Shown: positions 1-64,000 of the stretch, piece by piece | Position numbering within the stretch: the first letter of the stretch is position 1 | How the letters are laid out: each line of letters starts with the position of its first letter | Origin: a virus | Direction: 5' to 3' (one strand) | Length of the DNA stretch: 64,000 nt | Virus record (IMG/VR): IMGVR_UViG_3300024262_002316 | Span: 1-64,000 of that record | Position numbers and translations under genes: made by a program | Notes under the pieces: model-generated | Seen by the model: the letters and a program-made list of their open reading frames with translations, nothing else | The model's database searches: none | What the model was told of the DNA's origin: nothing

Positions 1-927
1 TGTGGAATGCCCCCGAATGAAGCCAAAATGGCCGGTGTTCCAGTAGCGTGTACAGATTACTCTGCTCTGTATGAGAAAAATCGCAATGGTGGAGGTATTC
101 CTATCAAAGTCCAAGCTATGTACACAGAGTGTGAAACTATGCAAAACAGAGCTTTGTTTGATGTGAAAGATCTAGCTAGCACTATGGCTAAAGTAATGGG
201 TACGCCAGCTCTAAGAATGAGACTCGGACAAGAGGCAAGACAGACTGCTATTAAATATTATAACTGGGATCTCACTGCTAAGAAGTGGGAAGCTGCAATT
301 ATGGATGCCAAGCTCTATGGCAGAGATAAGTGGAAAAATCCGACTATAGATGTAGCTATAACAATGTCTAATAAAGACTCAAATGAAGACTTTTTAAAGA
401 CCCTAGAATCTGTTAAAGACCTATTCGATGATGTATACTTAGTTGCTGCTGAAAACTCAATAGACTACGACAATGATAAGTTTGTAAGGGCTGAAAATGA
501 CTCTGAAAGAGGGCTTGAGGTTGCAGTAGGTGGAGTTGGGTCAGATTGGGTTCTTATACTTCATGCTGGAGAAGAGTTTGTAAAAAATGCTTCAGATATG
601 ACAAAAGAGACATTCGTCAACAATGAAGTTGCTAATGGTCTAATAGTTTTATCTCTAAATGTTAATAAATCTGGCATAATTGATTTCTCCAACAAAATAA
701 CTCAACTAAGGCTAGTTAACAAAAATATTGAAAAAGGAACTCCATTCATATTAGCATCAAACCCGGCAACTGTTCAAATCTTGGCTATGTATGATACTAT
801 TTTCAACATCGAAGATGAAAAAGATAAAAATCTTGCATTTAAAAATATCTACTCTCACATTGGTGAGCTGGTTTTGGCAGAAACCACTAAGGTAGCTTAT
901 ATTATTAAAAGGAGTGATAATGAGTAG
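1..927 (+). CDS. Glycosyltransferase, 3' part (GT-B end plus GT-A-like domain)
   Basis: The reading frame is open from base 1, so the gene starts upstream of the window and its N-terminus is missing. The first visible residues (PNEAKMAGVPVACTDYSAL) match the nucleotide-sugar-binding end of GT-B family 1/4 glycosyltransferases, where the Glu of the E-x7-E motif precedes G-V-P-V. A helical tail follows, ending near KYYNWDLTAKKWEAAI. After about residue 110 a second domain begins (PTIDVAITMSNKDSNEDFL) that looks like a GT-A/family 2 fold; SDWVLILHAGEEF lies where a DxD motif would be, but the aspartates are not canonical. The gene overlaps the next glycosyltransferase by 8 bases. Likely role: modification of surface or virion glycans (inference). 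Confidence 0.6.
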   Translation, partial: CGMPPNEAKMAGVPVACTDYSALYEKNRNGGGIPIKVQAMYTECETMQNRALFDVKDLASTMAKVMGTPALRMRLGQEARQTAIKYYNWDLTAKKWEAAIMDAKLYGRDKWKNPTIDVAITMSNKDSNEDFLKTLESVKDLFDDVYLVAAENSIDYDNDKFVRAENDSERGLEVAVGGVGSDWVLILHAGEEFVKNASDMTKETFVNNEVANGLIVLSLNVNKSGIIDFSNKITQLRLVNKNIEKGTPFILASNPATVQILAMYDTIFNIEDEKDKNLAFKNIYSHIGELVLAETTKVAYIIKRSDNE

Positions 928-1741
928 AAAAAAAATCCTATTTTGTTCCGTGATAAGAAATCGTGCCCCTATGTTAAAATTTTTCTTAAATCAAGTTAGG
1001 GAGACTGCTGAAAGAACTGAAAAGAAGTTTGAGTTCAGTATCTCTTTATATGAAAATGACTCTAAAGACGACTCAAAACTAATCATAGAAGAGTTTAAAT
1101 GGACTGATGAGTGGAATGATGGTTTGTTTGGGAAGGTAGTAGTAAACTGCGAAGATATAGGAACTGAAGAATTTGGTAGTGTTGAATCTGATGACAGAAT
1201 AAAGAACATGGTGCGAGCCCGAAACATGTGTCTTGACCAATTTGGAGATCTTGTTGATTTTGATTATGTCGTATATGCCGATGTTGACTATGCTTGGAGT
1301 AATGATGTTCTTGAAAAGCTTATAGATAAAATTGATTCAGATGACAACGATATGAATATTGTATCTGCTTACAGTCTTCACGCTGACATAAAGCGCCCCC
1401 CTATGGAGCTTTACGACAAGTGGGCTACTAGGCATGAAAAAGAGCATGGGTGGTGGAGCTGTACTCCTTATACTTTCCTATCTGAAGAAATTAAATTGTA
1501 TTCTACTTTCAATGGTCTATGTGTATATGAGGCTAGTCCGTTTGTTGAGGGCCTCAGATTCTCTTCATCGTCTCAAGAATTTGAAGAAGACGTAGAGCAT
1601 ATTTCTATATGTGAAGGGTTCAGAGAACGTGGACTTGATTCTATTTGGATGATTAAAGCTGCACATGTTCTACATTTTATGGACTGCAACAACTTCAAGC
1701 CCTGGCTAGAGCACCAGACTAAAAATACTACTAATGAATAG
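920..1741 (+). CDS. Glycosyltransferase-like protein with DVD motif
   Basis: A 273-aa protein resembling family 69/GT-A-type glycosyltransferases. The N-terminal strand KILFCSVIRNRAPML and the following ISLYENDSKDDS suit a sugar-nucleotide-binding Rossmann-like start, and YVVYADVDYAWS provides a D-V-D metal motif. I chose ATG 920, not the in-frame GTG 914, because AAAAGGAG at 907-914 gives a normal Shine-Dalgarno spacing to 920. The start overlaps the previous stop, so the two are probably translationally coupled. Acceptor and donor cannot be told from sequence. It could act with the downstream sugar-acid cassette or as an independent glycan-modifying enzyme. Confidence 0.55.
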   Translation: MSRKKILFCSVIRNRAPMLKFFLNQVRETAERTEKKFEFSISLYENDSKDDSKLIIEEFKWTDEWNDGLFGKVVVNCEDIGTEEFGSVESDDRIKNMVRARNMCLDQFGDLVDFDYVVYADVDYAWSNDVLEKLIDKIDSDDNDMNIVSAYSLHADIKRPPMELYDKWATRHEKEHGWWSCTPYTFLSEEIKLYSTFNGLCVYEASPFVEGLRFSSSSQEFEEDVEHISICEGFRERGLDSIWMIKAAHVLHFMDCNNFKPWLEHQTKNTTNE

Positions 1742-1934
1742 AAGAGGAAAAAAAGAAAGAGCAAGGTTTGACCACAAAGGTGGTGCATTTGCAGATGGAT
1801 TTAAGATTGGAGAAAAGGCTGCATTTTGTAAGATAAAAGAATTTCTTTCAAAAGAGAGTCGAGAAAACTTACCATTTGATGTAATACAGAATACATTAGA
1901 CTATATAGAAAGTCAATTCAAGAATGATCGATAA
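1734..1934 (+). CDS. Small hypothetical protein
   Basis: A 66-aa basic protein that begins inside the end of the glycosyltransferase gene and overlaps the PhoH start by 11 bases, so it lies in the same transcript. No Shine-Dalgarno stands out, and translation probably relies on coupling. The sequence is mostly predicted helix with a basic N-terminus (MNRRGKKERARF). I do not recognise a family. The tight overlap on both sides is the best evidence that it is real. Confidence 0.5.
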   Translation: MNRRGKKERARFDHKGGAFADGFKIGEKAAFCKIKEFLSKESRENLPFDVIQNTLDYIESQFKNDR

Positions 1935-3651
1935 CTCCTTCCAACCTAAAACTGATGGACAAAGAAAATACATTCATAGCATAATTAATAACACTATTAC
2001 ATTCGCCACCGGCCCAGCCGGGACCGGGAAAACGATAATCGCAGTTAAGCTTGCAGTAGATGCCCTAAAGAGTGGTGAGGTTAATAAGCTAATTCTATGT
2101 AGACCTGCCGTTGCTGCTGGCGAGAAGCTTGGATTTCTTCCTGGAGATATGGCTGCTAAAGTTGACCCCTATCTAAGACCTATCTATGACTATCTCGAAG
2201 AGTTTCTGGGGGAAGACTACAGAACTTACGTTACTAGAAAGTACATTGAAGTAGCTCCTATAGCCTTTATGCGAGGGCGTGCTCAGCCAATGAATTCACT
2301 TATATCTACTAAAAATGGCTTTGTAAAGATGGGGTCTTTGAGTGTTGGTGATAAAATAACATCTTCAACCGGAAGAGATCAAATAGTTACAGGAATATTC
2401 CCACAGGGTAAAAAAGATGTATATAAAATAACATTTTCTGATAATACTTCTTGCCTATCTACAGAGGATCATCTTTGGAATGTAAAAACCAGAGAGGATT
2501 TTTCAAGATCTAAAGATTTTAGAACTATAACACTAAAAGAAATAATTGACGCTGGTGTGTGGCAAAATAAACAGAGAAGGTTTGAAATTCCTATATTGTC
2601 TGGGCCAGCTCACTTTAATAAAAATGAATTAGAAATAGACCCATATGTGCTAGGAATTATATTGGGAGATGGATGCATATCGGGTAATGCTATCTCAATT
2701 ACAAACAATGATAAAGAAATTTTTGATAATATTTCACTTAGACTAAATGAAGATTTTATTATATCTGAGCAAAACCCTGGACCTAAAAAAACTAAAACCT
2801 TCAATGTAATTAAATCTAATCACAACAATAGTTTTAAAAATGATATAAAGTCAAAATTAGAGTGTCTTGGACTAATGGGACTTAAATCATATGAAAAATT
2901 CATACCCGAAAAATACATTTATAGTGATGTAAGTGATAGATTAGACATACTAAGAGGTTTAATGGACTCAGATGGTTCTATATATCGTGATAAAAAATTC
3001 AACAGAGTAGAATACTCCTCTACTTCTGAAAGATTGGCAGATGGTGTTATTAAGATAGTTGAGAGTTTGGGGGGCATCTGCTTTAAAAGAATTAGAACAA
3101 AGGAAAATAAAAAAGGTGGTATCGCAAATGGCCGACATGTTATTCATAGAAGAGATTCGTGGACAGTTGATATTAAACTTCCTGGTTCTATAAACCCATT
3201 CTTATTAAAAAGAAAGAGTGATATGTTTGAAAAAATGGGCACATCTACTCCTAGAAGATTTATATCTAATGTTGAATTAGTGGGAAGTGAAGAGTGTCAA
3301 TGTATATCGGTGTCTTCCAATGATAAGCTTTATCTAACCGATAATTTCATAGTTACACATAACACTTTGAAGAAAGCTTTCATTCTAATGGACGAGGCTC
3401 AAAACTCTACTGTAGAGCAAATGAAGATGTTCCTTACTAGGTTGGGTGATGGCTCCAGAATGGTTATCAATGGTGACATGACTCAAAACGATCTTAAAGA
3501 AGACCAAAGATCTGGGCTAGAACATGCTTCAGGGATTCTAAGAGGAATAAGTGGACTAGGTTGGGTAGATCTTAAGAGCTGTGATGTAGTGAGACACCCA
3601 ATGGTTACTAAGATTGTAGAAGCCTATGATGAGAGAGATAAACCCCGCTAA
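1924..3651 (+). CDS. phoH: PhoH-family ATPase interrupted by an intein
   Basis: 575-aa precursor. The N-extein (1-119) carries Walker A GPAGTGKT at 30-37 and the PhoH block APIAFMRGR. The C-extein (481-575) resumes with TLKKAFILMDEAQN, the Walker B/DEAQ motif, and the conserved GDMTQ and DVVRHP segments. Joined, the exteins give a 214-aa PhoH core, normal for phage PhoH proteins, which are widespread in phages but of uncertain function. The intein occupies 120-480 (feature 2281-3363). The start overlaps the small upstream gene, and the stop shares an A with the start of the HNH gene (TAATG), so the three are coupled. Activity requires protein splicing. Confidence 0.93.
   Translation: MIDNSFQPKTDGQRKYIHSIINNTITFATGPAGTGKTIIAVKLAVDALKSGEVNKLILCRPAVAAGEKLGFLPGDMAAKVDPYLRPIYDYLEEFLGEDYRTYVTRKYIEVAPIAFMRGRAQPMNSLISTKNGFVKMGSLSVGDKITSSTGRDQIVTGIFPQGKKDVYKITFSDNTSCLSTEDHLWNVKTREDFSRSKDFRTITLKEIIDAGVWQNKQRRFEIPILSGPAHFNKNELEIDPYVLGIILGDGCISGNAISITNNDKEIFDNISLRLNEDFIISEQNPGPKKTKTFNVIKSNHNNSFKNDIKSKLECLGLMGLKSYEKFIPEKYIYSDVSDRLDILRGLMDSDGSIYRDKKFNRVEYSSTSERLADGVIKIVESLGGICFKRIRTKENKKGGIANGRHVIHRRDSWTVDIKLPGSINPFLLKRKSDMFEKMGTSTPRRFISNVELVGSEECQCISVSSNDKLYLTDNFIVTHNTLKKAFILMDEAQNSTVEQMKMFLTRLGDGSRMVINGDMTQNDLKEDQRSGLEHASGILRGISGLGWVDLKSCDVVRHPMVTKIVEAYDERDKPR
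2281..3363 (+). other. Intein in PhoH (candidate class 3, LAGLIDADG)
   Basis: A 361-aa in-frame insertion between R119 and T481. It begins with Ala, not Cys or Ser, and ends IVTHN before Thr. Block B reads STEDHLW with Trp185; block F has Cys460 in QCISVSSNDKLYLT; the +1 residue is Thr. This Trp/Cys/Thr combination with a non-nucleophilic first residue is the described signature of class 3 inteins. The homing endonuclease has two LAGLIDADG motifs with intact acids (VLGIILGDG near 242-250, ILRGLMDSDG near 342-351). Boundaries were set from homology of the flanks to uninterrupted PhoH. Confidence 0.88.
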
Positions 3652-4058
3652 TGTCGCGCTTCTCTGCCAATTGGATAGTAGAAGCATACACGACCTTTAG
3701 ACTCTCACTTGAGCAGATATCGGATATTGCTGAAAAAGAAGAAATGTACATCCAGGCCCTCCTTGAAAAAAGAGGAGTTCTAGGCGGAAACTCTAAAAAA
3801 CTCAAAAAAGTCAGTTTGAGGAAAAGAAATAAAATAGCTTCTTTGATTTATTTAGGTAATAAGTGCAAAATATGCAAATATAGCAAGTGTGAGGCTGCTC
3901 TAGAGTTTCATCATATCCACATGAAAGATAAGAGCTACAACATTTCTTCTGGCTTTAATCGCCCCTGGGCAGAGCTTAAGAGGGAATTAGATAAATGCAT
4001 GATTGTCTGCTGCAACTGTCATAAAGAAATACACTACAAGAAAAAGGGGCTTATATGA
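3651..4058 (+). CDS. HNH endonuclease, free-standing
   Basis: A 135-aa protein. The C-terminal half has a zinc-knuckle HNH arrangement: CKICKYSKC, then LEFHHIH with the catalytic His pair, then CNCHKEIHY. The N-terminal ~50 residues look like a small helical DNA-binding segment (SLEQISDIAEKEEMYIQALLEKRG). It starts on the last base of the PhoH stop codon. Free-standing HNH genes of this size in phages are usually homing endonucleases; here it sits beside an intein-bearing gene, but nothing ties it to that intein. Confidence 0.82.
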   Translation: MSRFSANWIVEAYTTFRLSLEQISDIAEKEEMYIQALLEKRGVLGGNSKKLKKVSLRKRNKIASLIYLGNKCKICKYSKCEAALEFHHIHMKDKSYNISSGFNRPWAELKRELDKCMIVCCNCHKEIHYKKKGLI

Positions 4059-4849
4059 ATTGGAAAGGTATTCCATTAAAAGAAAGATCTATTAAATTCA
4101 AAGAATTGTCACTGGGGGCGTCTCATCAAGATAAATTGAATTTAATGGAAAATATGTACAAAGATGAGGCTATCTATATAGTGTCCTGTGGCCCATCTCT
4201 GGCTGACATACCCAAAGAGAAACTATTGGAAAAATTAGGTGACAAGCCTGTATTAACTATAAAACAAGCATTTGGAAAAGTTGGGGATGTATCAGATATA
4301 CATCATTTTAACTGTAACAACTTCACAAATTACGATCTTAAAAACACCGTCTCAGTGGCTTCTGCTGGAAACAGCTCTCTAGACGGTATGCGGAAGTCAC
4401 TTTGGGGTAACATTGAAGTAGATTTATTTTTTCCAGTTATAAACAATGGCAGAACTGTTTGCCACGATAACAACTGGGAGGAAAACACTTATGCTAATAA
4501 CCCACTCATGAGGCAATGGGGTCCGGGCACACTTCAAGAGACCGCCATATTTACTGCCGTACACACTGGGGCAAAACACATAGGCTTAATTGGTATAGAT
4601 TTCGGGCCAATAGAGTGGGACGAATCGAAAGACGGCATATATCTACCACACTTCTATGACTCTGAAAATGACCAAAAGCCAGGAAACTCCCCAAAAGGAC
4701 AATTATTTCATGGTGAAAATAGATTAGTAATAGAGGGTACAAGGCAAATAAAAGAATGGTTAGATTCAAAGAAGATTAGTATTACTGTTGATAGTAATGG
4801 TAGTCATGTTCATGAATCAATAAATAGGGATTTTTGGCTATATGAATAA
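4055..4849 (+). CDS. GPSL-type protein, GT42 sialyltransferase-like or DUF115-like
   Basis: 264 aa. Two features stand out: an N-terminal nucleotide-binding-like loop IYIVSCGPSLADIP, and a central GTLQETAIFTAVHTGAKHIGLIGIDFG. The same pair (C/GNGPSL, then A..lG...I.LiG.DF) occurs in CMP-sialic-acid-dependent GT42 transferases and in the DUF115/MAF family that handles CMP-nonulosonates. I cannot separate the two from sequence alone. Its position directly before a KdsB-containing cassette suits an enzyme that transfers a CMP-activated sugar acid, but that is inference. The start overlaps the HNH stop by 4 bases; a 46-base gap follows. Confidence 0.5.
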   Translation: MNWKGIPLKERSIKFKELSLGASHQDKLNLMENMYKDEAIYIVSCGPSLADIPKEKLLEKLGDKPVLTIKQAFGKVGDVSDIHHFNCNNFTNYDLKNTVSVASAGNSSLDGMRKSLWGNIEVDLFFPVINNGRTVCHDNNWEENTYANNPLMRQWGPGTLQETAIFTAVHTGAKHIGLIGIDFGPIEWDESKDGIYLPHFYDSENDQKPGNSPKGQLFHGENRLVIEGTRQIKEWLDSKKISITVDSNGSHVHESINRDFWLYE

Positions 4850-4895
4850 CGAAAACCGTTTTAATGTTAGACCCCAGTAGAAATAGAGTAACAAA

Positions 4896-5645
4896 GTGAA
4901 ACAATTGAAAACTTCTTTAGAAGAATTAAAAAAATTAGGAGTCGTAGGTGTTAAGCAGTCTACCGAAGACGAGGGCGCAGCATACGAAGATATAGCTTTA
5001 ATTAGAGATATTTCTAGAAGCTGTGGATTAAAATTAAATATCAAAATTGGAGGCTGTGAAGCTAAAACGGACATTTCTTTTTGTAATTCCATTAAAGTAG
5101 ATGGAATTGTTGCTCCAATGATTGAATCAGAATTTGCGTTACAAAAATTTACAGAAAGCATATGTTGCATAGAAGATGCTGACTTCTACATAAATATAGA
5201 AAGCAGTACAGCAGTTGACAATCTTAATAAGATTTTAGAATCAAATTATTTCAATACTTTAAATGGGGTTGTTATAGGGCGAACTGATTTAGCTAAATCT
5301 TATGGATATGAAAAAGGAATGGTAGATTCCCCAGAAATGCAAAACAAGGTATACGATATCTTGAAAACCTGTAGTAAAAAATCTCCCACCATGATAATAG
5401 GTGGCAACATTAATAAACAAAGTATTCCTTTTATTGAAAAGCTATATCGTGAGAATCTGTTACATTTCATAGAAACCAGAAACATTATTATTGATTTAAA
5501 AAAAGCTTTTGATAATGACTTAGAGGCAGTAATCAAAAAAGCTCTTATTTTTGAGTCTCTTTGGTTAGAATTTAAAGCGAATAAGTATTTAATGCAAGGA
5601 AAAGAATATATGGATAGGGCAAAACAAATTAGAGGAAGAATATGA
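4896..5645 (+). CDS. HpcH/HpaI-family aldolase (first copy)
   Basis: 249 aa, TIM-barrel aldolase/citrate-lyase superfamily. Likely ligand residues include E77 in APMIESEFAL, E102 in INIESSTA and D131 in GVVIGRTDLA, matching the Glu/Asp metal-binding pattern of pyruvate-utilising class II aldolases. The family joins pyruvate (or oxaloacetate) to an aldehyde to give 2-keto-3-deoxy acids, or runs in reverse. GTG 4896 is the first possible start after an in-frame stop; no strong Shine-Dalgarno is visible, and TTG 4905 is an alternative. The 3' end overlaps the next gene (ATGA). It is only distantly like the second aldolase at 7163, so the two may have different substrates. Confidence 0.75.
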   Translation: MKQLKTSLEELKKLGVVGVKQSTEDEGAAYEDIALIRDISRSCGLKLNIKIGGCEAKTDISFCNSIKVDGIVAPMIESEFALQKFTESICCIEDADFYINIESSTAVDNLNKILESNYFNTLNGVVIGRTDLAKSYGYEKGMVDSPEMQNKVYDILKTCSKKSPTMIIGGNINKQSIPFIEKLYRENLLHFIETRNIIIDLKKAFDNDLEAVIKKALIFESLWLEFKANKYLMQGKEYMDRAKQIRGRI

Positions 5646-6790
5646 ATAACAGATATGAACTTTTAAAAAATTGGCTACTATCAGGCAACTGCTTTAAGAT
5701 GATTTGTGGAGCAGGAAATGAAGACATAGTTCATGTAGAAAAACTATCTTTTATTTACACGCTTGCAGGAGCTAAGATTCTAGACGTTTCTGCAAACACA
5801 TCAGTTGTAAAGGCTGCTAAAAAAGGGATTGATTCTGCCCTTAGTTTTGCTGAACGCGAAAATATAAACACAATAGAACGTCCCTTCATTATGGTTAGCA
5901 TTGGTATGCCAGGAGATCATCATGTTAGAAAATCATACATTGATCCAAATACATGTGTTAGCTGTAAACTGTGTATACCAGTTTGCCCAACGGAGGCAAT
6001 ACCAACAGACTTTGTAGGGAGATTAGATTATTTTAAGTCTTTAAACGGCTCTTTGGATGAAGAAGACCAGGATAAAGAAATTGTTATCAAAGATTTATGT
6101 ATAGGTTGTGGAAAATGTAGTGCAATTTGTCCAAAACCAGGCATTATTTCTTACAGGCATAATCATAGGGAATTAGAAAAATTGTTGCCAGAATGTCTTG
6201 AAGCTGGTGCTGAGCTTTTTGAGCTTCATGCAGCAATAGATGACGATGAGCAAACCTTGAAAGAGTGGAAAATAATAAACGATATTAATTCTACTAATTA
6301 TAACTCTATTTGTTTGGATAGGCTTAATTTGGGAAACATACATTTAGAACATCGTATTGCAGAAGTGAAAAAACTTTGCGATGACAGGCTAATTGTTCAA
6401 GCAGATGGATATCCTATGAGTGGAGGAGAGGACGACTATAATACTACTCTCCAAGCTGTTGCTTGCGCTGATGTTATTAATAAAAAATTTAATATGAAGA
6501 ACAATACAAAACGCATAGTAGATAAGGTTGGAAGAACTAAAATATCTTCTAAGAAAAAATATAAAAAATCTACATCTGTTCCTATAATATTATCTGGGGG
6601 GACAAATTCTTTTTCAAAAGAGCTTGCAGACAAAACAGAGGTTAGTATTAATGGGGTAGCCATAGGAACATTTGCTAGAGATATTGTTCAAGAGTTTATA
6701 GAACCTGATGGCTTTCTTGATAATAAAGAAAAAATCATGTTAGCATATAATGTTGCTAGAGAGTTAGTAAAAAGGAATACTAATGAATAA
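5642..6790 (+). CDS. LdpA-like protein with two [4Fe-4S] motifs
   Basis: 382 aa. The N-terminus (GNCFKMICGAGNED, then FIYTLAGAKILDVSAN) matches the opening of cyanobacterial LdpA (light-dependent period), a redox-sensing Fe-S protein that feeds the circadian clock. It is followed by two ferredoxin motifs: Cys105/108/111/115 and Cys153/156/159/163. The C-terminal half keeps other LdpA landmarks, QADGYPMSGG near 253 and a barrel-like LSGGTN near 317 with NGVAIGTFARD. Recognition is from remembered family features, not a search. Position between aldolase and phosphatase, with overlapping starts and stops, argues for a metabolic job in sugar-acid synthesis rather than clock input. Confidence 0.72.
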   Translation: MNNRYELLKNWLLSGNCFKMICGAGNEDIVHVEKLSFIYTLAGAKILDVSANTSVVKAAKKGIDSALSFAERENINTIERPFIMVSIGMPGDHHVRKSYIDPNTCVSCKLCIPVCPTEAIPTDFVGRLDYFKSLNGSLDEEDQDKEIVIKDLCIGCGKCSAICPKPGIISYRHNHRELEKLLPECLEAGAELFELHAAIDDDEQTLKEWKIINDINSTNYNSICLDRLNLGNIHLEHRIAEVKKLCDDRLIVQADGYPMSGGEDDYNTTLQAVACADVINKKFNMKNNTKRIVDKVGRTKISSKKKYKKSTSVPIILSGGTNSFSKELADKTEVSINGVAIGTFARDIVQEFIEPDGFLDNKEKIMLAYNVARELVKRNTNE

Positions 6791-7163
6791 TAATAAGTTG
6801 ATCATAGCAGTAGATTTTGATGGAACTTTGTGCGAGTTCTCATTTCCCGACATAGGGGAACAAAAGGAAAAGCATAAAGCTTTAATGGATAGATTGATAC
6901 AATTAAAAAACGAGGGTCACAAGCTCATCTTATGGACTAATAGAGGTGACAATGAAGAATACCCAGTATTGACCGAGGCTATTGAATGGTGCAAGGAAAA
7001 AGGATTAGAGTTTGATTCTGTTAATGAGAATTTGCCTAATCAAAAAAAGCTATCTGGCTACAGCCCAAAGATTATGGCCGATGTTTACATTGATGATAAA
7101 GCCCTAGAGTTTAATAACAGCGATTCTATCAAAAAAACCTTAGATTTTTTAGCGAATTTATAA
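6783..7163 (+). CDS. HAD-superfamily phosphatase
   Basis: 126 aa. Motif I is DFDGTL with nucleophile D11 and acid D13; motif II is WTNRG (51-55); motif III/IV are represented by the C-terminal YIDDKA (D104, D105). The cap domain is minimal, as in small phage HAD enzymes. In the KDO pathway a HAD phosphatase (KdsC) removes phosphate from the 8-phosphate; this gene sits where such a step would be needed, but it is not clearly KdsC. It overlaps LdpA by 8 bases and the next aldolase by one base (TAATG). Confidence 0.8.
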   Translation: MNNNKLIIAVDFDGTLCEFSFPDIGEQKEKHKALMDRLIQLKNEGHKLILWTNRGDNEEYPVLTEAIEWCKEKGLEFDSVNENLPNQKKLSGYSPKIMADVYIDDKALEFNNSDSIKKTLDFLANL

Positions 7164-7900
7164 TGAATATAAAAGATAAATTAAAATCTGGCGAGAACGT
7201 ATATGGTACATGGTGTGTAATTCCATCACCTGAAGTTGTTAATGTAATATCAAAATCTGGACTAGATTTTATTATTGTTGATATGGAGCATGGGCCTATG
7301 GATCATGTTACAGCTCAACGTATGGTTACATCTACTCAATCTGAAAAATGCAACGCTATTGTTAGGGTTCCAAGTAATAATGAGTCAGATATATTAAAGT
7401 CATTAGATATTGGTTCGGATGGTATAATAATACCTCATGTTAATACAGTTGAAGATGTACAAAAGTGCGTAAGTTATTCTAAATACTCACCAATAGGGAA
7501 TAGAGGCTATACCCCTTACACTAGATCTGGTGGATATCACAATAAAGTTGACTACAAAAATAAAGAAAATGAAAAAGGTTTTGTCGGGGTGATTCTTGAG
7601 AGTACAGAGGGTCTTAGTAATATTAGCTCAATAGTTGACAATGAACATGTGGACATGGTTTACATTGGAGCCTATGACCTGTCTGCTAGTTTAGGTTGTT
7701 CTGTAAATGACAAGAAAGTTCTGGATGAACTTGAAAGATGTGCCGAAATAACTAGAAATGCTAACAAGTCAATTGGCTGCTTGTTTCATGATCAAAAAGA
7801 ATTAAATCTTTTTAAGAACATGGGAGTAAACTTTTTGGTCTATGGAGTAGACAGCTCTGTATTGTATAATGGGTTTTCAGAAATTAAAAAATGGAGGTAG
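7163..7900 (+). CDS. HpcH/HpaI-family aldolase (second copy)
   Basis: 245 aa and a more canonical member than the copy at 4896. The family's catalytic signature is present: DMEHGP with general base His43, RVPS with Arg68, the metal ligand Glu146 in ILESTEG, and Asp172 in YIGAYDLSASLG. Known relatives include 4-hydroxy-2-oxoheptanedioate aldolase and 2-dehydro-3-deoxyglucarate aldolase; all handle pyruvate plus an aldehyde. Within this operon it is the best candidate to build the 2-keto-3-deoxy acid that the next gene would activate. The actual aldehyde partner cannot be inferred. Confidence 0.88.
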   Translation: MNIKDKLKSGENVYGTWCVIPSPEVVNVISKSGLDFIIVDMEHGPMDHVTAQRMVTSTQSEKCNAIVRVPSNNESDILKSLDIGSDGIIIPHVNTVEDVQKCVSYSKYSPIGNRGYTPYTRSGGYHNKVDYKNKENEKGFVGVILESTEGLSNISSIVDNEHVDMVYIGAYDLSASLGCSVNDKKVLDELERCAEITRNANKSIGCLFHDQKELNLFKNMGVNFLVYGVDSSVLYNGFSEIKKWR

Positions 7901-7906
7901 ATAACA

Positions 7907-8665
7907 ATGTTTGACAAAAAAGTCGTAGTTATTATACCATCTAGGTATAAATCTACTAGATTTCCCGGTAAACCTTTAGTGGACATACTAGGAAAGCCTA
8001 TGGTTATTAGGGTAGCAGAATCATCAGCAGAAGCAGTTGGCAAAGATAGCGTCTATGTAGCAACAGATGACAAGAGAATAGGGGAAAGGGCAATAGAACA
8101 CGGATTCAATGTAATATACACATCAGAAGAATGTTTAACGGGAACTGACAGGGTGGCAGAAGCTTCTTTGGATATAGATGCGGATGTAATTGTTAATGTT
8201 CAGGGAGATGAAGTTTTGCTGGACCCTAGTAATATATTGAAGGTCATTAAAGAAAAAATAAATAGTGAAAACTCAGTAGTGACCTGTATGGCGAAATTAA
8301 CACCTTCAGAAGATCCAGGCGATTTAAAAACATGTAAAGTGGTTACTAATCTAAAAAAAGAACTAATGTATGCATCAAGAGCCCCTATTCCTTCAAGCAA
8401 GAGTGGCATCGTTGAAAATGCCTACAAGCAAATATGTGTATATGCTTTTAATAAAAAACAGCTTAAAGATTACTACGATAAAGGGAAGCAACAAGGCAAG
8501 ACGCCATGTGAGTATTCTGAAGACATAGAGATTATTCGTTTTTTAGAGATGGGAATAAAAGTAAAAATGGTTGAAGTTGAGGGTGGAACTTTGGCTGTTG
8601 ATTTCCCTGAAGACGTAAAAGAAGTAGAAAAAATACTTAAGTCGAAAGATTCGATGTATAAATGA
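7907..8665 (+). CDS. kdsB: CMP-KDO synthetase-like cytidylyltransferase
   Basis: 252 aa, normal length for 3-deoxy-manno-octulosonate cytidylyltransferase. The CTP loop IPSRYKSTRFPGKPL is at 10-24, then ATDDKRI, TGTDR (78-82), NVQGDE with metal ligand Asp101, and EDIEIIRFLE. The reaction joins CTP and a 2-keto-3-deoxy acid to give the CMP sugar and pyrophosphate. A strong GGAGG at 7892-7896 precedes ATG 7907. KdsA, KdsD and KdsC relatives are not visible here; the neighbouring aldolases and HAD enzyme may replace them, so the substrate may not be KDO itself. Confidence 0.9.
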   Translation: MFDKKVVVIIPSRYKSTRFPGKPLVDILGKPMVIRVAESSAEAVGKDSVYVATDDKRIGERAIEHGFNVIYTSEECLTGTDRVAEASLDIDADVIVNVQGDEVLLDPSNILKVIKEKINSENSVVTCMAKLTPSEDPGDLKTCKVVTNLKKELMYASRAPIPSSKSGIVENAYKQICVYAFNKKQLKDYYDKGKQQGKTPCEYSEDIEIIRFLEMGIKVKMVEVEGGTLAVDFPEDVKEVEKILKSKDSMYK

Positions 8666-8886
8666 AGATAAGCAGATTTCTTAATCTTATTCCATATTAC
8701 AAGAATAAAGCAAAAAAAGAAGAGAATAAGGTTAGGGTTCACAACCTAATAGATGATATTGATGATCAATTTTGTGAAATAAAAAGTAAACTAGCTATGG
8801 GCTCTATTGATGAAGATCAAGCTGTTGAGGATATTGTTCTTTTAATGAAACACTTTTTAGATAACTCTAACAATCAAGGTATCTAG
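8662..8886 (+). CDS. Small hypothetical protein closing the sugar operon
   Basis: 74 aa, starting in an ATGA overlap with the cytidylyltransferase stop. The sequence is mainly charged helix (KISRFLNLIPYYKNKAKK, then an acidic stretch IDDIDDQF). No family recognised. Its stop lies 20 bases inside the end of the convergent minus-strand gene, and I see no terminator between the two, so the opposing transcripts probably overlap. Confidence 0.5.
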   Translation: MKISRFLNLIPYYKNKAKKEENKVRVHNLIDDIDDQFCEIKSKLAMGSIDEDQAVEDIVLLMKHFLDNSNNQGI

Positions 8887-9289
8887 TTAGTCTGATTTTC
8901 TTCTTTTTTCCCTCGGTACAATGGCATAAGAATTCATCTAATGTTTCAATAGAATGATCGAAGCAGATATAGACTAATTTTCCTCTATCTGATTTAGTAG
9001 GAATATCGAGAGCCCCGAAAGTTGGAGAGCATATCTGAATGTTCATAGATTCCAACTCTATTACAATGTCAAACAACCTATCTTCTATCAAGTTAAAGTA
9101 AAAGAGAAGGCTGTCCCTGAGGTGGGTGGCCTTCTCTTTTTTGTTTCGGTCTTTTATCTTCTCAGTTTCTATCGAAGAAAGCTTATCACTTAGTAGCTCT
9201 AATTTGCCAAAAAGATCCTCTACAAACCAAGAATAGTGCTTCAGTAAGGGAAGCATTTGCTTTACTTGCTCTGTGGTGTAAACAAACAT
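8867..9289 (-). CDS. DUF2203-like protein
   Basis: 140 aa. The opening FVYTTEQVKQMLPLL is followed by a long helical stretch. The C-terminal third reads FGALDIPTKSDRGKLVYICF, then SIETLDEFLCHC. This resembles the DUF2203 pattern of a helical domain followed by G.DFP..dGr.v.LCW...e.i..wH, though the Trp and His are not well kept. Function of the family is unknown. It is the last gene of the minus-strand late block and converges on the sugar operon. ATG 9289 has no strong Shine-Dalgarno. Confidence 0.5.
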   Translation of the reverse strand: MFVYTTEQVKQMLPLLKHYSWFVEDLFGKLELLSDKLSSIETEKIKDRNKKEKATHLRDSLLFYFNLIEDRLFDIVIELESMNIQICSPTFGALDIPTKSDRGKLVYICFDHSIETLDEFLCHCTEGKKKKIRLTRYLDC

Positions 9290-9294
9290 GGGTC

Positions 9295-9963
9295 TTATGC
9301 ACCAAAATTAAAGACACACCCAAGTCTGCCCGTTAGAGCACCACTTGTAGTTGCTGTCGCAGATAATCCTAATGCAAAATAATGATCTGTTGCTAGAGAA
9401 TAGCCATTTCCTACGGTGTGAGGATTAAGAGCTAAAGAAGAGCCAGATCCATTAATTGATGGCCACGAAGATTGTAAACATCCGTCTTTGTCATATTCGA
9501 CGGCATAGAACGTTGCCCCGCTTGGGGCGGCTGTTACAGTGATTCCGTCATCCATCCAGATTTCCGCCGAGTTAACAAGAAAAACAGAGGCGTCATCGCT
9601 TGATAGTTTAACGAAAACAGTGCCAGAGGGCCTAAGTGTAAAGTCTGGAAGAGAACCTGAAACTACTCCGGTTATTCCGGCTAAAGATCCTGAGTATGCT
9701 ACGGATCCACCTGAGTGAGCAGTAATAGCTACACCTGTGCTTGATATTCTTTTATTGTTTACTAGTTGTCCAGATGTGCCAGCACTTCCAGCTACGGATC
9801 CAGCATCATCAGATATCCAAGTAGTATCTTGGAAAAACCCTGAGACAACACCGGCTCCAGATGTGGAAGCAGAAAATCTAAAATGATCAAATGTGCCAGA
9901 GCCTAGTTCTGCTATTGATACACCTGTTAGTGAACTATGAAAAAATTCTACATTAACAGCCAT
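9295..9963 (-). CDS. Virion protein, Ser-Gly rich, probable tail tip or fibre
   Basis: 222 aa with no signal peptide or enzyme motif. Composition is strongly Gly/Ser/Thr/Ala with repeated SG dipeptides (SGAGVVSGFF, AGTSGQLV, NGSGSSLAL) and predicted beta-strands, as in phage fibre and appendage proteins. A strong AGGAGG at 9970-9975 precedes ATG 9963, and a CGTATA promoter-like motif lies just upstream at 9988-9993. It is the last of a run of minus-strand structural genes downstream of the tape measure. The precise role is unknown. Confidence 0.6.
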   Translation of the reverse strand: MAVNVEFFHSSLTGVSIAELGSGTFDHFRFSASTSGAGVVSGFFQDTTWISDDAGSVAGSAGTSGQLVNNKRISSTGVAITAHSGGSVAYSGSLAGITGVVSGSLPDFTLRPSGTVFVKLSSDDASVFLVNSAEIWMDDGITVTAAPSGATFYAVEYDKDGCLQSSWPSINGSGSSLALNPHTVGNGYSLATDHYFALGLSATATTSGALTGRLGCVFNFGA

Positions 9964-9987
9964 AGTTACCTCCTTTACCTATTCTAT

Positions 9988-9993
9988 TATACG
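9988..9993 (-). promoter_or_regulatory. CGTATA late-promoter-like motif, site 1
   Basis: Minus-strand CGTATAATAG in the 32-base gap before the 9295-9963 gene; the core ends 25 bases upstream of the ATG. It contains a perfect TATAAT but no recognisable -35 box. One of seven intergenic copies (see findings). Confidence 0.45.
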
Positions 9994-9995
9994 TT

Positions 9996-11771
9996 TTAAC
10001 CTGCATACGAAACTTCTGGATCAGTAGTTGTTATTATGTATGGGTATGTTATTCTAAGTTCTGAGAAAGACGTTTCTAAAGTTGGAGCCCAACCAGATAT
10101 TCCTGCTTTTACGCTGTCAACAGTAGAGCTTATATAACTTGAATCCCATCCATATATCCATAGTCCTAAAACAAGATCTGCGACCATGTTTCCTGCCGTC
10201 CAGTGTCCCGGAGGTGATTCGGTCCAATCTCCAGATGGGTGTACTTCTGATTCAACATATTTATATTGTCTGTCTCCGCCTATTTTAACGGATGTCAATG
10301 TTCCACCAAGATGATCTGAATGTCCAGTAAAACCCCCCGCTGTAGCTTCCAATGCCCACATATCAATAGGACTAGATGTCGCCTCCGCTCCTCCTCTTGA
10401 AGTTGCTCTAAAGCAATCATCAACTTGGTTAAACGATGCATCTGTTACAGTGTCCATATTTGTACTAGTAAAAGATATAATTTCATCATTTGCTGTAGAG
10501 AACCCAGAGCCAGCAGATCCAGATCCAGAGTTTAATGTTCCATCTAATATAAGCTGTGACCCTGGTCCAAATCTCATTACTCCATTGTCATAGGAAAAAG
10601 CATAAGATGGGTTATTTCCAGAGTTAACATCCGTTCCACCTTCGTTGTCTAATGCCAACTGAGCCCAACATGCAGTTGGCGACAATTGAAATGTTGAATT
10701 TATTGTTCCAGTAACTCCAGTAGTTAAAGATGGCAGAACTTTGTCTCCGTTGGTAGCAAATGGAACTATCGCATCTAGAACTGGGTAATCACTATATACA
10801 GAAGTATCTATAGTTACAGCCCCGCTAGAAGCAGACCACTTTCCGTCAATAACCATCCATTTACCAAATTGTCCTCCTTGAAAGAAAGACCTACCAACAG
10901 TGTTGTTATCTAACCAATCATTAACAGTTCCAAAAGCACCACCTCCTCTTGTTGAGGTTGCATAAGTTGCAGTTGTTTGATCATTATAAAATGTTTCAGT
11001 TTGAGGAGGAACCCAAATCAAGCTTTGTAATATCCAAATTGGTGCCATCATCTGTCCATATTGGTGATATCCACCATTCTCTGTCACTGGGTCGTTTCCA
11101 ACCTCTATCTTCTGACTCTGACTACCTTCTATTATTTGCCCATGAACATCTCTTCCGCCTGTAGCAGTTATGAAGGTATCTAGTCCAGTTGTCCTATTTG
11201 TTCCACCTATGTCTATACCAGCAAAAGATGTCATTCCAGATACTTCAGAGACGGTAAATGGCCACAGTCCGCCTGATGCGCGAGTCAAACAATCTATTGA
11301 TGCTACTCCAGACCACATAGGAACTTCTACATTATCTCTTATTCTCATTGCGGCAGGAGATCCGGCCATCCTCCATCTATAATCAAAAGATCTTCTAAAA
11401 TAATCTACCATAGTATCTGTATAAGTAGAATTTGTAACTACTCCAGATATTGCTGTTTGAAGATCTCTAACATATAAGTGAAATGTATTTATAGGACTTA
11501 ACCCTATTTGTGTCTTCATTTGATTTAAGGTAAAACCACTCATTGAGACAGCGTTGGATTCATCTGGTCTAAAGTAGCCAGAGAAAATAGTGGCAGCTCC
11601 ACCTCTCTCAGTTTCAGCAAAGTTGATTCCACTTATACATGCAGCTATGGCTGGGGCAGAGATAGGCAAGAAATTATCTTGATCTATTGGCTCTAACTCC
11701 ATAGGTACTGCATTAGATGCTACATAGGCTGTTCTTAATGCTTGCCTGTATGCGTCTGCGCTTATTGCCAT
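9996..11771 (-). CDS. Virion protein, probable tail-tip or adhesin
   Basis: 591 aa, beta-rich and Ser/Gly/Thr rich, starting MAISADAYRQALRTAYVASN. No catalytic motif is evident; aromatic residues and NGG/SGG loops (QLILDGTLNSGSGSAG) suit a receptor-binding or appendage protein. It lies between the putative hub protein and the terminal SG-rich gene, separated from the hub by only 8 bases. I do not recognise a named family. Confidence 0.55.
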   Translation of the reverse strand: MAISADAYRQALRTAYVASNAVPMELEPIDQDNFLPISAPAIAACISGINFAETERGGAATIFSGYFRPDESNAVSMSGFTLNQMKTQIGLSPINTFHLYVRDLQTAISGVVTNSTYTDTMVDYFRRSFDYRWRMAGSPAAMRIRDNVEVPMWSGVASIDCLTRASGGLWPFTVSEVSGMTSFAGIDIGGTNRTTGLDTFITATGGRDVHGQIIEGSQSQKIEVGNDPVTENGGYHQYGQMMAPIWILQSLIWVPPQTETFYNDQTTATYATSTRGGGAFGTVNDWLDNNTVGRSFFQGGQFGKWMVIDGKWSASSGAVTIDTSVYSDYPVLDAIVPFATNGDKVLPSLTTGVTGTINSTFQLSPTACWAQLALDNEGGTDVNSGNNPSYAFSYDNGVMRFGPGSQLILDGTLNSGSGSAGSGFSTANDEIISFTSTNMDTVTDASFNQVDDCFRATSRGGAEATSSPIDMWALEATAGGFTGHSDHLGGTLTSVKIGGDRQYKYVESEVHPSGDWTESPPGHWTAGNMVADLVLGLWIYGWDSSYISSTVDSVKAGISGWAPTLETSFSELRITYPYIITTTDPEVSYAG

Positions 11772-11779
11772 ATCTAATC

Positions 11780-14700
11780 CTAACTAGTAGAGAAAGGTAG
11801 AGAGGAGAAGGTTGCGCCCATTGACATACATATTAATCTAAATGTAGGAGTAGCAGCTCCCGTGTCTTCTTTTAGTCTAAAAGCTATTACTGGATCTCCA
11901 ACCGCAACTGCTCTTGGGTCCATGCTTACAAATCTAACGTTGAAGACTGTTCCATCTATTGTTCCACCATCAGTGTACACAGTTTGTCCTATAGAAGAAG
12001 TGTAAAGTGATACGGCTCCAGCTAGCCCAGTGTCAGCGGGCGCAGTGCTTACAAAGCCTGCGAAAACACTTGTACCACCTCCAAGGTTGTCAATGAAAAG
12101 ATCTGAGTCACCATTTCCATCTGGAGTGAAGTCATACTTTCTTATATTAGTTTGACCCCTAGGAGCTACAATAGATATCTTAGATCCATTTACTAGTTCT
12201 GTATTATTCTGATCTATCAATGGAACATTAGTTAGAACTATAGCAACCCCACTTGTAGATGGAATGGTCGTGACATCAACTGTAAAGAAATCTGTTCCAC
12301 TGACCGAAACTGTATTTACATCTGAAGTTATTGTTACAACTTTAGCTTCTGATATATCAACTCCACCAGTGTAATACTGAACAGAAGATCCGTCTTCCTG
12401 CTCTTCGTAGTGATATGTCGCCCTCATGCCTATGTCTAGGAGACCGTCAGTGGCTCTAGCCTCTCTTGTAGCGGGCGTACCTCCACCAGCCGATAGCGGT
12501 CTAGGGTATTCAATGTTGCGATCATCTTTTGAAAGATAATAAGGATCCCCCGTAGCTCTATCAAATACCTGAATAACTGTAACTGGAATAGACTTTTTAG
12601 CCTTCTCGGAGGCTCCCATCCTTACAGTTCCCTCATCTTCTGGGTTAATAAAATCAGGTAAATTTAGAGAGTTGTCTCTTATTGCAATTATGTCTTGTTG
12701 TATCTTATGAAGGATAAAGCTGAAATCTTCTTCGATTTCATCTAAGACTGGCTTAGCTTTTATTAACTGAGGGAAGTGAGGTTTTACACTGTACCTAGTT
12801 CTCCAGTAGTCTTGGCCGCCTCTATTTATATTAATAGAGGTAATGCCGTGACTTATCGTTCCATATCCTTGGCCGTCTTTTGTCTGTTTAGCGAATTCAT
12901 CAAACGAAATTCCAGGTAATCCTACTTTCTGGACTTCAGCATGTGTAACTGAACTTGTATTTATCTTTTGGGAAGATAGGTATGCAGTTACATCATCTGT
13001 AAGTCTCTCGATACTGTCCTTGTCAGCTCTTGGTTCGAAGTTCCAGGGAGAATATCTCTCGTCGATGATAGTCTTTAATCTTTCTCCAGCTCCACTTGTC
13101 CAAACAAAAGGATAAGCGTAACCATATCTTCTCTTGGCTTTTATCGGAATAGCTATTCCAACTACACCCTCTGTATCTCCACTTGCTGAAATATTGCCAG
13201 AAGCACTAAGTTTTTCATAAGGCTCAAGTATATTAATTGGACTTTGGATGTCAGATGTTAGATTCCCACTGTAAGCTACTTGTGCCCCACTTGCAGTAAC
13301 AAACAAACTAGTCAATGTTGTATCAACTTCAATTTGTCTTACAACTCTATTAGGCAATGTTACAGATACTCCCTTTTCATTTCCGTCCCAGTCTATAAGA
13401 GGGTCAGTAAATCTACTCCTAGCACTCTTCCACATATCAATCTTAATGGGAATAAACTGATTAGTAGAGTTCTCATTCCACTTCTCAATTGGTGCAGGAG
13501 AAGCCTCTCCTAGATTTCCCCATTGGGTTCCAGACTGGAATACTGCGAATGCTCTAATCTTGTTTGTTCTGGAGTCATAAAAAGGTGACAACATATTGTA
13601 CGTTGAGTCTATTTTGTAGCCATCTTCGAACGTTCCAGATGTTTGGTTTTCGAGATTGCACCAAGCTTGATTGACTACATCGAAGTCATCTATGAACCCA
13701 TACAAGGTTGAACTAGGACTTAAGATGTAGGTTTTACCATAATGCTGATCTGCGAAAGTTCTAACTCTGTTGTACCAAGAAACAACCCAAGGTTGGTCTT
13801 TGTACCTGTTGGTTATCTGGACTACGTTAACACCTGGAGCATTTGTTTGACTCAAGTCTATGAATCCAGATACGGGATCCCAACCACTTTGAGTGATTCG
13901 GTTTCCTAATCCTTTGTGTGCAGCCCAAATCTCTATGTTTGTTAAAGCTTTTCTAAGCTCAATACTAGTAGGAGTGTATTCATCTAGTTCACCGTCTGGG
14001 CCGAAGTATTTTATAGTTACATCTTCCCAACCGGCATCGAATATTGGTTGACCAACTGTTATACCTAGATCATACGCCAGGTTGAATGCACCACTTTCGG
14101 GGATTAGGGTTCCTGAACCTAGGATTCCCTCCATCCCTGCTCCGAACAACCTAACCTTGTTTGGCTTGTCGGCTTCGTCGTTTCCGTATTTGAATGAAAT
14201 TGTCTGAGATGTGTCTCCAGAAAATGGGATTTCTGTTTTAGTAAGAGACACTCCAAACTTTCTATTTACAACAGCTACTTTGTTTTCCTTCATGTTCCAG
14301 TAAAAATCATAAGAAACGTCTCTTAGTATTCTACCTATGGCAGTAAGGAAATCTGTGGCTATAAATCTCCAGCGGTATGCGTCAAGATCTCCTGGAAGTT
14401 GATTCTCAATTACATCTGGAGTAGGTAGAAGCTCTAGTAGGTTTGAAGTAGTTCCTAGTGTGTTTTCAAAATAATCAACTGCGTTGTAGATCTGTCTGTA
14501 GCTTGCACCATTGTCTCTTATTGATTCAAATTCTTTTACAGCAGTCTGTCTAGCAGAACCAGATGCCTGAGTCACTACGGTAACTAAGTACCAAAAACAT
14601 ACATCAATTATATTGGTTTCAGGGGTATCATTTCTACCATGAACACCCTGGGTGTCTAAGTAGTAGTTCTTAAGATCAGTTCTGTGGTCTTCAATAGAAA

Positions 14701-15022
14701 CGCTTATTAGGTTGCCTTTATCACTCTTGGAGTAATCAGCGTGCTTTACTTCTCCTTTTATAAATAACTCACCTACGGAGAATTCAACATCTGTGCCTAT
14801 GGTTGGAAGTGTTTCTGTTGCAAAGTCGGCAGGTATATATTGTAAGTCAAATCTATGGGCAGACGAACCAAATCCAAATGTAGCATTTATACTAGATAGA
14901 TATGCTTCAACTCCGACTCCCATTACAGCAGACGGAAAAACTACCAATTCATTTTGATACTGAGTTGACAGCCCTGATACAGAGACTGTTCCGCTAACCA
15001 CTAGATAGTCCAAGTCTATCAA
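11780..15022 (-). CDS. Large tail protein, possible baseplate hub
   Basis: 1080 aa. The first 350 residues resemble the hub-type beta-barrel fold of tail-tip proteins: a chain-leading strand set with EFSVGELFIKGEVKHADY, then SVSIEDHRTDLKNYY and a domain with FIATDFLTAIGRILRDVSYDF. The central and C-terminal parts are beta-rich and include PFVWTSGAGERLKTIIDERY. Start is TTG 15022, the first possible codon after an in-frame stop; a 57-base gap without obvious Shine-Dalgarno precedes it. Position downstream of tape measure suits a tail-associated hub or central fibre, but the assignment rests mainly on context. Confidence 0.5.
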   Translation of the reverse strand: MIDLDYLVVSGTVSVSGLSTQYQNELVVFPSAVMGVGVEAYLSSINATFGFGSSAHRFDLQYIPADFATETLPTIGTDVEFSVGELFIKGEVKHADYSKSDKGNLISVSIEDHRTDLKNYYLDTQGVHGRNDTPETNIIDVCFWYLVTVVTQASGSARQTAVKEFESIRDNGASYRQIYNAVDYFENTLGTTSNLLELLPTPDVIENQLPGDLDAYRWRFIATDFLTAIGRILRDVSYDFYWNMKENKVAVVNRKFGVSLTKTEIPFSGDTSQTISFKYGNDEADKPNKVRLFGAGMEGILGSGTLIPESGAFNLAYDLGITVGQPIFDAGWEDVTIKYFGPDGELDEYTPTSIELRKALTNIEIWAAHKGLGNRITQSGWDPVSGFIDLSQTNAPGVNVVQITNRYKDQPWVVSWYNRVRTFADQHYGKTYILSPSSTLYGFIDDFDVVNQAWCNLENQTSGTFEDGYKIDSTYNMLSPFYDSRTNKIRAFAVFQSGTQWGNLGEASPAPIEKWNENSTNQFIPIKIDMWKSARSRFTDPLIDWDGNEKGVSVTLPNRVVRQIEVDTTLTSLFVTASGAQVAYSGNLTSDIQSPINILEPYEKLSASGNISASGDTEGVVGIAIPIKAKRRYGYAYPFVWTSGAGERLKTIIDERYSPWNFEPRADKDSIERLTDDVTAYLSSQKINTSSVTHAEVQKVGLPGISFDEFAKQTKDGQGYGTISHGITSININRGGQDYWRTRYSVKPHFPQLIKAKPVLDEIEEDFSFILHKIQQDIIAIRDNSLNLPDFINPEDEGTVRMGASEKAKKSIPVTVIQVFDRATGDPYYLSKDDRNIEYPRPLSAGGGTPATREARATDGLLDIGMRATYHYEEQEDGSSVQYYTGGVDISEAKVVTITSDVNTVSVSGTDFFTVDVTTIPSTSGVAIVLTNVPLIDQNNTELVNGSKISIVAPRGQTNIRKYDFTPDGNGDSDLFIDNLGGGTSVFAGFVSTAPADTGLAGAVSLYTSSIGQTVYTDGGTIDGTVFNVRFVSMDPRAVAVGDPVIAFRLKEDTGAATPTFRLICMSMGATFSSLPFSTS

Positions 15023-15079
15023 TATTTAACATTGAAACCCTTCATTTTGAATTTTATATCCTTATACTTGTACCTACCC

Positions 15080-15970
15080 CTAGACATTAAACCCCGTTTC
15101 TATTGAATCTGTTAGATAGACTGAACCACTTGGCCCACTATATAGATACGAACAAATTGCAATATAATTACCGGGTTGAGCGTAATTTCCAGAAGGATTT
15201 ACTTTTTGACTACGACCATTGTTTCCAAAGCGCCACCAAAGCAACCCATCAGACGGTGATGATAGTGATACTCCGCTAGCTCCGCTACTACTAAAACTAA
15301 CTGGTAAATAGCTTTCAGAAGTGATTAGCCCAGATTCAGGGGTCGCTGAGCCTGATAGGGCTCCCAAGTCAGAAGCGGATAGGCCAGAGGCTAGATTTAA
15401 TCTAAATTTCTCCATATTGACAACACCATCAACGTCTTGTACCCTTGTTGTAATGTTATATATCCCACCGTAACTGTAAACATGGGAGGCAGAGAAAACC
15501 CCGCTTGTTACGGTTAATCCTCCAGAATAAGAATTTATTCCTTCTGAAAAATCAATTGATGCATTGTGTATATTTTTTAAACCAGAGTAAGATCCTGAGA
15601 CTGTAACAATTAGACCTGAGGCACTACTATAATCAAACGAATCCAATTCAGTGGCCCCACTGCCATTGACTAAGACGGCACCAATGTCTCCAGACGGAAT
15701 AGGGACTTCTTCCCCCACCCTTATTCTGGCTCCAAAGTCAGTATTGTTAGTTCTTTGTACAGATATAGAAGAATAAAATTCACCAGATACGGCAAACTCT
15801 GCTCCCATAGTTATAAATAAGGGCAACCTATGATCTTGTGCAGTTACACCAGATGAATTAACGACAATATCTAATGTCATTAAAGCAGAGGCATTTGAAG
15901 TTGTACCAGACCCTATCGCTGACAGATAAGATCCCATCAATCCACTAGCTACTCCTGATACTGTTGCCAT
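15080..15970 (-). CDS. Virion protein with PKD-like domain
   Basis: 296 aa, Ser-Gly rich. Residues around SHVYSYGGIYNITTRVQDVD match the C-terminal strand signature of PKD/Ig-like domains (H.Y..pG.Y.V.L.V.D). A second beta-region near the C-terminus ends YLYSGPSGSVYLTDS. The N-terminus GVASGLMGSYLSAIG shares an SG-x-x-GSYL motif with the 16480-18945 adhesin. PKD-like domains in phage tails usually mediate surface contact. It overlaps the preceding gene by 26 bases. Confidence 0.6.
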   Translation of the reverse strand: MATVSGVASGLMGSYLSAIGSGTTSNASALMTLDIVVNSSGVTAQDHRLPLFITMGAEFAVSGEFYSSISVQRTNNTDFGARIRVGEEVPIPSGDIGAVLVNGSGATELDSFDYSSASGLIVTVSGSYSGLKNIHNASIDFSEGINSYSGGLTVTSGVFSASHVYSYGGIYNITTRVQDVDGVVNMEKFRLNLASGLSASDLGALSGSATPESGLITSESYLPVSFSSSGASGVSLSSPSDGLLWWRFGNNGRSQKVNPSGNYAQPGNYIAICSYLYSGPSGSVYLTDSIETGFNV

Positions 15971-16436
15971 CTATAAACTCTTCCCTTGTCTCACCTGTTA
16001 CAACATCTATTCTATTTTTGTAAATAAAATTATTATCGCAGTCTTTTAACGCTATTACAATAAAATTCAAATCTCCTGTTTTCAGTGGCTCAGTAGAAGC
16101 GACCCACTCTATGTTTCCATCTACTGTTAAATGCTCGCTTAGTATAACTCTATCAAACTCTTCAATATTATTATTTAAAAGTCTAACGTCATATAACTCA
16201 ACAGTAGTTTCTCCGTATTTTACAAAAACCCTAGCTTTATCGTTCTCGACACTAATAACTTCTCCTGTATAATAATCTGTTCTCATTGGAGTAGTTGCAG
16301 TTTTTAATAAAACATATTCTTGGCCTTGAGCTATTAGTTTACTAAATCTAAACTTACCAAAATAACATTCAAGATCCAATATTATTTCTTGTTTGTTTCC
16401 ATGTAAGTCTTCTCTAAATAGTTCTTTATACTGCAT
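15945..16436 (-). CDS. Hypothetical tail-region protein
   Basis: 163 aa, without the SG bias of its neighbours. It looks like a compact beta protein (FGKFRFSKLIAQGQEYVLL, then TVELYDVRLLNNNIEEFD). AAGG upstream of ATG 16436 provides a modest Shine-Dalgarno. Possibly an assembly factor or small tail-tip component; no family recognised. Confidence 0.5.
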   Translation of the reverse strand: MQYKELFREDLHGNKQEIILDLECYFGKFRFSKLIAQGQEYVLLKTATTPMRTDYYTGEVISVENDKARVFVKYGETTVELYDVRLLNNNIEEFDRVILSEHLTVDGNIEWVASTEPLKTGDLNFIVIALKDCDNNFIYKNRIDVVTGETREEFIDGNSIRSS

Positions 16437-16479
16437 TATTAAACCTTGCTATTCTTGTAAATGATTACTATTCCTATGC

Positions 16480-18945
16480 TTATGCAATAAAAGTGTATGA
16501 AATTTTCAAATTCCAATTATTACCGAGTCCACCAAGCTGCCCCTTAGTATACGTCCCAGATGGAAGTGTACTAATGACATAAATATAATCTGATGAACTA
16601 GCACTTGAAACTATGCCCGATACTGTTCCAAGTGGTATAGCTGTTCCTTCCGTAGTGGGAAAAGCTGACACCCCTACTCCTCCAGACGCCATAGTATGAT
16701 TTTTTAACCAAGTTCCGCTTGTTTGGTACCATAAATTTATATCTATGCCAGAACCAGTTATATCTGTTTCGTCAGCAAGCCAAATCTTTGCATCAGTTAC
16801 TCCTAGGTTTCTCACAACTCCACTTGCGTTATCAAAGTATATGCCAGATGCATCTCCCATTTGGAGTGTAAGTGCTTGTACTGCTGAAGTTTGATCTCCA
16901 GTGGGCTCTATTGAGAAGCGACCAAAATCTAATGCTACCCCAGATTCACCTTGAGCATCGAACCCGCCTATTAGGTTGCTTTTAGCTTCAGGAAAATATG
17001 GAGACGCTGGGTCTTCTATGTGTTTATATCCACTTGGATCATTCTTAGTTAGATCCCAAGACCAGGCAGTTATTGCTGGCCTAGTTACGGCGAAAGATCC
17101 GGTCTGATTAACAGATTCTATCGTCAATAGGTAAGAACCAATAGTTCCACTTTGACTACCACTTGCTATGCTAACACCAAGCATATAAGATCCGATGAAG
17201 CCTGAACTTGTTCCAGTTGCCCCTGGAGCAAAAAAGTTTCCAGATCCATTATTATATAAATAATCAGCATGTATATCATTAAGACCACTGTTAAATATTA
17301 AGAAGTCTCCCATTGCTCCTGATCCATCTAAGAAATAGTTGTTTGCAGCAACCTTAGCTCCACCGTTTGTTCCAAGGGTTAGTAACATATTGTGATCTCT
17401 AAAACCAGATCCAGTAGTAGTATTAAAAAACTTATTCCAACCATAATTTACATAATGTACTTCCGGCTGATCGTATGTGGCACTATAGCCAGATCCGTTT
17501 ACCCAAGCTCTAATACAGCCACGCTCTCTATTTACACTTAATAAATAATGCACCCAGGTATCTTGTAGATTTGTCATGCCAGAAAACGCAAGACAATCAG
17601 ACGCAGATGAAACACTTGTAGCACTACTCTCTACCCATTTTAGATTAGTTTGTATTTTATTTTTATTAGGATCAGCAGAAGTCTCATTTGATTGAGTTAT
17701 AAACATACCAGTATCAACATCTGAAGTTGCGCCAGATTCAGCTATAGAAAACATTATATGAGAATTAGTAGTAGTTCCCACTGTGGAACTTGGCCTATAC
17801 CAAATCGACATTGAAAAATCACCACCAGAATAAGGAGTCGCATTTAAGCCCTCATTTGTCCCAGAACTAGCAGTAGTATAAACTTCAAACTCAAAGGCTT
17901 GACCATTTGTAGTATTAGCAGCGTCTACTCCAGATAATGACCTAGTGTGAATATTGTCATTAGCTGTTGTTGAAAAATACCCAGAATTTGCACCTCCAAA
18001 TATATGTTCCATGTTAGCACCATCTATAGAATCATTAAGTATAGTTCCACTAGTTATAGTGTTTTCACTAAACTTCCAATTATGAATGGCTGAATTAAAA
18101 ATTCCAGATCCACTAACTTGTGGCTTTGCCCCAATTGTTACACCAGATCCATTGTTATATAGTCCCGAAACTTGTGCGGCAGAAAGTGCTCCAGACCAAA
18201 TTCCAAATTCACAAACAGCTCCCCCGTTTGAATATAATTCATCTACTATTAGACCTATTGGGTCGGCGGCAGTTGAAGTGGGAAACCCTGGGTAGTTGTG
18301 ATTATCAAATGCAGTATTGAGCCCAGATGCAACTAGAACACCATCTTTATACAAATATCCAGAACTATTAACAGCATCAACTACACACATTATATTGACC
18401 CACTCGTCATATGTTAAAGTCGATCCTACTGTTATTGTGTCAATTGCTGTATTTTCAAAAGTAGAAAATCTAAGCGTAGAAGTGTTTGCGCCCTCTAAGT
18501 GCCATGTTGCTCTGTTTGCTGTAGCTGCTCCAGCAGCTCCATTGATATCACTTATTTTCATAATAGATACTTGTCCAGCACCACTCATAGAAGCAGGTAC
18601 ATTGAACCAACCACCTATAGAAAATGTTCCAGATACTCCACTAGGTACTTTCCAAAAGTCATCTTCTGCGTGCCACTGCTCAACGTCACCTAGGGTATGC
18701 ATAAATCCATAAGCTTTTGCACCTGTTTTGCCCCCAGATACCGTTGATACAACTATGTTCTGATTTGCGACTCCGCTAATTCCAGAAAAGTGACCGGAAT
18801 CTGCCGTAGTGTCTTGAAATATTATTACATCAGTAGCATTTACTTCATCGTAAATGGAATCACATGCTTCTGGAGTTGTAGATTCGAATTTCCAATAATG
18901 AACTAGTAGTCCACTTACTGTTCCATCCATTCCTGCTAATGCCAT
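16480..18945 (-). CDS. Adhesin with two LamG/concanavalin-like lectin domains
   Basis: 821 aa. Two tandem jelly-roll lectin-like modules are visible: HYWKFESTTPEACDSIYDE at about 15-35 with DEWVNIMCVVDAVNSSGYLY, and HNWKFSENTITSGTILNDS near 285 with DTWVHYLLSVNRERGCIRAW. Each ends with the same YNNGSG turn. Residues ~580-650 hold a linker with repeated IGSYLL motifs, and the rest is a further beta domain. LamG folds bind carbohydrate or protein ligands, so this is a likely host-recognition adhesin. Length and position fit a tail-fibre or tail-tip protein. Confidence 0.7.
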   Translation of the reverse strand: MALAGMDGTVSGLLVHYWKFESTTPEACDSIYDEVNATDVIIFQDTTADSGHFSGISGVANQNIVVSTVSGGKTGAKAYGFMHTLGDVEQWHAEDDFWKVPSGVSGTFSIGGWFNVPASMSGAGQVSIMKISDINGAAGAATANRATWHLEGANTSTLRFSTFENTAIDTITVGSTLTYDEWVNIMCVVDAVNSSGYLYKDGVLVASGLNTAFDNHNYPGFPTSTAADPIGLIVDELYSNGGAVCEFGIWSGALSAAQVSGLYNNGSGVTIGAKPQVSGSGIFNSAIHNWKFSENTITSGTILNDSIDGANMEHIFGGANSGYFSTTANDNIHTRSLSGVDAANTTNGQAFEFEVYTTASSGTNEGLNATPYSGGDFSMSIWYRPSSTVGTTTNSHIMFSIAESGATSDVDTGMFITQSNETSADPNKNKIQTNLKWVESSATSVSSASDCLAFSGMTNLQDTWVHYLLSVNRERGCIRAWVNGSGYSATYDQPEVHYVNYGWNKFFNTTTGSGFRDHNMLLTLGTNGGAKVAANNYFLDGSGAMGDFLIFNSGLNDIHADYLYNNGSGNFFAPGATGTSSGFIGSYMLGVSIASGSQSGTIGSYLLTIESVNQTGSFAVTRPAITAWSWDLTKNDPSGYKHIEDPASPYFPEAKSNLIGGFDAQGESGVALDFGRFSIEPTGDQTSAVQALTLQMGDASGIYFDNASGVVRNLGVTDAKIWLADETDITGSGIDINLWYQTSGTWLKNHTMASGGVGVSAFPTTEGTAIPLGTVSGIVSSASSSDYIYVISTLPSGTYTKGQLGGLGNNWNLKISYTFIA

Positions 18946-18955
18946 TTAATTCACC

Positions 18956-19513
18956 TTAATATCTAAGCCCTGAGCCATTGTGAGCCCTGTAGGAGAAGGC
19001 AAGAGAGTAGCCGCTCCCAACTCCTCCAAACGTCCCTAGTGTTTCATCTGCTCCAGTTTGAAACTGACAGTACAAATATTGTGAAACATCTCCGTCAGTT
19101 GAGCCAAAGAAATAAGGGCTTCCATTGCCCGCTCTGATAACCTCTTGTGGGATTACTGCACTGGATGTTAGATAGGTGCCCCATTCTTCTGGGAATGTTC
19201 TAAATGGGAACCAAGTTGGGGAGATATCAAATAGCATTTTATGAGTAGTAGTTAGGAAGTCTGTGCTTACTAATCTTACTGACACCTCATCAAAAGTATC
19301 TGTTGCCACTGTTCCAGAGAAATCAACTGTAAAAACTTTTAACTGTGAGTTCTCAATTCCATCTGTTCTGAATACATCACCCAAATCTACTACTCCACTA
19401 GCAGTAGTTCCTGATGCTCTGATAGCTACAAAAGAAGGTGCCGATATTAGGTGTCTGGATCCAGCCGGATCACCTGATGCAACGTTCCACTCTCTAACGA
19501 AAAAAGTAGCCAT
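18956..19513 (-). CDS. Small tail protein, paralogue A
   Basis: 185 aa. It shares with the next gene upstream (19523-20065) the opening block NVASGDPAGSRHL versus TTSGSPSGSRHL, a mid-protein Ile/Val-rich strand set, and a final G-x-F-G-G ... S/R-Y pattern, so the two are tandem duplicates. No enzyme motif. Only 10 bases separate it from the adhesin gene. Probable tail-tip structural protein. Confidence 0.6.
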   Translation of the reverse strand: MATFFVREWNVASGDPAGSRHLISAPSFVAIRASGTTASGVVDLGDVFRTDGIENSQLKVFTVDFSGTVATDTFDEVSVRLVSTDFLTTTHKMLFDISPTWFPFRTFPEEWGTYLTSSAVIPQEVIRAGNGSPYFFGSTDGDVSQYLYCQFQTGADETLGTFGGVGSGYSLAFSYRAHNGSGLRY

Positions 19514-19522
19514 TATTTATCC

Positions 19523-20065
19523 TTAAACAAAATTGAATGTTAATCTATACCTTATAGACCCATCGGAACCACCAAAAATTCCATTATCAACATCTGTATC
19601 TATTGTCATACTTAAGTAAATGTATTCTAAAGCTTCTGAGTCAGAAGCTGCTCCTGAAACTGTGGCAAAACCATCTTGTCTATATACGTTTTGCGAAGCG
19701 GGTAGACTAGTTGAGGAAAAAAGCCCCGACGAGTCTGTTAAACTTATACCAGACACAAAAGAGCCTGACACTGCTTGATTGAAAAAATAACTTCCGCCTG
19801 AGATGGCATTCTGTATTGGTAGCCAAAACCTAAAGTCAGTTAGAGTACTGGCGTCATTCATTGCAGATACAAAAGGAACAACTGTATATGTAGTACTGGA
19901 AACCTTAGTGTCTGTATTATTAACTGTTCCAAACTCTAGTACTCCAGTAGCACTAGCATCGAGTTTTTTAATCCAACCAGACCCAGATTCTAGGTGTCTA
20001 GATCCAGAGGGGGAGCCCGATGTGGTAAAGAACTGATTAAATAATATAGTAGGTGGAGTAGCCAT
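19523..20065 (-). CDS. Small tail protein, paralogue B
   Basis: 180 aa, beta-rich and Ser-Gly rich, paralogous to 18956-19513 through the SG-x-P-x-GSRHL block at residues ~17-26 and the C-terminal GIFGGSDGSIRYRLTF. It lies between a tail protein and its paralogue with short gaps, so it belongs to the same transcript. The two may form hetero-oligomeric rings or separate tip layers, which cannot be decided here. Confidence 0.6.
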   Translation of the reverse strand: MATPPTILFNQFFTTSGSPSGSRHLESGSGWIKKLDASATGVLEFGTVNNTDTKVSSTTYTVVPFVSAMNDASTLTDFRFWLPIQNAISGGSYFFNQAVSGSFVSGISLTDSSGLFSSTSLPASQNVYRQDGFATVSGAASDSEALEYIYLSMTIDTDVDNGIFGGSDGSIRYRLTFNFV

Positions 20066-20076
20066 TTAAATCCTCA

Positions 20077-21414
20077 TCAATCTAGGCTCACTAGTCCATT
20101 TATCTTAGCCGCAGATAAGTTTGTAGTATATGCCCACTGAAGACTAAACTGTAATTCATTAGCAGCTTCATCTCTTGTTACGTTTTGTGCTACAAGCCTT
20201 AAAGAAACATAGTTTGCTGAATCGGGTCTCAATGCATTTATTCTTGTTTCAGCGTAATCTAGCAAGTCTGTAAAGACATACCCTGCTTCAGCTTTTGCAC
20301 TTCCAGTTATAGATATGCTTCCCTCTGTAGATGTCCCTATGTTTTGAACAACGTTTCCTAGTGTTCTACCAAAGATGGGGAATGTAGCATATACAACCGT
20401 TGGTTGGTTGTCAGCAAAATTAATGTCAAATGACTCAACACCTGATGGTAGGTTTTCTTGAGCGTCATCTGTATAGCTGTAGTTGTAAGTTATAGATCCA
20501 TTAAACTCACTCTTTGATATTGATTCACTTGTAGTTGTAGCGGTGTATAGGGTGGCGGATCCGCCTAGTTGAGAGTACACCCCAGAAGCATCTGCTGGTA
20601 GAGCGTCTCTTACTAGGTTGTTCCAACCACTTAGGGCATTTGTAAAGCCTGACGTGCTTCTACCGAGCCCCTTAACTTCTCCCTGAAGACTAACCGTAGT
20701 TATTCCATCTGAAACATCCATACTAGCATCTTGCGTATGAATATAAGCTCCAGAGGAAACTACGAATGTTTCGTTTATAGAAAACGAGCCAGCAGCTACG
20801 TCTACATCTTCTGATCTCTGACTAGCATAAGCGGTAGTTGTTCCAGAGGCTTGAGCGAAAGCAGGATGCGAAGGCGGCTGATTTCCACTACCAACCCTAG
20901 TTAGAACAAAAGTTCTCGCGTTATCAAGAGCATTGTTTCCACTAGAACTAGTGTCAAGTCCAATGGCACTGACACTGTGAGATAAGTTTATAGTCTTTCT
21001 ATTTTCATCTTCATCATAGCTCCAGCTTTCAGAATAGTCTGATATAGCATCACTGGAAACTGCTTCTTCATATATAGCTGTGAATGTATAAGTTGATCTA
21101 TCGGCCCAAGTTCCTTCGTCCATAGTAAAATCTGTTATCTTGGGATAAACCCCGGATAGTAGACCGGAACCATTTTCTAATATTGACAATTCTCCATTGT
21201 CTGTTTTTAGTGCATCAAGAATGCTATTTCTACTAGATATTACATCTGATATATTGCTAGCATCTCCACTTGTTTCTAGAATATTTCCCGCAAAGGACAA
21301 AGTATTTCTAAGAGCTACTCCAGATCCCCTAGAGTCTCTGACCATCTCAACGTCCCAAGAAAACAAGGGTGCTGGGACTAATTGTTGACTATTATACGAT
21401 ACTGTAACAGCCAT
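20077..21414 (-). CDS. Tail protein next to tape measure, possible distal tail protein
   Basis: 445 aa, starting MAVTVSYNSQQLVPAPLFSW. Beta-rich throughout with regularly spaced strand blocks such as NRKTINLSHSVSAIG and GSITYNYSYTDDAQE. It follows the tape measure and a tiny ORF, the usual position of Dit-type or tail-tip initiator proteins. The ATG overlaps the stop of the 22-codon ORF (TAATG), and GAGGAG at 21424-21429 lies upstream, giving a clear start. No named family recognised; call from context. Confidence 0.5.
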   Translation of the reverse strand: MAVTVSYNSQQLVPAPLFSWDVEMVRDSRGSGVALRNTLSFAGNILETSGDASNISDVISSRNSILDALKTDNGELSILENGSGLLSGVYPKITDFTMDEGTWADRSTYTFTAIYEEAVSSDAISDYSESWSYDEDENRKTINLSHSVSAIGLDTSSSGNNALDNARTFVLTRVGSGNQPPSHPAFAQASGTTTAYASQRSEDVDVAAGSFSINETFVVSSGAYIHTQDASMDVSDGITTVSLQGEVKGLGRSTSGFTNALSGWNNLVRDALPADASGVYSQLGGSATLYTATTTSESISKSEFNGSITYNYSYTDDAQENLPSGVESFDINFADNQPTVVYATFPIFGRTLGNVVQNIGTSTEGSISITGSAKAEAGYVFTDLLDYAETRINALRPDSANYVSLRLVAQNVTRDEAANELQFSLQWAYTTNLSAAKINGLVSLD

Positions 21415-21482
21415 TAGCTACTCCTCTTATTCTTAGCCTTAGTTCTCTTTACTGATTCAGATATTTTTCTTGTTTTATTCAT
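21414..21482 (-). CDS. Putative 22-aa basic microprotein
   Basis: ATG 21482 opens MNKTRKISESVKRTKAKNKR plus two serines. It begins 3 bases after the tape-measure stop, has GGAAGG 6 bases upstream inside the end of that gene, and its stop overlaps the next ATG. The protein is very basic. It fills the whole 71-base gap, which argues it is translated or acts as a coupling leader. Confidence 0.45.
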   Translation of the reverse strand: MNKTRKISESVKRTKAKNKRSS

Positions 21483-21485
21483 TTC

Positions 21486-24400
21486 TTACCTTCCCAAAGC
21501 ATCCGAAAGGCCGACTTCATTCATTCGCGTTATGATATCAAGTATAAGCCCCGATATGGCTTCCATCTCTCCACCTGACGCAAACTTTCCGGCCAACTCT
21601 CTTTCAAGTCTTTGGCTTAAACCTTCGACTCCTCTTAAGTTAATATTTCTTTGCGTGTCCACATTTAACTGCACACTCTGGACACCTCCAGTTGCCACAT
21701 CTGCTCTGAGTCCTCTTATCTCTCCAACTAAGGACTCCATAAGAGTATTTAATGCAGTTGTATCAGCATTTCCATTAGCTGCAAATTTTTGACTTCTAGG
21801 TTTAAAGCCTAGGCTGTTTGATTGCCTTCTTGTTAATACGGTCTCAGAAGTGTTGGCTAGCATTAGTTTTGATCCAGCGGGCATTAATCTTTTTTCTTTT
21901 CTTGCAGCTCCAACTAGTCCGTTTATCTCAGCTCCAGAAAGAGTTCCACCGGCAGCCCCACCTATTGCTTCTCTTCCTGAGAAGGATATAGATCTTAGAG
22001 CACTAACAATATCTCTACCAACGCTTTTTATAGATACATTGAAATCTCTAGTCTTATCTTCAATTCCCTGCAACTTGTCAAGGGCTCTGTCTGTGTAGAA
22101 CTTCAAGGTGCTGGCGTCGGCAACGGCAACGTTTCTTGTCGCGGTAGCTTCAGCTAGGTTGTTTAACGCAATTTGCTTTTGAAGATTAGCAACTGACAAT
22201 TGGTCCTTTGCAGTTCTAACACCCTCTTCTGCTTGGGCAGCGGCAGATTGTGTAGCAGCTAAGGAATCTTGAGTAGCAGTTAACTGCTCTTTAGAAACTG
22301 AATCGGTGGCTAGCTGTAGCGACACCTGTCTAAGCTGTTCTAATTGTCCTGCTAACCCGGTTTGCTCAGAACCGAATCCTTCTAACTGTTCTCTTAGTCC
22401 AGGTATAATATCCGTGAACCCAGCAACGGCACTTCTTAGTTCCTCTGGAACGGCAGCCGCACTAATGTCTCCCGATGCAACCCCTTGGGCTATCTGTTGA
22501 GCCTGTTGAAGTTGATTTCTCTGTTGGTCTGATGCCGTGAAGAAACTAACTGCGAACCCACTTATACTAGATGCTAGCTGTGTGACTTTCTGTAGCAATT
22601 CGGCGGCAGATTGCGCTCTAATCTGGGATAGTAATTGTTCACTAGCAATTGTTCTGTTTAATTGGTTTGTTACTTGATCTATGTTAGAAGCGGCGAAGTC
22701 AAAAGCATTAGCTAGACTAAGCTGAACCCCAGTAGATTCAAGAGCAGCTCTTTGTGCATTGCTAACATCAACTGCATATCTAGCTTGAGCATCCGCAGCT
22801 TCTCTAAGTGCAGTTACAATATCAGAGTTTGCAGAAGCCAATTCGGCTCTAGCAGAAGCTAATCCTTGTTCAGCAGATATGATGGCTTGGTTAGATGCCA
22901 ACACTTTTTCAGCAGCTTCAACCCTATCTTTTTCTGAAGAGGTAACTCTTCTACTAGACTCTTCAGATATCTTAGCAATTCCTTCGAATGCTTTATTTAT
23001 CTGAGACTCTATTAGAGCGGCTCTTTCGATTACAGCAGTTCTATCTGTGTCCTGTCTTCCAAGTGCTTCACCTTGGGTTCTGGCGGTTCCTTGTAGCTGA
23101 GCAAGAGATGATTCGGCAGCTACCACTCTCTCAGAGTCGTTTAATAGTTCAGCAGCTTTAACTAGCTCTTTGGCATTCTTAATCTCTTTAGAATTTAATA
23201 ACTCCCTCTGTCTCTTAGCAACATTTATCTGAAGCTCCCTATTTAGTTTTTCTTGAAGAAGACCTTTTTCAATCTCTAGAATGTTAATAGGCTTATTGTT
23301 AGTTTCTCCCTTAAGTTTTCTTATTTGAATTTCTCTTGCAATTATTTCATCAGCACTTCTAATTCGTTGAGACTCAATAGACTGTATTTGATTGCGAAAT
23401 TCTAATTCCTTCTTAGTCTCTTCAAAAATTCTCTTTTGAGAGTTGGCAGCAATCTCTGTGGTTTTCTCAATCCCTTTTAATTGCTCTTGAATCAATCTAT
23501 AAGCAGAAAGTGAATCATTTAAAAGCTTAGCCTGCTTCTTGTCTTCTTCGGTTAGCCTTGCACCAAGCTCTTGGGTTTTTGTAGCAACTTCGTTTATTTT
23601 AAGAGATACTCCCGCTGCTTTCTGTAATTCTTTAACTCTCTTTTCAGCCTCTTCTGATAGCCTTCCAGCTACGTCAATGGCGCTTTCTTCTGACGTTAAT
23701 AGGTCTTGGGCGAGATCTTGAAGTAATCCAATTCCCTTAAAAAGATCACTTTTCCCAATAGGGATACCAAGAAAATTATCTTTTTGCCCCAGTTTATCGA
23801 ATCCTTGTTTAAACGACCCTATTTTATCCCTTAGATTCTTGGTAGCATCCTCAGCATTTTTACTATTATTAGCTATTTCCTTCATGTCTTTAGCTAGCTT
23901 AGTAAGTGGTTCTATAGCCTCATCTGCCAATGCTTGAAGTCTAGCTAATTCTACGTTAGACTCACTAATAGCTTCTTTTAATTTTGAAGTCTGGGCTGTC
24001 TGTATCTTGAATGGAGCATCACCCTCTGCTATTCCGTTTAATGCTTCGGCTTGGACAAAAGGATTTGATGATGTATTAAAATCTCTTTTTTGTCCAATAT
24101 TGATTCCTCTTCCATCTGGACTAAATCCATCTTGTTCTATTCTCCCTAGTTTGCCAATACCTTTTTCTAATTCAGAAACGGCAGATGCGAACGTAGACGA
24201 TAATCCGGTTGACTCTAAGTCTTGTTGCCTTAGTGTTTTCAAATAATCCTCTGACGCCTGATTAACTTTCTCAATAATATCTACTCGCCTTTTATCAGCA
24301 ATTATGTCTTTGGAAATCTCGATAGACAGGTTAGATAATCCTTGACTTGCCTGGTTAAGTCCTTGCACTATAGGAACAGTATTTATTTTGTCAAGGGTGT

Positions 24401-26705
24401 TAGCTATGAAGTTATCTTTAATAGCAGATTCGGCCTTTGCAAATGCATCACCTATTCTCTTGGCGGCAAACTCTAGAGAGCCTGTAAGGAAAGCTGTGGC
24501 CACGCCAGTTTTTCCAAAGAGACTACCAAGCAATGCTCCATTTTTAACAAACGAACCAGCAAAATTACTAGTGTCTGCTCCAAGCTTACCAAGGAAAGTA
24601 TCTGTCTTTATAATAGTAGTACCTAGTTTTGCAAATACACTTCCAAGAACATCAGCTCCAGCAAATAACGCTGCGGTCCTCCCTCCTGTTGACAACCCTC
24701 CTTTAGCTCCGGCTCTTACTTTAGATGTTTGGGCTTCAAGGTTTATCAAGATATCAGCACGTTGCTGTTCAAGTTTAATTCTATTTTTTAAACCTAATAT
24801 TAATTTTTGGTCGCCAGCAATTTCAGCAGACAGAAGTTGGGCTCTTGCACTTAGTTGATTGTTTATTGAGCCCTCAAGTTGAATACGTCTAGATAAAGAT
24901 TTCTGTACAGCACTGTTTACGGCTAAGTTGTTATTATTCTTATTTTTCTTCTGTAGAGCCTGACCTCTAAGAAATACTTTCTGTTGCTCTATTAGGTTTT
25001 GAGTTAGGTTTTGAGCCCCTTTAGTTGATGTCTGGAAGAAGTCTCTGGCCCCGGCGATCAGTGGGCCTTTTAAAAGTGTTATTAGTCCAACTATTCCGCC
25101 GACTAATGCAGACTTAACAACACCTCCAAGGTTTATAAATCCAACTTCAACTGAATCAAGAGCTGTGGTAATTCCAGTTAGAGTAGATATAGTTCCGGTT
25201 AGGGAATCTATTAGCTCTCCAGCGAACCCAGCAGCTCCATCTTGGCCCCCAGTTGATATTCCAGCTAAGCTTGCACTTAATGCTTTGAATGATGTAGTTA
25301 AGTTCGTTGCTCTTACAGATAGTTTTGCTAACTCAGCTTCGTTTTTAGCATTTAGAGCAGCAGATCCATCCACCTCCGTGTTGTATAGGCTCTGAGCTTT
25401 TTGTAGGTTGTTGATAGCTCCAATAAATACGTTAGTCTGTCTAACTCCAGCAACTTGGTTTGCAACTTGGTTTTTCTGTTGCGCGTTGAGTAGAGGGAAG
25501 ATTTTAGCTATCTTAGTGAAGATGTCAAGAACGCTGTCACTTGAATTAATTACAGCATCTTGTGCTCCAACTGCATTAGCGAATCCATTATTTAGTTCTA
25601 CAATTTCTTTTCTGAACTTTTGAGTTCTAGCAAACAATGTCTTAAACGCAGTACCAACAGTTGATGCACCTAGTCTTGTTTGTTCTAATGTTCCAGCAAG
25701 TAGCCCTGTTAGTTCTTCGAAGCTAACACCGGCAGCTTCAGCAGACGAAGCTGATCTTAGGAATGCCGTTCCGACTTCTGTAACGCTGGTAGCAGACTGG
25801 TCTGCAAATACTGCTATTGTTCCTAGTTTTTGAGATAGCTCTCCAGCAGTAATGCCGAACACTTGTTGGGCAGCCGTAGCTAGTCGAGCAGAGTCAGCAG
25901 CACTTAGAGTTGAAATGTTAGAAAGCTTCAAAGCCTCCTCTGAAAACCTAGCGGCTTCTGCTAGTGACTTGCCCTGACGAACGAATTCGTTTATAGAAGT
26001 ACTTACTTCTTCGATGCTTCTACCAGTTTTCAAAGCAGTGCTTGTTAGTGCTCCAAATGCTGCACCTATGTTTCCAGCAGCTCTTTGAACTTTCGACAAG
26101 TCTTGGATAGCTTTATCAAAGTCAAAAACCCCTGCGAACCCTGCCCCAACTAGGTTCTGAGCTACACCAACTGCTCTAATAGCTATGGCATACTCTGCGA
26201 ATCTTTGAGTAATGGCGGAGACCCTTGCACCAAGCTCTTTAAAAGAAACCCCGCCCTGTCCAACAGCTCTGTTGTATCTCTGTTGGGCTCTAAGAGCACT
26301 CGGAGTTGATCTAGTTGCAATCTCTTCAACTAAGCTTTTGAAAGAACGAGCATTGGCTAGATCTCTACCTTTGATCAGAGCATCTCCTGGAGAGCCAGCA
26401 GGTTGAGTTCCAACTTGAGTCGGACTCTTCTGGCCTTGACCAGCGGTTACATTTAGCTTTATGCTAGAAAGTTCTTTTTGAAGCTGAGTCTTTAGTCTAG
26501 TTAAAGCACTTTGACTTATCTTTATCTTATTTAGGGTAAGAGTTATATCCTTAAACGCAGCATTGATAGCACTTTTGCTAACTTTAATTTTATCTATAGA
26601 AACATTACGAAGCTGCTTGGCAATAGTGTCAGTTAGCGTCTTTGTATCGATGGACGACTTATCTATCTTAAATCCAATATTTAGTATAAGATCATTCTTA
26701 GCCAA
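21486..26705 (-). CDS. Tail tape measure protein
   Basis: 1739 aa. Residues ~180-420 form a TP901-type tape-measure core (DFDKAIQDLSKVQRAAGN, then IEEVSTSINEFVRQGKSL and FGITAGELSQKLGTIAVFA). A hydrophobic segment near 530-560 (SALVGGIVGLITLLKGPLI) could be the membrane-active part. Long coiled-coil regions follow with Glu/Lys/Gln/Ala-rich heptads from about 930 to 1600. By the usual ~0.15 nm per residue, it would set a tail near 260 nm. It sits between chaperone-like genes and tail-tip genes, the standard order. No peptidase motif noticed. Confidence 0.92.
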   Translation of the reverse strand: MAKNDLILNIGFKIDKSSIDTKTLTDTIAKQLRNVSIDKIKVSKSAINAAFKDITLTLNKIKISQSALTRLKTQLQKELSSIKLNVTAGQGQKSPTQVGTQPAGSPGDALIKGRDLANARSFKSLVEEIATRSTPSALRAQQRYNRAVGQGGVSFKELGARVSAITQRFAEYAIAIRAVGVAQNLVGAGFAGVFDFDKAIQDLSKVQRAAGNIGAAFGALTSTALKTGRSIEEVSTSINEFVRQGKSLAEAARFSEEALKLSNISTLSAADSARLATAAQQVFGITAGELSQKLGTIAVFADQSATSVTEVGTAFLRSASSAEAAGVSFEELTGLLAGTLEQTRLGASTVGTAFKTLFARTQKFRKEIVELNNGFANAVGAQDAVINSSDSVLDIFTKIAKIFPLLNAQQKNQVANQVAGVRQTNVFIGAINNLQKAQSLYNTEVDGSAALNAKNEAELAKLSVRATNLTTSFKALSASLAGISTGGQDGAAGFAGELIDSLTGTISTLTGITTALDSVEVGFINLGGVVKSALVGGIVGLITLLKGPLIAGARDFFQTSTKGAQNLTQNLIEQQKVFLRGQALQKKNKNNNNLAVNSAVQKSLSRRIQLEGSINNQLSARAQLLSAEIAGDQKLILGLKNRIKLEQQRADILINLEAQTSKVRAGAKGGLSTGGRTAALFAGADVLGSVFAKLGTTIIKTDTFLGKLGADTSNFAGSFVKNGALLGSLFGKTGVATAFLTGSLEFAAKRIGDAFAKAESAIKDNFIANTLDKINTVPIVQGLNQASQGLSNLSIEISKDIIADKRRVDIIEKVNQASEDYLKTLRQQDLESTGLSSTFASAVSELEKGIGKLGRIEQDGFSPDGRGINIGQKRDFNTSSNPFVQAEALNGIAEGDAPFKIQTAQTSKLKEAISESNVELARLQALADEAIEPLTKLAKDMKEIANNSKNAEDATKNLRDKIGSFKQGFDKLGQKDNFLGIPIGKSDLFKGIGLLQDLAQDLLTSEESAIDVAGRLSEEAEKRVKELQKAAGVSLKINEVATKTQELGARLTEEDKKQAKLLNDSLSAYRLIQEQLKGIEKTTEIAANSQKRIFEETKKELEFRNQIQSIESQRIRSADEIIAREIQIRKLKGETNNKPINILEIEKGLLQEKLNRELQINVAKRQRELLNSKEIKNAKELVKAAELLNDSERVVAAESSLAQLQGTARTQGEALGRQDTDRTAVIERAALIESQINKAFEGIAKISEESSRRVTSSEKDRVEAAEKVLASNQAIISAEQGLASARAELASANSDIVTALREAADAQARYAVDVSNAQRAALESTGVQLSLANAFDFAASNIDQVTNQLNRTIASEQLLSQIRAQSAAELLQKVTQLASSISGFAVSFFTASDQQRNQLQQAQQIAQGVASGDISAAAVPEELRSAVAGFTDIIPGLREQLEGFGSEQTGLAGQLEQLRQVSLQLATDSVSKEQLTATQDSLAATQSAAAQAEEGVRTAKDQLSVANLQKQIALNNLAEATATRNVAVADASTLKFYTDRALDKLQGIEDKTRDFNVSIKSVGRDIVSALRSISFSGREAIGGAAGGTLSGAEINGLVGAARKEKRLMPAGSKLMLANTSETVLTRRQSNSLGFKPRSQKFAANGNADTTALNTLMESLVGEIRGLRADVATGGVQSVQLNVDTQRNINLRGVEGLSQRLERELAGKFASGGEMEAISGLILDIITRMNEVGLSDALGR

Positions 26706-26719
26706 GACTCACTCCTCTT

Positions 26720-27397
26720 TTACTTTTTATTAGAAGTACGCGGTTTCCTAGGTTTAATAACTTTCTTTTTGGTTAAAACTTTAGCTTCTTCTTTCTCTTC
26801 TAATTCATGAGCCCTATTAAGAAACAAGATTTCTTCCCAGTCATCTGTAAGATCTCTGTCTTTATCAAATCCATGCTGTGCTAAATATGCTGCTGTTAAA
26901 ATCTTTCCAAAGTCATCAGGATTATCAAAACTATATTTCTCTAAATCTTCATTGGTGTCAAAAACGTTTTTACCATTCTCATCAACAGTAGCAACTCTTA
27001 TATAAAGAAATACTCTCTCTTGGTTGGCGGTTCCTTCTGCTGTCTGTCTAAACAGTTCCATTTTTTCACCTATTAACGAAGTTAGATCAGCTCTAGCAGT
27101 AATCATCTTTGCCATCACTTCTTTAGATTCGTCATTGAACTTATCAAAAGTTTTTATTTTCTCAGAAAGATCATTAAGTTCCATAGCAAGCCTAGCAACT
27201 TCTTGCTCTTGTTCTTTACACCAAGATCCGTTCTTTTCATAAAGACGTGCAGCCTGTTTTTCGGTCATTAGACCAAGCTTAATGCATTCTCCGAATATCT
27301 TTCGATAATATCTATCAAGTTCAAATATCTCTCTTTGAGTAATGTCCTTAAAAGAAAAATCAGATAATTCCCCATTTATAGAAATCTTATTCTCCAT
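26720..27397 (-). CDS. Tail assembly chaperone-like protein, paralogue 2
   Basis: 225 aa, helical and acidic with a basic tail (KKKVIKPRKPRTSNKK). It aligns by pattern with the 347-aa protein at 27620: ELDRYYRK / ELDFVHEK, NGSWCKEQEQEVARL / NEIWTEEDDKEVAKL, and VFLYIRVATVDENGKNVF / HMIYLSATKEDGSQLW. Position just before the tape measure is where tail assembly chaperones (G/GT type) are found. The start overlaps the stop of the 76-aa gene by 11 bases. I found no convincing slippery heptamer for a frameshift product. Confidence 0.6.
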   Translation of the reverse strand: MENKISINGELSDFSFKDITQREIFELDRYYRKIFGECIKLGLMTEKQAARLYEKNGSWCKEQEQEVARLAMELNDLSEKIKTFDKFNDESKEVMAKMITARADLTSLIGEKMELFRQTAEGTANQERVFLYIRVATVDENGKNVFDTNEDLEKYSFDNPDDFGKILTAAYLAQHGFDKDRDLTDDWEEILFLNRAHELEEKEEAKVLTKKKVIKPRKPRTSNKK

Positions 27398-27617
27398 CTT
27401 TAAAATCCTCCCTTTTTTCCTGAAAAGCTTTTTGGACCCTTCTTATGGCGTCATTCCCATTTCTAAGAATAGATGATCTCATGGTTCCAAATCCAGGAGA
27501 CTTTTTACCGCCTAGCATGATCTCTAAAATATCTAAAGTCGATTTAAACATTCCTTTTATTTGTAATTCACAGTAAGTCTGAAGCTCTAAAAGCTCACGA
27601 TCTTCGTCTTTCTTCAT
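27387..27617 (-). CDS. Small hypothetical protein between tail chaperone-like genes
   Basis: 76 aa, mostly helical (ELLELQTYCELQIKGMF, then AIRRVQKAFQEKRED). Two bases separate it from the upstream 347-aa gene, and it overlaps the downstream 225-aa gene by 11 bases. No family recognised. Its location suggests a tail-assembly cofactor. Confidence 0.55.
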   Translation of the reverse strand: MKKDEDRELLELQTYCELQIKGMFKSTLDILEIMLGGKKSPGFGTMRSSILRNGNDAIRRVQKAFQEKREDFKDGE

Positions 27618-27619
27618 GC

Positions 27620-28663
27620 TTATTGTCTACCCTTCCTAAAGTCTTTCTTAACATGCCAATCCTTGACAGTCCCCTCTTTGTCAATCTTCTCTTTGGTCTC
27701 TTTTATTATCTGTCTAGACATAGTAGTATTTTCGTTATAAATCTCTTGAATTGTCTCAGTATCATTATTGTCTACCATAATAAACTCTTCCAGGAATTCG
27801 CTACTCTTTCCACTTATCTTAAGTCCCTTTTTACTACCTACAGAAGACCTTTTAGCCTCTTTATTTTGATCTTCAACCCATCTGTCTAGGGTAGCATCGT
27901 CTTCTATGGTGCGAGCATCTGGGCGGTCCATAGATTCGAACACATAGTCATAGTACTGAGACCAGTAGACAAGAGAATTCTGAACCTGGGTCCACTCTGA
28001 GATGGGCTTGCCAAATAGGCTTTCTCCGTTTTTAGACGCACTCCACCTATATCTCCATGATCCAGATCTGGCTATTTTACGCAAATTCTTTTCTGTGTTC
28101 AAGTTGTTATTTATATATTTTATTGTCAAGTTAAATATAAGCTCTTCGTCGGTTGAATCCAGATAAGCGTCTTCGTTTGCCCAGAGTTGGGAGCCATCTT
28201 CTTTTGTAGCACTGAGATATATCATATGCCTATTCATTACTTCTTCTGCATATCTCTCTGCACTAATAGAAAAAAGCTCTATATTATAGTTCTCTATCTT
28301 TTCCAAATCTTTAGAAAGAGAATCTATCTTTCTTGTTAAAGCCCTCTGTCTTACTTTACTGGCTTTTATTTTAGACCTAAGTCCAATTAATTTTTTAATT
28401 TCTTTTTTTAGTTTTGCTACTTCTTTATCGTCTTCTTCGGTCCAGATCTCATTCTGTAAATAGAAATACTCTAACTCCTCTTTACTGAGGATATTAGAGC
28501 TAAAGGCTAAATTTAGACTTTTTTCGTGAACGAAGTCTAATTCATTTTGTTCGGCTATAGTTAAAGAGCGAAGAATATAGGTTCTTTCTTCTAAGCTTCC
28601 GTCTAATACAGAAACTATGGATTTTCCCCATAGTATTTTTCGTATCTCTTTTTCTATGTCCAA
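27620..28663 (-). CDS. Tail assembly chaperone-like protein, paralogue 1
   Basis: 347 aa. The N-terminal ~190 residues are a helical module related to the 225-aa gene (see there); the C-terminal ~150 residues (SGSWRYRWSASKNGESLF, then QVQNSLVYWSQYYDYV) are unique to this copy. Start is TTG 28663 preceded by GGGGA about 7 bases upstream. It is the first gene after the tail-tube terminator-like hairpin. Role inferred from order (tube, chaperones, tape measure). Confidence 0.6.
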   Translation of the reverse strand: MDIEKEIRKILWGKSIVSVLDGSLEERTYILRSLTIAEQNELDFVHEKSLNLAFSSNILSKEELEYFYLQNEIWTEEDDKEVAKLKKEIKKLIGLRSKIKASKVRQRALTRKIDSLSKDLEKIENYNIELFSISAERYAEEVMNRHMIYLSATKEDGSQLWANEDAYLDSTDEELIFNLTIKYINNNLNTEKNLRKIARSGSWRYRWSASKNGESLFGKPISEWTQVQNSLVYWSQYYDYVFESMDRPDARTIEDDATLDRWVEDQNKEAKRSSVGSKKGLKISGKSSEFLEEFIMVDNNDTETIQEIYNENTTMSRQIIKETKEKIDKEGTVKDWHVKKDFRKGRQ

Positions 28664-28706
28664 CTTTAATCCCCAAGCCTTTAGAATCCCTTGCCTTTTT
28701 AATATA

Positions 28707-28736
28707 GTGGGGGGGCCACTATGGACCCCCCCCCAC
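28707..28736 (-). terminator. GC-rich hairpin after tail tube gene
   Basis: Minus-strand GTGGGGGGG pairs perfectly with CCCCCCCAC around a 12-base loop whose inner CC/GG can extend the stem. It begins about 20 bases after the tail-tube stop. No T-tract follows, so it may be an attenuator or mRNA-stabilising hairpin rather than a classical terminator. Confidence 0.5.
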
Positions 28737-28750
28737 CATTAAAACATCAC

Positions 28751-29995
28751 TTAGTTTTGCACCCGATTAGGAGTCGCTGCGTCGAAGTTCTCGTGAGAAA
28801 TATTAAGGCTGTTACTATTTTGATAAGTAATAGTTAGTAGACCATTTCCACCAGTTGCGTCGTACCCACCAAAATCAACACTAGAAACCTTGTTCGCTGT
28901 TCCAAGATCAATAGTTAACCCTCCATCGGTGACGAGGATAATAGATCTATTAGTTAGGTTGTTAGCTGTTGACACTGCTTCAATTTTATCACCTTCAGAA
29001 GTTACTATTTCAAAAGTTGTCTCTACTGTTATCGGGAAAGTTACCGATTTAAAGAATGAAGCCTTTTGTCCTAGTTTGAAAATATCTTCTCGGGCGACAT
29101 CGACTGAAATATCAATACTTTGAATACTGTCGTCTGCTATGATAATGTCAGCAGGCAATGTTGAAGCACCTACGTTAAAGTCTTCCGCTCTGGAAACACC
29201 TGAACCAATAATTGCAGCATCATAGGCATTTGAAGTACTGAACACGGCATCGGGTACACCCTCTGTGGCGGTCCAAGTTTTATCATCTCCCTGAAGCGTA
29301 ACTGTTTCAGTAAAGTTTCCATCTGTAGTCATTGAAATTGCATAGGAAGATAGTACCATGCCTGAGCAAGTTACTGTGCTGTCTGCTATTCCAGATGCGC
29401 TTGATTGAGTATCCGGGTATATTGAGACAGCTACGTCGGCTTCCCATGCAGCCGTAGAACCTTTTAGGGTTGTAAAGTCAGCATCGGTAACTAGTAGCCA
29501 TAGGGGTTTAGTTCCGTCAAGAACCTTCTCTATGGTTACTTCGATTTCCGGCGTTCCTTCTACGTTCTCATAGGCATCTAGTTGCCCTAGAGTGAATACA
29601 TCTTCAAGGCTGAAGTTAGTTGTAATTGAAACTGACTGAACTCCAAGAGGCACTTGCCACCCTGCAATTTCAATCTTAGCTCCACTTGCGTGTATAGCAT
29701 CGGTAGTACCGAATGCTCCTCTGACTACGCCTGATATAGTGTCACCCAAAATACCTGAAGAATATGTTGCATATTCTTTAACATTTGAGCCTGAGCCCTC
29801 AATTATAAGCGTCCCAGTGGCGGGCCAGTGACCAGAGAAATTGGTCGCATTGAGAATAATAGTGGTAGCAGCAGGCGCGAGAGTGCCAGAAACCAAGGTC
29901 CCACTATAAAATCCCATTACATCTGACCCCGAAGGGAGTGCGTTGTCTTTAAGGGCAAGCTGAGCAGTCGCGTACGTAATTCTATTGTTGGGCAT
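28751..29995 (-). CDS. Major tail (tube) protein with duplicated domain
   Basis: 414 aa. Two copies of a tube-like beta module are visible: VSITTNFSLEDVFTLGQLD near 122-140 and IDISVDVAREDIFKLGQKA near 300-318, each followed by E-rich strands (EIEVTIEKVL; TVETTFEIV). The first 100 residues contain an additional small beta domain. Duplicated tail-tube folds are known in long-tailed phages. Gene order (neck, tube, chaperones, tape measure) agrees. The hairpin directly downstream suits a highly expressed gene. The start overlaps the previous small gene by 14 bases. Confidence 0.75.
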   Translation of the reverse strand: MPNNRITYATAQLALKDNALPSGSDVMGFYSGTLVSGTLAPAATTIILNATNFSGHWPATGTLIIEGSGSNVKEYATYSSGILGDTISGVVRGAFGTTDAIHASGAKIEIAGWQVPLGVQSVSITTNFSLEDVFTLGQLDAYENVEGTPEIEVTIEKVLDGTKPLWLLVTDADFTTLKGSTAAWEADVAVSIYPDTQSSASGIADSTVTCSGMVLSSYAISMTTDGNFTETVTLQGDDKTWTATEGVPDAVFSTSNAYDAAIIGSGVSRAEDFNVGASTLPADIIIADDSIQSIDISVDVAREDIFKLGQKASFFKSVTFPITVETTFEIVTSEGDKIEAVSTANNLTNRSIILVTDGGLTIDLGTANKVSSVDFGGYDATGGNGLLTITYQNSNSLNISHENFDAATPNRVQN

Positions 29996-30221
29996 CGTAA
30001 GTCCCCATTTCTATTGAGCTTATGTTAATTCGAATCATTTTTCTAAGTTTATTTATGTAACATTTAGACCTTTCAGCCTGAATAGATGGATCTTGATGAT
30101 ATGTACTTAATTGGCGCTTCCCTCTAATCGTCCTGTGTTCGTCGCAGTAATGATATTTTTTATCATATCCAGGTCTATTAGACGTTTCTTTTTCACATTT
30201 TCCATATCCACAATTACTCAA
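29982..30221 (-). CDS. Small Cys/His-rich protein
   Basis: 79 aa. Likely zinc ligands are C4, C9 and the YHYCDEH segment. The C-terminal half is basic (QAERSKCYINKLRKMIR). Start is TTG 30221, with AGGAGG about 5 bases upstream; a CGTATA motif lies 40 bases further up. Could be a small DNA- or protein-binding regulator within the structural block. Confidence 0.5.
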   Translation of the reverse strand: MSNCGYGKCEKETSNRPGYDKKYHYCDEHRTIRGKRQLSTYHQDPSIQAERSKCYINKLRKMIRINISSIEMGTYDAQQ

Positions 30222-30260
30222 AAATCCTCCTAATACAAAGTGATGTCGTCCTTATAATAA

Positions 30261-30266
30261 TATACG
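30261..30266 (-). promoter_or_regulatory. CGTATA late-promoter-like motif, site 2
   Basis: Minus-strand TTCGTATATTATTATAAGG in the 71-base gap between the 30293 and 29982 genes. The core ends 40 bases before TTG 30221. No -35 box seen. Confidence 0.45.
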
Positions 30267-30280
30267 AATTTTTTTAGTAT

Positions 30281-30294
30281 AACTTGTACAAGTT
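30281..30294. repeat. 14-base perfect palindrome
   Basis: AACTTGTACAAGTT, identical on both strands, overlaps the stop codon of the upstream gene and lies 15 bases from the CGTATA motif. It could be an operator half-site pair or a weak zero-loop stem. Confidence 0.5.
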
Positions 30295-31177
30295 ACTGAA
30301 GATAGAACTTCATTCCCCAGTCAACTCTAGCTGTATAAATTCCTAGGTTTTCCCTAGATGGCTCTGCCAACTTAGCTTCATCAATATAGAGCTTATTCCA
30401 CTGTATAGCTCCACTAGCTTGCAATGTAGTAAAATCAACATATGTAGAAGCTTTATCTCCATAAAAATCAAATTGTTCTGGAGCTAGATTGAAATCAACT
30501 CCCTGTATTTTATTGTGATATGATGATGTAGTTAAAACGTCAATTATTTTATTCATATCTCTTCTATTATTTGCCACAATATGAAAACTAACATCTTGGT
30601 TTACTATCTGGCCACCTCCCATTTGCCAGGGAGTAGAGTCTCTATCTATTGGGTTTACTGCTATTAGTGGTAACTGTGAACTATTTCCACTAGGTAGATT
30701 TATAGCAGAGGCATCTTGTCCATATCGGAATCGAGAGAAAATGATCCTCGCGGCCTCTGAGTCTGGAGAAGTTACATTAACTCTTTTATAGCTAAAGTCT
30801 GCATTTACTACTGATCCAGAAGGTACAGCGTTTTCAAATACCACCGTTCCATTTTTATAGTCAATGTGGGGAACGTAGGTGCCGCTTCCAGTTGGCTCAA
30901 ATACACCTGATACATAGACCCCAGATACGGCTGTTATATCATACCCAGATGGCCCAGTTACGTCACCTTCAAATACCCAGTTATCAAAGCTACTTTGGTA
31001 AGTCGTTGAATTGACACGAGTTAAGGTGTCCATCCTATCTCCACTATACCAATCCTGAGATAAGTATACGTTAGAATACATTCCATTTAATAAAAACCTA
31101 TGGTCTAAATATTGTTTAATATTAAACTCTAATAGATCTGAATTATCATATAGCTTGAATACAGCAGATGGAGACAT
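30293..31177 (-). CDS. Neck or tail-completion protein
   Basis: 294 aa, opening SPSAVFKLYDNSDLLEFNIK. Mixed alpha/beta with an SG-rich middle (TGPSGYDITAVSGVYVSGVF). Position between head-closure-type genes and the tail tube matches tail-terminator or tail-completion proteins. No family recognised by motif. It overlaps the next gene upstream by one base. Confidence 0.5.
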   Translation of the reverse strand: MSPSAVFKLYDNSDLLEFNIKQYLDHRFLLNGMYSNVYLSQDWYSGDRMDTLTRVNSTTYQSSFDNWVFEGDVTGPSGYDITAVSGVYVSGVFEPTGSGTYVPHIDYKNGTVVFENAVPSGSVVNADFSYKRVNVTSPDSEAARIIFSRFRYGQDASAINLPSGNSSQLPLIAVNPIDRDSTPWQMGGGQIVNQDVSFHIVANNRRDMNKIIDVLTTSSYHNKIQGVDFNLAPEQFDFYGDKASTYVDFTTLQASGAIQWNKLYIDEAKLAEPSRENLGIYTARVDWGMKFYLQ

Positions 31178-31791
31178 TATTTCACCTTCCTTTGCAATAT
31201 GGTAGCTATTCCTGCGCTGACTTCTTTTTTACTTATACTTCTAGCTATCTTATCAAATATTTTAGTTCTAGGTAATTTAAAGAGACCAGTTCCTTCTACC
31301 ATTCTTCCTTCTTTAGATCTAGAGAATTTTCCACCGCCGTCTTCGAACGCATAGCCTGTTATACTAAGACCGTTCTCAAGCCAATCGACCCAAGATACTG
31401 TCTGTACAACTTCAAACGCACCAGTTTTAGAATTAAGCTTAGTTAGATCGTGTTGAGCAACCTCGTGATTTTTCAAGGCGTCAAAGTCAATCCATTCTAA
31501 AACAACAGTATCTCTATTAGCTCTTATTTTAGTTATCTTTTTATCTGTTTTTATGATATTAATCACTCTATCGATATCTGTGACTTCACTATCTGTAAAA
31601 CCAAATTCTCCACGTAATGAACCTTTTATGTCCTTGAATTCTTTTGATTCTGCAAATTTGTCACCAAGCATTTCATTCACTTTAACAAGGTATTTTTCAA
31701 GATCTTTAATAACTTGCTTTTGCTTATTATTAATAATCTCCTTAAGTTTTCTTTCAAACCCTCCTGGGTCAGATAGGGTCACTCTAGCCAT
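31177..31791 (-). CDS. Neck protein, possibly HK97 gp10-like
   Basis: 204 aa. The N-terminal ~70 residues are charged helix (FERKLKEIINNKQKQVIKDL), followed by a beta region with SWVDWLENGLSITGYAF and a basic C-terminus. Helix-then-beta layout with a W-x-x-WLE-x-G segment is seen in minor head-tail joining proteins. Assigned mostly from order. Overlaps both neighbours by one base, so strictly coupled. Confidence 0.45.
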   Translation of the reverse strand: MARVTLSDPGGFERKLKEIINNKQKQVIKDLEKYLVKVNEMLGDKFAESKEFKDIKGSLRGEFGFTDSEVTDIDRVINIIKTDKKITKIRANRDTVVLEWIDFDALKNHEVAQHDLTKLNSKTGAFEVVQTVSWVDWLENGLSITGYAFEDGGGKFSRSKEGRMVEGTGLFKLPRTKIFDKIARSISKKEVSAGIATILQRKVK

Positions 31792-33521
31792 TATTCAATT
31801 CTTTTCCAAAAAGAAGTTAAAAATGTCCTAGTCTGCAAACCCTTTTGAATCGGGTCGCCTTCTAGTTGGTAGAAGTTGCCCTCTATTTTAACTTTGGTTG
31901 CATTTTCTACATCACTTCTTGATTCTATTCTGGTCTTAAGTCTAGCAACCTCAGTTTTTTTGATTCCAGTTTCTTCAAAGGCCCAGTCGTCAGGATTGTA
32001 CTTAATAAGAGCTGTCCATATTTTGGTGTCCTCTGTTAGTAGTTTTCCTCTCCCTGCACAGATAGGGCATATAGCCCCAAGGGGGAAAGACCTGTTTAGA
32101 GATGTATTTATAGTGTTAGGATTCCCAGAGTTGTATTTACCGTCTGATCTTCCATCTGGTGAAATCCCGCAATTTCCGACTGCAACGCCATTTGCAATAT
32201 AACTGTGAGTATTTGTTACCCTAAAGTTATAAACCTTTGCTCTTGAAATGTAATCTATGCTTGACAACATTGGTCTAGTTTCATAGTGACATTTTACGCG
32301 CCTCTTAGTTAAATTGCTGTTTGGGTTAGTGGAGTAACTAATTCTATATGTATCTTTTCTAGAAATTCCCTTTTTATCCACATAAGAATCAGATTTTGAA
32401 ACATAAGGCAAGTACTTATTAGATTGCCAGATAGAGAAGACCTGATTACATAAAATATTTGAAATGGTTGTTAATCTAACAACATTAGTATTTTTGTATT
32501 TGACAATATTTCCATCTCCAGCAACCATATATTCTACTAATTTTGTTAATTGCTTTAAGTTGAGATTATTGTATAAATAATCAGGTATTTGTTTATTTTC
32601 AGATGTGTGTCCAATTTGTTCTAATAATAGTTTAGAAAATTCTGTACTATAAAAGTTAACAAGTAGATTTTTAGCATTTTCTCTAAACTCTTTAACTCCA
32701 GTTATTCCAAATTTTTCATTGAAAATTCTTATAAGCTTATCTGCAACCCATTCCTCTTTCTCGGAATTCAGACAGTACGAAAATTGTCTGGGATATCCAG
32801 AGCCCAGATGTACACAGCCTTCAGCTATGAACCAACCAATTGCAAACAAAACATCATCATCTATTTTAATGTCGTCATTGAAAGCCACTCTTGGCTTGTA
32901 GTTCTTTTTACAAACATTCTTTACGGAATGTACGCTAATTCCTGTTTTATTAGATATATACATAGGCTCAGCCCCCGCTAAAGCCAACTCTCTTACCTCT
33001 TCAACTTGGTTGATAGTAAAACCTTTGTTTGTGTAATTCTCCCACTTTATATTTATAAATTTTAAATCTTCATCTGAATATTTAGTAAGAGGAAATACCA
33101 ACATGTCTCCTGTTTTAAGTTCTTCTGAGGGTACTTTTACAAAATTACCGCTTCTTTCAACAACAACTTTGTGATTGCTGGTTGAAGAAAACATGTTAGT
33201 ATACCCTTCTATTTTTAATTTAGTAAAGCTGCCGCTATAATCTCTACTGTAAAGTTTATCGACCGTTTGAATTTGGCCTAGGTGATCTAAAACTGAATCT
33301 CCTATTTTTATATCTTCTATATTCTTATATCCAAGTGGTGTTTTTACTAAAGTTCCTGCCTCAAAACAATTGGGGCAGTCACTTGTAGTTGGAGTCAGAT
33401 AAAGTGTGACGGGGTAGCCCAGGTCTTTTATTAGCTGATTTATTGCATCTTCATACAAACCCTGTTGGGTTGAATCAAGGTACAAGCCCTTAGTAGGTAG
33501 AATGCTATCATCTTCAGCCAT
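31791..33521 (-). CDS. Zinc-ribbon neck/virion protein interrupted by an intein
   Basis: 576-aa precursor. Exteins: residues 1-51 (ending TTSDCPN) and 451-576 (starting CGISPDGRSDG). Joined, they give a 177-aa protein with a CPNC ... CPICAGRGK zinc-ribbon pair, then a beta-rich C-terminus (VENATKVKIEGNFYQLEG). The intein lies inside the first CxxC, so the zinc site can form only after splicing. It belongs to the head-tail connection block by position; the specific role is unknown. Stop overlaps the next ATG by one base. Confidence 0.75.
   Translation of the reverse strand: MAEDDSILPTKGLYLDSTQQGLYEDAINQLIKDLGYPVTLYLTPTTSDCPNCFEAGTLVKTPLGYKNIEDIKIGDSVLDHLGQIQTVDKLYSRDYSGSFTKLKIEGYTNMFSSTSNHKVVVERSGNFVKVPSEELKTGDMLVFPLTKYSDEDLKFINIKWENYTNKGFTINQVEEVRELALAGAEPMYISNKTGISVHSVKNVCKKNYKPRVAFNDDIKIDDDVLFAIGWFIAEGCVHLGSGYPRQFSYCLNSEKEEWVADKLIRIFNEKFGITGVKEFRENAKNLLVNFYSTEFSKLLLEQIGHTSENKQIPDYLYNNLNLKQLTKLVEYMVAGDGNIVKYKNTNVVRLTTISNILCNQVFSIWQSNKYLPYVSKSDSYVDKKGISRKDTYRISYSTNPNSNLTKRRVKCHYETRPMLSSIDYISRAKVYNFRVTNTHSYIANGVAVGNCGISPDGRSDGKYNSGNPNTINTSLNRSFPLGAICPICAGRGKLLTEDTKIWTALIKYNPDDWAFEETGIKKTEVARLKTRIESRSDVENATKVKIEGNFYQLEGDPIQKGLQTRTFLTSFWKRIE
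32172..33368 (-). other. Intein in neck protein (LAGLIDADG)
   Basis: 399 aa, residues 52-450. Starts CFEAGTLVKTPLGYKNIEDI (block A), block B SSTSNHKVVV, and ends ANGVAVGN before Cys. The penultimate residue is Gly, not the usual His. Two endonuclease motifs are FAIGWFIAEGC near 226-236 and LVEYMVAGDGN near 328-338. An HTH-like segment (INQVEEVRELALAGAE, then IGISVHSVKNVCKK-like) lies between block B and the endonuclease. Confidence 0.88.
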
Positions 33522-33530
33522 TTAAGATTC

Positions 33531-34388
33531 CTAACAAAGATCTTGCGGACCACTGCTAGAATCAAAAGGACTGCTATAGTCCCTGGTTCCAGCCGAGTCT
33601 CCAGCGTGATCTACATCTGTTATTGTAAAACTGTTATCATACGTTATAAGTCCACCGTGAAGAGCTGGGTTAGAAGAAGAATTAGGATCATTGAATAGAT
33701 ATTTTGCTACAGCGTCACTTAACTCTGAACATGCATCAAGGACTACTTGGTTATGTCCACCGAAACTAGCTGTAGTATCTATCTCTGAATCGCCATCTCT
33801 AACTTTGATGCCTTTTCCAACAGAGTTTCTTCTTATGTTTTTTGATATTAGACATTCCATTTGCAAAATTATCAAGTCATGAACACTAGAGTCTGGAGTT
33901 GGAAGAACACTACTTGTAGTTTGATCCAATGACAGCTCATAGTCAGTTCCGGTTAAGCTAAGATTCCTATTAAGTCTATTCAAAGATTTTACCATAAATA
34001 TATCCATTTGAGCATCTGTAAACAGAGTATCATCTATGGCTAGATCTAGTTTTACTTGATCATAGAAATTATCAACATTAGTAAACCCAGCATCTAAAGC
34101 GGTAGCCACCTCAAATGATTCGCTATGTGAAGTAGTAACTCCAACTGGGCTTATTACTGTCCAAGTTATTAGCCAGCCAGTAAGGGCACCTGAGGGGACA
34201 GCTCCAAAGTTTCTAGCATCATGGTGGCCTACGGTTTGTTTAAACCCAGATACTCCACTTGGAGCTAGCTTTGTTCCACTTGGATCAAATATATCAAAAG
34301 TTATACCAGATGGGTCAGTTAAGACTCCACCGAATCTAGTGTAAATATCAAGACCAGATGGTACTGATCCCGCCTGTATTAATGGCAT
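33531..34388 (-). CDS. Head-tail connector-like protein with SG-rich N-terminus
   Basis: 285 aa. Residues 1-100 form a beta domain rich in PSG (GSVPSGLDIY, TDPSGITFDIFDPSG), followed from ~105 by a helical region (FYDQVKLDLAIDDTLFTDAQ, then HDLIILQMECLISKNI) resembling the all-helical adaptor (gp6/gp15-like) that binds the portal. A fusion of decoration-like and adaptor-like domains is plausible; no exact family known to me. Confidence 0.55.
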   Translation of the reverse strand: MPLIQAGSVPSGLDIYTRFGGVLTDPSGITFDIFDPSGTKLAPSGVSGFKQTVGHHDARNFGAVPSGALTGWLITWTVISPVGVTTSHSESFEVATALDAGFTNVDNFYDQVKLDLAIDDTLFTDAQMDIFMVKSLNRLNRNLSLTGTDYELSLDQTTSSVLPTPDSSVHDLIILQMECLISKNIRRNSVGKGIKVRDGDSEIDTTASFGGHNQVVLDACSELSDAVAKYLFNDPNSSSNPALHGGLITYDNSFTITDVDHAGDSAGTRDYSSPFDSSSGPQDLC

Positions 34389-34400
34389 TCTGCCTCCTTA

Positions 34401-35573
34401 TTAATCAAGAAATAGTACTTCCATACTGGAGGGCGTTCCTCCTCCTCCTCCAGATCCAATGATCTGAGGAGTAACAAGTCCGCTCACTATAACATTACAA
34501 TTAGGACCAGAGTTGTCAGTATAGTGTCCTACTCCTCTGATAACAATAGTTCCAGATACGCATGAAGAATCTATTAGTATGTTGGCAGAGTCTACATCTA
34601 AAGAAGCCGCCATATTAGGACCATTGAATCCGCTTACCTGTAATCCACCATGATAGCCGCGTAAATTCAACTGTAGACCAGATATTCCTGCTGCGTCAAT
34701 TATTGGTGTACTAGTTCCAGCAACATTGCTGAAGCAATCAACAAACTCAACTATGTCATCGGCGTCCGTGTTGGCCAATGAAATTGTTCCAGCAAGTCCA
34801 CCCTTAATCATGCGTCCTTCAAAGTCAGCAATAGAAGAGAATGACGAAACATCTCTGGCTGTGATTGAACCATTTAAATCTCCAGTAAGTATCATCGCTC
34901 TAAAAACAGAGTTGGCATTCGATGCTCCAGTAATGAAGTTTATGCTAGCCAATTTGGAATCATCTCCCACTATATCGTAGTTGTCAATTGACTCCCCAGA
35001 TCCAACTACTAACGCACCGCGTAAGTGAATTCTATTGGGTAGGGTTCTTTGCACAATAATAGTTTGAGCGTCAGCCAGGTTGTTAACTGGTGAGCCAGGA
35101 GTACCTAAAGGAAAACTTGTCCCCGGTGTCCCAGCATCTATGTCAATCCAAACTCGTGCATCTGTAAATGATTGATCTTCTACCTGTTTAGAGTAAGTAA
35201 GACCAGCAGAGTTGGCCGTGTTTACTCCAACTTGGTTCTTGATTGTTTTATCAGCTATGTTAGAGTTACCTCCAACTATATTTACGTTATACAAACCATC
35301 TTCAAATAAAACTACATATGGAGTAAGGATTTCAACCACCCTAGCCAATGTTACACCCGCTACCGTGAGTGGAGCGGTGTGAACGTGATTAGTAGGAAAT
35401 ACCATTCCTTTTTCGTCATCCATTAGATCATTCAATATCTTACGGAAGTCATCAATATTTAACTGACGAATTTCTGTAGGGCCACCAAACGTCACATCGG
35501 TCATATCCGTTTTAGGGATATTGATAATGTACTGTGGAGTGTTCTGATTAGAATAGTCAATGGTTATGGCCAT
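34401..35573 (-). CDS. Virion beta-solenoid-like protein
   Basis: 390 aa. The N-terminal 130 residues are globular (MAITIDYSNQNTPQYIINI), then about 200 residues of short strand repeats (IHLRGALVVGSGESIDNY, ANILIDSSCVSGTIVIRG) typical of right-handed beta-helices, and a Gly run GSGGGGGTPS before the C-terminus. Probable appendage or head fibre. No catalytic residues identified. Confidence 0.55.
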   Translation of the reverse strand: MAITIDYSNQNTPQYIINIPKTDMTDVTFGGPTEIRQLNIDDFRKILNDLMDDEKGMVFPTNHVHTAPLTVAGVTLARVVEILTPYVVLFEDGLYNVNIVGGNSNIADKTIKNQVGVNTANSAGLTYSKQVEDQSFTDARVWIDIDAGTPGTSFPLGTPGSPVNNLADAQTIIVQRTLPNRIHLRGALVVGSGESIDNYDIVGDDSKLASINFITGASNANSVFRAMILTGDLNGSITARDVSSFSSIADFEGRMIKGGLAGTISLANTDADDIVEFVDCFSNVAGTSTPIIDAAGISGLQLNLRGYHGGLQVSGFNGPNMAASLDVDSANILIDSSCVSGTIVIRGVGHYTDNSGPNCNVIVSGLVTPQIIGSGGGGGTPSSMEVLFLD

Positions 35574-35576
35574 GAC

Positions 35577-35777
35577 TTAAGCGGTTGGTCCGCTCCCCCT
35601 ACCGATTAACATGGCCTTTTGCATTTGCAGCATTAATTGAGTTATTCTATTATGGAGATTTGTAATCTCTGCTCTGAGAACTTTAATCTCATCCTGTTGT
35701 TCGTTGTATCTTACGTTTATTTTTTCGCAATGTTTAATCATACGTTCAACGTTTTGTTTTTCGTTATCACTTGGCAT
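35577..35777 (-). CDS. Small coiled-coil protein
   Basis: 66 aa with heptads over most of its length (NVERMIKHCEKINVRYNEQQ, then VLRAEITNLHNRITQLM) and a short tail RGSGPTA. Likely a trimeric coiled-coil connector or chaperone for the fibre genes on either side. No family recognised. Confidence 0.6.
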   Translation of the reverse strand: MPSDNEKQNVERMIKHCEKINVRYNEQQDEIKVLRAEITNLHNRITQLMLQMQKAMLIGRGSGPTA

Positions 35778-35791
35778 ATTTAAACCTTTCT

Positions 35792-37645
35792 TTATTCATC
35801 TACTACTAGAGAAACGATTGAAGAGAATCCGTTCGAAGTTATTGTGCCGGAAACTGGGCCAGTCTTATAAAATGGAGTTGTGGATCCTTTGCGAAGAACT
35901 CCTGTTACTGGTTGGTCTGACACATAGTTGTAGCCAGTATCCTCGACTACACCAGCCGCACTAGTTAGTCCGGTAAGAATTTGGGCAGCTACGGATAGGG
36001 TTCCGGTAGCGTCTGCTCCAGGGTCGCTACCCATAGTATAGGTGAAGACTGTCGTACTGGATACTGTTACCGTGAAGGTTCCATTGTACGCGCCTTGATT
36101 TGCTCCGCGAACTATTACTGTGTCCCCTGTGGTCAGTCCGTGGACCGCTCCCATTGTGCAGGTAGCAACAGTTGTAACGTGCGTGATGCTGGTGACCGTA
36201 TCTCCAGCATCGACCAATGGTCCGCCTGCGTCAGCCTCCAAGTTGAGCCTGACATTCTGAATGTTAGAAGAGTCGGCTGCGGAGATCGCCTTTACGGATA
36301 CTGTCACTGAGTTGTTGATAACAACTGTTGCACCCGCAGTCTTATACGTTGGCGTGTTACCGCCTCCTCCGATGTTTAGAGTCACTGTACCTGTGGTCTC
36401 CGTAATATCGATGGCAGCCGCATCTGAGGCTATTGCTCCGTATCCAGTGAAGGTCAACCCAGTAAGAGTGTAGGATCCAGATGTTGCAATTTCGATAGCG
36501 TGTCCTGCTCCACCTTGAGTGAAGTCGGTATCGTGTAGTCCTGTAGTTGTTCCGAATGTAGGATCAGTTATCGTTGCAACTGAAGTGATGGATGTAGTTG
36601 TGATAGCGCAGTTCTGTATTTCCGCAGTTCCTTGTGTTATATCCTCAACTTCTATAGAGCACCCATCAATATCTACAGGTGATGTCAGTATAAGTTGTGC
36701 TAGGTTTTTCATAGTAACTGTATTCATAGTAACAGTTCCGGTTGCTGCTGTTCCTACAAATTCCACAATGAGGCGTGTATCCTCAGATGTTGTGTAGCCC
36801 AGTCCAAGAGTATTGTCTTTCTCACCTCGTGAGCTTATCACTGAGTCAGAAAGTGAGAACGTAGTGGCCGCATTTCCCAGATTGGTTCGAAGGCGTGCGA
36901 ATCCAGTAGCGAAGTAGCCATTATTCCAAACCAGAACCTTAGAGGAGTCGCTGAACTGTGTAGAGGCAGCAGTCTCAGACGTATTCTCACCAACGCTTAA
37001 GCGACCGTTTATAAAGACGATGCCCGCCTGTGTGGATACATAACCCCAGCGATTTCCAGTTGTTCCTTCGTCGGCTGTAACAAAATCTTCTATGTCACTG
37101 GCAGCCCCAATTACGTGGAGACCGGCACCAATGTCGATTGCGTCGATGATCAAGTTCTCAGCTTTGGACCCAGTCGAGAAGTTGCCTAGTACGCCGAAAT
37201 AGTCTACAGACGTGAGCGCGGCGGGGCCACCTCCGTTAGTGACATCTCTATATCCAGCCACATTTGGATCTATGGCAAGTAGAAGCCACCCACCTTTTGG
37301 TGGATAGTTGTCATTGCCTGCGACATAATAATCATACGTTCTAGTTGAAGAATCTCCAAGTCTAACGTGGAGAGCGGGGGTGGTGCGAGCAAATAACACT
37401 GCGGGGTTCGTAACGGATACTTTACACAACCAACAGTTTCGGTCTGTCGCGGTCATGTCTACCCCTCCAGCAGCAGGATTGTAGTCTCTGCCGCGTAGCA
37501 CATCGACTTTGCGTGACTGACATCCTGCACCTTGGTATACGATATCTCCCTCAGCCGCGACACCTCCACCACCACCAATATTCCCCCAGTTAGTGGTGGA
37601 GACTGCATCTGAAAATCTATTATTGTCGGCTGATACGGTTCCCAA
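35792..37645 (-). CDS. GC-rich beta-helix virion protein
   Basis: 617 aa. Mostly short beta repeats with many Thr/Gly/Asn (TVTMNTVTMKNLAQLI, DIDGCSIEVEDITQG), plus near the C-terminus a small domain HVTTVATCTMGAVHGLTTGD found in appendage proteins. GC is clearly higher than in neighbouring AT-rich genes, suggesting separate origin. Probably a fibre or head-surface protein. Confidence 0.6.
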   Translation of the reverse strand: MGTVSADNNRFSDAVSTTNWGNIGGGGGVAAEGDIVYQGAGCQSRKVDVLRGRDYNPAAGGVDMTATDRNCWLCKVSVTNPAVLFARTTPALHVRLGDSSTRTYDYYVAGNDNYPPKGGWLLLAIDPNVAGYRDVTNGGGPAALTSVDYFGVLGNFSTGSKAENLIIDAIDIGAGLHVIGAASDIEDFVTADEGTTGNRWGYVSTQAGIVFINGRLSVGENTSETAASTQFSDSSKVLVWNNGYFATGFARLRTNLGNAATTFSLSDSVISSRGEKDNTLGLGYTTSEDTRLIVEFVGTAATGTVTMNTVTMKNLAQLILTSPVDIDGCSIEVEDITQGTAEIQNCAITTTSITSVATITDPTFGTTTGLHDTDFTQGGAGHAIEIATSGSYTLTGLTFTGYGAIASDAAAIDITETTGTVTLNIGGGGNTPTYKTAGATVVINNSVTVSVKAISAADSSNIQNVRLNLEADAGGPLVDAGDTVTSITHVTTVATCTMGAVHGLTTGDTVIVRGANQGAYNGTFTVTVSSTTVFTYTMGSDPGADATGTLSVAAQILTGLTSAAGVVEDTGYNYVSDQPVTGVLRKGSTTPFYKTGPVSGTITSNGFSSIVSLVVDE

Positions 37646-37659
37646 AGTACTACCCCTTT

Positions 37660-39762
37660 TTAAACATCGGAGGTCCGAATAGCAGCAATTGAAGCGTTGG
37701 CTGAACCGAAAGTAGCAGGAGATTCGAAGGTTTTAATTCCTTCTGCATCACCAGCGGTTCCACCATCCCGCACTCGCACGAATAAGTCAACGTCTGTTGT
37801 ATATACCGCAGTGTAAGATAGTGATGTTCCACCAAGAGCATCAATGTAAGATATGTAACCGCCAACAGAGACAATTGGATTGGTCGTAGTGTCCACGTCT
37901 GCCGTTGTCGTTGAAGGAGCTGTAATAGTATCGTTGTTAATTGGATCAGATCCGGTTAGCATCCGAATTACCATGTCTCCAGTCGTACCGTCGTCTTGCA
38001 GATAGAGTAACTCTGCTGTTCCGCCTCCGCCAAACGTCAGAGTCTCTCCAACTATGAAACTTGCCACTGCTTCGTTATCATAGCTAAGAGTATGAGTAGC
38101 GCCAGCAGAGGGTAGTGTTCCAGTTAACGTATAAGTTGAAGTTGTTCGTGAAGTGAAAGGAACGCGGTCATAGAACTCACCATTGAACACTCTTAGTGTT
38201 CCAGATGGAGGTGTTCCAGCAGGTATTGTTCCAATCGTTACATAGGTTGCAGCACCAGAAGCGTTCTGACCAGTTGCACCAAGTAATTGTTCAGTTTCCA
38301 ACACTCCAGCAAGTCTTGGGCCAACCAATACTCTATCCTCTGTGGCTGTCAAACCAGTAACGGTGAACGTCACGTTGTTGGGTGGCTCACGTAGTGTTCC
38401 AAGTAGATCTGTAAGCTTATCTCCAACACTTAGGTCAGTAGAAGGGTCAACAATGCCAACTCCGAAAGCTCCAATGACGTTAGCTCCAGTAGACGCTCCA
38501 ATGAAGGTTGCAGGAATTGTCCGTGTGACAGCAGAACCATTGGTAGTCATAACCTGAGTGTGATCATCAATTGCGTAGGTTACAGTAGAGGCACTGGGTG
38601 CTGTACCCTTGATAATCTGAACCCAGACAGTTCCCGTTGTTCCTAGGTCATTGACGGCTAATACTGTTGCGACTCCACCGCCAGTTGTCTGACCAACGGG
38701 GCCTGCGGAAGAAGTCGCAGTTGCAAGAGAAGTGAAGCCAGTTATAAGCTCTGCATTCTGCCATGTTCCAGTTTCAGTAGCGATAACTAAAGACGTGTTA
38801 GTAGCATCAACGCTCAAAATGCGACCTACTGCAAGTGAAGTTCCGCCAGTTACTTTCTCTCCAACTTGGAAGGTTCCAGTTATGACTCCAGTGTTAAGAA
38901 ATGTTCCCCATGAGTAAGAGTCATTTGTAGCAGGTTGTGCGCCAGCTTCTCCAGTGTATGCCCACTCGTGACTGATGCCACGAAAGAGACTTCCATTCAT
39001 GCCGTGGATTGTCTCGGCTGTTCCGCGCCTCTGAATGTCTTTTCCAAATTCATATAGGTCGGGAGGAGTCTGTGCTCCAAGATTCCAACCGCTATAATAA
39101 TCTTCGTCAACTAAGTCTCCTGTTACGTCAATGCCCTGAAAACCTTCTATTGGGTTAGTTATTCCCCAAGCATTTACAGTAGCCTGAGCAGTCGCATTGT
39201 TGAGATCGTCAGAGGTAAATAGCGCAGCAGTGTTGTTACCTAGGGCCATTGTCACTGAGAATTCCGCGTACGTATCATTAAACTCTCGTGCTTGGCATGT
39301 TATTCTAGAGCCATTTATATTGGCTCCATCAGCCCTAGTCTTAACTAATTTTCTCATTAGGATAAGGTTGCCCGCATCGGCGTTTGGAGCAGCAGTCCAA
39401 GTGTCAGTTAATAGAGCATTATCTTGTACAATAATGATATTGGTCCCGGCAACTACGTCTCCCACGACTACTAGTCCTGAGTAAACAGTGTCTCCACTGT
39501 CCTGTGTTATAGATCCATCATAGAAGAATACAGCAGTAGCGTCATTAATGTTGTATCCATTAATTAGTGTTATAATGTTGTCGGTCGAGCGATCAGATGG
39601 GGTTTCACTTGTAATAGCCACGATATCATCTGAAGTTGCCGGAACGGCATCATCAGCAACGTCCATTAGCCAGCGGTGCAATTCGAGAACAGTATAGTTA
39701 GTGGCAACTCCACCCCTAATATCTCCATCTTTATTAATAGTAAAATCATCCTGTATAGCCAT
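37660..39762 (-). CDS. Large GC-rich virion protein
   Basis: 700 aa from ATG 39762 (MAIQDDFTINKDGDIRG). I prefer this to the 15-residue longer frame because AAAGGA sits about 8 bases upstream. N-terminal region has YTVLELHRWLMDVADDAVPA; the rest alternates beta segments such as TGTFQVGEKVTGGTSLAVG, repeated in variants (AELITGFTSLATATSS, IVGETLTFGGGGTAEL). Structural, function unknown. A CGTATA motif lies 61 bases upstream of the start. Confidence 0.65.
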   Translation of the reverse strand: MAIQDDFTINKDGDIRGGVATNYTVLELHRWLMDVADDAVPATSDDIVAITSETPSDRSTDNIITLINGYNINDATAVFFYDGSITQDSGDTVYSGLVVVGDVVAGTNIIIVQDNALLTDTWTAAPNADAGNLILMRKLVKTRADGANINGSRITCQAREFNDTYAEFSVTMALGNNTAALFTSDDLNNATAQATVNAWGITNPIEGFQGIDVTGDLVDEDYYSGWNLGAQTPPDLYEFGKDIQRRGTAETIHGMNGSLFRGISHEWAYTGEAGAQPATNDSYSWGTFLNTGVITGTFQVGEKVTGGTSLAVGRILSVDATNTSLVIATETGTWQNAELITGFTSLATATSSAGPVGQTTGGGVATVLAVNDLGTTGTVWVQIIKGTAPSASTVTYAIDDHTQVMTTNGSAVTRTIPATFIGASTGANVIGAFGVGIVDPSTDLSVGDKLTDLLGTLREPPNNVTFTVTGLTATEDRVLVGPRLAGVLETEQLLGATGQNASGAATYVTIGTIPAGTPPSGTLRVFNGEFYDRVPFTSRTTSTYTLTGTLPSAGATHTLSYDNEAVASFIVGETLTFGGGGTAELLYLQDDGTTGDMVIRMLTGSDPINNDTITAPSTTTADVDTTTNPIVSVGGYISYIDALGGTSLSYTAVYTTDVDLFVRVRDGGTAGDAEGIKTFESPATFGSANASIAAIRTSDV

Positions 39763-39822
39763 AGTTTTTCCTTTCAAAAATGATAAAATAAATTTTCCAT
39801 GTAACAAATGTTACTACTATAT

Positions 39823-39828
39823 TATACG
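39823..39828 (-). promoter_or_regulatory. CGTATA late-promoter-like motif, site 3
   Basis: Minus-strand TTCGTATAATATAGTAG in the 153-base gap between the HNH gene and the 37660 gene. Contains TATAAT; leader to ATG 39762 is about 60 bases. The rest of the gap is AT-rich with no ORF or strong hairpin. Confidence 0.5.
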
Positions 39829-39915
39829 AATCAGGCCAAGTGCGTTAAACTATAATAATAGCTAAAATTAACACAAAGTATATTAAAGTGGCTATATTTA
39901 TATATTTACGCTAAA

Positions 39916-40431
39916 TCATTCTTCTATTTTCCAATATTTTTTCTCGGCTTCCTTGCGAACTGCCATAGCTTCCTCATAGGTATGGAAGGAGCCTAGATAT
40001 TTATTATCCCCATTAACCCCAATGGTAACTTCCCATTCTTTTATTACTTTTCTGTTTTCCATTCTTCTTACTCCTGGGTAGGGATTATTTGTATTAGTAA
40101 ATTTACCCCTGTTTATGTTTTGCTCCATTTTGGTGCATTTGCGTAAGTTTTCCCAACGATTATCATGGCCATTTCTATTGATGTGATCTACTGTAATCAT
40201 ATTAGTAAACTCACATGGCTGTTCTCCAGTTTTCAAATACCAACATACATTATGATACATGAAGCACTTTTGTTCAAATTTTACAACCATATATTCACGA
40301 TGCTTACACCCAGCTTTAGAACCCTTTTTAGTTCCTCTTTTACCTTTTATCCAAGTAAGATCCCCAGTCTCTTCATTATAACTCAAGTATTCTCTTATAC
40401 TTTCAGGAATCTCAACTCTCAACTCAGACAT
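39916..40431 (-). CDS. HNH homing endonuclease with AP2-like domain
   Basis: 171 aa from ATG 40431 (MSELRVEIPESIREYL). Longer frames run back through the capsid terminator and are unlikely. HNH core: YHNVCWYLKTGEQP, then ITVDHINRNGHDNRWENLR. The C-terminal NNPYPGVRRMENRKVIKEW and YLGSFHTYEEAMAVRKEAEK form an AP2/ERF-like DNA-binding domain, as in many phage homing endonucleases. It is inserted directly after the major capsid gene terminator. Confidence 0.85.
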   Translation of the reverse strand: MSELRVEIPESIREYLSYNEETGDLTWIKGKRGTKKGSKAGCKHREYMVVKFEQKCFMYHNVCWYLKTGEQPCEFTNMITVDHINRNGHDNRWENLRKCTKMEQNINRGKFTNTNNPYPGVRRMENRKVIKEWEVTIGVNGDNKYLGSFHTYEEAMAVRKEAEKKYWKIEE

Positions 40432-40450
40432 ACTATGCTCGCTTTCTATT

Positions 40451-40484
40451 AAAAAATGGGAGAGAGCGAAATTGCTCTCTCCCA
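40451..40484 (-). terminator. Rho-independent terminator after the capsid gene
   Basis: Minus-strand GGGAGAGAGC pairs with GCTCTCTCCC around a 6-base loop (perfect 10-bp stem, extendable by one T-A pair), followed by six T. It lies 54 bases after the capsid stop. A second, weaker hairpin (AACCAA/TTGGTT, 40511-40528) lies between. Confidence 0.88.
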
Positions 40485-40487
40485 CCT

Positions 40488-40493
40488 TATACG
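40488..40493 (-). promoter_or_regulatory. CGTATA late-promoter-like motif, site 4
   Basis: Minus-strand TTCGTATAAGG directly upstream of the capsid terminator. If it works as a -10 element, the transcript would start at the terminator stem, which is unusual (see findings). Confidence 0.35.
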
Positions 40494-40537
40494 AACATAT
40501 TTATCCGTCCAACCAAATAAAGTTGGTTATTTTACGA

Positions 40538-41530
40538 TTAGAGTGAACCTAGTATCGCACGACGGTTATCGAGGCAAGCGAAGCCAAGCTCCATCCAACC
40601 ATACACTCCAGCTTTACCCGAACGGTGAAGCGCAGCGTCGTCGAACATTTCCATGTCCTCACGAACCGGCATTACGAAGCTATCTCTGCGACCGAGGTCA
40701 AGTCCTACACAGAACTCAGCATCAGAAGCCGCGAGTGAAGCACTGATAGTGCCAGTAAGGTAAGTTTGGAACTCTTGAGCAACACCAAGCTCTTGAAGCT
40801 CGCGAAGGCGAACACCAAAGAGACTGGGAAGCGGCTCTTCACCATCATGGTTGATTAGTGAGCGAAGGGTTGCATCGTCAACTAAAGTATCGCTAAAGTT
40901 ACGGATATCCGCAATAGCCTCAGGGCTAAGGAAGAGATCAGTGAGCTTGCCATCACGGTTTCCAGTGAGACGCTTCACGCTGGTTTGCATACCAGTTAGA
41001 AGGGCCTTAGTGAACACTCCAGAAGAAGCGGCAGAATCACTTACAACCGAGTTGTCGTTGGCACAAGCGAGAATGACGTGCCAGCCATCGTCGTTCATCT
41101 TGCGAGTGAAACCGTTAGTGAAAACGGAAATCGCACGCTCAATGACATCCCAACGTGCATCGCGGGCGTATTCAAGGTTCCAAGAGATAGCATTAGCAAT
41201 CTTATAAGTAGGAACGTGGACCTCATCGCCGTCGATCACGCGGTTAGGAATGCGACCTTCAGCCGGTACGACGAATGCTTTATGCTCATCAGAGCCAGCA
41301 ACAGTCGGGCTGTAGAAGTCAAGAGGAAACTTAGCATCAATACCCGGAGCAACATCTATGCGGGTAAAAATCTCATCAAGGATGTCCGGCTCGAATGCTC
41401 CAGTTTTCCAAACCTGCTCCATAACCTGCGCTAGTACAGCGCGGTTCTCAAGACTCTTCGGATCAGACCCAGCGGTAGATCTGAGCAAGTCTTTTCTCTC
41501 ATTTAGTTCAGTGTTGTCTTCATGACTCAT
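40538..41530 (-). CDS. Major capsid protein (HK97 fold)
   Basis: 330 aa from ATG 41530 (MSHEDNTELNER), chosen over GTG 41539 because AAGGTG lies 8 bases upstream of the ATG. Features consistent with HK97-type shells: N-terminal arm, a long helix region WNLEYARDARWDVIERAIS, P-domain-like VKRLTGNRDGKLTDLFLSPE, and a C-terminal beta segment. GC is near 53 percent in sampled lines, against mid-30s in many neighbours, as expected for a highly expressed gene or separate origin. Flanked by decoration protein upstream and a strong terminator downstream. Confidence 0.82.
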   Translation of the reverse strand: MSHEDNTELNERKDLLRSTAGSDPKSLENRAVLAQVMEQVWKTGAFEPDILDEIFTRIDVAPGIDAKFPLDFYSPTVAGSDEHKAFVVPAEGRIPNRVIDGDEVHVPTYKIANAISWNLEYARDARWDVIERAISVFTNGFTRKMNDDGWHVILACANDNSVVSDSAASSGVFTKALLTGMQTSVKRLTGNRDGKLTDLFLSPEAIADIRNFSDTLVDDATLRSLINHDGEEPLPSLFGVRLRELQELGVAQEFQTYLTGTISASLAASDAEFCVGLDLGRRDSFVMPVREDMEMFDDAALHRSGKAGVYGWMELGFACLDNRRAILGSL

Positions 41531-41574
41531 TTTGTTCACCTTATCTTTCTTATCTTAATTGTTTATAATTAGAA

Positions 41575-42048
41575 TTAAACGTCTAGGTAGATTTTCACGA
41601 AACCTGTAAAGGTGTCGTTGAGATCCTCTAGAGCGTAACCAACTTCTTGCATTCCTGCATTTGCTTGGGTAGCAGAAAGCTGTCCACTAGCAGAAACATA
41701 AAGGGTTGCGCCTTTAGCGATAGCTCCAGAAACTTGGTCGGTTACACATTCACCTTTTTTGAGTAGACGAATAACACCAGAGACATAAGTCTCATTCTTG
41801 TTCATGTTACGCGGAAGCGTGGTCGTTCCCGTGTCATCTCCAAGAGTAGTTAGGTTTCCAGGAAGGCCACGAGTAACGGTATCCATTAGGAGGAGACCCG
41901 CAACCCGCTTACCACTTGGATTAGCCGCTACTTCGACTTCTCCATCTACCGTAGTAGAAATATTGCAAATAATTCCACGCTCTTGAACACTTCCAAGGCG
42001 GAAGTTGATGTCGTCGGCGTGAATATTCTGATGCGCTTTCAATGCCAT
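41575..42048 (-). CDS. Capsid decoration/stabilisation protein
   Basis: 157 aa. The C-terminal part (KGATLYVSASGQLSATQANA, then VGYALEDLNDTFTGFVKIYL) matches small head-decoration folds (DUF2190-like) in which a KG..Ly......g.it.....n..iGya motif is usual. Located between protease/scaffold and capsid, the canonical place. Start MALKAHQNIHADD at 42048; 11 bases separate it from the upstream gene. Confidence 0.7.
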   Translation of the reverse strand: MALKAHQNIHADDINFRLGSVQERGIICNISTTVDGEVEVAANPSGKRVAGLLLMDTVTRGLPGNLTTLGDDTGTTTLPRNMNKNETYVSGVIRLLKKGECVTDQVSGAIAKGATLYVSASGQLSATQANAGMQEVGYALEDLNDTFTGFVKIYLDV

Positions 42049-42059
42049 TGTATAACTCC

Positions 42060-42950
42060 TTATCTTTTACGCTTGTTTTTAGTAACCATGCTGGATACTA
42101 CTTTTAAAAATTTATCGTGAATTGTGTCAGACACAGGATTGTTTTCTTCAATATTCATTTCTGTAGAAGTAGGTTCAATTTCATCAAGGTTGAATTCAGA
42201 AACCTCTACAATTTCCTCTTCTGAGGAGGCAGTAGTTTGTTCTTGCTCAACTTGCTTTTCTTCTTTTTCTTCAACAACTTCTGAAGCTTTAACAATTCCT
42301 TTTATATCTTCTATATAGGAATTAAACTCATCCTTGTCCATTAACACTGCTTTTTGCATTCTTGAACTAATTAATTCTTCACTTAGACCGGCTTGCACTA
42401 AGTCATTATGTCTCTGCGCTATAACAGCTTCAGACTCTAAGAGGACGACTTTTTCATCCAAAGATGCTATGATGTCATTCTGCTTAGCAAACATTCCAGT
42501 CATTGTTCCGATAACAAACTCAAGTTCCGCAACTCTAGCCATAATCTCAGGATGATCATGAGCACCAAAGAGATCGGCTTCGACCGAATCTAATTGAGCT
42601 TCAGTCTCTTCGACTTGACTATTGTCGGAGTTTTCTATCTCCTCTACGGAATCTTCAATTTCGCTCTCAGTAGAAGCTTCAATGGATTCGGATTCATCAG
42701 CTACAACTTCTGTATCAACTACAACATCTGCTTGGCTTAAAGCCTCTACTACTTCGGAATCATCGACTACAAATTTAACCGTTAAGGTCATATCGGCGTC
42801 TTTGTTCTCTTCAGTAGAATCATTGTCAGATGCGGTGACACTAGGAGTTGCCTCCTCAGATTCCTGAACCTCTTGATGCTGCTCCTGAAGATCGATATTG
42901 GTTTCATCAGTAGAAAGATCTAGATCATCCTTCTGTACTTCATCTCCCAT
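42060..42950 (-). CDS. Nested scaffold protein (internal start)
   Basis: In-frame ATG 42950 (MGDEVQKDDLDLST) is preceded by AAGGAGG at 42956-42962 with a 5-base spacer, a far better Shine-Dalgarno than most gene starts here. It would produce a 296-aa protein made of the acidic and coiled-coil scaffold region without the protease, the same arrangement as lambda C/Nu3. Confidence 0.65.
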   Translation of the reverse strand: MGDEVQKDDLDLSTDETNIDLQEQHQEVQESEEATPSVTASDNDSTEENKDADMTLTVKFVVDDSEVVEALSQADVVVDTEVVADESESIEASTESEIEDSVEEIENSDNSQVEETEAQLDSVEADLFGAHDHPEIMARVAELEFVIGTMTGMFAKQNDIIASLDEKVVLLESEAVIAQRHNDLVQAGLSEELISSRMQKAVLMDKDEFNSYIEDIKGIVKASEVVEEKEEKQVEQEQTTASSEEEIVEVSEFNLDEIEPTSTEMNIEENNPVSDTIHDKFLKVVSSMVTKNKRKR

Positions 42951-43982
42951 ATTTTCCTCCTTCAGAGCCTCTCTTAAGTCATTCGACTCCCTATACTCTC
43001 CAATGACATGAGAGGCTAAAACAACTTCTTCAGATGCCATAGCGTTCTCAACGTCTCCAACTTCTAAAATCAATGACTCAGGATTAGCAGGAGTCGCTAC
43101 CACCCCAACGCCACCGAACATTATACTTCTAAGAACTCTTGCTACTTTCTTACCTTGAAAGTTTCCATCACCACCATTTATTCTTAAGTGACCTTCAAGT
43201 ACACTAGAAGTGGCTTCTGTTCTTTTTATTATTTCGCCACCAAGTAAATAGTCATATTCAGAGAACCAAGCTTCTACTGATACAAACAACTGATTACGTG
43301 ATGCTAAAGATTGAATTCTTCCGGCTATTTCAGGAAAAATGTACGCATAAATAACAGCCTCATTGACGATATCAATCTCTTCTTCTATATCAATATCATC
43401 TAGATCTTCTAGGATATGACCATCTTTTGATACAGCATAGGTGCTAAGTATGTGCCCGATTATATCTGAATCTTCGTGTTCAATATTAACTGGCTTATTA
43501 GCTCCTGTGGACCTAGCTCTTACAAGTTCTTCTTTTAGAAACACATCGTCATTTAGGTTCATTCCTTGTGAAACTAGAACTGACTTCATTCTTAAAAGAT
43601 CTGGATCCAACTCTTCAGATGCTTTAGATCTTAGTGTATCTTTGTTTATAACATCAGAGGCCCAAGCTTTTCCTTCTTGGCCCCCGTATAGATTATCAGA
43701 AACAGTGTCTTCGCCATTTCTGCTAAAATACTTATTTATTCTGTTAACCGCACTTATTGATAGATCTTTTCCACTAGCAATATCATTAGCAACTGACACT
43801 CTTAGCTTAGAAGCTTTCGCTCCTTCTTCAACTTGCTTAAGTCCAAGCTCTGCGCTATCTATCATATCTTGGGTTGGTTGGAATAAAGCATTAGATCTAA
43901 CTATCTGCAACGGCTCAGAGATGTCATTTTTAGACATCTTTGTTAGCTGAGCCAATGCTCTTAATTCTGTTTTATACTTCAT
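42060..43982 (-). CDS. Prohead protease fused to scaffold domain
   Basis: 640 aa. N-terminal ~340 residues look like a phage capsid-maturation serine protease: PVNIEHEDSDIIGHIL supplies the likely catalytic His, and LFVSVEAWFSEYDY the likely Ser. The C-terminal ~300 residues are highly acidic (long Glu/Asp/Ser/Val runs) then coiled coil (ARVAELEFVIGTMTGMFAKQ), ending with a basic tail TKNKRKR, typical of scaffolds. An internal start at 42950 can make the scaffold alone (separate feature). Upstream of decoration and capsid genes. Confidence 0.72.
   Translation of the reverse strand: MKYKTELRALAQLTKMSKNDISEPLQIVRSNALFQPTQDMIDSAELGLKQVEEGAKASKLRVSVANDIASGKDLSISAVNRINKYFSRNGEDTVSDNLYGGQEGKAWASDVINKDTLRSKASEELDPDLLRMKSVLVSQGMNLNDDVFLKEELVRARSTGANKPVNIEHEDSDIIGHILSTYAVSKDGHILEDLDDIDIEEEIDIVNEAVIYAYIFPEIAGRIQSLASRNQLFVSVEAWFSEYDYLLGGEIIKRTEATSSVLEGHLRINGGDGNFQGKKVARVLRSIMFGGVGVVATPANPESLILEVGDVENAMASEEVVLASHVIGEYRESNDLREALKEENMGDEVQKDDLDLSTDETNIDLQEQHQEVQESEEATPSVTASDNDSTEENKDADMTLTVKFVVDDSEVVEALSQADVVVDTEVVADESESIEASTESEIEDSVEEIENSDNSQVEETEAQLDSVEADLFGAHDHPEIMARVAELEFVIGTMTGMFAKQNDIIASLDEKVVLLESEAVIAQRHNDLVQAGLSEELISSRMQKAVLMDKDEFNSYIEDIKGIVKASEVVEEKEEKQVEQEQTTASSEEEIVEVSEFNLDEIEPTSTEMNIEENNPVSDTIHDKFLKVVSSMVTKNKRKR
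42956..42962 (-). promoter_or_regulatory. Internal Shine-Dalgarno for nested scaffold
   Basis: Perfect AAGGAGG inside the protease coding sequence, 5 bases before ATG 42950. It encodes part of ALKEEN, so its presence is not forced by a conserved motif. Confidence 0.7.
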
Positions 43983-44035
43983 ATATTAAACCCTCATGTT
44001 AAATTAACTATGCTAAAACACATTATCTACTATTA

Positions 44036-44041
44036 TATACG
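44036..44041 (-). promoter_or_regulatory. CGTATA late-promoter-like motif, site 5
   Basis: Minus-strand TTCGTATATAATAGTAG in the 71-base gap before the protease-scaffold gene; about 54 bases from the ATG. It would drive the head operon. Confidence 0.5.
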
Positions 44042-44053
44042 AACTTACAATTG

Positions 44054-44506
44054 TTAATCTTTGTTTTCGATTTTTTCTTTAACTAAGTCTTTATAGGCTT
44101 TCAATAATTGCTTGTGGCCCATTATTTTGTCAGCAGTCTTTTCTACCCCACGACTACCTATGTATCCACCAATTCCTATTTTAATAACATCCCATGCATC
44201 AGGGGGAAGGTCTTTAGCTCCATTGATTCCGAAGTGTTCAAGTACAACCAAGAGAAAGAGGCCAGTCACGACTATTGGTCTCCATGACCTTGTTAGCCAA
44301 GAATCACTTCCTGCTTCGGCGGTTATAATAGAAGCTTGGCCATCTATCTTGGCTTTCTCCAGCTCTATCATTTTTTCTTTGACACCTACTTGTATCTTAG
44401 CCATCTCGTTTTCCAGCTTCATCTTCTCTTCTTTACTAAGATGTAGATCATCGATTAAATCGACTGCTGGCTTAAATATAGATGCTATAAATGCTAATAT
44501 GCTCAT
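44054..44506 (-). CDS. Holin (3TM-type)
   Basis: 150 aa from ATG 44506 (MSILAFIASIFKPAV); a TTG at 44521 would add five residues. Layout: N-terminal amphipathic/hydrophobic segment, charged coiled coil (LSKEEKMKLENEMAKIQ), then SWLTRSWRPIVVTGLFLLVV as a clear membrane segment and a third hydrophobic/Gly-rich part IKIGIGGYIGSRGVEKTAD. This matches the 3TM holin family, including the S-W-x-x-RSWRP signature. No endolysin is recognised next to it. Confidence 0.78.
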   Translation of the reverse strand: MSILAFIASIFKPAVDLIDDLHLSKEEKMKLENEMAKIQVGVKEKMIELEKAKIDGQASIITAEAGSDSWLTRSWRPIVVTGLFLLVVLEHFGINGAKDLPPDAWDVIKIGIGGYIGSRGVEKTADKIMGHKQLLKAYKDLVKEKIENKD

Positions 44507-44527
44507 TATATATTGATCCAATCTTTT

Positions 44528-45019
44528 TTAACTAAAGTTAGCGTAGAATCTACCATAATAAGCACTATCTGTATCTGATCTATGTAAAAGCACAAAATCA
44601 ACAGCATTAGCTGTAGCGGTCAGCGTGGGAATTGTTCCACCTGGCCACTGAACTTCTGCTGGCCAGGTTATTGTTCCACTCCCAGCGGGGTTTTGATGAA
44701 TAACAAACTTATAATCAGCTCCACCTATGACGTTGGAAAAATCTAAAGTTGTACCTGATGTACTAAGACTTAGATTTACCATAATCCCATCTGCAAAATC
44801 TATAGAGGTTCCAGATCCGGTAACTGTTACAGGTTGTTCGACAATATATGTATCAGCAATCATTAGTCTACCAGATGCATCAACTTTTACGGGATATCCG
44901 TTTTCTCCATTTGAAAAAACCGAAAGCGTAGAACCAGAGGTTCCTCCGTTTGTTAGAATTCTTCCATCTGTGTCAACAGAAATCGCATTTCCAGTTGGTC
45001 CATATCTAAATATTGGCAT
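44528..45019 (-). CDS. Small fibre-type protein, paralogue of the next gene's C-terminus
   Basis: 163 aa. It aligns with the last ~160 residues of the 45034-46551 protein: NAISVDTDGRILT / KSIFVDASGNLLT, GENGYPVKVDASGRLM / GQEGNPMATDLNGMLL, and YKFVIHQNPAGSGTITW / YNLIVHQNSGFGGGINF. Beta-rich with a C-terminal SDTDSAYYGRFYANFS. Probable virion fibre tip or decoration module. Confidence 0.6.
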   Translation of the reverse strand: MPIFRYGPTGNAISVDTDGRILTNGGTSGSTLSVFSNGENGYPVKVDASGRLMIADTYIVEQPVTVTGSGTSIDFADGIMVNLSLSTSGTTLDFSNVIGGADYKFVIHQNPAGSGTITWPAEVQWPGGTIPTLTATANAVDFVLLHRSDTDSAYYGRFYANFS

Positions 45020-45033
45020 TATATATCTTTCTA

Positions 45034-46551
45034 TTAACTATAGTCTTCACCTGTTATTGTATAATATTTTCCATCTCGAATGGAATAATGTAGTTCTCCC
45101 CAGTGAACCTCACCTGATCCTATCGGACTATATGGATTAACTCCACCTGGATGACTGGTTGTGGTAATGAAATTTATACCTCCACCAAATCCACTATTTT
45201 GATGAACAATAAGATTATATTGTTTACTGCCAACTTGGACCCCCTGAATAGACCAAAACGTAGAGGAGGCCCTGTCACTTTGTATATGTAAAGAATCACC
45301 GTTGTCAAAATTTGAAGTAGGAAAGCTTATAGTATTGGTTTGTGATTGCTCTGAGTATTCTTGAGTAACTAGTTTAGTCAAAAGCATTCCGTTTAAATCT
45401 GTTGCCATTGGGTTTCCCTCTTGTCCAAAAGCATATATATAGGGAGCAGAAGCCTGATTAGAGCTAGTTAATAAGTTTCCGCTTGCATCAACAAATATGC
45501 TTTTACCCAGTGGACTAAATTCTGCTACAAGAGGAAAATCCTCTTGTTCTAACGCTCCGATATCATACCCAGCGCCCAGAGGGCGAGTTGTACCAATCAT
45601 GTCAGTCGTTATTCCCTGAGCAGTAAGGTCCGCTCCCGTGTCAAAGAGGAGTCCGTTATAGTTGGGAGTAAGATTCTCTGTCCCGACCGTGACATTGGTG
45701 AACGTGTCCGTATTATATGGAACGTTTCTTAAGGAGGCCGTAATTGCCTCTGCATTGCTCGTCGCGTCGTTGGCCCCTCGGTTGATTGTAGCAAGGAGAA
45801 TGTCGTTGTAGATAGTAGAAGACTCAACTGAGCGCGAGAAGTAGTTGTTGTTTGAGTCCCATGTATCCGCGTTCCTAATACTAAGAAGTATGCAGGTTCC
45901 GCTGGGCTTATCGTTAACAATGACTGTGTTGTTGTAGAATGTGTGAGTGAGGGCGCTCAATGCCGTCGCCTGAATAAAGCAGGTGTTTAGTTGCCCTGTG
46001 GCACCATTCGCGTTGTAGATAAAAATGTTGTTTGTGAATTCGCAAATGTCGTTAGGTCCGATTACATCAAATATCGGACCCTCTTGGTTAGATGCATCTG
46101 CCGGTGTTGCTTGCGTCGAGATTAGCAGGCAGCTATCTATAGATACAGAGTTCGCACCAACCAGTGAGTACAGACACTTCGACGTTCCCGTCATAGCGCA
46201 ATCGACTTGAATACCCTGAACCAGGATATCGCACCTCGGGAACAGGAGCCCATTGTTCCCACCAGGGTTGCCTTGCATATAAGCTTCGGATGTGTTGAGT
46301 GTTCCGGTACCTGTGTACTCTGATCCCGCCTGGGCGCGAACCACTACACGGTTTGTCTTCGTTGTCGTCCATCCCAGGAAGTCCACGCGTCCCGTGGGGT
46401 TCCCTACGTTGGTTCCGCCGATCACCTCAGCTACGGCGATCGTGTCGTCGCCCGTGGCGAGGGTTAGGTCCCGCTGTTGCGCGGCTTCCCACGCAACCAG
46501 GGACGAGTAGTCTCCGCCTGATCCGACTGTGTGAATGACTTCAGTTGCCAT
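45034..46551 (-). CDS. Beta-helix fibre protein with chimeric composition
   Basis: 505 aa. Residues 1-340 are a right-handed beta-helix: MATEVIHTVGSGGDYSSLVA, then RVVVRAQAGSEYTGTGTL, repeated N-x-F/V strands and the closing GAGYDIGALEQED. The last ~160 residues are a different module paralogous to the gene downstream. DNA coding for the helix is far richer in GC than the C-terminal module (42 of 60 at 46441-46500 versus about one third at 45181-45240), a clear mosaic. Likely fibre or tailspike; no catalytic residues identified. Confidence 0.65.
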   Translation of the reverse strand: MATEVIHTVGSGGDYSSLVAWEAAQQRDLTLATGDDTIAVAEVIGGTNVGNPTGRVDFLGWTTTKTNRVVVRAQAGSEYTGTGTLNTSEAYMQGNPGGNNGLLFPRCDILVQGIQVDCAMTGTSKCLYSLVGANSVSIDSCLLISTQATPADASNQEGPIFDVIGPNDICEFTNNIFIYNANGATGQLNTCFIQATALSALTHTFYNNTVIVNDKPSGTCILLSIRNADTWDSNNNYFSRSVESSTIYNDILLATINRGANDATSNAEAITASLRNVPYNTDTFTNVTVGTENLTPNYNGLLFDTGADLTAQGITTDMIGTTRPLGAGYDIGALEQEDFPLVAEFSPLGKSIFVDASGNLLTSSNQASAPYIYAFGQEGNPMATDLNGMLLTKLVTQEYSEQSQTNTISFPTSNFDNGDSLHIQSDRASSTFWSIQGVQVGSKQYNLIVHQNSGFGGGINFITTTSHPGGVNPYSPIGSGEVHWGELHYSIRDGKYYTITGEDYS

Positions 46552-46883
46552 TATCCACCACCCCTATTTTGTCCAGCAATAGGAGAAGCGTTTATTGGTA
46601 AAGGAGGCGGAACTACTGAAGGAAGTCCTTCTACGTCCTCATATTCTGTGAGGTCCGTGCCCACAATCTTCCACCGTGAGCGGCGCGTCTCGATACTGCC
46701 GAGGAATGTTGCAATAGCAGCAGATGCAGTAGGGCTACCTACGTCTACATCTGGAATCTGAATAATATTGAATATTGGATCTGTCATCTCTTCTAGTCCC
46801 CAATTATGTCCATCGGGACGTATATCTATAACATCCCCGATCTCATATCCATTTGTAGCTATAGCTATTGTTAGGAGTTCCAC
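46551..46883 (-). CDS. Small hypothetical virion-region protein
   Basis: 110 aa, GTG start 46883 with AGGA 6 bases upstream. Opening ELLTIAIATNGYEIGDVIDI resembles small capsid-accessory proteins, and the C-terminal half is Pro/Gly-rich and disordered (SVVPPPLPINASPIAGQNRG). The middle has IETRRSRWKIVGTDL. No family recognised. Shares one base with the fibre gene downstream. Confidence 0.5.
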   Translation of the reverse strand: MELLTIAIATNGYEIGDVIDIRPDGHNWGLEEMTDPIFNIIQIPDVDVGSPTASAAIATFLGSIETRRSRWKIVGTDLTEYEDVEGLPSVVPPPLPINASPIAGQNRGGG

Positions 46884-46970
46884 TGTATATCCTATTCTTC
46901 ACTTTGTATATTTAATAAAAAACAACTCATATTTTCATCATTTATGTTAATAGAGTTAAGCATGGTATAA

Positions 46971-46976
46971 TATACG
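46971..46976 (-). promoter_or_regulatory. CGTATA late-promoter-like motif, site 6
   Basis: Minus-strand ACCGTATATTATACC in the 107-base gap after the portal gene, about 88 bases before GTG 46883. The remainder of the gap is AT-rich with no ORF. Confidence 0.4.
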
Positions 46977-46990
46977 GTCTACCACTAATA

Positions 46991-49057
46991 TTAATTTGTA
47001 GGGTTTTTGCATAAAGCAAATGCCTTTTGTGTTATTTCTTTTAACTTGTCTTTTGGCGGTCTGCGACCGTTTAGAGATACAAAATCGTTAACCTGATTGT
47101 TAATTGATTTTTGAATCATGTCATTTATCTGAGAGGGAACATTTGTTTTATTAATTTCATCTATGTTATCTGAATATTTAACATAAATCATAGCTGGAAC
47201 AATGTTTTCTACAAGTATATCCATCACCTCGTCTAAATCTTCATTCTTCATAAACCTAGCATCGCTATAGCTTTTATCTTCACATACACATATTTTTGCA
47301 CTGGTATAAGTATGCTCAAAAGCTTGATCTATTTCTTTTTTAGTAAAGATTATCTTTGTAGCAGCCTGCCCAACTGGGTTAGTAGGTTCAACCACTTTGG
47401 GTCTATTTTTAGGGCCAGTAGGACTTCCCCCGTCTTTGCCGTTTTGTTCCTGAGCTGAGGGAAGATTTTCCTTTGGCTCCAGTAATTCAGAAATTCCGGG
47501 TGGGCCTGTTGGATACTGAGGACCAAATTTCCCAACCCTAAGAAGCGCAAACGGGCTCTCTTCTTTTATAGCATCTCTCTTTTTATCTTCTTCTATCATC
47601 CGACTAGACTCAATTTCTATGTTCTCACCAAACCTAGCTATTAGAGTTTCATAAGATAAGGCATTTCTGTCAAATAGCTCAAGCATGAACTTCTTTTGAA
47701 TTTCTTCGTTGGTCAGAGACATGTTAACAAGTCTAACGTGAGGTCCAGATCTGAATCCCATGTTCTTAGTGACTATCTCAACTTGCTCAGTTATAAAATC
47801 TAGAAGTTGCTGCCTACCAGTCTCTAGCCTCTCAAGGAGAGTTTTAACCGAGAGAAAGGAGTTACTGTAGTTTCCGCCACCACCGTTGATTAAGATTTCT
47901 GCTATCCCTAGGCCACTTCGGATGTCATCATCGACCTGCTTGTATTTCTCGGCTGAGAAGAAATCTTTAACTGGAGGATACTCGGTCTCTACACTAATTA
48001 GATCGTCCCAAACAATAGTCTTAGATTTACTTGGGTTCTTGAGCATGTTGACCATCTTGTTATATTTGTTTTTAGATGGAAGAATTCCTTCTTTAGAGTC
48101 TCCTAGCTTAACAATGGTTAAGACATTTGTAACGCCCTCTGCTATGGATATGTCCATGTCTCTAATTTGTTTTTTAAATTTTACGTCTTCAATAACCCTC
48201 CATAGCATTGGATTGGCCCAACAACGATATCCATCTTTTTTGTAAAACAACATATTAAACCTATTTGGATCAAGTGTGGCTAATCCAGTTTTAATGAAAC
48301 TTTCCCACTCTTCTGTTGTCATACTGTTTTTTATATTTTTAACAGAATCACTATTAGTCTTACCTGCTAAGTCTTTGCACTCTTCTTTATTATACTGGTA
48401 TGACCAACGATAGTCTCCTATTATGTCATTCCCTGTTTTTCTAAGGTTCATAACATCTAATACCCTATATTTGTAAGGTATTATCTTGCTACCCTGCAAG
48501 GTTTTATCTTCAAATAGATGATCATTAGAACTCTTTTTACCGAAACTCCTCTTAAATTTCTCAGCTTCGGCATCACTAATTCTTCCAGTGGAGGATAAGA
48601 TTGGGACGTTTCCATCTCTGTAAATGCATTTTAGTATTTGTTCAGACAAGTCTCTAAGGGCAACTTTCTTAGCCCACTGTTTAAAAAACTTTTCTATTTG
48701 CTTTGAGGGGTGATATATCTCTATTCCCTCTATTCCAAAGTCGGTCATTAGGTCAATAATGTTGCCTATAATTCCAACATTCTCATATGCCTCTCGACAC
48801 GAACCTATTCTGTCTTTTATTTGCTGTTCGTTTGCGCCAGATCTTTCGGTGCTTCCATCGAACTTTACTTTGCTCCTGCCAAATGCTCCTGAGTCAGATT
48901 TGGATATAAAATCTCCCTCTTTAGCAAGGAACCCATCAAAGTATTTAGACCTCTTGATGTTAGTTTCTCGCTCAGAAGGAGTTTTTTTTGTTCTAGGTTT
49001 TCTAATTGAGGGCTTTTCAGAGTTGTCAGTGCCCTCGTTATTTGCATCATTGATCAT
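46991..49057 (-). CDS. Portal protein
   Basis: 688 aa. After a basic disordered N-terminus (IRKPRTKKTPSERETNIKR), the body has portal-like order: helical wing (GSCREAYENVGIIGNIIDLM), clip/stem region (ILKCIYRDGNVPILSS), and a long C-terminal helical crown (VEIVTKNMGFRSGPHVRL, LERLETGRQQLLDFITE). The C-terminal 130 residues (KIIFTKKEIDQAFEHTY...) appear additional. Directly downstream of large terminase, as expected. ATG 49057 is preceded by GGAG 7 bases upstream. Confidence 0.75.
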   Translation of the reverse strand: MINDANNEGTDNSEKPSIRKPRTKKTPSERETNIKRSKYFDGFLAKEGDFISKSDSGAFGRSKVKFDGSTERSGANEQQIKDRIGSCREAYENVGIIGNIIDLMTDFGIEGIEIYHPSKQIEKFFKQWAKKVALRDLSEQILKCIYRDGNVPILSSTGRISDAEAEKFKRSFGKKSSNDHLFEDKTLQGSKIIPYKYRVLDVMNLRKTGNDIIGDYRWSYQYNKEECKDLAGKTNSDSVKNIKNSMTTEEWESFIKTGLATLDPNRFNMLFYKKDGYRCWANPMLWRVIEDVKFKKQIRDMDISIAEGVTNVLTIVKLGDSKEGILPSKNKYNKMVNMLKNPSKSKTIVWDDLISVETEYPPVKDFFSAEKYKQVDDDIRSGLGIAEILINGGGGNYSNSFLSVKTLLERLETGRQQLLDFITEQVEIVTKNMGFRSGPHVRLVNMSLTNEEIQKKFMLELFDRNALSYETLIARFGENIEIESSRMIEEDKKRDAIKEESPFALLRVGKFGPQYPTGPPGISELLEPKENLPSAQEQNGKDGGSPTGPKNRPKVVEPTNPVGQAATKIIFTKKEIDQAFEHTYTSAKICVCEDKSYSDARFMKNEDLDEVMDILVENIVPAMIYVKYSDNIDEINKTNVPSQINDMIQKSINNQVNDFVSLNGRRPPKDKLKEITQKAFALCKNPTN

Positions 49058-49097
49058 ATTATTCTCCAGTAAAAGAGTGCTAGTGCTCTACTATTAC

Positions 49098-49103
49098 TAT
49101 ACG
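49098..49103 (-). promoter_or_regulatory. CGTATA late-promoter-like motif, site 7
   Basis: Minus-strand ATCGTATAGTAATAGTAG in the 49-base gap between terminase and portal, 41 bases before the portal ATG. Confidence 0.45.
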
Positions 49104-49106
49104 ATC

Positions 49107-52100
49107 TCAGACTGGAGAGCTTCCAAATTCTTCTGCCCATCCACCCATAGCGTCGTCATCATTGTATCTTCTTCTTGCCACTATTTTATCATTTAAAGTC
49201 ATGTCTTCATACTTTGAAGCCATATAGTTAGACAAAAGAAGTGAACTGTATCTATCCTTATGTTTAGTGGTGTCGTCAGTTTTGGAGTTCATGGGTTTTA
49301 GATTAAAGTGTTTGCGCCCAGTAGTTGTATATGTTACAGTAATTGATAGTAATTCTTTTTTAAGTTCAGATATTTCATAAATTATATCCTCATACTCCTC
49401 ATTTGTGTAATCCGAGTGAGGTCTAGGGAACATTAACTTCTTATCTTCTATGTTCTTTTGTAGTAAGGAGTTAGCTTCCTCAATCCAACTACTATTAAAA
49501 GCCTGCATGTTCAGAATACGAATAGCTTTATCATCTCTAGAGTCATCCTCTATTCTTACAATCTTAGGCTCACTATCTTTCTTTATGTCGTATCCATCTG
49601 GAGACTTGTCTATGTTTAACAGTTCTTCTATAGCCATACCTCCTCCGCCGGAGTCCATGTTTATACCTATGACATTGAAATCTCTCATTAGTTGTCTCAT
49701 CTTCGCGGCAGCAAAAGAATATTTCTTGTTTTGACAAGTCCAATGATAAACTACTTTATTGGGCTGTCCTATCTCAATTATGCTAATAGAAAACCTATCT
49801 ATTGTTCTAGCAGGGTCTACTCCCATAATGTAGTTTCTATCTTTTCTGCCCTTTACTTTTATCTGAAATCCATCAAAGGAATTAGCTGTGGCTTCTTTGA
49901 GATCTCTAGCCTTGAAGAACCCAGCCGAGTCATCTGCAAATTCAGCGTTATACTCCATATCAAATATATGTTTAGGCATAGTAGCTTTAGCAGCCTGGAT
50001 TAGTTTTCTATCCATCATACCTTCTGGGAGTTGATCATATCTATATTTTACAATACAATAATCTCTAAAGTCAACCTCATACTCATCGTCTGATCCTAAG
50101 AGGTCAGTAAACTCATTAGCTTTGCCTTTAAGTTGATTTGCGATAATTGCAGCATAGTGTTTGTATTGGTGATAAAATGGTCCATTGGTGTATCCAGCAG
50201 TTCCAGCTAATATTATCTTGTTTCCAATACTTATGAACTCATTGTCAAGAGAATCCTCTTCTCCGTCTTGAGCGGCCTCTTTTGCCTTCTGCCAAGGATC
50301 TGATTGAGTTGCACCAAAGCCTCTGATTACCTTGTTAAATATCTCTGAGTCTATGCTGTCGAATTCGTCTGCCATAATTACGTGACCACGTTCTCCCCTA
50401 ATCTTCTCACCATTACCTAGTGGTAGAGCTGTTATAGAAGATCCGCAAACACTATATCTACAGGTATCTGTTCCAATTCTGGGCTCACCATCAGACATAG
50501 ATCTTAGTATTGGCGCTTTATCATATATTCTTTTAATTTCAGAGAAGATCAACTTGGAGTTGTGACTGATTAAGCCATTTGAAAAATAATCATGCACTTT
50601 GTCAACTGAAAAATCATATGTTTTATTTCTCTTGTTTTCCTTTGAGACAATTTTACTATAGTGAAAATCGCTTCTAATCATTGATTGAAGCTTATTCAAA
50701 CTGTCACAGATTATATTGTTGTTTTGACAGTAAGATATTATTCTTTCAACATAAGTTCTAGTGAAGCTGCTTTTTTCATAGTTAGAACAAATAAGAAGAC
50801 TTCTTATTGGATCTGAATTAACTCTATTTTCTTTTCTAAAGCTAGTTATAGAATCCATCACTTCTCTCATATGTTTACCAATATTAGGAATAATATCTCT
50901 ATTGCTCCTTCTGTTTGTTGACATGATTTTATCACAAACAAAATTAAGTTTGTCCATTTTTCTAGATAAAGAGAATCCTATTTCCTCTTTAAACTTCAAT
51001 ATAGACTCCTTTGAACATATTTCTAATTGAAATAGGGTTCTTTTTCTTCCTGAATTGTTTTCAGACAGCCCGGCAATTATGCCAAAGTTAAGAAGAGCAG
51101 TTTGCAGTTGCCTAGCTAAGACATCTGACGTTGTGGCGAAAGAAACCTTGTTCTTGGTAACTTGATCATATACGCCGCCATCTGAATCAAATAGGCTTCT
51201 TATGAAACTGGACTGAACAGACTTCGGAGATTGAAGAATTTGACTTGGTATAAATTTTTCATAAGACTTTTTCCCTGCTAGTCCAAATCTCTCAAAGAGA
51301 CCCCAACCTACGACGGAACCCTTTGATATTTGGGTCACACCATCTTTCTTGATGCTAATATTTGGGCTTTTGTTGAAATACCTACAATATAATTTTTCCA
51401 TTATATCTAAATATTCCTTTTCTTTGTTTATAAACAACAAGTAGTTCTTTTGAGTTAAGCAGCCATCTCCCACTAAGGATCCCATAAAATATGCAAGATC
51501 TTCATCTATAACCTGAGGGAAGCTACATCTATCATATGGATCATCTGGAATCATGTCTCCGATAAATACACTATCTTTGTTCCAAAGTTCAGGCTTAGAT
51601 ACTACAGAGTAGTCCCCTTCTTTTACGTCTTTTAACTCACGATACTCTAGCTCTCCGTCACCATTAACTATTAGTATTTTATGTCCAGTAGAACCCTCTA
51701 GTTGGACTCCAAGCTCTGACTTAATCTTTATAGTATCTTGCTCTTCGTTTTCCCAAAAGTCAAGACATTTTTGGTACCCCTCAGATGACACAATGTACTC
51801 AGGCTTAGATTTAAGTTGGTCAACTCTTATCATTCCTTTGTTAGTCATTATATAAGTATCTCCAGTTACACATTGCCTGAAAGATGCTGACACTAGTATT
51901 ATCCTTGTATTTGGGAACATTACTGCGTGATAAACTGCATATATCGCCAGCATCATGGTGTTGTGAGATATCATTCCATTGGAAACAAATGAGTGTGTTC
52001 CTGGTATGTTGAAATCGTATGTTACACACCTTGAGTCTTCTTTATGTTCGACTTTTCTATATATGTAATTAGAGTCTATAAGTCTAGATAGTTCAATAGT

Positions 52101-53480
52101 ACTCCCAGATGTCCACTTGTTCTCTACACAGATATTGAGAAGTCTGTATATTTTCTTTTTTGTAAGCCCATACGTGGAAGAATTATATTCTGAAAACCCA
52201 CTAGGAGATAACCCTTTTACTCCTTGTTCTTTTAACTCTGAAACTATTTTTCTAGCTACATCGGCAAAAGGATATATGTCAACATTTGAGTTAAACTCGG
52301 TTTCGCTCATTCTGTTGCAAATATTATCTAGTTGCTCCTTTTTCCTTGGAAGTCTAAATCCTATGTCTTTCCTAAATTTAAGTAGATTTTCTCCATATAT
52401 TGAAACTACATAGGCTTTCCCGAAATCACTATTAGTTTTCTTTTCTCTAAGACTAGAGTCTATTCCCATATTCAATAAAATTGCTTGAACTTGGGATGCT
52501 AAAGTTTTGGAAACTGAACAAAATGTGACCATTCTGTCCCCTTCACAGCCCCCATCTGAGTCAAATAGTCCACTTAAAAACGCACCAAGTCTCTTTTTAT
52601 CCCCTGCTCTTATTTTTACAGGTATTTCTTTGTCATAAGATAAGCTGTAATTTAGATCAAATTTATCTTCAATATATTTTCTATTCTTTTTTCCGTAGCA
52701 CTTGTAATCATAATTAGCGACATGTTTTAGGTACATGCCATGTTCTTCCATTGTTTTTCTAGCTGACTCTATAATGAAATCATCTGCACTGCTTAGGGTT
52801 GTCATTCTGTCGCAGGATAAACCTCCATCTCCGGTCATTAGTCCGACGAAGTAAAAGTCATCTTCCGATAAGTCTCCAGTGTAAACTGGGTACACATTAG
52901 AGCCATATGACAATTTAACAATGTCACCAACTTCAACTTCATCTAATCTTCTCCAGGTTGGTGTACCAAGCTCATTATCTATTATCTGAATTTTATGCTC
53001 TGGAGTTCCTTCCAGTTCAGACCCATTGGATAGCCTTATAAGCTTTGTATTATCCTCTGCGTTTACAACAGAGTATGCCGTATTCTCATAGTATTCGCCG
53101 TTGAATACACTGTGAGACTCTGGCCTCACTATGTCTCGATTATCTTTCCCTATAACTTCTTCTATTTTCATCATTCCACTAGAAGTATGAACTAGAGTGT
53201 CCCCTCTTACGCACTTGCCCGCTCCACGAGACAAAAGCAGCATCGGGAATTTAAACTTAAGCATTGCAAGAATCATAGATAATTGATGTTCCAATAAGTT
53301 AATATTCATTATATATTTGATGCCAAAAATAGGAGAGTAGAACGGATTGGAGAGCTTATAAAACTCTGTCAACTCGTCTTGCTCTTTAAGTTCATTTGGG
53401 GCATCCATTAATGGATTCTTAAGTAGTGCGGCTGGAGGTAATCCCTTCATCCAGTCATAGTCAGGGTTGAATATCCCCAT
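49107..53480 (-). CDS. terL: Terminase large subunit with two inteins
   Basis: 1457-aa precursor. Exteins: 1-89, 508-536 and 975-1457, giving a 601-aa terminase. Walker A is SRGAGK|T, split by intein 1; IILVSASFRQ|SKLIF, an ATPase-coupling segment, is split by intein 2. Walker B is HVIMADEF at 1033-1040. The RNase-H-like nuclease has acidic residues D1222 (IMGVDPA), D1276 (INMDSGG) and D1409 (HKDRYS). All motifs needed for ATPase and cleavage are present once spliced. It lies between ERCC4 nuclease and portal genes, overlapping the former by one base. Confidence 0.94.
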   Translation of the reverse strand: MGIFNPDYDWMKGLPPAALLKNPLMDAPNELKEQDELTEFYKLSNPFYSPIFGIKYIMNINLLEHQLSMILAMLKFKFPMLLLSRGAGKCVRGDTLVHTSSGMMKIEEVIGKDNRDIVRPESHSVFNGEYYENTAYSVVNAEDNTKLIRLSNGSELEGTPEHKIQIIDNELGTPTWRRLDEVEVGDIVKLSYGSNVYPVYTGDLSEDDFYFVGLMTGDGGLSCDRMTTLSSADDFIIESARKTMEEHGMYLKHVANYDYKCYGKKNRKYIEDKFDLNYSLSYDKEIPVKIRAGDKKRLGAFLSGLFDSDGGCEGDRMVTFCSVSKTLASQVQAILLNMGIDSSLREKKTNSDFGKAYVVSIYGENLLKFRKDIGFRLPRKKEQLDNICNRMSETEFNSNVDIYPFADVARKIVSELKEQGVKGLSPSGFSEYNSSTYGLTKKKIYRLLNICVENKWTSGSTIELSRLIDSNYIYRKVEHKEDSRCVTYDFNIPGTHSFVSNGMISHNTMMLAIYAVYHAVMFPNTRIILVSASFRQCVTGDTYIMTNKGMIRVDQLKSKPEYIVSSEGYQKCLDFWENEEQDTIKIKSELGVQLEGSTGHKILIVNGDGELEYRELKDVKEGDYSVVSKPELWNKDSVFIGDMIPDDPYDRCSFPQVIDEDLAYFMGSLVGDGCLTQKNYLLFINKEKEYLDIMEKLYCRYFNKSPNISIKKDGVTQISKGSVVGWGLFERFGLAGKKSYEKFIPSQILQSPKSVQSSFIRSLFDSDGGVYDQVTKNKVSFATTSDVLARQLQTALLNFGIIAGLSENNSGRKRTLFQLEICSKESILKFKEEIGFSLSRKMDKLNFVCDKIMSTNRRSNRDIIPNIGKHMREVMDSITSFRKENRVNSDPIRSLLICSNYEKSSFTRTYVERIISYCQNNNIICDSLNKLQSMIRSDFHYSKIVSKENKRNKTYDFSVDKVHDYFSNGLISHNSKLIFSEIKRIYDKAPILRSMSDGEPRIGTDTCRYSVCGSSITALPLGNGEKIRGERGHVIMADEFDSIDSEIFNKVIRGFGATQSDPWQKAKEAAQDGEEDSLDNEFISIGNKIILAGTAGYTNGPFYHQYKHYAAIIANQLKGKANEFTDLLGSDDEYEVDFRDYCIVKYRYDQLPEGMMDRKLIQAAKATMPKHIFDMEYNAEFADDSAGFFKARDLKEATANSFDGFQIKVKGRKDRNYIMGVDPARTIDRFSISIIEIGQPNKVVYHWTCQNKKYSFAAAKMRQLMRDFNVIGINMDSGGGGMAIEELLNIDKSPDGYDIKKDSEPKIVRIEDDSRDDKAIRILNMQAFNSSWIEEANSLLQKNIEDKKLMFPRPHSDYTNEEYEDIIYEISELKKELLSITVTYTTTGRKHFNLKPMNSKTDDTTKHKDRYSSLLLSNYMASKYEDMTLNDKIVARRRYNDDDAMGGWAEEFGSSPV
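50559..51872 (-). other. Intein 2 in large terminase (LAGLIDADG)
   Basis: 438 aa, residues 537-974. Starts CVTGDTYIMTNKGMIRVDQL, block B LEGSTGHKILI, ends SNGLISHN before Ser975. Endonuclease motifs YFMGSLVGDGC (664-674) and FIRSLFDSDGG (759-769) are intact. Its C-terminal region EEIGFSLSRKMDKLNFVCDK matches that of intein 1 closely, so they are paralogous. Confidence 0.93.
51960..53213 (-). other. Intein 1 in large terminase (LAGLIDADG)
   Basis: 418 aa, residues 90-507. Starts CVRGDTLVHTSSGMMKIEEV, block B EGTPEHKIQI, ends SNGMISHN before Thr508. Endonuclease motifs FVGLMTGDGGL (211-221) and FLSGLFDSDGG (301-311) are intact. It sits between Lys and Thr of the P-loop, so the unspliced protein cannot bind ATP normally. 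Confidence 0.94.
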
Positions 53481-53950
53481 TAAACTATTCCATCCATTCT
53501 GTAGTTGTATGCTTTAATCAGTAGGTTTCTAGTTATCTGTTGGGCCTGTTTTCTGTCTCCAGCAAAAATAAACTGTACTCCATATTTAAGATTAAATGCC
53601 AAAATTGACCCAAGAATAGTTGGACCACTTAAAGTAGTGTGTTTTTTATATTGAAATATTGAAGCCCAATGATCTTCTACTATAACATATCTAAATTTAA
53701 TAGATTTCATTCTCTCAAGCTCTGCTTCAAATCTAACTCTATTCTTACCTAGGTTTCCACAAAGTTCTATTATGGAATTCTTTCTCTCTACAGTTATTAG
53801 ATTTTCAAAACCCTTAATAGAATAATCTCCAGCATCTAGTTTGGCTATTTCGTAACCATCACATGTTGAACTAGCTCTGAATTTAAAAGGCTCTCTCTCT
53901 CTAGAGTCAATAATTATTATTGGCCTAGGGTAATCATTTTTCTTTGCCAT
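53480..53950 (-). CDS. ERCC4/XPF-family nuclease
   Basis: 156 aa from ATG 53950 (MAKKNDYPRPIIIIDSRERE); GGGGAGG five bases upstream fixes this start against the 16-residue longer frame. The XPF nuclease signature is complete: IIDSREREPF with D15, LDAGDYSI, and VERKNSIIELC, i.e. GD-x(n)-ERK-x3-D/E-like. Such domains cut branched or flap DNA. A gene of this type between small and large terminase may process replication intermediates before packaging. The start overlaps the previous gene's 3' end. Confidence 0.88.
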   Translation of the reverse strand: MAKKNDYPRPIIIIDSREREPFKFRASSTCDGYEIAKLDAGDYSIKGFENLITVERKNSIIELCGNLGKNRVRFEAELERMKSIKFRYVIVEDHWASIFQYKKHTTLSGPTILGSILAFNLKYGVQFIFAGDRKQAQQITRNLLIKAYNYRMDGIV

Positions 53951-54752
53951 TGTTCCTCCCCAAAAAGTCTTCTGTGAACTGTTCTGGTTTCTTTCCATTT
54001 ACAAAGTTTTCATCTACATTGACAGTAGAGTCGTCCCCTGCATATATTGTTAATCCTATGTTTTTTTCATAGTGAAGTTCAGCCATATATTTAAGCATAG
54101 CAGCTTCATATCCTATTTCTGATCTTTTATTAGGATCTTGAAGTTCTTTGATTATATTGGTAAAGGTTATGCTTTGATCTTGGTTGTCTTTTAGTCTTTG
54201 CTCTCTTGTCACGTTGAGCGATTTTTCACACTTATAGATGGTGTCTTGACACTCCTGAATCTCTCTGGACCTACTAGCTTGACTACCAGTGTCTCTAAAG
54301 TTCTTCTCATCTTCTAGATACCTAATCATCCTTATTTCAGATATGGTTTTTCTATGAAGAGTATCTTTTTCTGAAGCAGTCATTGTTTCTACCGTTGGGT
54401 CCATCATAAATTCAAGATATCTTTCTTCGTAGAACTGTTTCTCTAAATCATCTATTGATTTAATGGTTGTTCTGTATTGAGCAGTTGCCCGCAGCTCATC
54501 TAGAAAGACTCTCTTCTTTTCTCCATCAGACATGCTATTGACGAATGCCTTCTTCTTCATATCATTATCTGTATTGCTCTTTTTTGTAACCTTAGAGCCT
54601 TGTTTGTTTAAATTGTTTCTTTTTCTATATTGAATTATAGAATTTCTATCTCTGTTTATAGCATCTGCTAAGTCTTTATCACTCATACTAAGAAAATTTT
54701 GCCTTATAAAAGCTTCTTCGCTCTTATCGAATCTTCCTTTTTTCTTACTCAT
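53934..54752 (-). CDS. Probable terminase small subunit
   Basis: 272 aa. The N-terminus FDKSEEAFIRQNFLSMSDKD, followed by LADAINRDRNSIIQYRKRNN, is a helix-turn-helix of the kind used for packaging-site recognition. The middle is a long charged helix region (EKQFYEERYLEFMMDPTVET; QECQDTIYKCEKSLNVTREQ) suited to oligomer formation, and the C-terminus is acidic. Position two genes before large terminase supports the call; there is no diagnostic motif. ATG 54752 overlaps the sigma gene stop. Confidence 0.55.
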   Translation of the reverse strand: MSKKKGRFDKSEEAFIRQNFLSMSDKDLADAINRDRNSIIQYRKRNNLNKQGSKVTKKSNTDNDMKKKAFVNSMSDGEKKRVFLDELRATAQYRTTIKSIDDLEKQFYEERYLEFMMDPTVETMTASEKDTLHRKTISEIRMIRYLEDEKNFRDTGSQASRSREIQECQDTIYKCEKSLNVTREQRLKDNQDQSITFTNIIKELQDPNKRSEIGYEAAMLKYMAELHYEKNIGLTIYAGDDSTVNVDENFVNGKKPEQFTEDFLGRNNGKEK

Positions 54753-55471
54753 TATTCTCCGCCTCTTTTATAGATATGAGATATTTCATCTTTTAATATA
54801 TCAAGATCACCGTCTTGAAGCTTTGAACAGTCATAATTGAATCCTACTAATAGTTTAAATACGTCATAGGCCAACCCTGTTAGTTTGTTTTCCAAGAATT
54901 CGTTGAAATCTATGTTTTCAAATATGGCCTCTTGATACTCAGAGGCACTAGTTCCAGAAGTACTGTGCATATAGCCACTTACCTCAGAAGAAGAATCTCC
55001 ATCATAAAGAGATGGCTTACTAGTTGTATAATTACCATAAGTAGATCCTAGCATGTATTTAGACTTATAGAGTGTAATATATCTTTCGTAAAGGTCACAG
55101 CTATCTTTATTTACGTATTTTCTACAATCATGCTCTCCACGCTTGCTTTTTATCTTGTCCCACATTGGGCAGGTTTTACACGGAAGCTTGTGAAAATATA
55201 GATGCTTTCTCTTTAAATCTGCGACTATATTGTCTGCACACCTAGAGAAGTATAACATGTATTTTTCATGATATGCCTTGCTGGGATCAAATTTATGAAG
55301 AGCTTTTAAAAGCTTTATAATTATTTCTTGTTCTAGGTCTTCCTTGGTAAACCAGAACTTATTAAGCTTAGCATGGTGTCTTGATTTAACATTAGCTATG
55401 CTCATAATGTCTTCCCACATTTTTTCCCTAGTTATTCCACTAGGGAGATTTATATCATCCCAATTTATCAA
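54752..55471 (-). CDS. Phage sigma-like factor with zinc-binding insert
   Basis: 239 aa. Residues 41-90 resemble sigma70 region 2: FTKEDLEQEIIIKLLKALHK, then YFSRCADNIVADLKRKH, i.e. the DL.QE..lkl ... N...D..Rk pattern. A Cys cluster (C98, C101, C116, C125) follows, likely a zinc site. The C-terminal 50 residues (ENKLTGLAYDVFKLLVGFN, then LDILKDEISHIYKR) could be a reduced region 4. Start is TTG 55471. It may act like T4 gp55, a late sigma reading a -10-only promoter; the intergenic CGTATA motifs are candidates for its target (inference). Confidence 0.65.
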   Translation of the reverse strand: MINWDDINLPSGITREKMWEDIMSIANVKSRHHAKLNKFWFTKEDLEQEIIIKLLKALHKFDPSKAYHEKYMLYFSRCADNIVADLKRKHLYFHKLPCKTCPMWDKIKSKRGEHDCRKYVNKDSCDLYERYITLYKSKYMLGSTYGNYTTSKPSLYDGDSSSEVSGYMHSTSGTSASEYQEAIFENIDFNEFLENKLTGLAYDVFKLLVGFNYDCSKLQDGDLDILKDEISHIYKRGGE

Positions 55472-55473
55472 AA

Positions 55474-56061
55474 TTACAGCCTTTTAACAATTCTAACTCC
55501 TTGATGGATAAAGTCTTCAACATTTGGCATTATGTTTGTTATGCCTACAAAGTATCTGCAACTTTCTTTTATATCTGATATAAAGCTTGTAGCAAATTCG
55601 TTGCCAATACATACAATAGCATCTTTTTCGATAGTTTTATAAATAAAGTTGTTAAATATTAGATTTAGTATTTCTATCTTTGTATCAAATACTTTAGATC
55701 GATTAATATTTAAAGTAGTGTAACCGTCTTCGTATTGATATATACTTGCAAGAAAAATAGGGTCTCTAAGATCTTTTGAGATGTATGTAGATACGTCTAC
55801 ACCTATCTCGCACCCTATTAGTTTCCCATTTATTTCTTTAACACAAGTTAGAATGCTAGATATGTTATGCAAAGAGCATATGAAGTGTGCATTGAAGCTT
55901 TTAGACGAACAAGATATTACGTGTCTCATAATTTTTCTATTGTCATAGTGCTCATCATCTGCATCTATAACAAAAGACTTAATATCATCGTTTGCTCTTA
56001 CAACGTTTTTAATTGATGAAAAAGTAGGCTTTGCAACTACGTTCAGTGTATCTAATTCCAT
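55474..56061 (-). CDS. Hypothetical protein
   Basis: 195 aa, mixed alpha/beta with unusually many Ile, Asn and Cys residues (HFICSLHNISSILTCVKEIN, NLIFNNFIYKTIEKDAIVC). I recognise no motif. It lies between dUTPase (7 bases away) and the sigma-like gene (2 bases away), so it is co-transcribed with them. No signal peptide or membrane segment. Confidence 0.5.
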   Translation of the reverse strand: MELDTLNVVAKPTFSSIKNVVRANDDIKSFVIDADDEHYDNRKIMRHVISCSSKSFNAHFICSLHNISSILTCVKEINGKLIGCEIGVDVSTYISKDLRDPIFLASIYQYEDGYTTLNINRSKVFDTKIEILNLIFNNFIYKTIEKDAIVCIGNEFATSFISDIKESCRYFVGITNIMPNVEDFIHQGVRIVKRL

Positions 56062-56068
56062 ATTGACC

Positions 56069-57082
56069 TTACCTTAGTCCTGAGCTTCCGAATCCCTTCT
56101 CTCCGCGACCACTCTTTCCAAGATGACCGATCTCTTTCTCTTGAAAATCAAAGTCTACGATAGGAGTCGGAACAAGTTGAACTAACCTTGATGGTAGCTC
56201 TAAATCTGGCATAGACTCATCTATCTTAATCAAAGGGACTTTTATCTCTCCTCTATACGATCTGTCAATTATCCCAACTCCATTAGCTAGTATGTAGCCA
56301 CTCTTTATGATCGAAGAACGTGGAGCCAGAATAAAGTACCAACCCAGATCAGGCTTAACAATTATACCAGTAGAGTACATTTCTACCTTGCCAATGTTCC
56401 CACTTTTTTCTAAAAGAGTGATGTCGAAGCCTGAGTCAGATGCCCTAGCCTTAAATGGGTTTACTGCATCTTCTCTTGTTTTAGCAAATTCAAAGCTGAA
56501 TTTTGCATTATAGCTTTTGATATTTGATATATTTATTCTGGCTACTGAATATTCTTTATATGTATATTTATCATGAAAGCCAGAATTTCTATATAGAGTA
56601 GTTAAAAAATCTAGCTTTTCATGTTCGGGCCATCTGTAAGTGTTTCCACCTTCGAATATGGGCTTAGATTCAACTATAGATTCTATAAATTTAAGTTGAC
56701 TATCAGTTAGTCTTATAGAGGTTGTATCCTCTTCTCCAAACATTCTGTTAAATTCATACATGCCTCTAATGAATGCAATTGTATCAATCTTGTTCTTTGA
56801 TGTAGGTATTCCTTCAGAGTCTAGTAGTCCGCTTTTTAGCAATGAATCTACGTCTTGTTCACTGTTAGAATGCATGACATCTCTGCCTAGGAATAAATTC
56901 ACAGTATTGAAATATTTATTACAATAGGTTTTAATACCTAGTTTTTTAATCTCACTACATACTTCTTCTACTGTGTCAGAATATTTGATACTTATTCTTA
57001 TGTCGTAGCCTTGCGTTCTGAAATTTTTAGAAGCTTTAACAAAACCTAGTGAGTAATGCAGCTTTTCATTATTTGATTTCAC
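56069..57082 (-). CDS. dut: dUTPase with N-terminal LAGLIDADG-like domain
   Basis: 337 aa from GTG 57082, which has GGAGG upstream; the open frame extends to 57130. All five trimeric dUTPase motifs are in the C-terminal 150 residues: RASDSGFDITL, APRSSIIKSG, NGVGIIDRSYRGEIKV, SRLVQLV and GKSGRGEKGFGSSG. The N-terminal ~190 residues resemble a LAGLIDADG endonuclease fold: YSLGFVKASKNF, then RISIKYSDTVEEVCSEIKKL, and a second motif FIRGMYEFNRM. Both catalytic acids are missing, so this domain is probably dead or serves binding. Overlaps the reductase gene end. Confidence 0.82.
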   Translation of the reverse strand: MKSNNEKLHYSLGFVKASKNFRTQGYDIRISIKYSDTVEEVCSEIKKLGIKTYCNKYFNTVNLFLGRDVMHSNSEQDVDSLLKSGLLDSEGIPTSKNKIDTIAFIRGMYEFNRMFGEEDTTSIRLTDSQLKFIESIVESKPIFEGGNTYRWPEHEKLDFLTTLYRNSGFHDKYTYKEYSVARINISNIKSYNAKFSFEFAKTREDAVNPFKARASDSGFDITLLEKSGNIGKVEMYSTGIIVKPDLGWYFILAPRSSIIKSGYILANGVGIIDRSYRGEIKVPLIKIDESMPDLELPSRLVQLVPTPIVDFDFQEKEIGHLGKSGRGEKGFGSSGLR

Positions 57083-60000
57083 AGCTACCACCCCCTCCAC
57101 ATGCAAGCTCCTGAGATCCAGTGGTCCCATCTTCTAGTTCAAACATGCTTAGTTGGCTGTAGTCAATTATGGGCATTTCCTTAAGCATCTTGTTATACTT
57201 CTTCTCATCAACTTTTTCATATGGAGCCTGTTCATATGCCCCAGAATCGAAGGGCAGGAAGGATACTCCAGCAATGTAATCCCAGTTCTTGTAGACCCAA
57301 TTGCCAACCTCTAGCCACTCATCATCTTTTACGTAGATAGTCGCACTAGCGTTGTGCTCACACCAATTCTCTTGTAGTAGCTTATAGTGCTCTAGCTGCT
57401 GCATTGCAGTTAGTTGTTCTCTAGTTATAGAATCTTCAGGAGATTTAATAGGGAAAGAGACTACCCAGGTATTAACCTTATCTTCCGTCCAGCGTTTCCC
57501 TTTTTCATATATAGTAGATAGGGAGGTTTCGCCATCTTGAGCTTTAACCCAGTCTTCTTTTCTCTGACCATTCTCAGGTGTCATATCTAGACCCTGCGAC
57601 TTCATCATTTTGAATAGAGGATCTATGGAAGCAATTCTGTAGCGACGAATATAGAAAGTGGACCATCGCGGATGCAAACCAGAAGAAGAGTTGACTAGCT
57701 GTGAAACCGTATTATGGCTAATATAGCTATTTGCAATGTACCTATTGTTTTCAGGAACCTCTATGTCAAAAGTTTCACATTCAGAATCCTCAATAAAATC
57801 CACAACATCTGGGACATATTGGTTTTTAAGATTCATTTTTTCCAACTGAAAATAGAATCTACCTAGGCCACTGTGCGAATAATCGCCTGACCACCCCTTG
57901 TTTGTAGTGATTCTATATCTCATATTTTCACCCCAGCTAGTCTTAGTTGGTGGCATTAGTTTTACGGAACACACGGAGCCAAGAGCCCTGAGAACAACTG
58001 GTAATTGCTCTGACATTTTTTTAGAGATTGTACAAAAAACATGTTCTCCGCGTTTAGTTATGTGACCATCTGCATCTCTATATCCATCTATGAAAGCAGA
58101 AATAACAGATGTCGTAGACTTGCGAACCAATAGTGGAATATCCACATCGTCAGTCTTGTTCTTTGTCAAGCCATTGGCACTTAGGAAAGCTTTTAGCCAA
58201 GTAGAATTTATGTACAGGTCAGCATTGTTTCCTTGGGTTCTTTTATAAATAATACCGTCGAGTCCAAAAAGATCCTTAATGTAACCCTTGGCTTTATTTA
58301 GTGGCCCCATATCCTCTGCGTTTCCAGCAATCCTGATTCCCTTGTTGTGGTTTGAGCCATCTCCAACGTAGAGGCCAATGATGTATGCTAATTTTTCACA
58401 TAGAACACCTGGCTGCTTCATTTCTTTGACATTACAATAAGGCTTGTCTACGGAGTAAAGACTTTGAACCTCACCAAATTCATATCCTCCAATTTTATAT
58501 GGTAAAACATCACCCTCTTGAATCTCATCTGCCCGAGACCAAACTAATCCAGCATCCCGCAACGTCTTGTACTGATGATTGTGTGTACTCTCAAGAACAA
58601 TTCCAGACCTCATGTGGATTTTTTTGGTTTTAGCCTTGCCATTTACAAAAAACTTAGTGCTTCTTTTATCATCGGATTGTGATGCTACAAGCATGTTGTG
58701 ATTTTGCCACGTTTCTCCTTTTGTATCGCCAATCTCCTCTAGAGACAAAATTCCATTAGACGTTAGAAGTATTGTGTCTTTCTTTTGGCAGCCAGATGGC
58801 TTGACACATGTGACGGCTGCGGAGAAGTTGATCCCTAGTATTTTGGAGGCTTTTTTAGCTATTTTTAAAGCCTTAGCTTTCATTGCCTTTATCATGGAGG
58901 GGTTGGACATCATAGCGTAATTGTCCATTTGTCCAGTCAACGAAACACCAAGCAGTCTTTCCTCTCTACAGTTCTTTGCCCACTGAGGAGATAGATACGG
59001 GAATTTTGTTAGTGTAGATTGAATAGCACCTAGCCAAGTCGCTGTCTCGATCTTGTCCAACACATCATCAAGATCGTCTTCAGCTCTGACTACTACTTCT
59101 GTCAAATTGCAGAACTGTTTAGACCTTAGTAGGATCTCAGCACAATTGGAAACCAAGCATCCGCCAGTCCAATATGTATGTTCTTCTGCCTCTACTGTTA
59201 TATCATAGACTGCCTCTTGTCCTAAGTGTTCAACAGTTTTAATATTAGAGGTTTTAGATTTTGGTCTAGTTTCCATAGGTTCTATTTGTTTATATTTTTG
59301 AATAAAACCAATCTGGCTCATAAAATTTTCTCTATCTGAAGTAATATTTATAGCATAACTATCTTTGCAAACATAATCTCCATTATTAAAATTTATTAAT
59401 TTAGGCTTATTATGTGTTATATAAGAACTTATACCTAAAGCAGACAACATGTCTTGAACTTGATTTATCAAAGATAAACTAGATTGTTTTAATTCAATCC
59501 TGTTGGCATTATTCACACAGCCATTTGCAGAAAAAAGACCTCTAAGAAACCCGCGCATCTTATTTAAATCTCCATAATAAAAATTATCTGGGACCACTCT
59601 TTCAAATATTGGAGAAAGGCACCCATGATTTATGGTTGTTTTTACTTCATAAAAAGACTCTTTTATAGACGGTCTATGTTTGCCAATCAAGTGTGAGACT
59701 TCGCTATCAAAATAATCTTGATCTTTCTCGCCTATATATAATCCTATTAAATTATTACTAGCTTTATGCTTGCCGCCGTCTCCTATGACTAATCCATCTA
59801 AAATATTTTGAGAATCTAGCTTAGCTAAACTTTTAATATTAGGTCCAACTACAGAATCAATAGCTTTTGCATCCTTAGCTTCACACCGTTCACCATTTTC
59901 AATTATCTTATGATTAGGCGTTCCAATAAATCGACCTCTGGTGGTTCTATATTCATAAACATCTTTAACACCCGTCATTACTTTATTTGTAACTTTTGTC

Positions 60001-61970
60001 CATTGTTTTCCAGACCAAATAGTTGACCCTATTTCAATGTCATCAAAAGTTTTTATTCCATCTGGTGTTAAAACTGTTGCGTATCCAGGTTGACAAGGAT
60101 TAACGCCCTCAAGCTTAGTAGAATTCCTTCTCTCTGGTGCTCTTTTTTTAGCTCCCTCTAGATTAACAATCCCTCTTTCTCCGCTTCCACTGTCAGCCAT
60201 GTTCGCCCACTCTTTCATGAAGACAATGGGTCCAGGTTTTATGTGGTAGACAGCAGAGTTATTTGACATAGCCCTATGTAGAGGGAAAGGCCAGTTCTTA
60301 GCTGTGGACATATCTTGATCTTCTAGATCGGATAGGCTGATCTCAGAACTTCTTCTGACTCCACCAACTACTACTATCTCAGCAATCTTGTTTAGCAGGT
60401 CGAGGCATTCTATTGATTTTAGCTTTCTGCCTTGAGCTTCTGAGAATGTCTTTCTTATGAACTCATGTAGAGAGATTAGAGGGGCTGGTCCAGAGCTTCT
60501 TCCACCGAACTTCTTAAGTCTAGCTCCTTTGGGTCTAAGTAGAGAGTAGTCAAACTCTAGATCCTTTCCAGCATATAGAGCTGTCATTAGGTGCTTAATA
60601 GAATCTGCCCAGCCTTCTTTAGAATCCTCAATAACAGAAGTACCAATTCCATCACCGTGCATTGCTTCAATGACAGGAAGCTTAGTTATATGCTTGCCCT
60701 CTACTGAGAATCCATATCCAGTTCCACACATAAGGATATAGAGACACTCAGCGAATGCGTCTACACAGTCTACATTTTGGTAAGCGCAGTTTCCTGTTGT
60801 TATACCATTCGGCATGACGAATGATTGATCATCTTCTACCTCTAGACACCAAGTTTCTTCTTCTCCAGAATTATCAATTGACACAACTCTCCACATTGCA
60901 TTTGTGGATGTAGCCTTATTCTCAGATATAACGAATCTAGAAGTCTTACCTCTAATTCCGAAGTTTGTTTCTTGTCCAGTGTAATCATCTTCTCTTAAAA
61001 TGTATAGACCACACATTGGAAGAGCCTTACGAAGAAATTCTATAGACTCCTCTCCACTCTGTTGGATTGATAGCCATTCTCCAGGTCTATTAGTATTTTT
61101 GGTCCCATCGGCATCCATAAATCCGGCCATAAATGCCTTTATTAGATTAATAGGATCTTTTCCTAAGTCTGGCAGAGTCTTTTTGTAAGAACCAGTGTAA
61201 GCCATAAAATCACCATTAAGAGAATGACTAGACGACGTTTTAAAACCTAAGTCTTCAAACCTCTTTGCAAAATGTCTATCTTTATTGCACAGTCTAACCA
61301 TAGAATAATCACCACTACTGGTTTTGTTTACGGTCCCATCTCCATAGACGTAACCATAAGCCCAATACAACCTCTCCTCTGGTGTTGCGTCTCCAAAATC
61401 CCAATTCCAGATGCTTGGAGCAGATAAAACATTATCCCCTTCTGACAGGCTAGTTGTGATAGATCCATCAGGCAGTATCCACCTATGATCTGGAGTAGCC
61501 TTAACATTGAAGTCAGACCCTCTACCTCCTTTTTTAAATGTTATATTGTCAACTTGCTTTGTCCCATATTTTCTAACTACAGCATTCTTCCAATTCCCCG
61601 AATGTGTTAGAACACTTAGTTCTTGTCCATCGAAACAATCATTGAATGATTTAACTCCATTAGAAGATATAAATTCAGCCTCAGAAGTTAAACAGTTGTA
61701 CAAGGTTACATGGTTGGTCTCAGCGGCCTCTCCAGCCGCCCAGATAGCCCTCATGCTCCCGACTGAAGAGAACTGTAGCAAGTACTGCTTAGCTTTTCTA
61801 AAGACCTTCTGAGGAACCCTGTCCCCAGTTTGCTTCTCAAGAAATTCTATGTACCTATCTACAGTCTCATTCCAGTTCTCTCTTCTGGACTTCTCTTCAA
61901 TCCACCGAGAGTATGTTCTGTAATAAACGAACTTAGAAGCTTCGTTTGGGAACTCTACTTTTTTATTCAT
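57069..61970 (-). CDS. nrdJ: Adenosylcobalamin-dependent ribonucleotide reductase with three inteins
   Basis: 1633-aa precursor; exteins total 654 aa, similar to monomeric RTPR-type class II reductases. Landmarks: FVYYRTYSRWIEEKSRRENW near 14-33, YN|CAYQN (C395, the reducing Cys), LMCGTGYGFSVE, NP|CAEI (C943, the thiyl-radical Cys), FCNL (C954, 11 residues on, as in L. leichmannii RTPR), KPSG|TVSQL, and the C-terminal CGGGGSC redox pair, with five residues between cysteines. Inteins occupy 93-394, 626-942 and 1061-1420. It needs B12 from the host but no oxygen, suiting variable oxygen supply. Stop and start overlap neighbouring genes. Confidence 0.94.
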   Translation of the reverse strand: MNKKVEFPNEASKFVYYRTYSRWIEEKSRRENWNETVDRYIEFLEKQTGDRVPQKVFRKAKQYLLQFSSVGSMRAIWAAGEAAETNHVTLYNCLTSEAEFISSNGVKSFNDCFDGQELSVLTHSGNWKNAVVRKYGTKQVDNITFKKGGRGSDFNVKATPDHRWILPDGSITTSLSEGDNVLSAPSIWNWDFGDATPEERLYWAYGYVYGDGTVNKTSSGDYSMVRLCNKDRHFAKRFEDLGFKTSSSHSLNGDFMAYTGSYKKTLPDLGKDPINLIKAFMAGFMDADGTKNTNRPGEWLSIQQSGEESIEFLRKALPMCGLYILREDDYTGQETNFGIRGKTSRFVISENKATSTNAMWRVVSIDNSGEEETWCLEVEDDQSFVMPNGITTGNCAYQNVDCVDAFAECLYILMCGTGYGFSVEGKHITKLPVIEAMHGDGIGTSVIEDSKEGWADSIKHLMTALYAGKDLEFDYSLLRPKGARLKKFGGRSSGPAPLISLHEFIRKTFSEAQGRKLKSIECLDLLNKIAEIVVVGGVRRSSEISLSDLEDQDMSTAKNWPFPLHRAMSNNSAVYHIKPGPIVFMKEWANMADSGSGERGIVNLEGAKKRAPERRNSTKLEGVNPCQPGYATVLTPDGIKTFDDIEIGSTIWSGKQWTKVTNKVMTGVKDVYEYRTTRGRFIGTPNHKIIENGERCEAKDAKAIDSVVGPNIKSLAKLDSQNILDGLVIGDGGKHKASNNLIGLYIGEKDQDYFDSEVSHLIGKHRPSIKESFYEVKTTINHGCLSPIFERVVPDNFYYGDLNKMRGFLRGLFSANGCVNNANRIELKQSSLSLINQVQDMLSALGISSYITHNKPKLINFNNGDYVCKDSYAINITSDRENFMSQIGFIQKYKQIEPMETRPKSKTSNIKTVEHLGQEAVYDITVEAEEHTYWTGGCLVSNCAEILLRSKQFCNLTEVVVRAEDDLDDVLDKIETATWLGAIQSTLTKFPYLSPQWAKNCREERLLGVSLTGQMDNYAMMSNPSMIKAMKAKALKIAKKASKILGINFSAAVTCVKPSGCQKKDTILLTSNGILSLEEIGDTKGETWQNHNMLVASQSDDKRSTKFFVNGKAKTKKIHMRSGIVLESTHNHQYKTLRDAGLVWSRADEIQEGDVLPYKIGGYEFGEVQSLYSVDKPYCNVKEMKQPGVLCEKLAYIIGLYVGDGSNHNKGIRIAGNAEDMGPLNKAKGYIKDLFGLDGIIYKRTQGNNADLYINSTWLKAFLSANGLTKNKTDDVDIPLLVRKSTTSVISAFIDGYRDADGHITKRGEHVFCTISKKMSEQLPVVLRALGSVCSVKLMPPTKTSWGENMRYRITTNKGWSGDYSHSGLGRFYFQLEKMNLKNQYVPDVVDFIEDSECETFDIEVPENNRYIANSYISHNTVSQLVNSSSGLHPRWSTFYIRRYRIASIDPLFKMMKSQGLDMTPENGQRKEDWVKAQDGETSLSTIYEKGKRWTEDKVNTWVVSFPIKSPEDSITREQLTAMQQLEHYKLLQENWCEHNASATIYVKDDEWLEVGNWVYKNWDYIAGVSFLPFDSGAYEQAPYEKVDEKKYNKMLKEMPIIDYSQLSMFELEDGTTGSQELACGGGGSCEIK
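57711..58790 (-). other. Intein 3 in reductase (LAGLIDADG)
   Basis: 360 aa, residues 1061-1420, between KPSG and TVSQ. Starts CQKKDTILLTSNGILSLEEI, block B ESTHNHQYKT, ends NSYISHN before Thr. Endonuclease motifs YIIGLYVGDGS (1196-1206) and FIDGYRDADGH (1293-1303) are intact. Confidence 0.93.
59145..60095 (-). other. Intein 2 in reductase, partly degraded endonuclease
   Basis: 317 aa, residues 626-942, immediately before the radical Cys943. Starts CQPGYATVLTPDGIKTFDDI, block B GTPNHKII, ends GGCLVSN before Cys; the penultimate residue is Ser, not His. First endonuclease motif LDGLVIGDGG is intact, but the second reads FLRGLFSANGC, where the key Asp is replaced by Asn. Confidence 0.92.
60789..61694 (-). 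other. Intein 1 in reductase (LAGLIDADG)
   Basis: 302 aa, residues 93-394, immediately before the reducing Cys395. Starts CLTSEAEFISSNGVKSFNDC, block B KATPDHRWIL, ends NGITTGN before Cys; the penultimate residue is Gly, not His. Endonuclease motifs YGYVYGDGT (205-213) and FMAGFMDADGT (280-290) are intact. Confidence 0.92.
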
Positions 61971-63106
61971 TTGATTAAAAACTCCCCCTTTTCTCTTTCA
62001 TAATATTTCCCCCCAACAACTGCAAAGTCGCTTATGTTTACATACTCCCAGTTTGTTTGATTTGTTTTAGTATCGACATGTATTAGCATCATTCCTGTAT
62101 TCCACGGAGTACCATCGGCATAAGATGCGTCTGCTATGTGGAAACCTCCAAGTTGGTGCCAAGTATAGCTACCGAAGGTTTGATTGAACATTGGCCACGC
62201 TTGATATTTGTGGTGGTGTCCATGTGCGCCCGGCATACCGCTTTTCATTCTTGCACTAGGAAAGTGACTTATTATAAAAGAATCATGATAAATCTTATAA
62301 TTCTTAGATACTTCTTTTCTAGTATCGGCAGGTGTCCACGCTGTTAGATCACTTTTAGCAACATAATTGATCTGAAATTTATCAAGACCAAATATGTCTT
62401 CTAACTTCATACCGTGAACCGAACTTAGTATATCCATAAGAGCAGGAGAATTATCACATACATGATTAAGCAACCTAGCTTCATGGTTGCCCTCTATCAA
62501 GTCAATCTGTACGTCTGGAGCAGCTTTTCTTAATGGTTTAAGTATCTTCTCGTGTACAAATTTTATCTTACCAGATGCATCCCAGGTTCTAGGATCTACA
62601 AAATATTTACCGAATTCAGGTACGTCAAAAAGATCTCCGCCAATTATTATGTTGTCTAAACTATCTATTCGTTTGATTGTATCCAGCATGACTCTTAGTG
62701 CGAAAGCATCACACATCTCGTCATGTATGTCAGTAAACATTAGGCATGTTTTATACCTATTGTTATTGGGCTTTAGGTACCTAGCACCCCAAGATTTTCT
62801 CTCCTCTGAGATAGATCTAATTTTATCTAATGAGGAGTGCTTAGCAATGCTGTTTAACATTTTACGTTCTGTGCGAGACGGAATGAGTCCAGCTTCAGAT
62901 TTCAACTGTGTAAAAGTACCAAACTCTTTTTCAATAACTGATCTTGGGATATCTGTTCTCTCCTCAAAGCTTCTTCGAGTTACAGTCCCATCAAGAGAAG
63001 ATAAGGCTTGAACAATATCTACTAAATCCTCTTTATTCAGAGAACCAGAATCTATAGTTTTACCACTATCTATCTTCTTTATCCATTTATCTTTTCTTGA
63101 AGACAT
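61967..63106 (-). CDS. Calcineurin-like metallophosphoesterase with HNH-associated repeat
   Basis: 379 aa. Metal ligands are visible in order: MFTDIHDEM (D126, H128), IIIGGDLFD (D158), EGNHEAR (206-211) and GAHGHHHKYQ near 295, the complete two-metal phosphoesterase set. Before the enzyme, residues ~40-76 (RRSFEERTDIPRSVIEKEFG, then TFTQLKSEAGLIP) resemble the DNA-binding repeat that accompanies homing endonucleases. The combination suggests a nucleic-acid-directed phosphatase or nuclease; substrate unknown. The stop overlaps the reductase start (ATGA). Confidence 0.82.
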   Translation of the reverse strand: MSSRKDKWIKKIDSGKTIDSGSLNKEDLVDIVQALSSLDGTVTRRSFEERTDIPRSVIEKEFGTFTQLKSEAGLIPSRTERKMLNSIAKHSSLDKIRSISEERKSWGARYLKPNNNRYKTCLMFTDIHDEMCDAFALRVMLDTIKRIDSLDNIIIGGDLFDVPEFGKYFVDPRTWDASGKIKFVHEKILKPLRKAAPDVQIDLIEGNHEARLLNHVCDNSPALMDILSSVHGMKLEDIFGLDKFQINYVAKSDLTAWTPADTRKEVSKNYKIYHDSFIISHFPSARMKSGMPGAHGHHHKYQAWPMFNQTFGSYTWHQLGGFHIADASYADGTPWNTGMMLIHVDTKTNQTNWEYVNISDFAVVGGKYYEREKGEFLIK

Positions 63107-63109
63107 AAC

Positions 63110-64000
63110 TTACTGCCCTTCTAGGAGGTGGGCTCCATTCTCTTTAAAACCCACTGAAGTGTTCTTTATGAATATAGCATTTTCTCTAAGTTCTTTTAGG
63201 TTTAATGCGTTACAATATGTCATTCCTGATCTCACACCGGCACAGAGTGTTTGTATGACAGATGAAGCTGGGCCTTTCATAGAAACCAAGGTAGACTCGC
63301 CTTCTGCTGCAACATCTCTATAAGAGTCGCCTCTCCAATTCATCATTGCGTCTTTTGAGGCCATTCCACGGTAAACTTTGTATCTAGTTCCATTCTCTTT
63401 AACGATAATTTGTCCAGGGGTTTCTTCTGTTCCAGACAAGAGAGATCCAGTTATAATAGAGGATGCTCCAGCAGCTAGTGCTTTAATTGCGTCTCCAGAA
63501 TTTCTAACCCCACCATCACAAATTAGAGGAATTCCGTCTTCTCCAGTTATAGAAAAACAATCCATTAAAGAGGTTAAAAGTGGAACGCCTGCCCCTGCTA
63601 TTTTTCTTGTTATGCAAACACTACCATTTCCAATTCCAACCTTTATAGCATCAGCTCCAGCATCTACTAAAATTTCAGTAGTTCTAGCGGTAGCTACATT
63701 TCCAGCGATAACTTGGAATGGGTAATTATGCTTAATGTACTTAATAGCTTCTACAACTCTATCACACGCACCATGAGCTACATCAACTGTTACAACTTTG
63801 TTGACAAGGTTTCGAGGATCTATTCTGTAGATTCTTTCAAGAGTATCTACATAGTCATTAGAGATACCAACAGAAAAAGAGATGGGGTTGACCCCTATTT
63901 CGATAGCCTTCTCAATTTGTTTGGCCACTAAGTCATCGGACATGAAGCGATGGAGTATCCCTACGCCACCAGCATTCTGCATAGCTTTCATCATCTCGTG
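63110..64000 (-). CDS. IMP dehydrogenase/GMP reductase family protein, partial
   Basis: The frame runs to the window edge, so the N-terminus is missing. Visible parts: GGVGILHRFMS, VDVAHGACDR, the phosphate and catalytic-Cys loop GIGNGSVCITRKIAGAG, GVPLL, ICDGGVRNSGDAIKALAAGA, the flap YRGMASKDAM and AAEGESTLVSMKG. These fit both IMPDH (guanine synthesis) and GMP reductase; G-I-G-x-G-S-V-C-x-T-R-K leans toward GMP reductase. It starts the visible nucleotide-metabolism block and is followed 3 bases later by the phosphoesterase gene. Confidence 0.85.
   Translation of the reverse strand, partial: HEMMKAMQNAGGVGILHRFMSDDLVAKQIEKAIEIGVNPISFSVGISNDYVDTLERIYRIDPRNLVNKVVTVDVAHGACDRVVEAIKYIKHNYPFQVIAGNVATARTTEILVDAGADAIKVGIGNGSVCITRKIAGAGVPLLTSLMDCFSITGEDGIPLICDGGVRNSGDAIKALAAGASSIITGSLLSGTEETPGQIIVKENGTRYKVYRGMASKDAMMNWRGDSYRDVAAEGESTLVSMKGPASSVIQTLCAGVRSGMTYCNALNLKELRENAIFIKNTSVGFKENGAHLLEGQ

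What the first reader, a model, noticed from the sequence alone, without database searches (positions are those of the whole stretch)
5642..6790. LdpA-like clock/redox protein in a phage
The 382-aa protein has the LdpA-type N-terminus, two complete CxxCxxCxxxC motifs and the QADGYPMSGG and SGGTN landmarks I associate with LdpA. LdpA is known as a redox-sensing clock-input protein in cyanobacteria. A viral homologue inside a sugar-acid operon suggests either an ancestral enzymatic role for LdpA-type proteins or acquisition from a photosynthetic host.
Basis: partly seen in the sequence, partly recalled or inferred. Interest (0 to 1): 0.75.

Follow-up and report, generated by a model that had tools for sequence, protein, structure and literature searches.

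The report
LdpA-family enzyme in viral sugar operon
A virus carries a relative of LdpA, a protein known as a light sensor of the cyanobacterial body clock, but here it sits with sugar-making genes, and its relatives in gut bacteria that have no photosynthesis and (in 75 of 76 genomes tested) no clock gene kaiB suggest that LdpA is at root a metabolic enzyme.

Summary
The 382-aa ORF at 5642-6790 has two complete CxxCxxCxxxC motifs, QADGYPMSGG and SGGTN, and matches LdpA over nearly its full length (NCBIfam E=2.8e-43; both LdpA Pfam domains above their cut-offs). It falls well short of the LdpA equivalog cut-off (148 against 450 bits), so it is an LdpA-family protein, not the clock orthologue.

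Origin from a photosynthetic host is not supported. The viral clade groups with non-photosynthetic Cyanobacteriota (100/99 support), and none of 22 viral records searched carries psbA. LdpA homologues occur in 188 of 192 genomes of one gut order. Of 77 low-scoring LdpA genomes, none has PsaA/PsaB; of 76, only one has KaiB.

The AlphaFold model is a TIM barrel with a two-cluster ferredoxin inserted after strand 3. Polar residues at the barrel mouth are kept in viral, gut and photosynthetic LdpA alike, which looks like an active site.

In viruses LdpA always stands with a HAD phosphatase (22 of 22 contigs) and nearly always with an HpcH/HpaI-like aldolase. That cassette carries either a CMP-sugar-acid synthetase or a thiamine enzyme, never both (15, 63, 0). 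I propose LdpA is a redox enzyme making a 2-oxo sugar acid; the exact reaction is unproven.

The parts
5642..6790 (+). LdpA-family protein: TIM barrel with inserted two-[4Fe-4S] ferredoxin-type segment, 382 aa
5954..5986 (+). first CxxCxxCxxxC motif (residues 105-115)
   Evidence: cysteines invariant
6098..6130 (+). second CxxCxxCxxxC motif (residues 153-163)
   Evidence: cysteines invariant
6398..6427 (+). QADGYPMSGG (residues 253-262), end of barrel strand 6; Q253, D255, G256, M259, S260, G261 conserved across all LdpA groups
6593..6607 (+). SGGTN (residues 318-322), end of barrel strand 7, phosphate-grip-like
   Evidence: phosphate role is inference
4896..5645 (+). ald1: HpcH/HpaI-like pyruvate/PEP-type barrel enzyme, conserved partner upstream of LdpA
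   Evidence: Pfam HpcH_HpaI 28.5 bits; model pLDDT 94.4; nearest solved folds SbnG, HpaI, pyruvate kinase
6783..7163 (+). HAD-A: BT0820-family HAD-type phosphatase, next to LdpA in all viral contigs with intact LdpA
   Evidence: NF046079 E=2e-26, below its equivalog cut-off
7163..7900 (+). ald2: HpaI/GarL-type class II pyruvate aldolase
   Evidence: Pfam HpcH_HpaI 99.9 bits; TIGR02311 E=5e-40, below equivalog cut-off
7907..8665 (+). KdsB-type CMP-3-deoxy-ulosonate cytidylyltransferase
   Evidence: NF009905 265.8 bits over cut-off 255
4055..4849 (+). MptE/DUF115-like protein, possible glycosyltransferase
   Evidence: Pfam MptE-like E=5e-6, below cut-off; assignment is a lead
8662..8886 (+). 74-aa ORF overlapping the end of the KdsB gene, unknown

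Best explanation
The ORF encodes a member of the LdpA family that works as an iron-sulfur enzyme, not as a clock component. It acts with ald1 (a pyruvate/PEP-type barrel enzyme) and HAD-A (a small phosphatase) to build a 2-oxo sugar acid, probably on a phosphorylated intermediate held by the SGGTN loop, with the two ferredoxin-type clusters carrying electrons to or from the barrel active site. HAD-A then removes the phosphate. In this window the acid is activated as a CMP sugar by the KdsB-type enzyme and presumably added to a glycan by neighbouring transferases. In many related viruses the same module instead feeds a thiamine enzyme, which would decarboxylate the 2-oxo acid and transfer its acyl unit. 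Shown: family membership, barrel-plus-ferredoxin anatomy (predicted model), conserved cassette, conserved barrel-mouth residues. Inferred: that it is catalytic, its redox role, its substrate and the order of steps.
For: Profile match to LdpA. TIM barrel with Fe-S insertion, pLDDT 85.5, pTM 0.84. K19, D48, D92, H94, K97, E194, H196, W209, Q253, D255, S260, GGTN, R346 and all eight cysteines at least 90% identical across viral, gut, other non-photosynthetic and photosynthetic LdpA. In 84 distinct viral contigs with ald1 or LdpA, intact LdpA occurs in 22 and always with HAD-A (Fisher p=4e-15), and CMP synthetase and thiamine enzyme never co-occur (15, 63, 0; p=4e-12); both act on 2-oxo acids. The ald1-LdpA-HAD-ald2-KdsB order recurs in virus L092 and in L025, a bacterial contig with capsule genes. 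Cellular operons: LdpA and ald1 adjacent with a slight overlap in G124; LdpA, epimerase, ald1, thiamine enzyme, GtrA-like gene and glycosyltransferase in G452. L095 keeps only a 57-aa LdpA remnant and also lacks HAD-A.
Against: No biochemistry. Best PDB matches are only generic class II aldolase-type barrels (TM by query 0.42-0.45), so the fold gives no reaction. In photosynthetic Cyanobacteriota LdpA lies beside other genes, not sugar genes, and ald1 is in only 63 of 192 genomes of the gut order while LdpA is in 188, so LdpA must also work without ald1. Contigs are related, so p-values overstate independence. L090 and L091, near-neighbours of L087/L089, run ald1 plus CMP synthetase without LdpA.
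Confidence: 0.55

Rival explanations
1. It is a redox sensor or regulator that tunes the phage or host pathway, as LdpA is thought to do for the clock, with the barrel as a non-catalytic ligand sensor.
For: Cyanobacterial LdpA is described as a redox sensor affecting CikA abundance (PMC13421787). Both cluster motifs are kept.
Against: Polar barrel-mouth residues are as conserved as the cysteines, in lineages lacking KaiB and photosystem genes. Constant pairing with enzyme genes of one pathway, and no regulator or clock gene seen in the cassettes.
Confidence: 0.15
2. It is an electron-transfer partner only: the ferredoxin part passes electrons to another enzyme of the cluster (for example an RfbH-type 3-dehydrase) and the barrel is a docking scaffold.
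For: Ferredoxin-type motifs; an RfbH equivalog stands in some cassettes (L009) and an FAD reductase-like gene follows HAD-A in L015.
Against: RfbH-type and reductase genes are absent from the window operon and from the CMP-type cassettes read here. A scaffold does not explain conserved polar residues.
Confidence: 0.12
3. It was acquired from a photosynthetic cyanobacterial host and modulates its clock or redox state during infection.
For: LdpA was reported only from Cyanobacteria (PMC5520375).
Against: About 28% mean identity to photosynthetic LdpA against 38% to gut-type LdpA; viral clade joins non-photosynthetic lineages with 100/99 support and photosynthetic LdpA is a separate clade; no psbA-type gene in 22 viral records; no match in INPHARED phages.
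Confidence: 0.05

Closest known systems
LdpA (light dependent period A) of Synechococcus elongatus and other photosynthetic cyanobacteria, NF045992 / PF12617 / PF25160
   Same: Full-length profile match, both Fe-S motifs, QADG..MSGG and SGGTN landmarks, 49 columns at least 90% identical across groups
   Different: 148 bits against an equivalog cut-off of 450; about 28% identity; virus-clade insertions between the clusters and at residues 283-307; enzyme-gene neighbours instead of the genes beside cyanobacterial ldpA
LdpA homologues of non-photosynthetic Cyanobacteriota (Gastranaerophilales and others)
   Same: Same conserved residues; nearest clade; some in operons with ald1 and sugar genes
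   Different: 38% mean identity; most stand in other gene contexts; in two cellular genomes (G039, G051) the copy falls inside the viral clade
DUF561 / Ycf23 (PF04481)
   Same: N-terminal barrel strands match; above cut-off for three gut-type LdpA proteins, near cut-off for the window protein
   Different: The match covers only the first 50-60 residues; the name Ycf23 for DUF561 is from memory
CMP-Kdo and other nonulosonate pathways
   Same: Pyruvate aldolase, HAD phosphatase and KdsB-type synthetase in one operon
   Different: Extra LdpA and ald1 steps; no Kdo-8-phosphate synthase seen in the operon; product unknown

Membership tests
LdpA family (homology level, Pfam domains) | PF12617 and PF25160 above gathering scores | tested here: met
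   28.7 over 22.2 and 33.7 over 27.6 bits
LdpA family (homology level, Pfam domains) | two CxxCxxCxxxC [4Fe-4S] motifs | tested here: met
   residues 105-115 and 153-163; invariant in relatives
LdpA family (homology level, Pfam domains) | clusters actually assembled | not testable with these tools
   needs UV-vis/EPR of purified protein
LdpA clock equivalog (NF045992) | score over the 450-bit equivalog cut-off | tested here: not met
   148.4 bits
LdpA clock equivalog (NF045992) | falls in the photosynthetic LdpA clade | tested here: not met
   viral clade joins non-photosynthetic lineages; photosynthetic clade separate at 100/99
LdpA clock equivalog (NF045992) | interaction with clock proteins, effect on CikA abundance | not testable with these tools
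   described for cyanobacteria in PMC13421787
Class II FBP-aldolase-like barrels | confident fold match over the barrel | tested here: inconclusive
   E 1e-5 but TM by query only 0.42-0.45
HpcH/HpaI aldolases (ald1) | PF03328 above gathering score | tested here: met
   28.5 over 25 bits; fold nearest SbnG and HpaI
KdsB (CMP-Kdo synthetase) | score over a curated KdsB model | tested here: inconclusive
   NF009905 subfamily model passed, 265.8 over 255; the stricter TIGR00466 equivalog not reached, 127.9 under 155.2

The most novel reading that the evidence does not exclude
LdpA is the founding name of an iron-sulfur TIM-barrel enzyme family that predates its clock role: a new redox enzyme of 2-oxo sugar-acid biosynthesis, spread by viruses as a cassette with ald1 and HAD-A, with the cyanobacterial clock protein a specialised or moonlighting descendant that may still be catalytic.
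Probability: 0.4. Interest if true: 0.85.

Novelty: new variant of a known kind. Interest (0 to 1): 0.62.

Why it matters
How LdpA acts is an open question: a 2026 review says the mechanism by which it controls CikA is unknown (PMC13421787), and it was reported only from Cyanobacteria (PMC5520375). Finding it near-universal in gut Cyanobacteriota without photosystem genes, and in viruses inside a sugar-acid cassette, turns 'what does LdpA do' into a testable enzymology question with named partners (ald1, HAD-A, KdsB or thiamine enzyme). It also names a widespread viral 2-oxo-acid module with two mutually exclusive outlets.

Tried and rejected
Photosynthetic origin: disfavoured by tree, identity and lack of psbA. 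Chloroflexi as a host: L025 lies in a MAG labelled Chloroflexi, but 300 other genomes of its GTDB phylum lack the gene and the contig's neighbours look like a Bacteroidota capsule region (my reading), so the contig is probably misbinned. INPHARED gave no match and BFVD no match at E<=0.001. PDB by sequence gave only ferredoxin-type matches; by fold only generic barrels. The first idea that KdsB is a constant partner was rejected: other viruses have a PseF/NeuA-like synthetase or a thiamine enzyme instead. HAD-A without LdpA in six contigs may be cross-hits to the other HAD type. Bacteria outside Cyanobacteriota and Chloroflexota were reached only by one pattern scan, so wider bacterial distribution is untested. 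The 2005 EMBO J LdpA paper is not held.

Full report
What was checked. It matches NF045992 (circadian clock protein LdpA) at E=2.8e-43 over residues 12-355, but with 148 bits against an equivalog cut-off of 450. Both LdpA Pfam domains pass their gathering scores. The record is a 65,267-base virus with phage tail genes.

Surroundings. The gene is one of five tightly packed genes on the same strand: ald1 (weak HpcH/HpaI), LdpA, a BT0820-type HAD, an HpaI-type aldolase and a KdsB-type cytidylyltransferase above one curated cut-off. Upstream are a glycosyltransferase-like gene and an MptE/DUF115-like gene.

Relatives in viruses. Two scans of IMG/VR gave 16 loci at 58-66% identity, and a scan with ald1 added five more LdpA loci at 45-50% identity (L085, L087, L088, L089, L092), one further close relative (L098) and a 57-aa remnant (L095). 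L092 has exactly the window's five-gene order. Over 84 distinct viral contigs holding ald1 or LdpA, intact LdpA is in 22, always with HAD-A (p=4e-15). A CMP synthetase (KdsB or PseF/NeuA-like) is in 15, a thiamine enzyme in 63, both in none (p=4e-12), neither in 6. These contigs are related to one another, so the p-values are descriptive. L095 has lost most of LdpA, lacks HAD-A and carries a different HAD. L090 and L091, close to L087/L089 around the site, lack LdpA and carry that other HAD. LdpA and HAD-A thus look like one unit that comes and goes.

Relatives in cells. A pattern scan of GTDB genomes found four loci. L025, in a MAG labelled Chloroflexi, has the full five-gene order next to capsule-type genes; no other of 300 genomes of that phylum has LdpA, and the neighbours look like Bacteroidota to me, so the contig is probably misbinned. 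The others are a named Gastranaerophilales MAG and two unnamed gut bacteria. NF045992 then matched 144 of 146 genomes in the phylum of the Gastranaerophilales MAG, only 56 above the equivalog cut-off. Of 77 genomes below it, none has PsaA/PsaB while all three photosynthetic controls do. Of 76 such genomes one has KaiB. In the order of G124, LdpA is in 188 of 192 genomes and ald1 in 63. In G124 LdpA and ald1 are adjacent with a slight overlap. In G452 LdpA, an epimerase, ald1, a thiamine enzyme, a GtrA-like gene and a glycosyltransferase form one strand run. In one gut genome (L026) LdpA converges on a cytidylyltransferase fused to an RraA-like aldolase. So the link between LdpA and oxo-acid sugar genes exists in cells too.

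Phylogeny. In a careful tree (57 rows), all viral sequences, L025 and two cellular copies (G039, G051) form one clade (100/99), joined to the gut clade (100/99); photosynthetic LdpA is a separate clade (100/99) on a long branch. Deep branching is unresolved and the root unknown. Mean identities: virus to gut 38%, virus to photosynthetic 28%. None of 22 viral records searched has a psbA/psbD-type gene; many are fragments.

Anatomy and mechanism. The AlphaFold model (pLDDT 85.5, pTM 0.84) has the strand-helix order of a TIM barrel, with the two cluster motifs between barrel strands 3 and 4. Forty-nine columns are at least 90% identical over 66 sequences from all groups, among them the eight cysteines and K19, D48, D92, H94, K97, E194, H196, Q253, D255, S260, GGTN and R346; most lie at strand ends, where barrel enzymes bind substrate. 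The first barrel strands resemble DUF561 (above cut-off in three gut sequences). PDB fold matches are generic barrel enzymes, best the class II aldolases, at low TM. ald1 models as an SbnG/HpaI/pyruvate-kinase-like barrel, so an enolate-type pyruvate or PEP chemistry is likely. Because both alternative partners of the cassette, CMP synthetases and thiamine enzymes, act on 2-oxo acids (general knowledge of these families), the simplest common account is that ald1, LdpA and HAD-A make such an acid, LdpA supplying a redox step on a phosphorylated intermediate. This last part is inference.

Comparison with the literature. LdpA, Pex and CdpA were reported only from Cyanobacteria among 11,264 genomes (PMC5520375). 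A 2026 review describes LdpA as an Fe-S sensor of plastoquinone redox state whose mechanism is unknown (PMC13421787). No held paper mentions LdpA with Melainabacteria, with phage and iron-sulfur, or with TIM barrel.

Verdict.

Noticed in passing
window 1924-3651: PhoH-like ATPase interrupted by an intein with a LAGLIDADG endonuclease domain (PhoH and LAGLIDADG_3 matches).
   Followed up: partly
window 49107-53480, 57069-61970 and 31791-33521 (-): Unusually long terminase-like and ribonucleotide-reductase-like ORFs and a smaller structural-region ORF appear to carry several further intein-like inserts, read by eye from the translations.
   Followed up: no
viral loci L084-L163: The ald1 family is widespread in viruses (103 candidate loci); its cassettes carry a thiamine enzyme or a CMP synthetase but never both, mostly without LdpA.
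   Followed up: partly
L095:5714-5950: Decayed LdpA: the first codons read as LdpA, then the similarity is lost, in a cassette that has a different HAD.
   Followed up: partly
L026:8967-10289: In a gut bacterial genome with LdpA, a cytidylyltransferase fused to an RraA/HMG-aldolase-like domain converges on LdpA.
   Followed up: partly
L065, L069, L083, L080 around LdpA: In both photosynthetic and some non-photosynthetic Cyanobacteriota LdpA neighbours a similar roughly 540-aa protein that I read as an R3H/AAA ATPase of Ycf45 type; not searched against a library.
   Followed up: no
L025 / L064: MAG labelled Chloroflexi (PAOV01000028) carries a contig whose capsule genes look like Bacteroidota: probable misbinning.
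   Followed up: partly
window 63110-63994: IMP dehydrogenase/GMP reductase-like ORF at the end of the window, read by eye.
   Followed up: no
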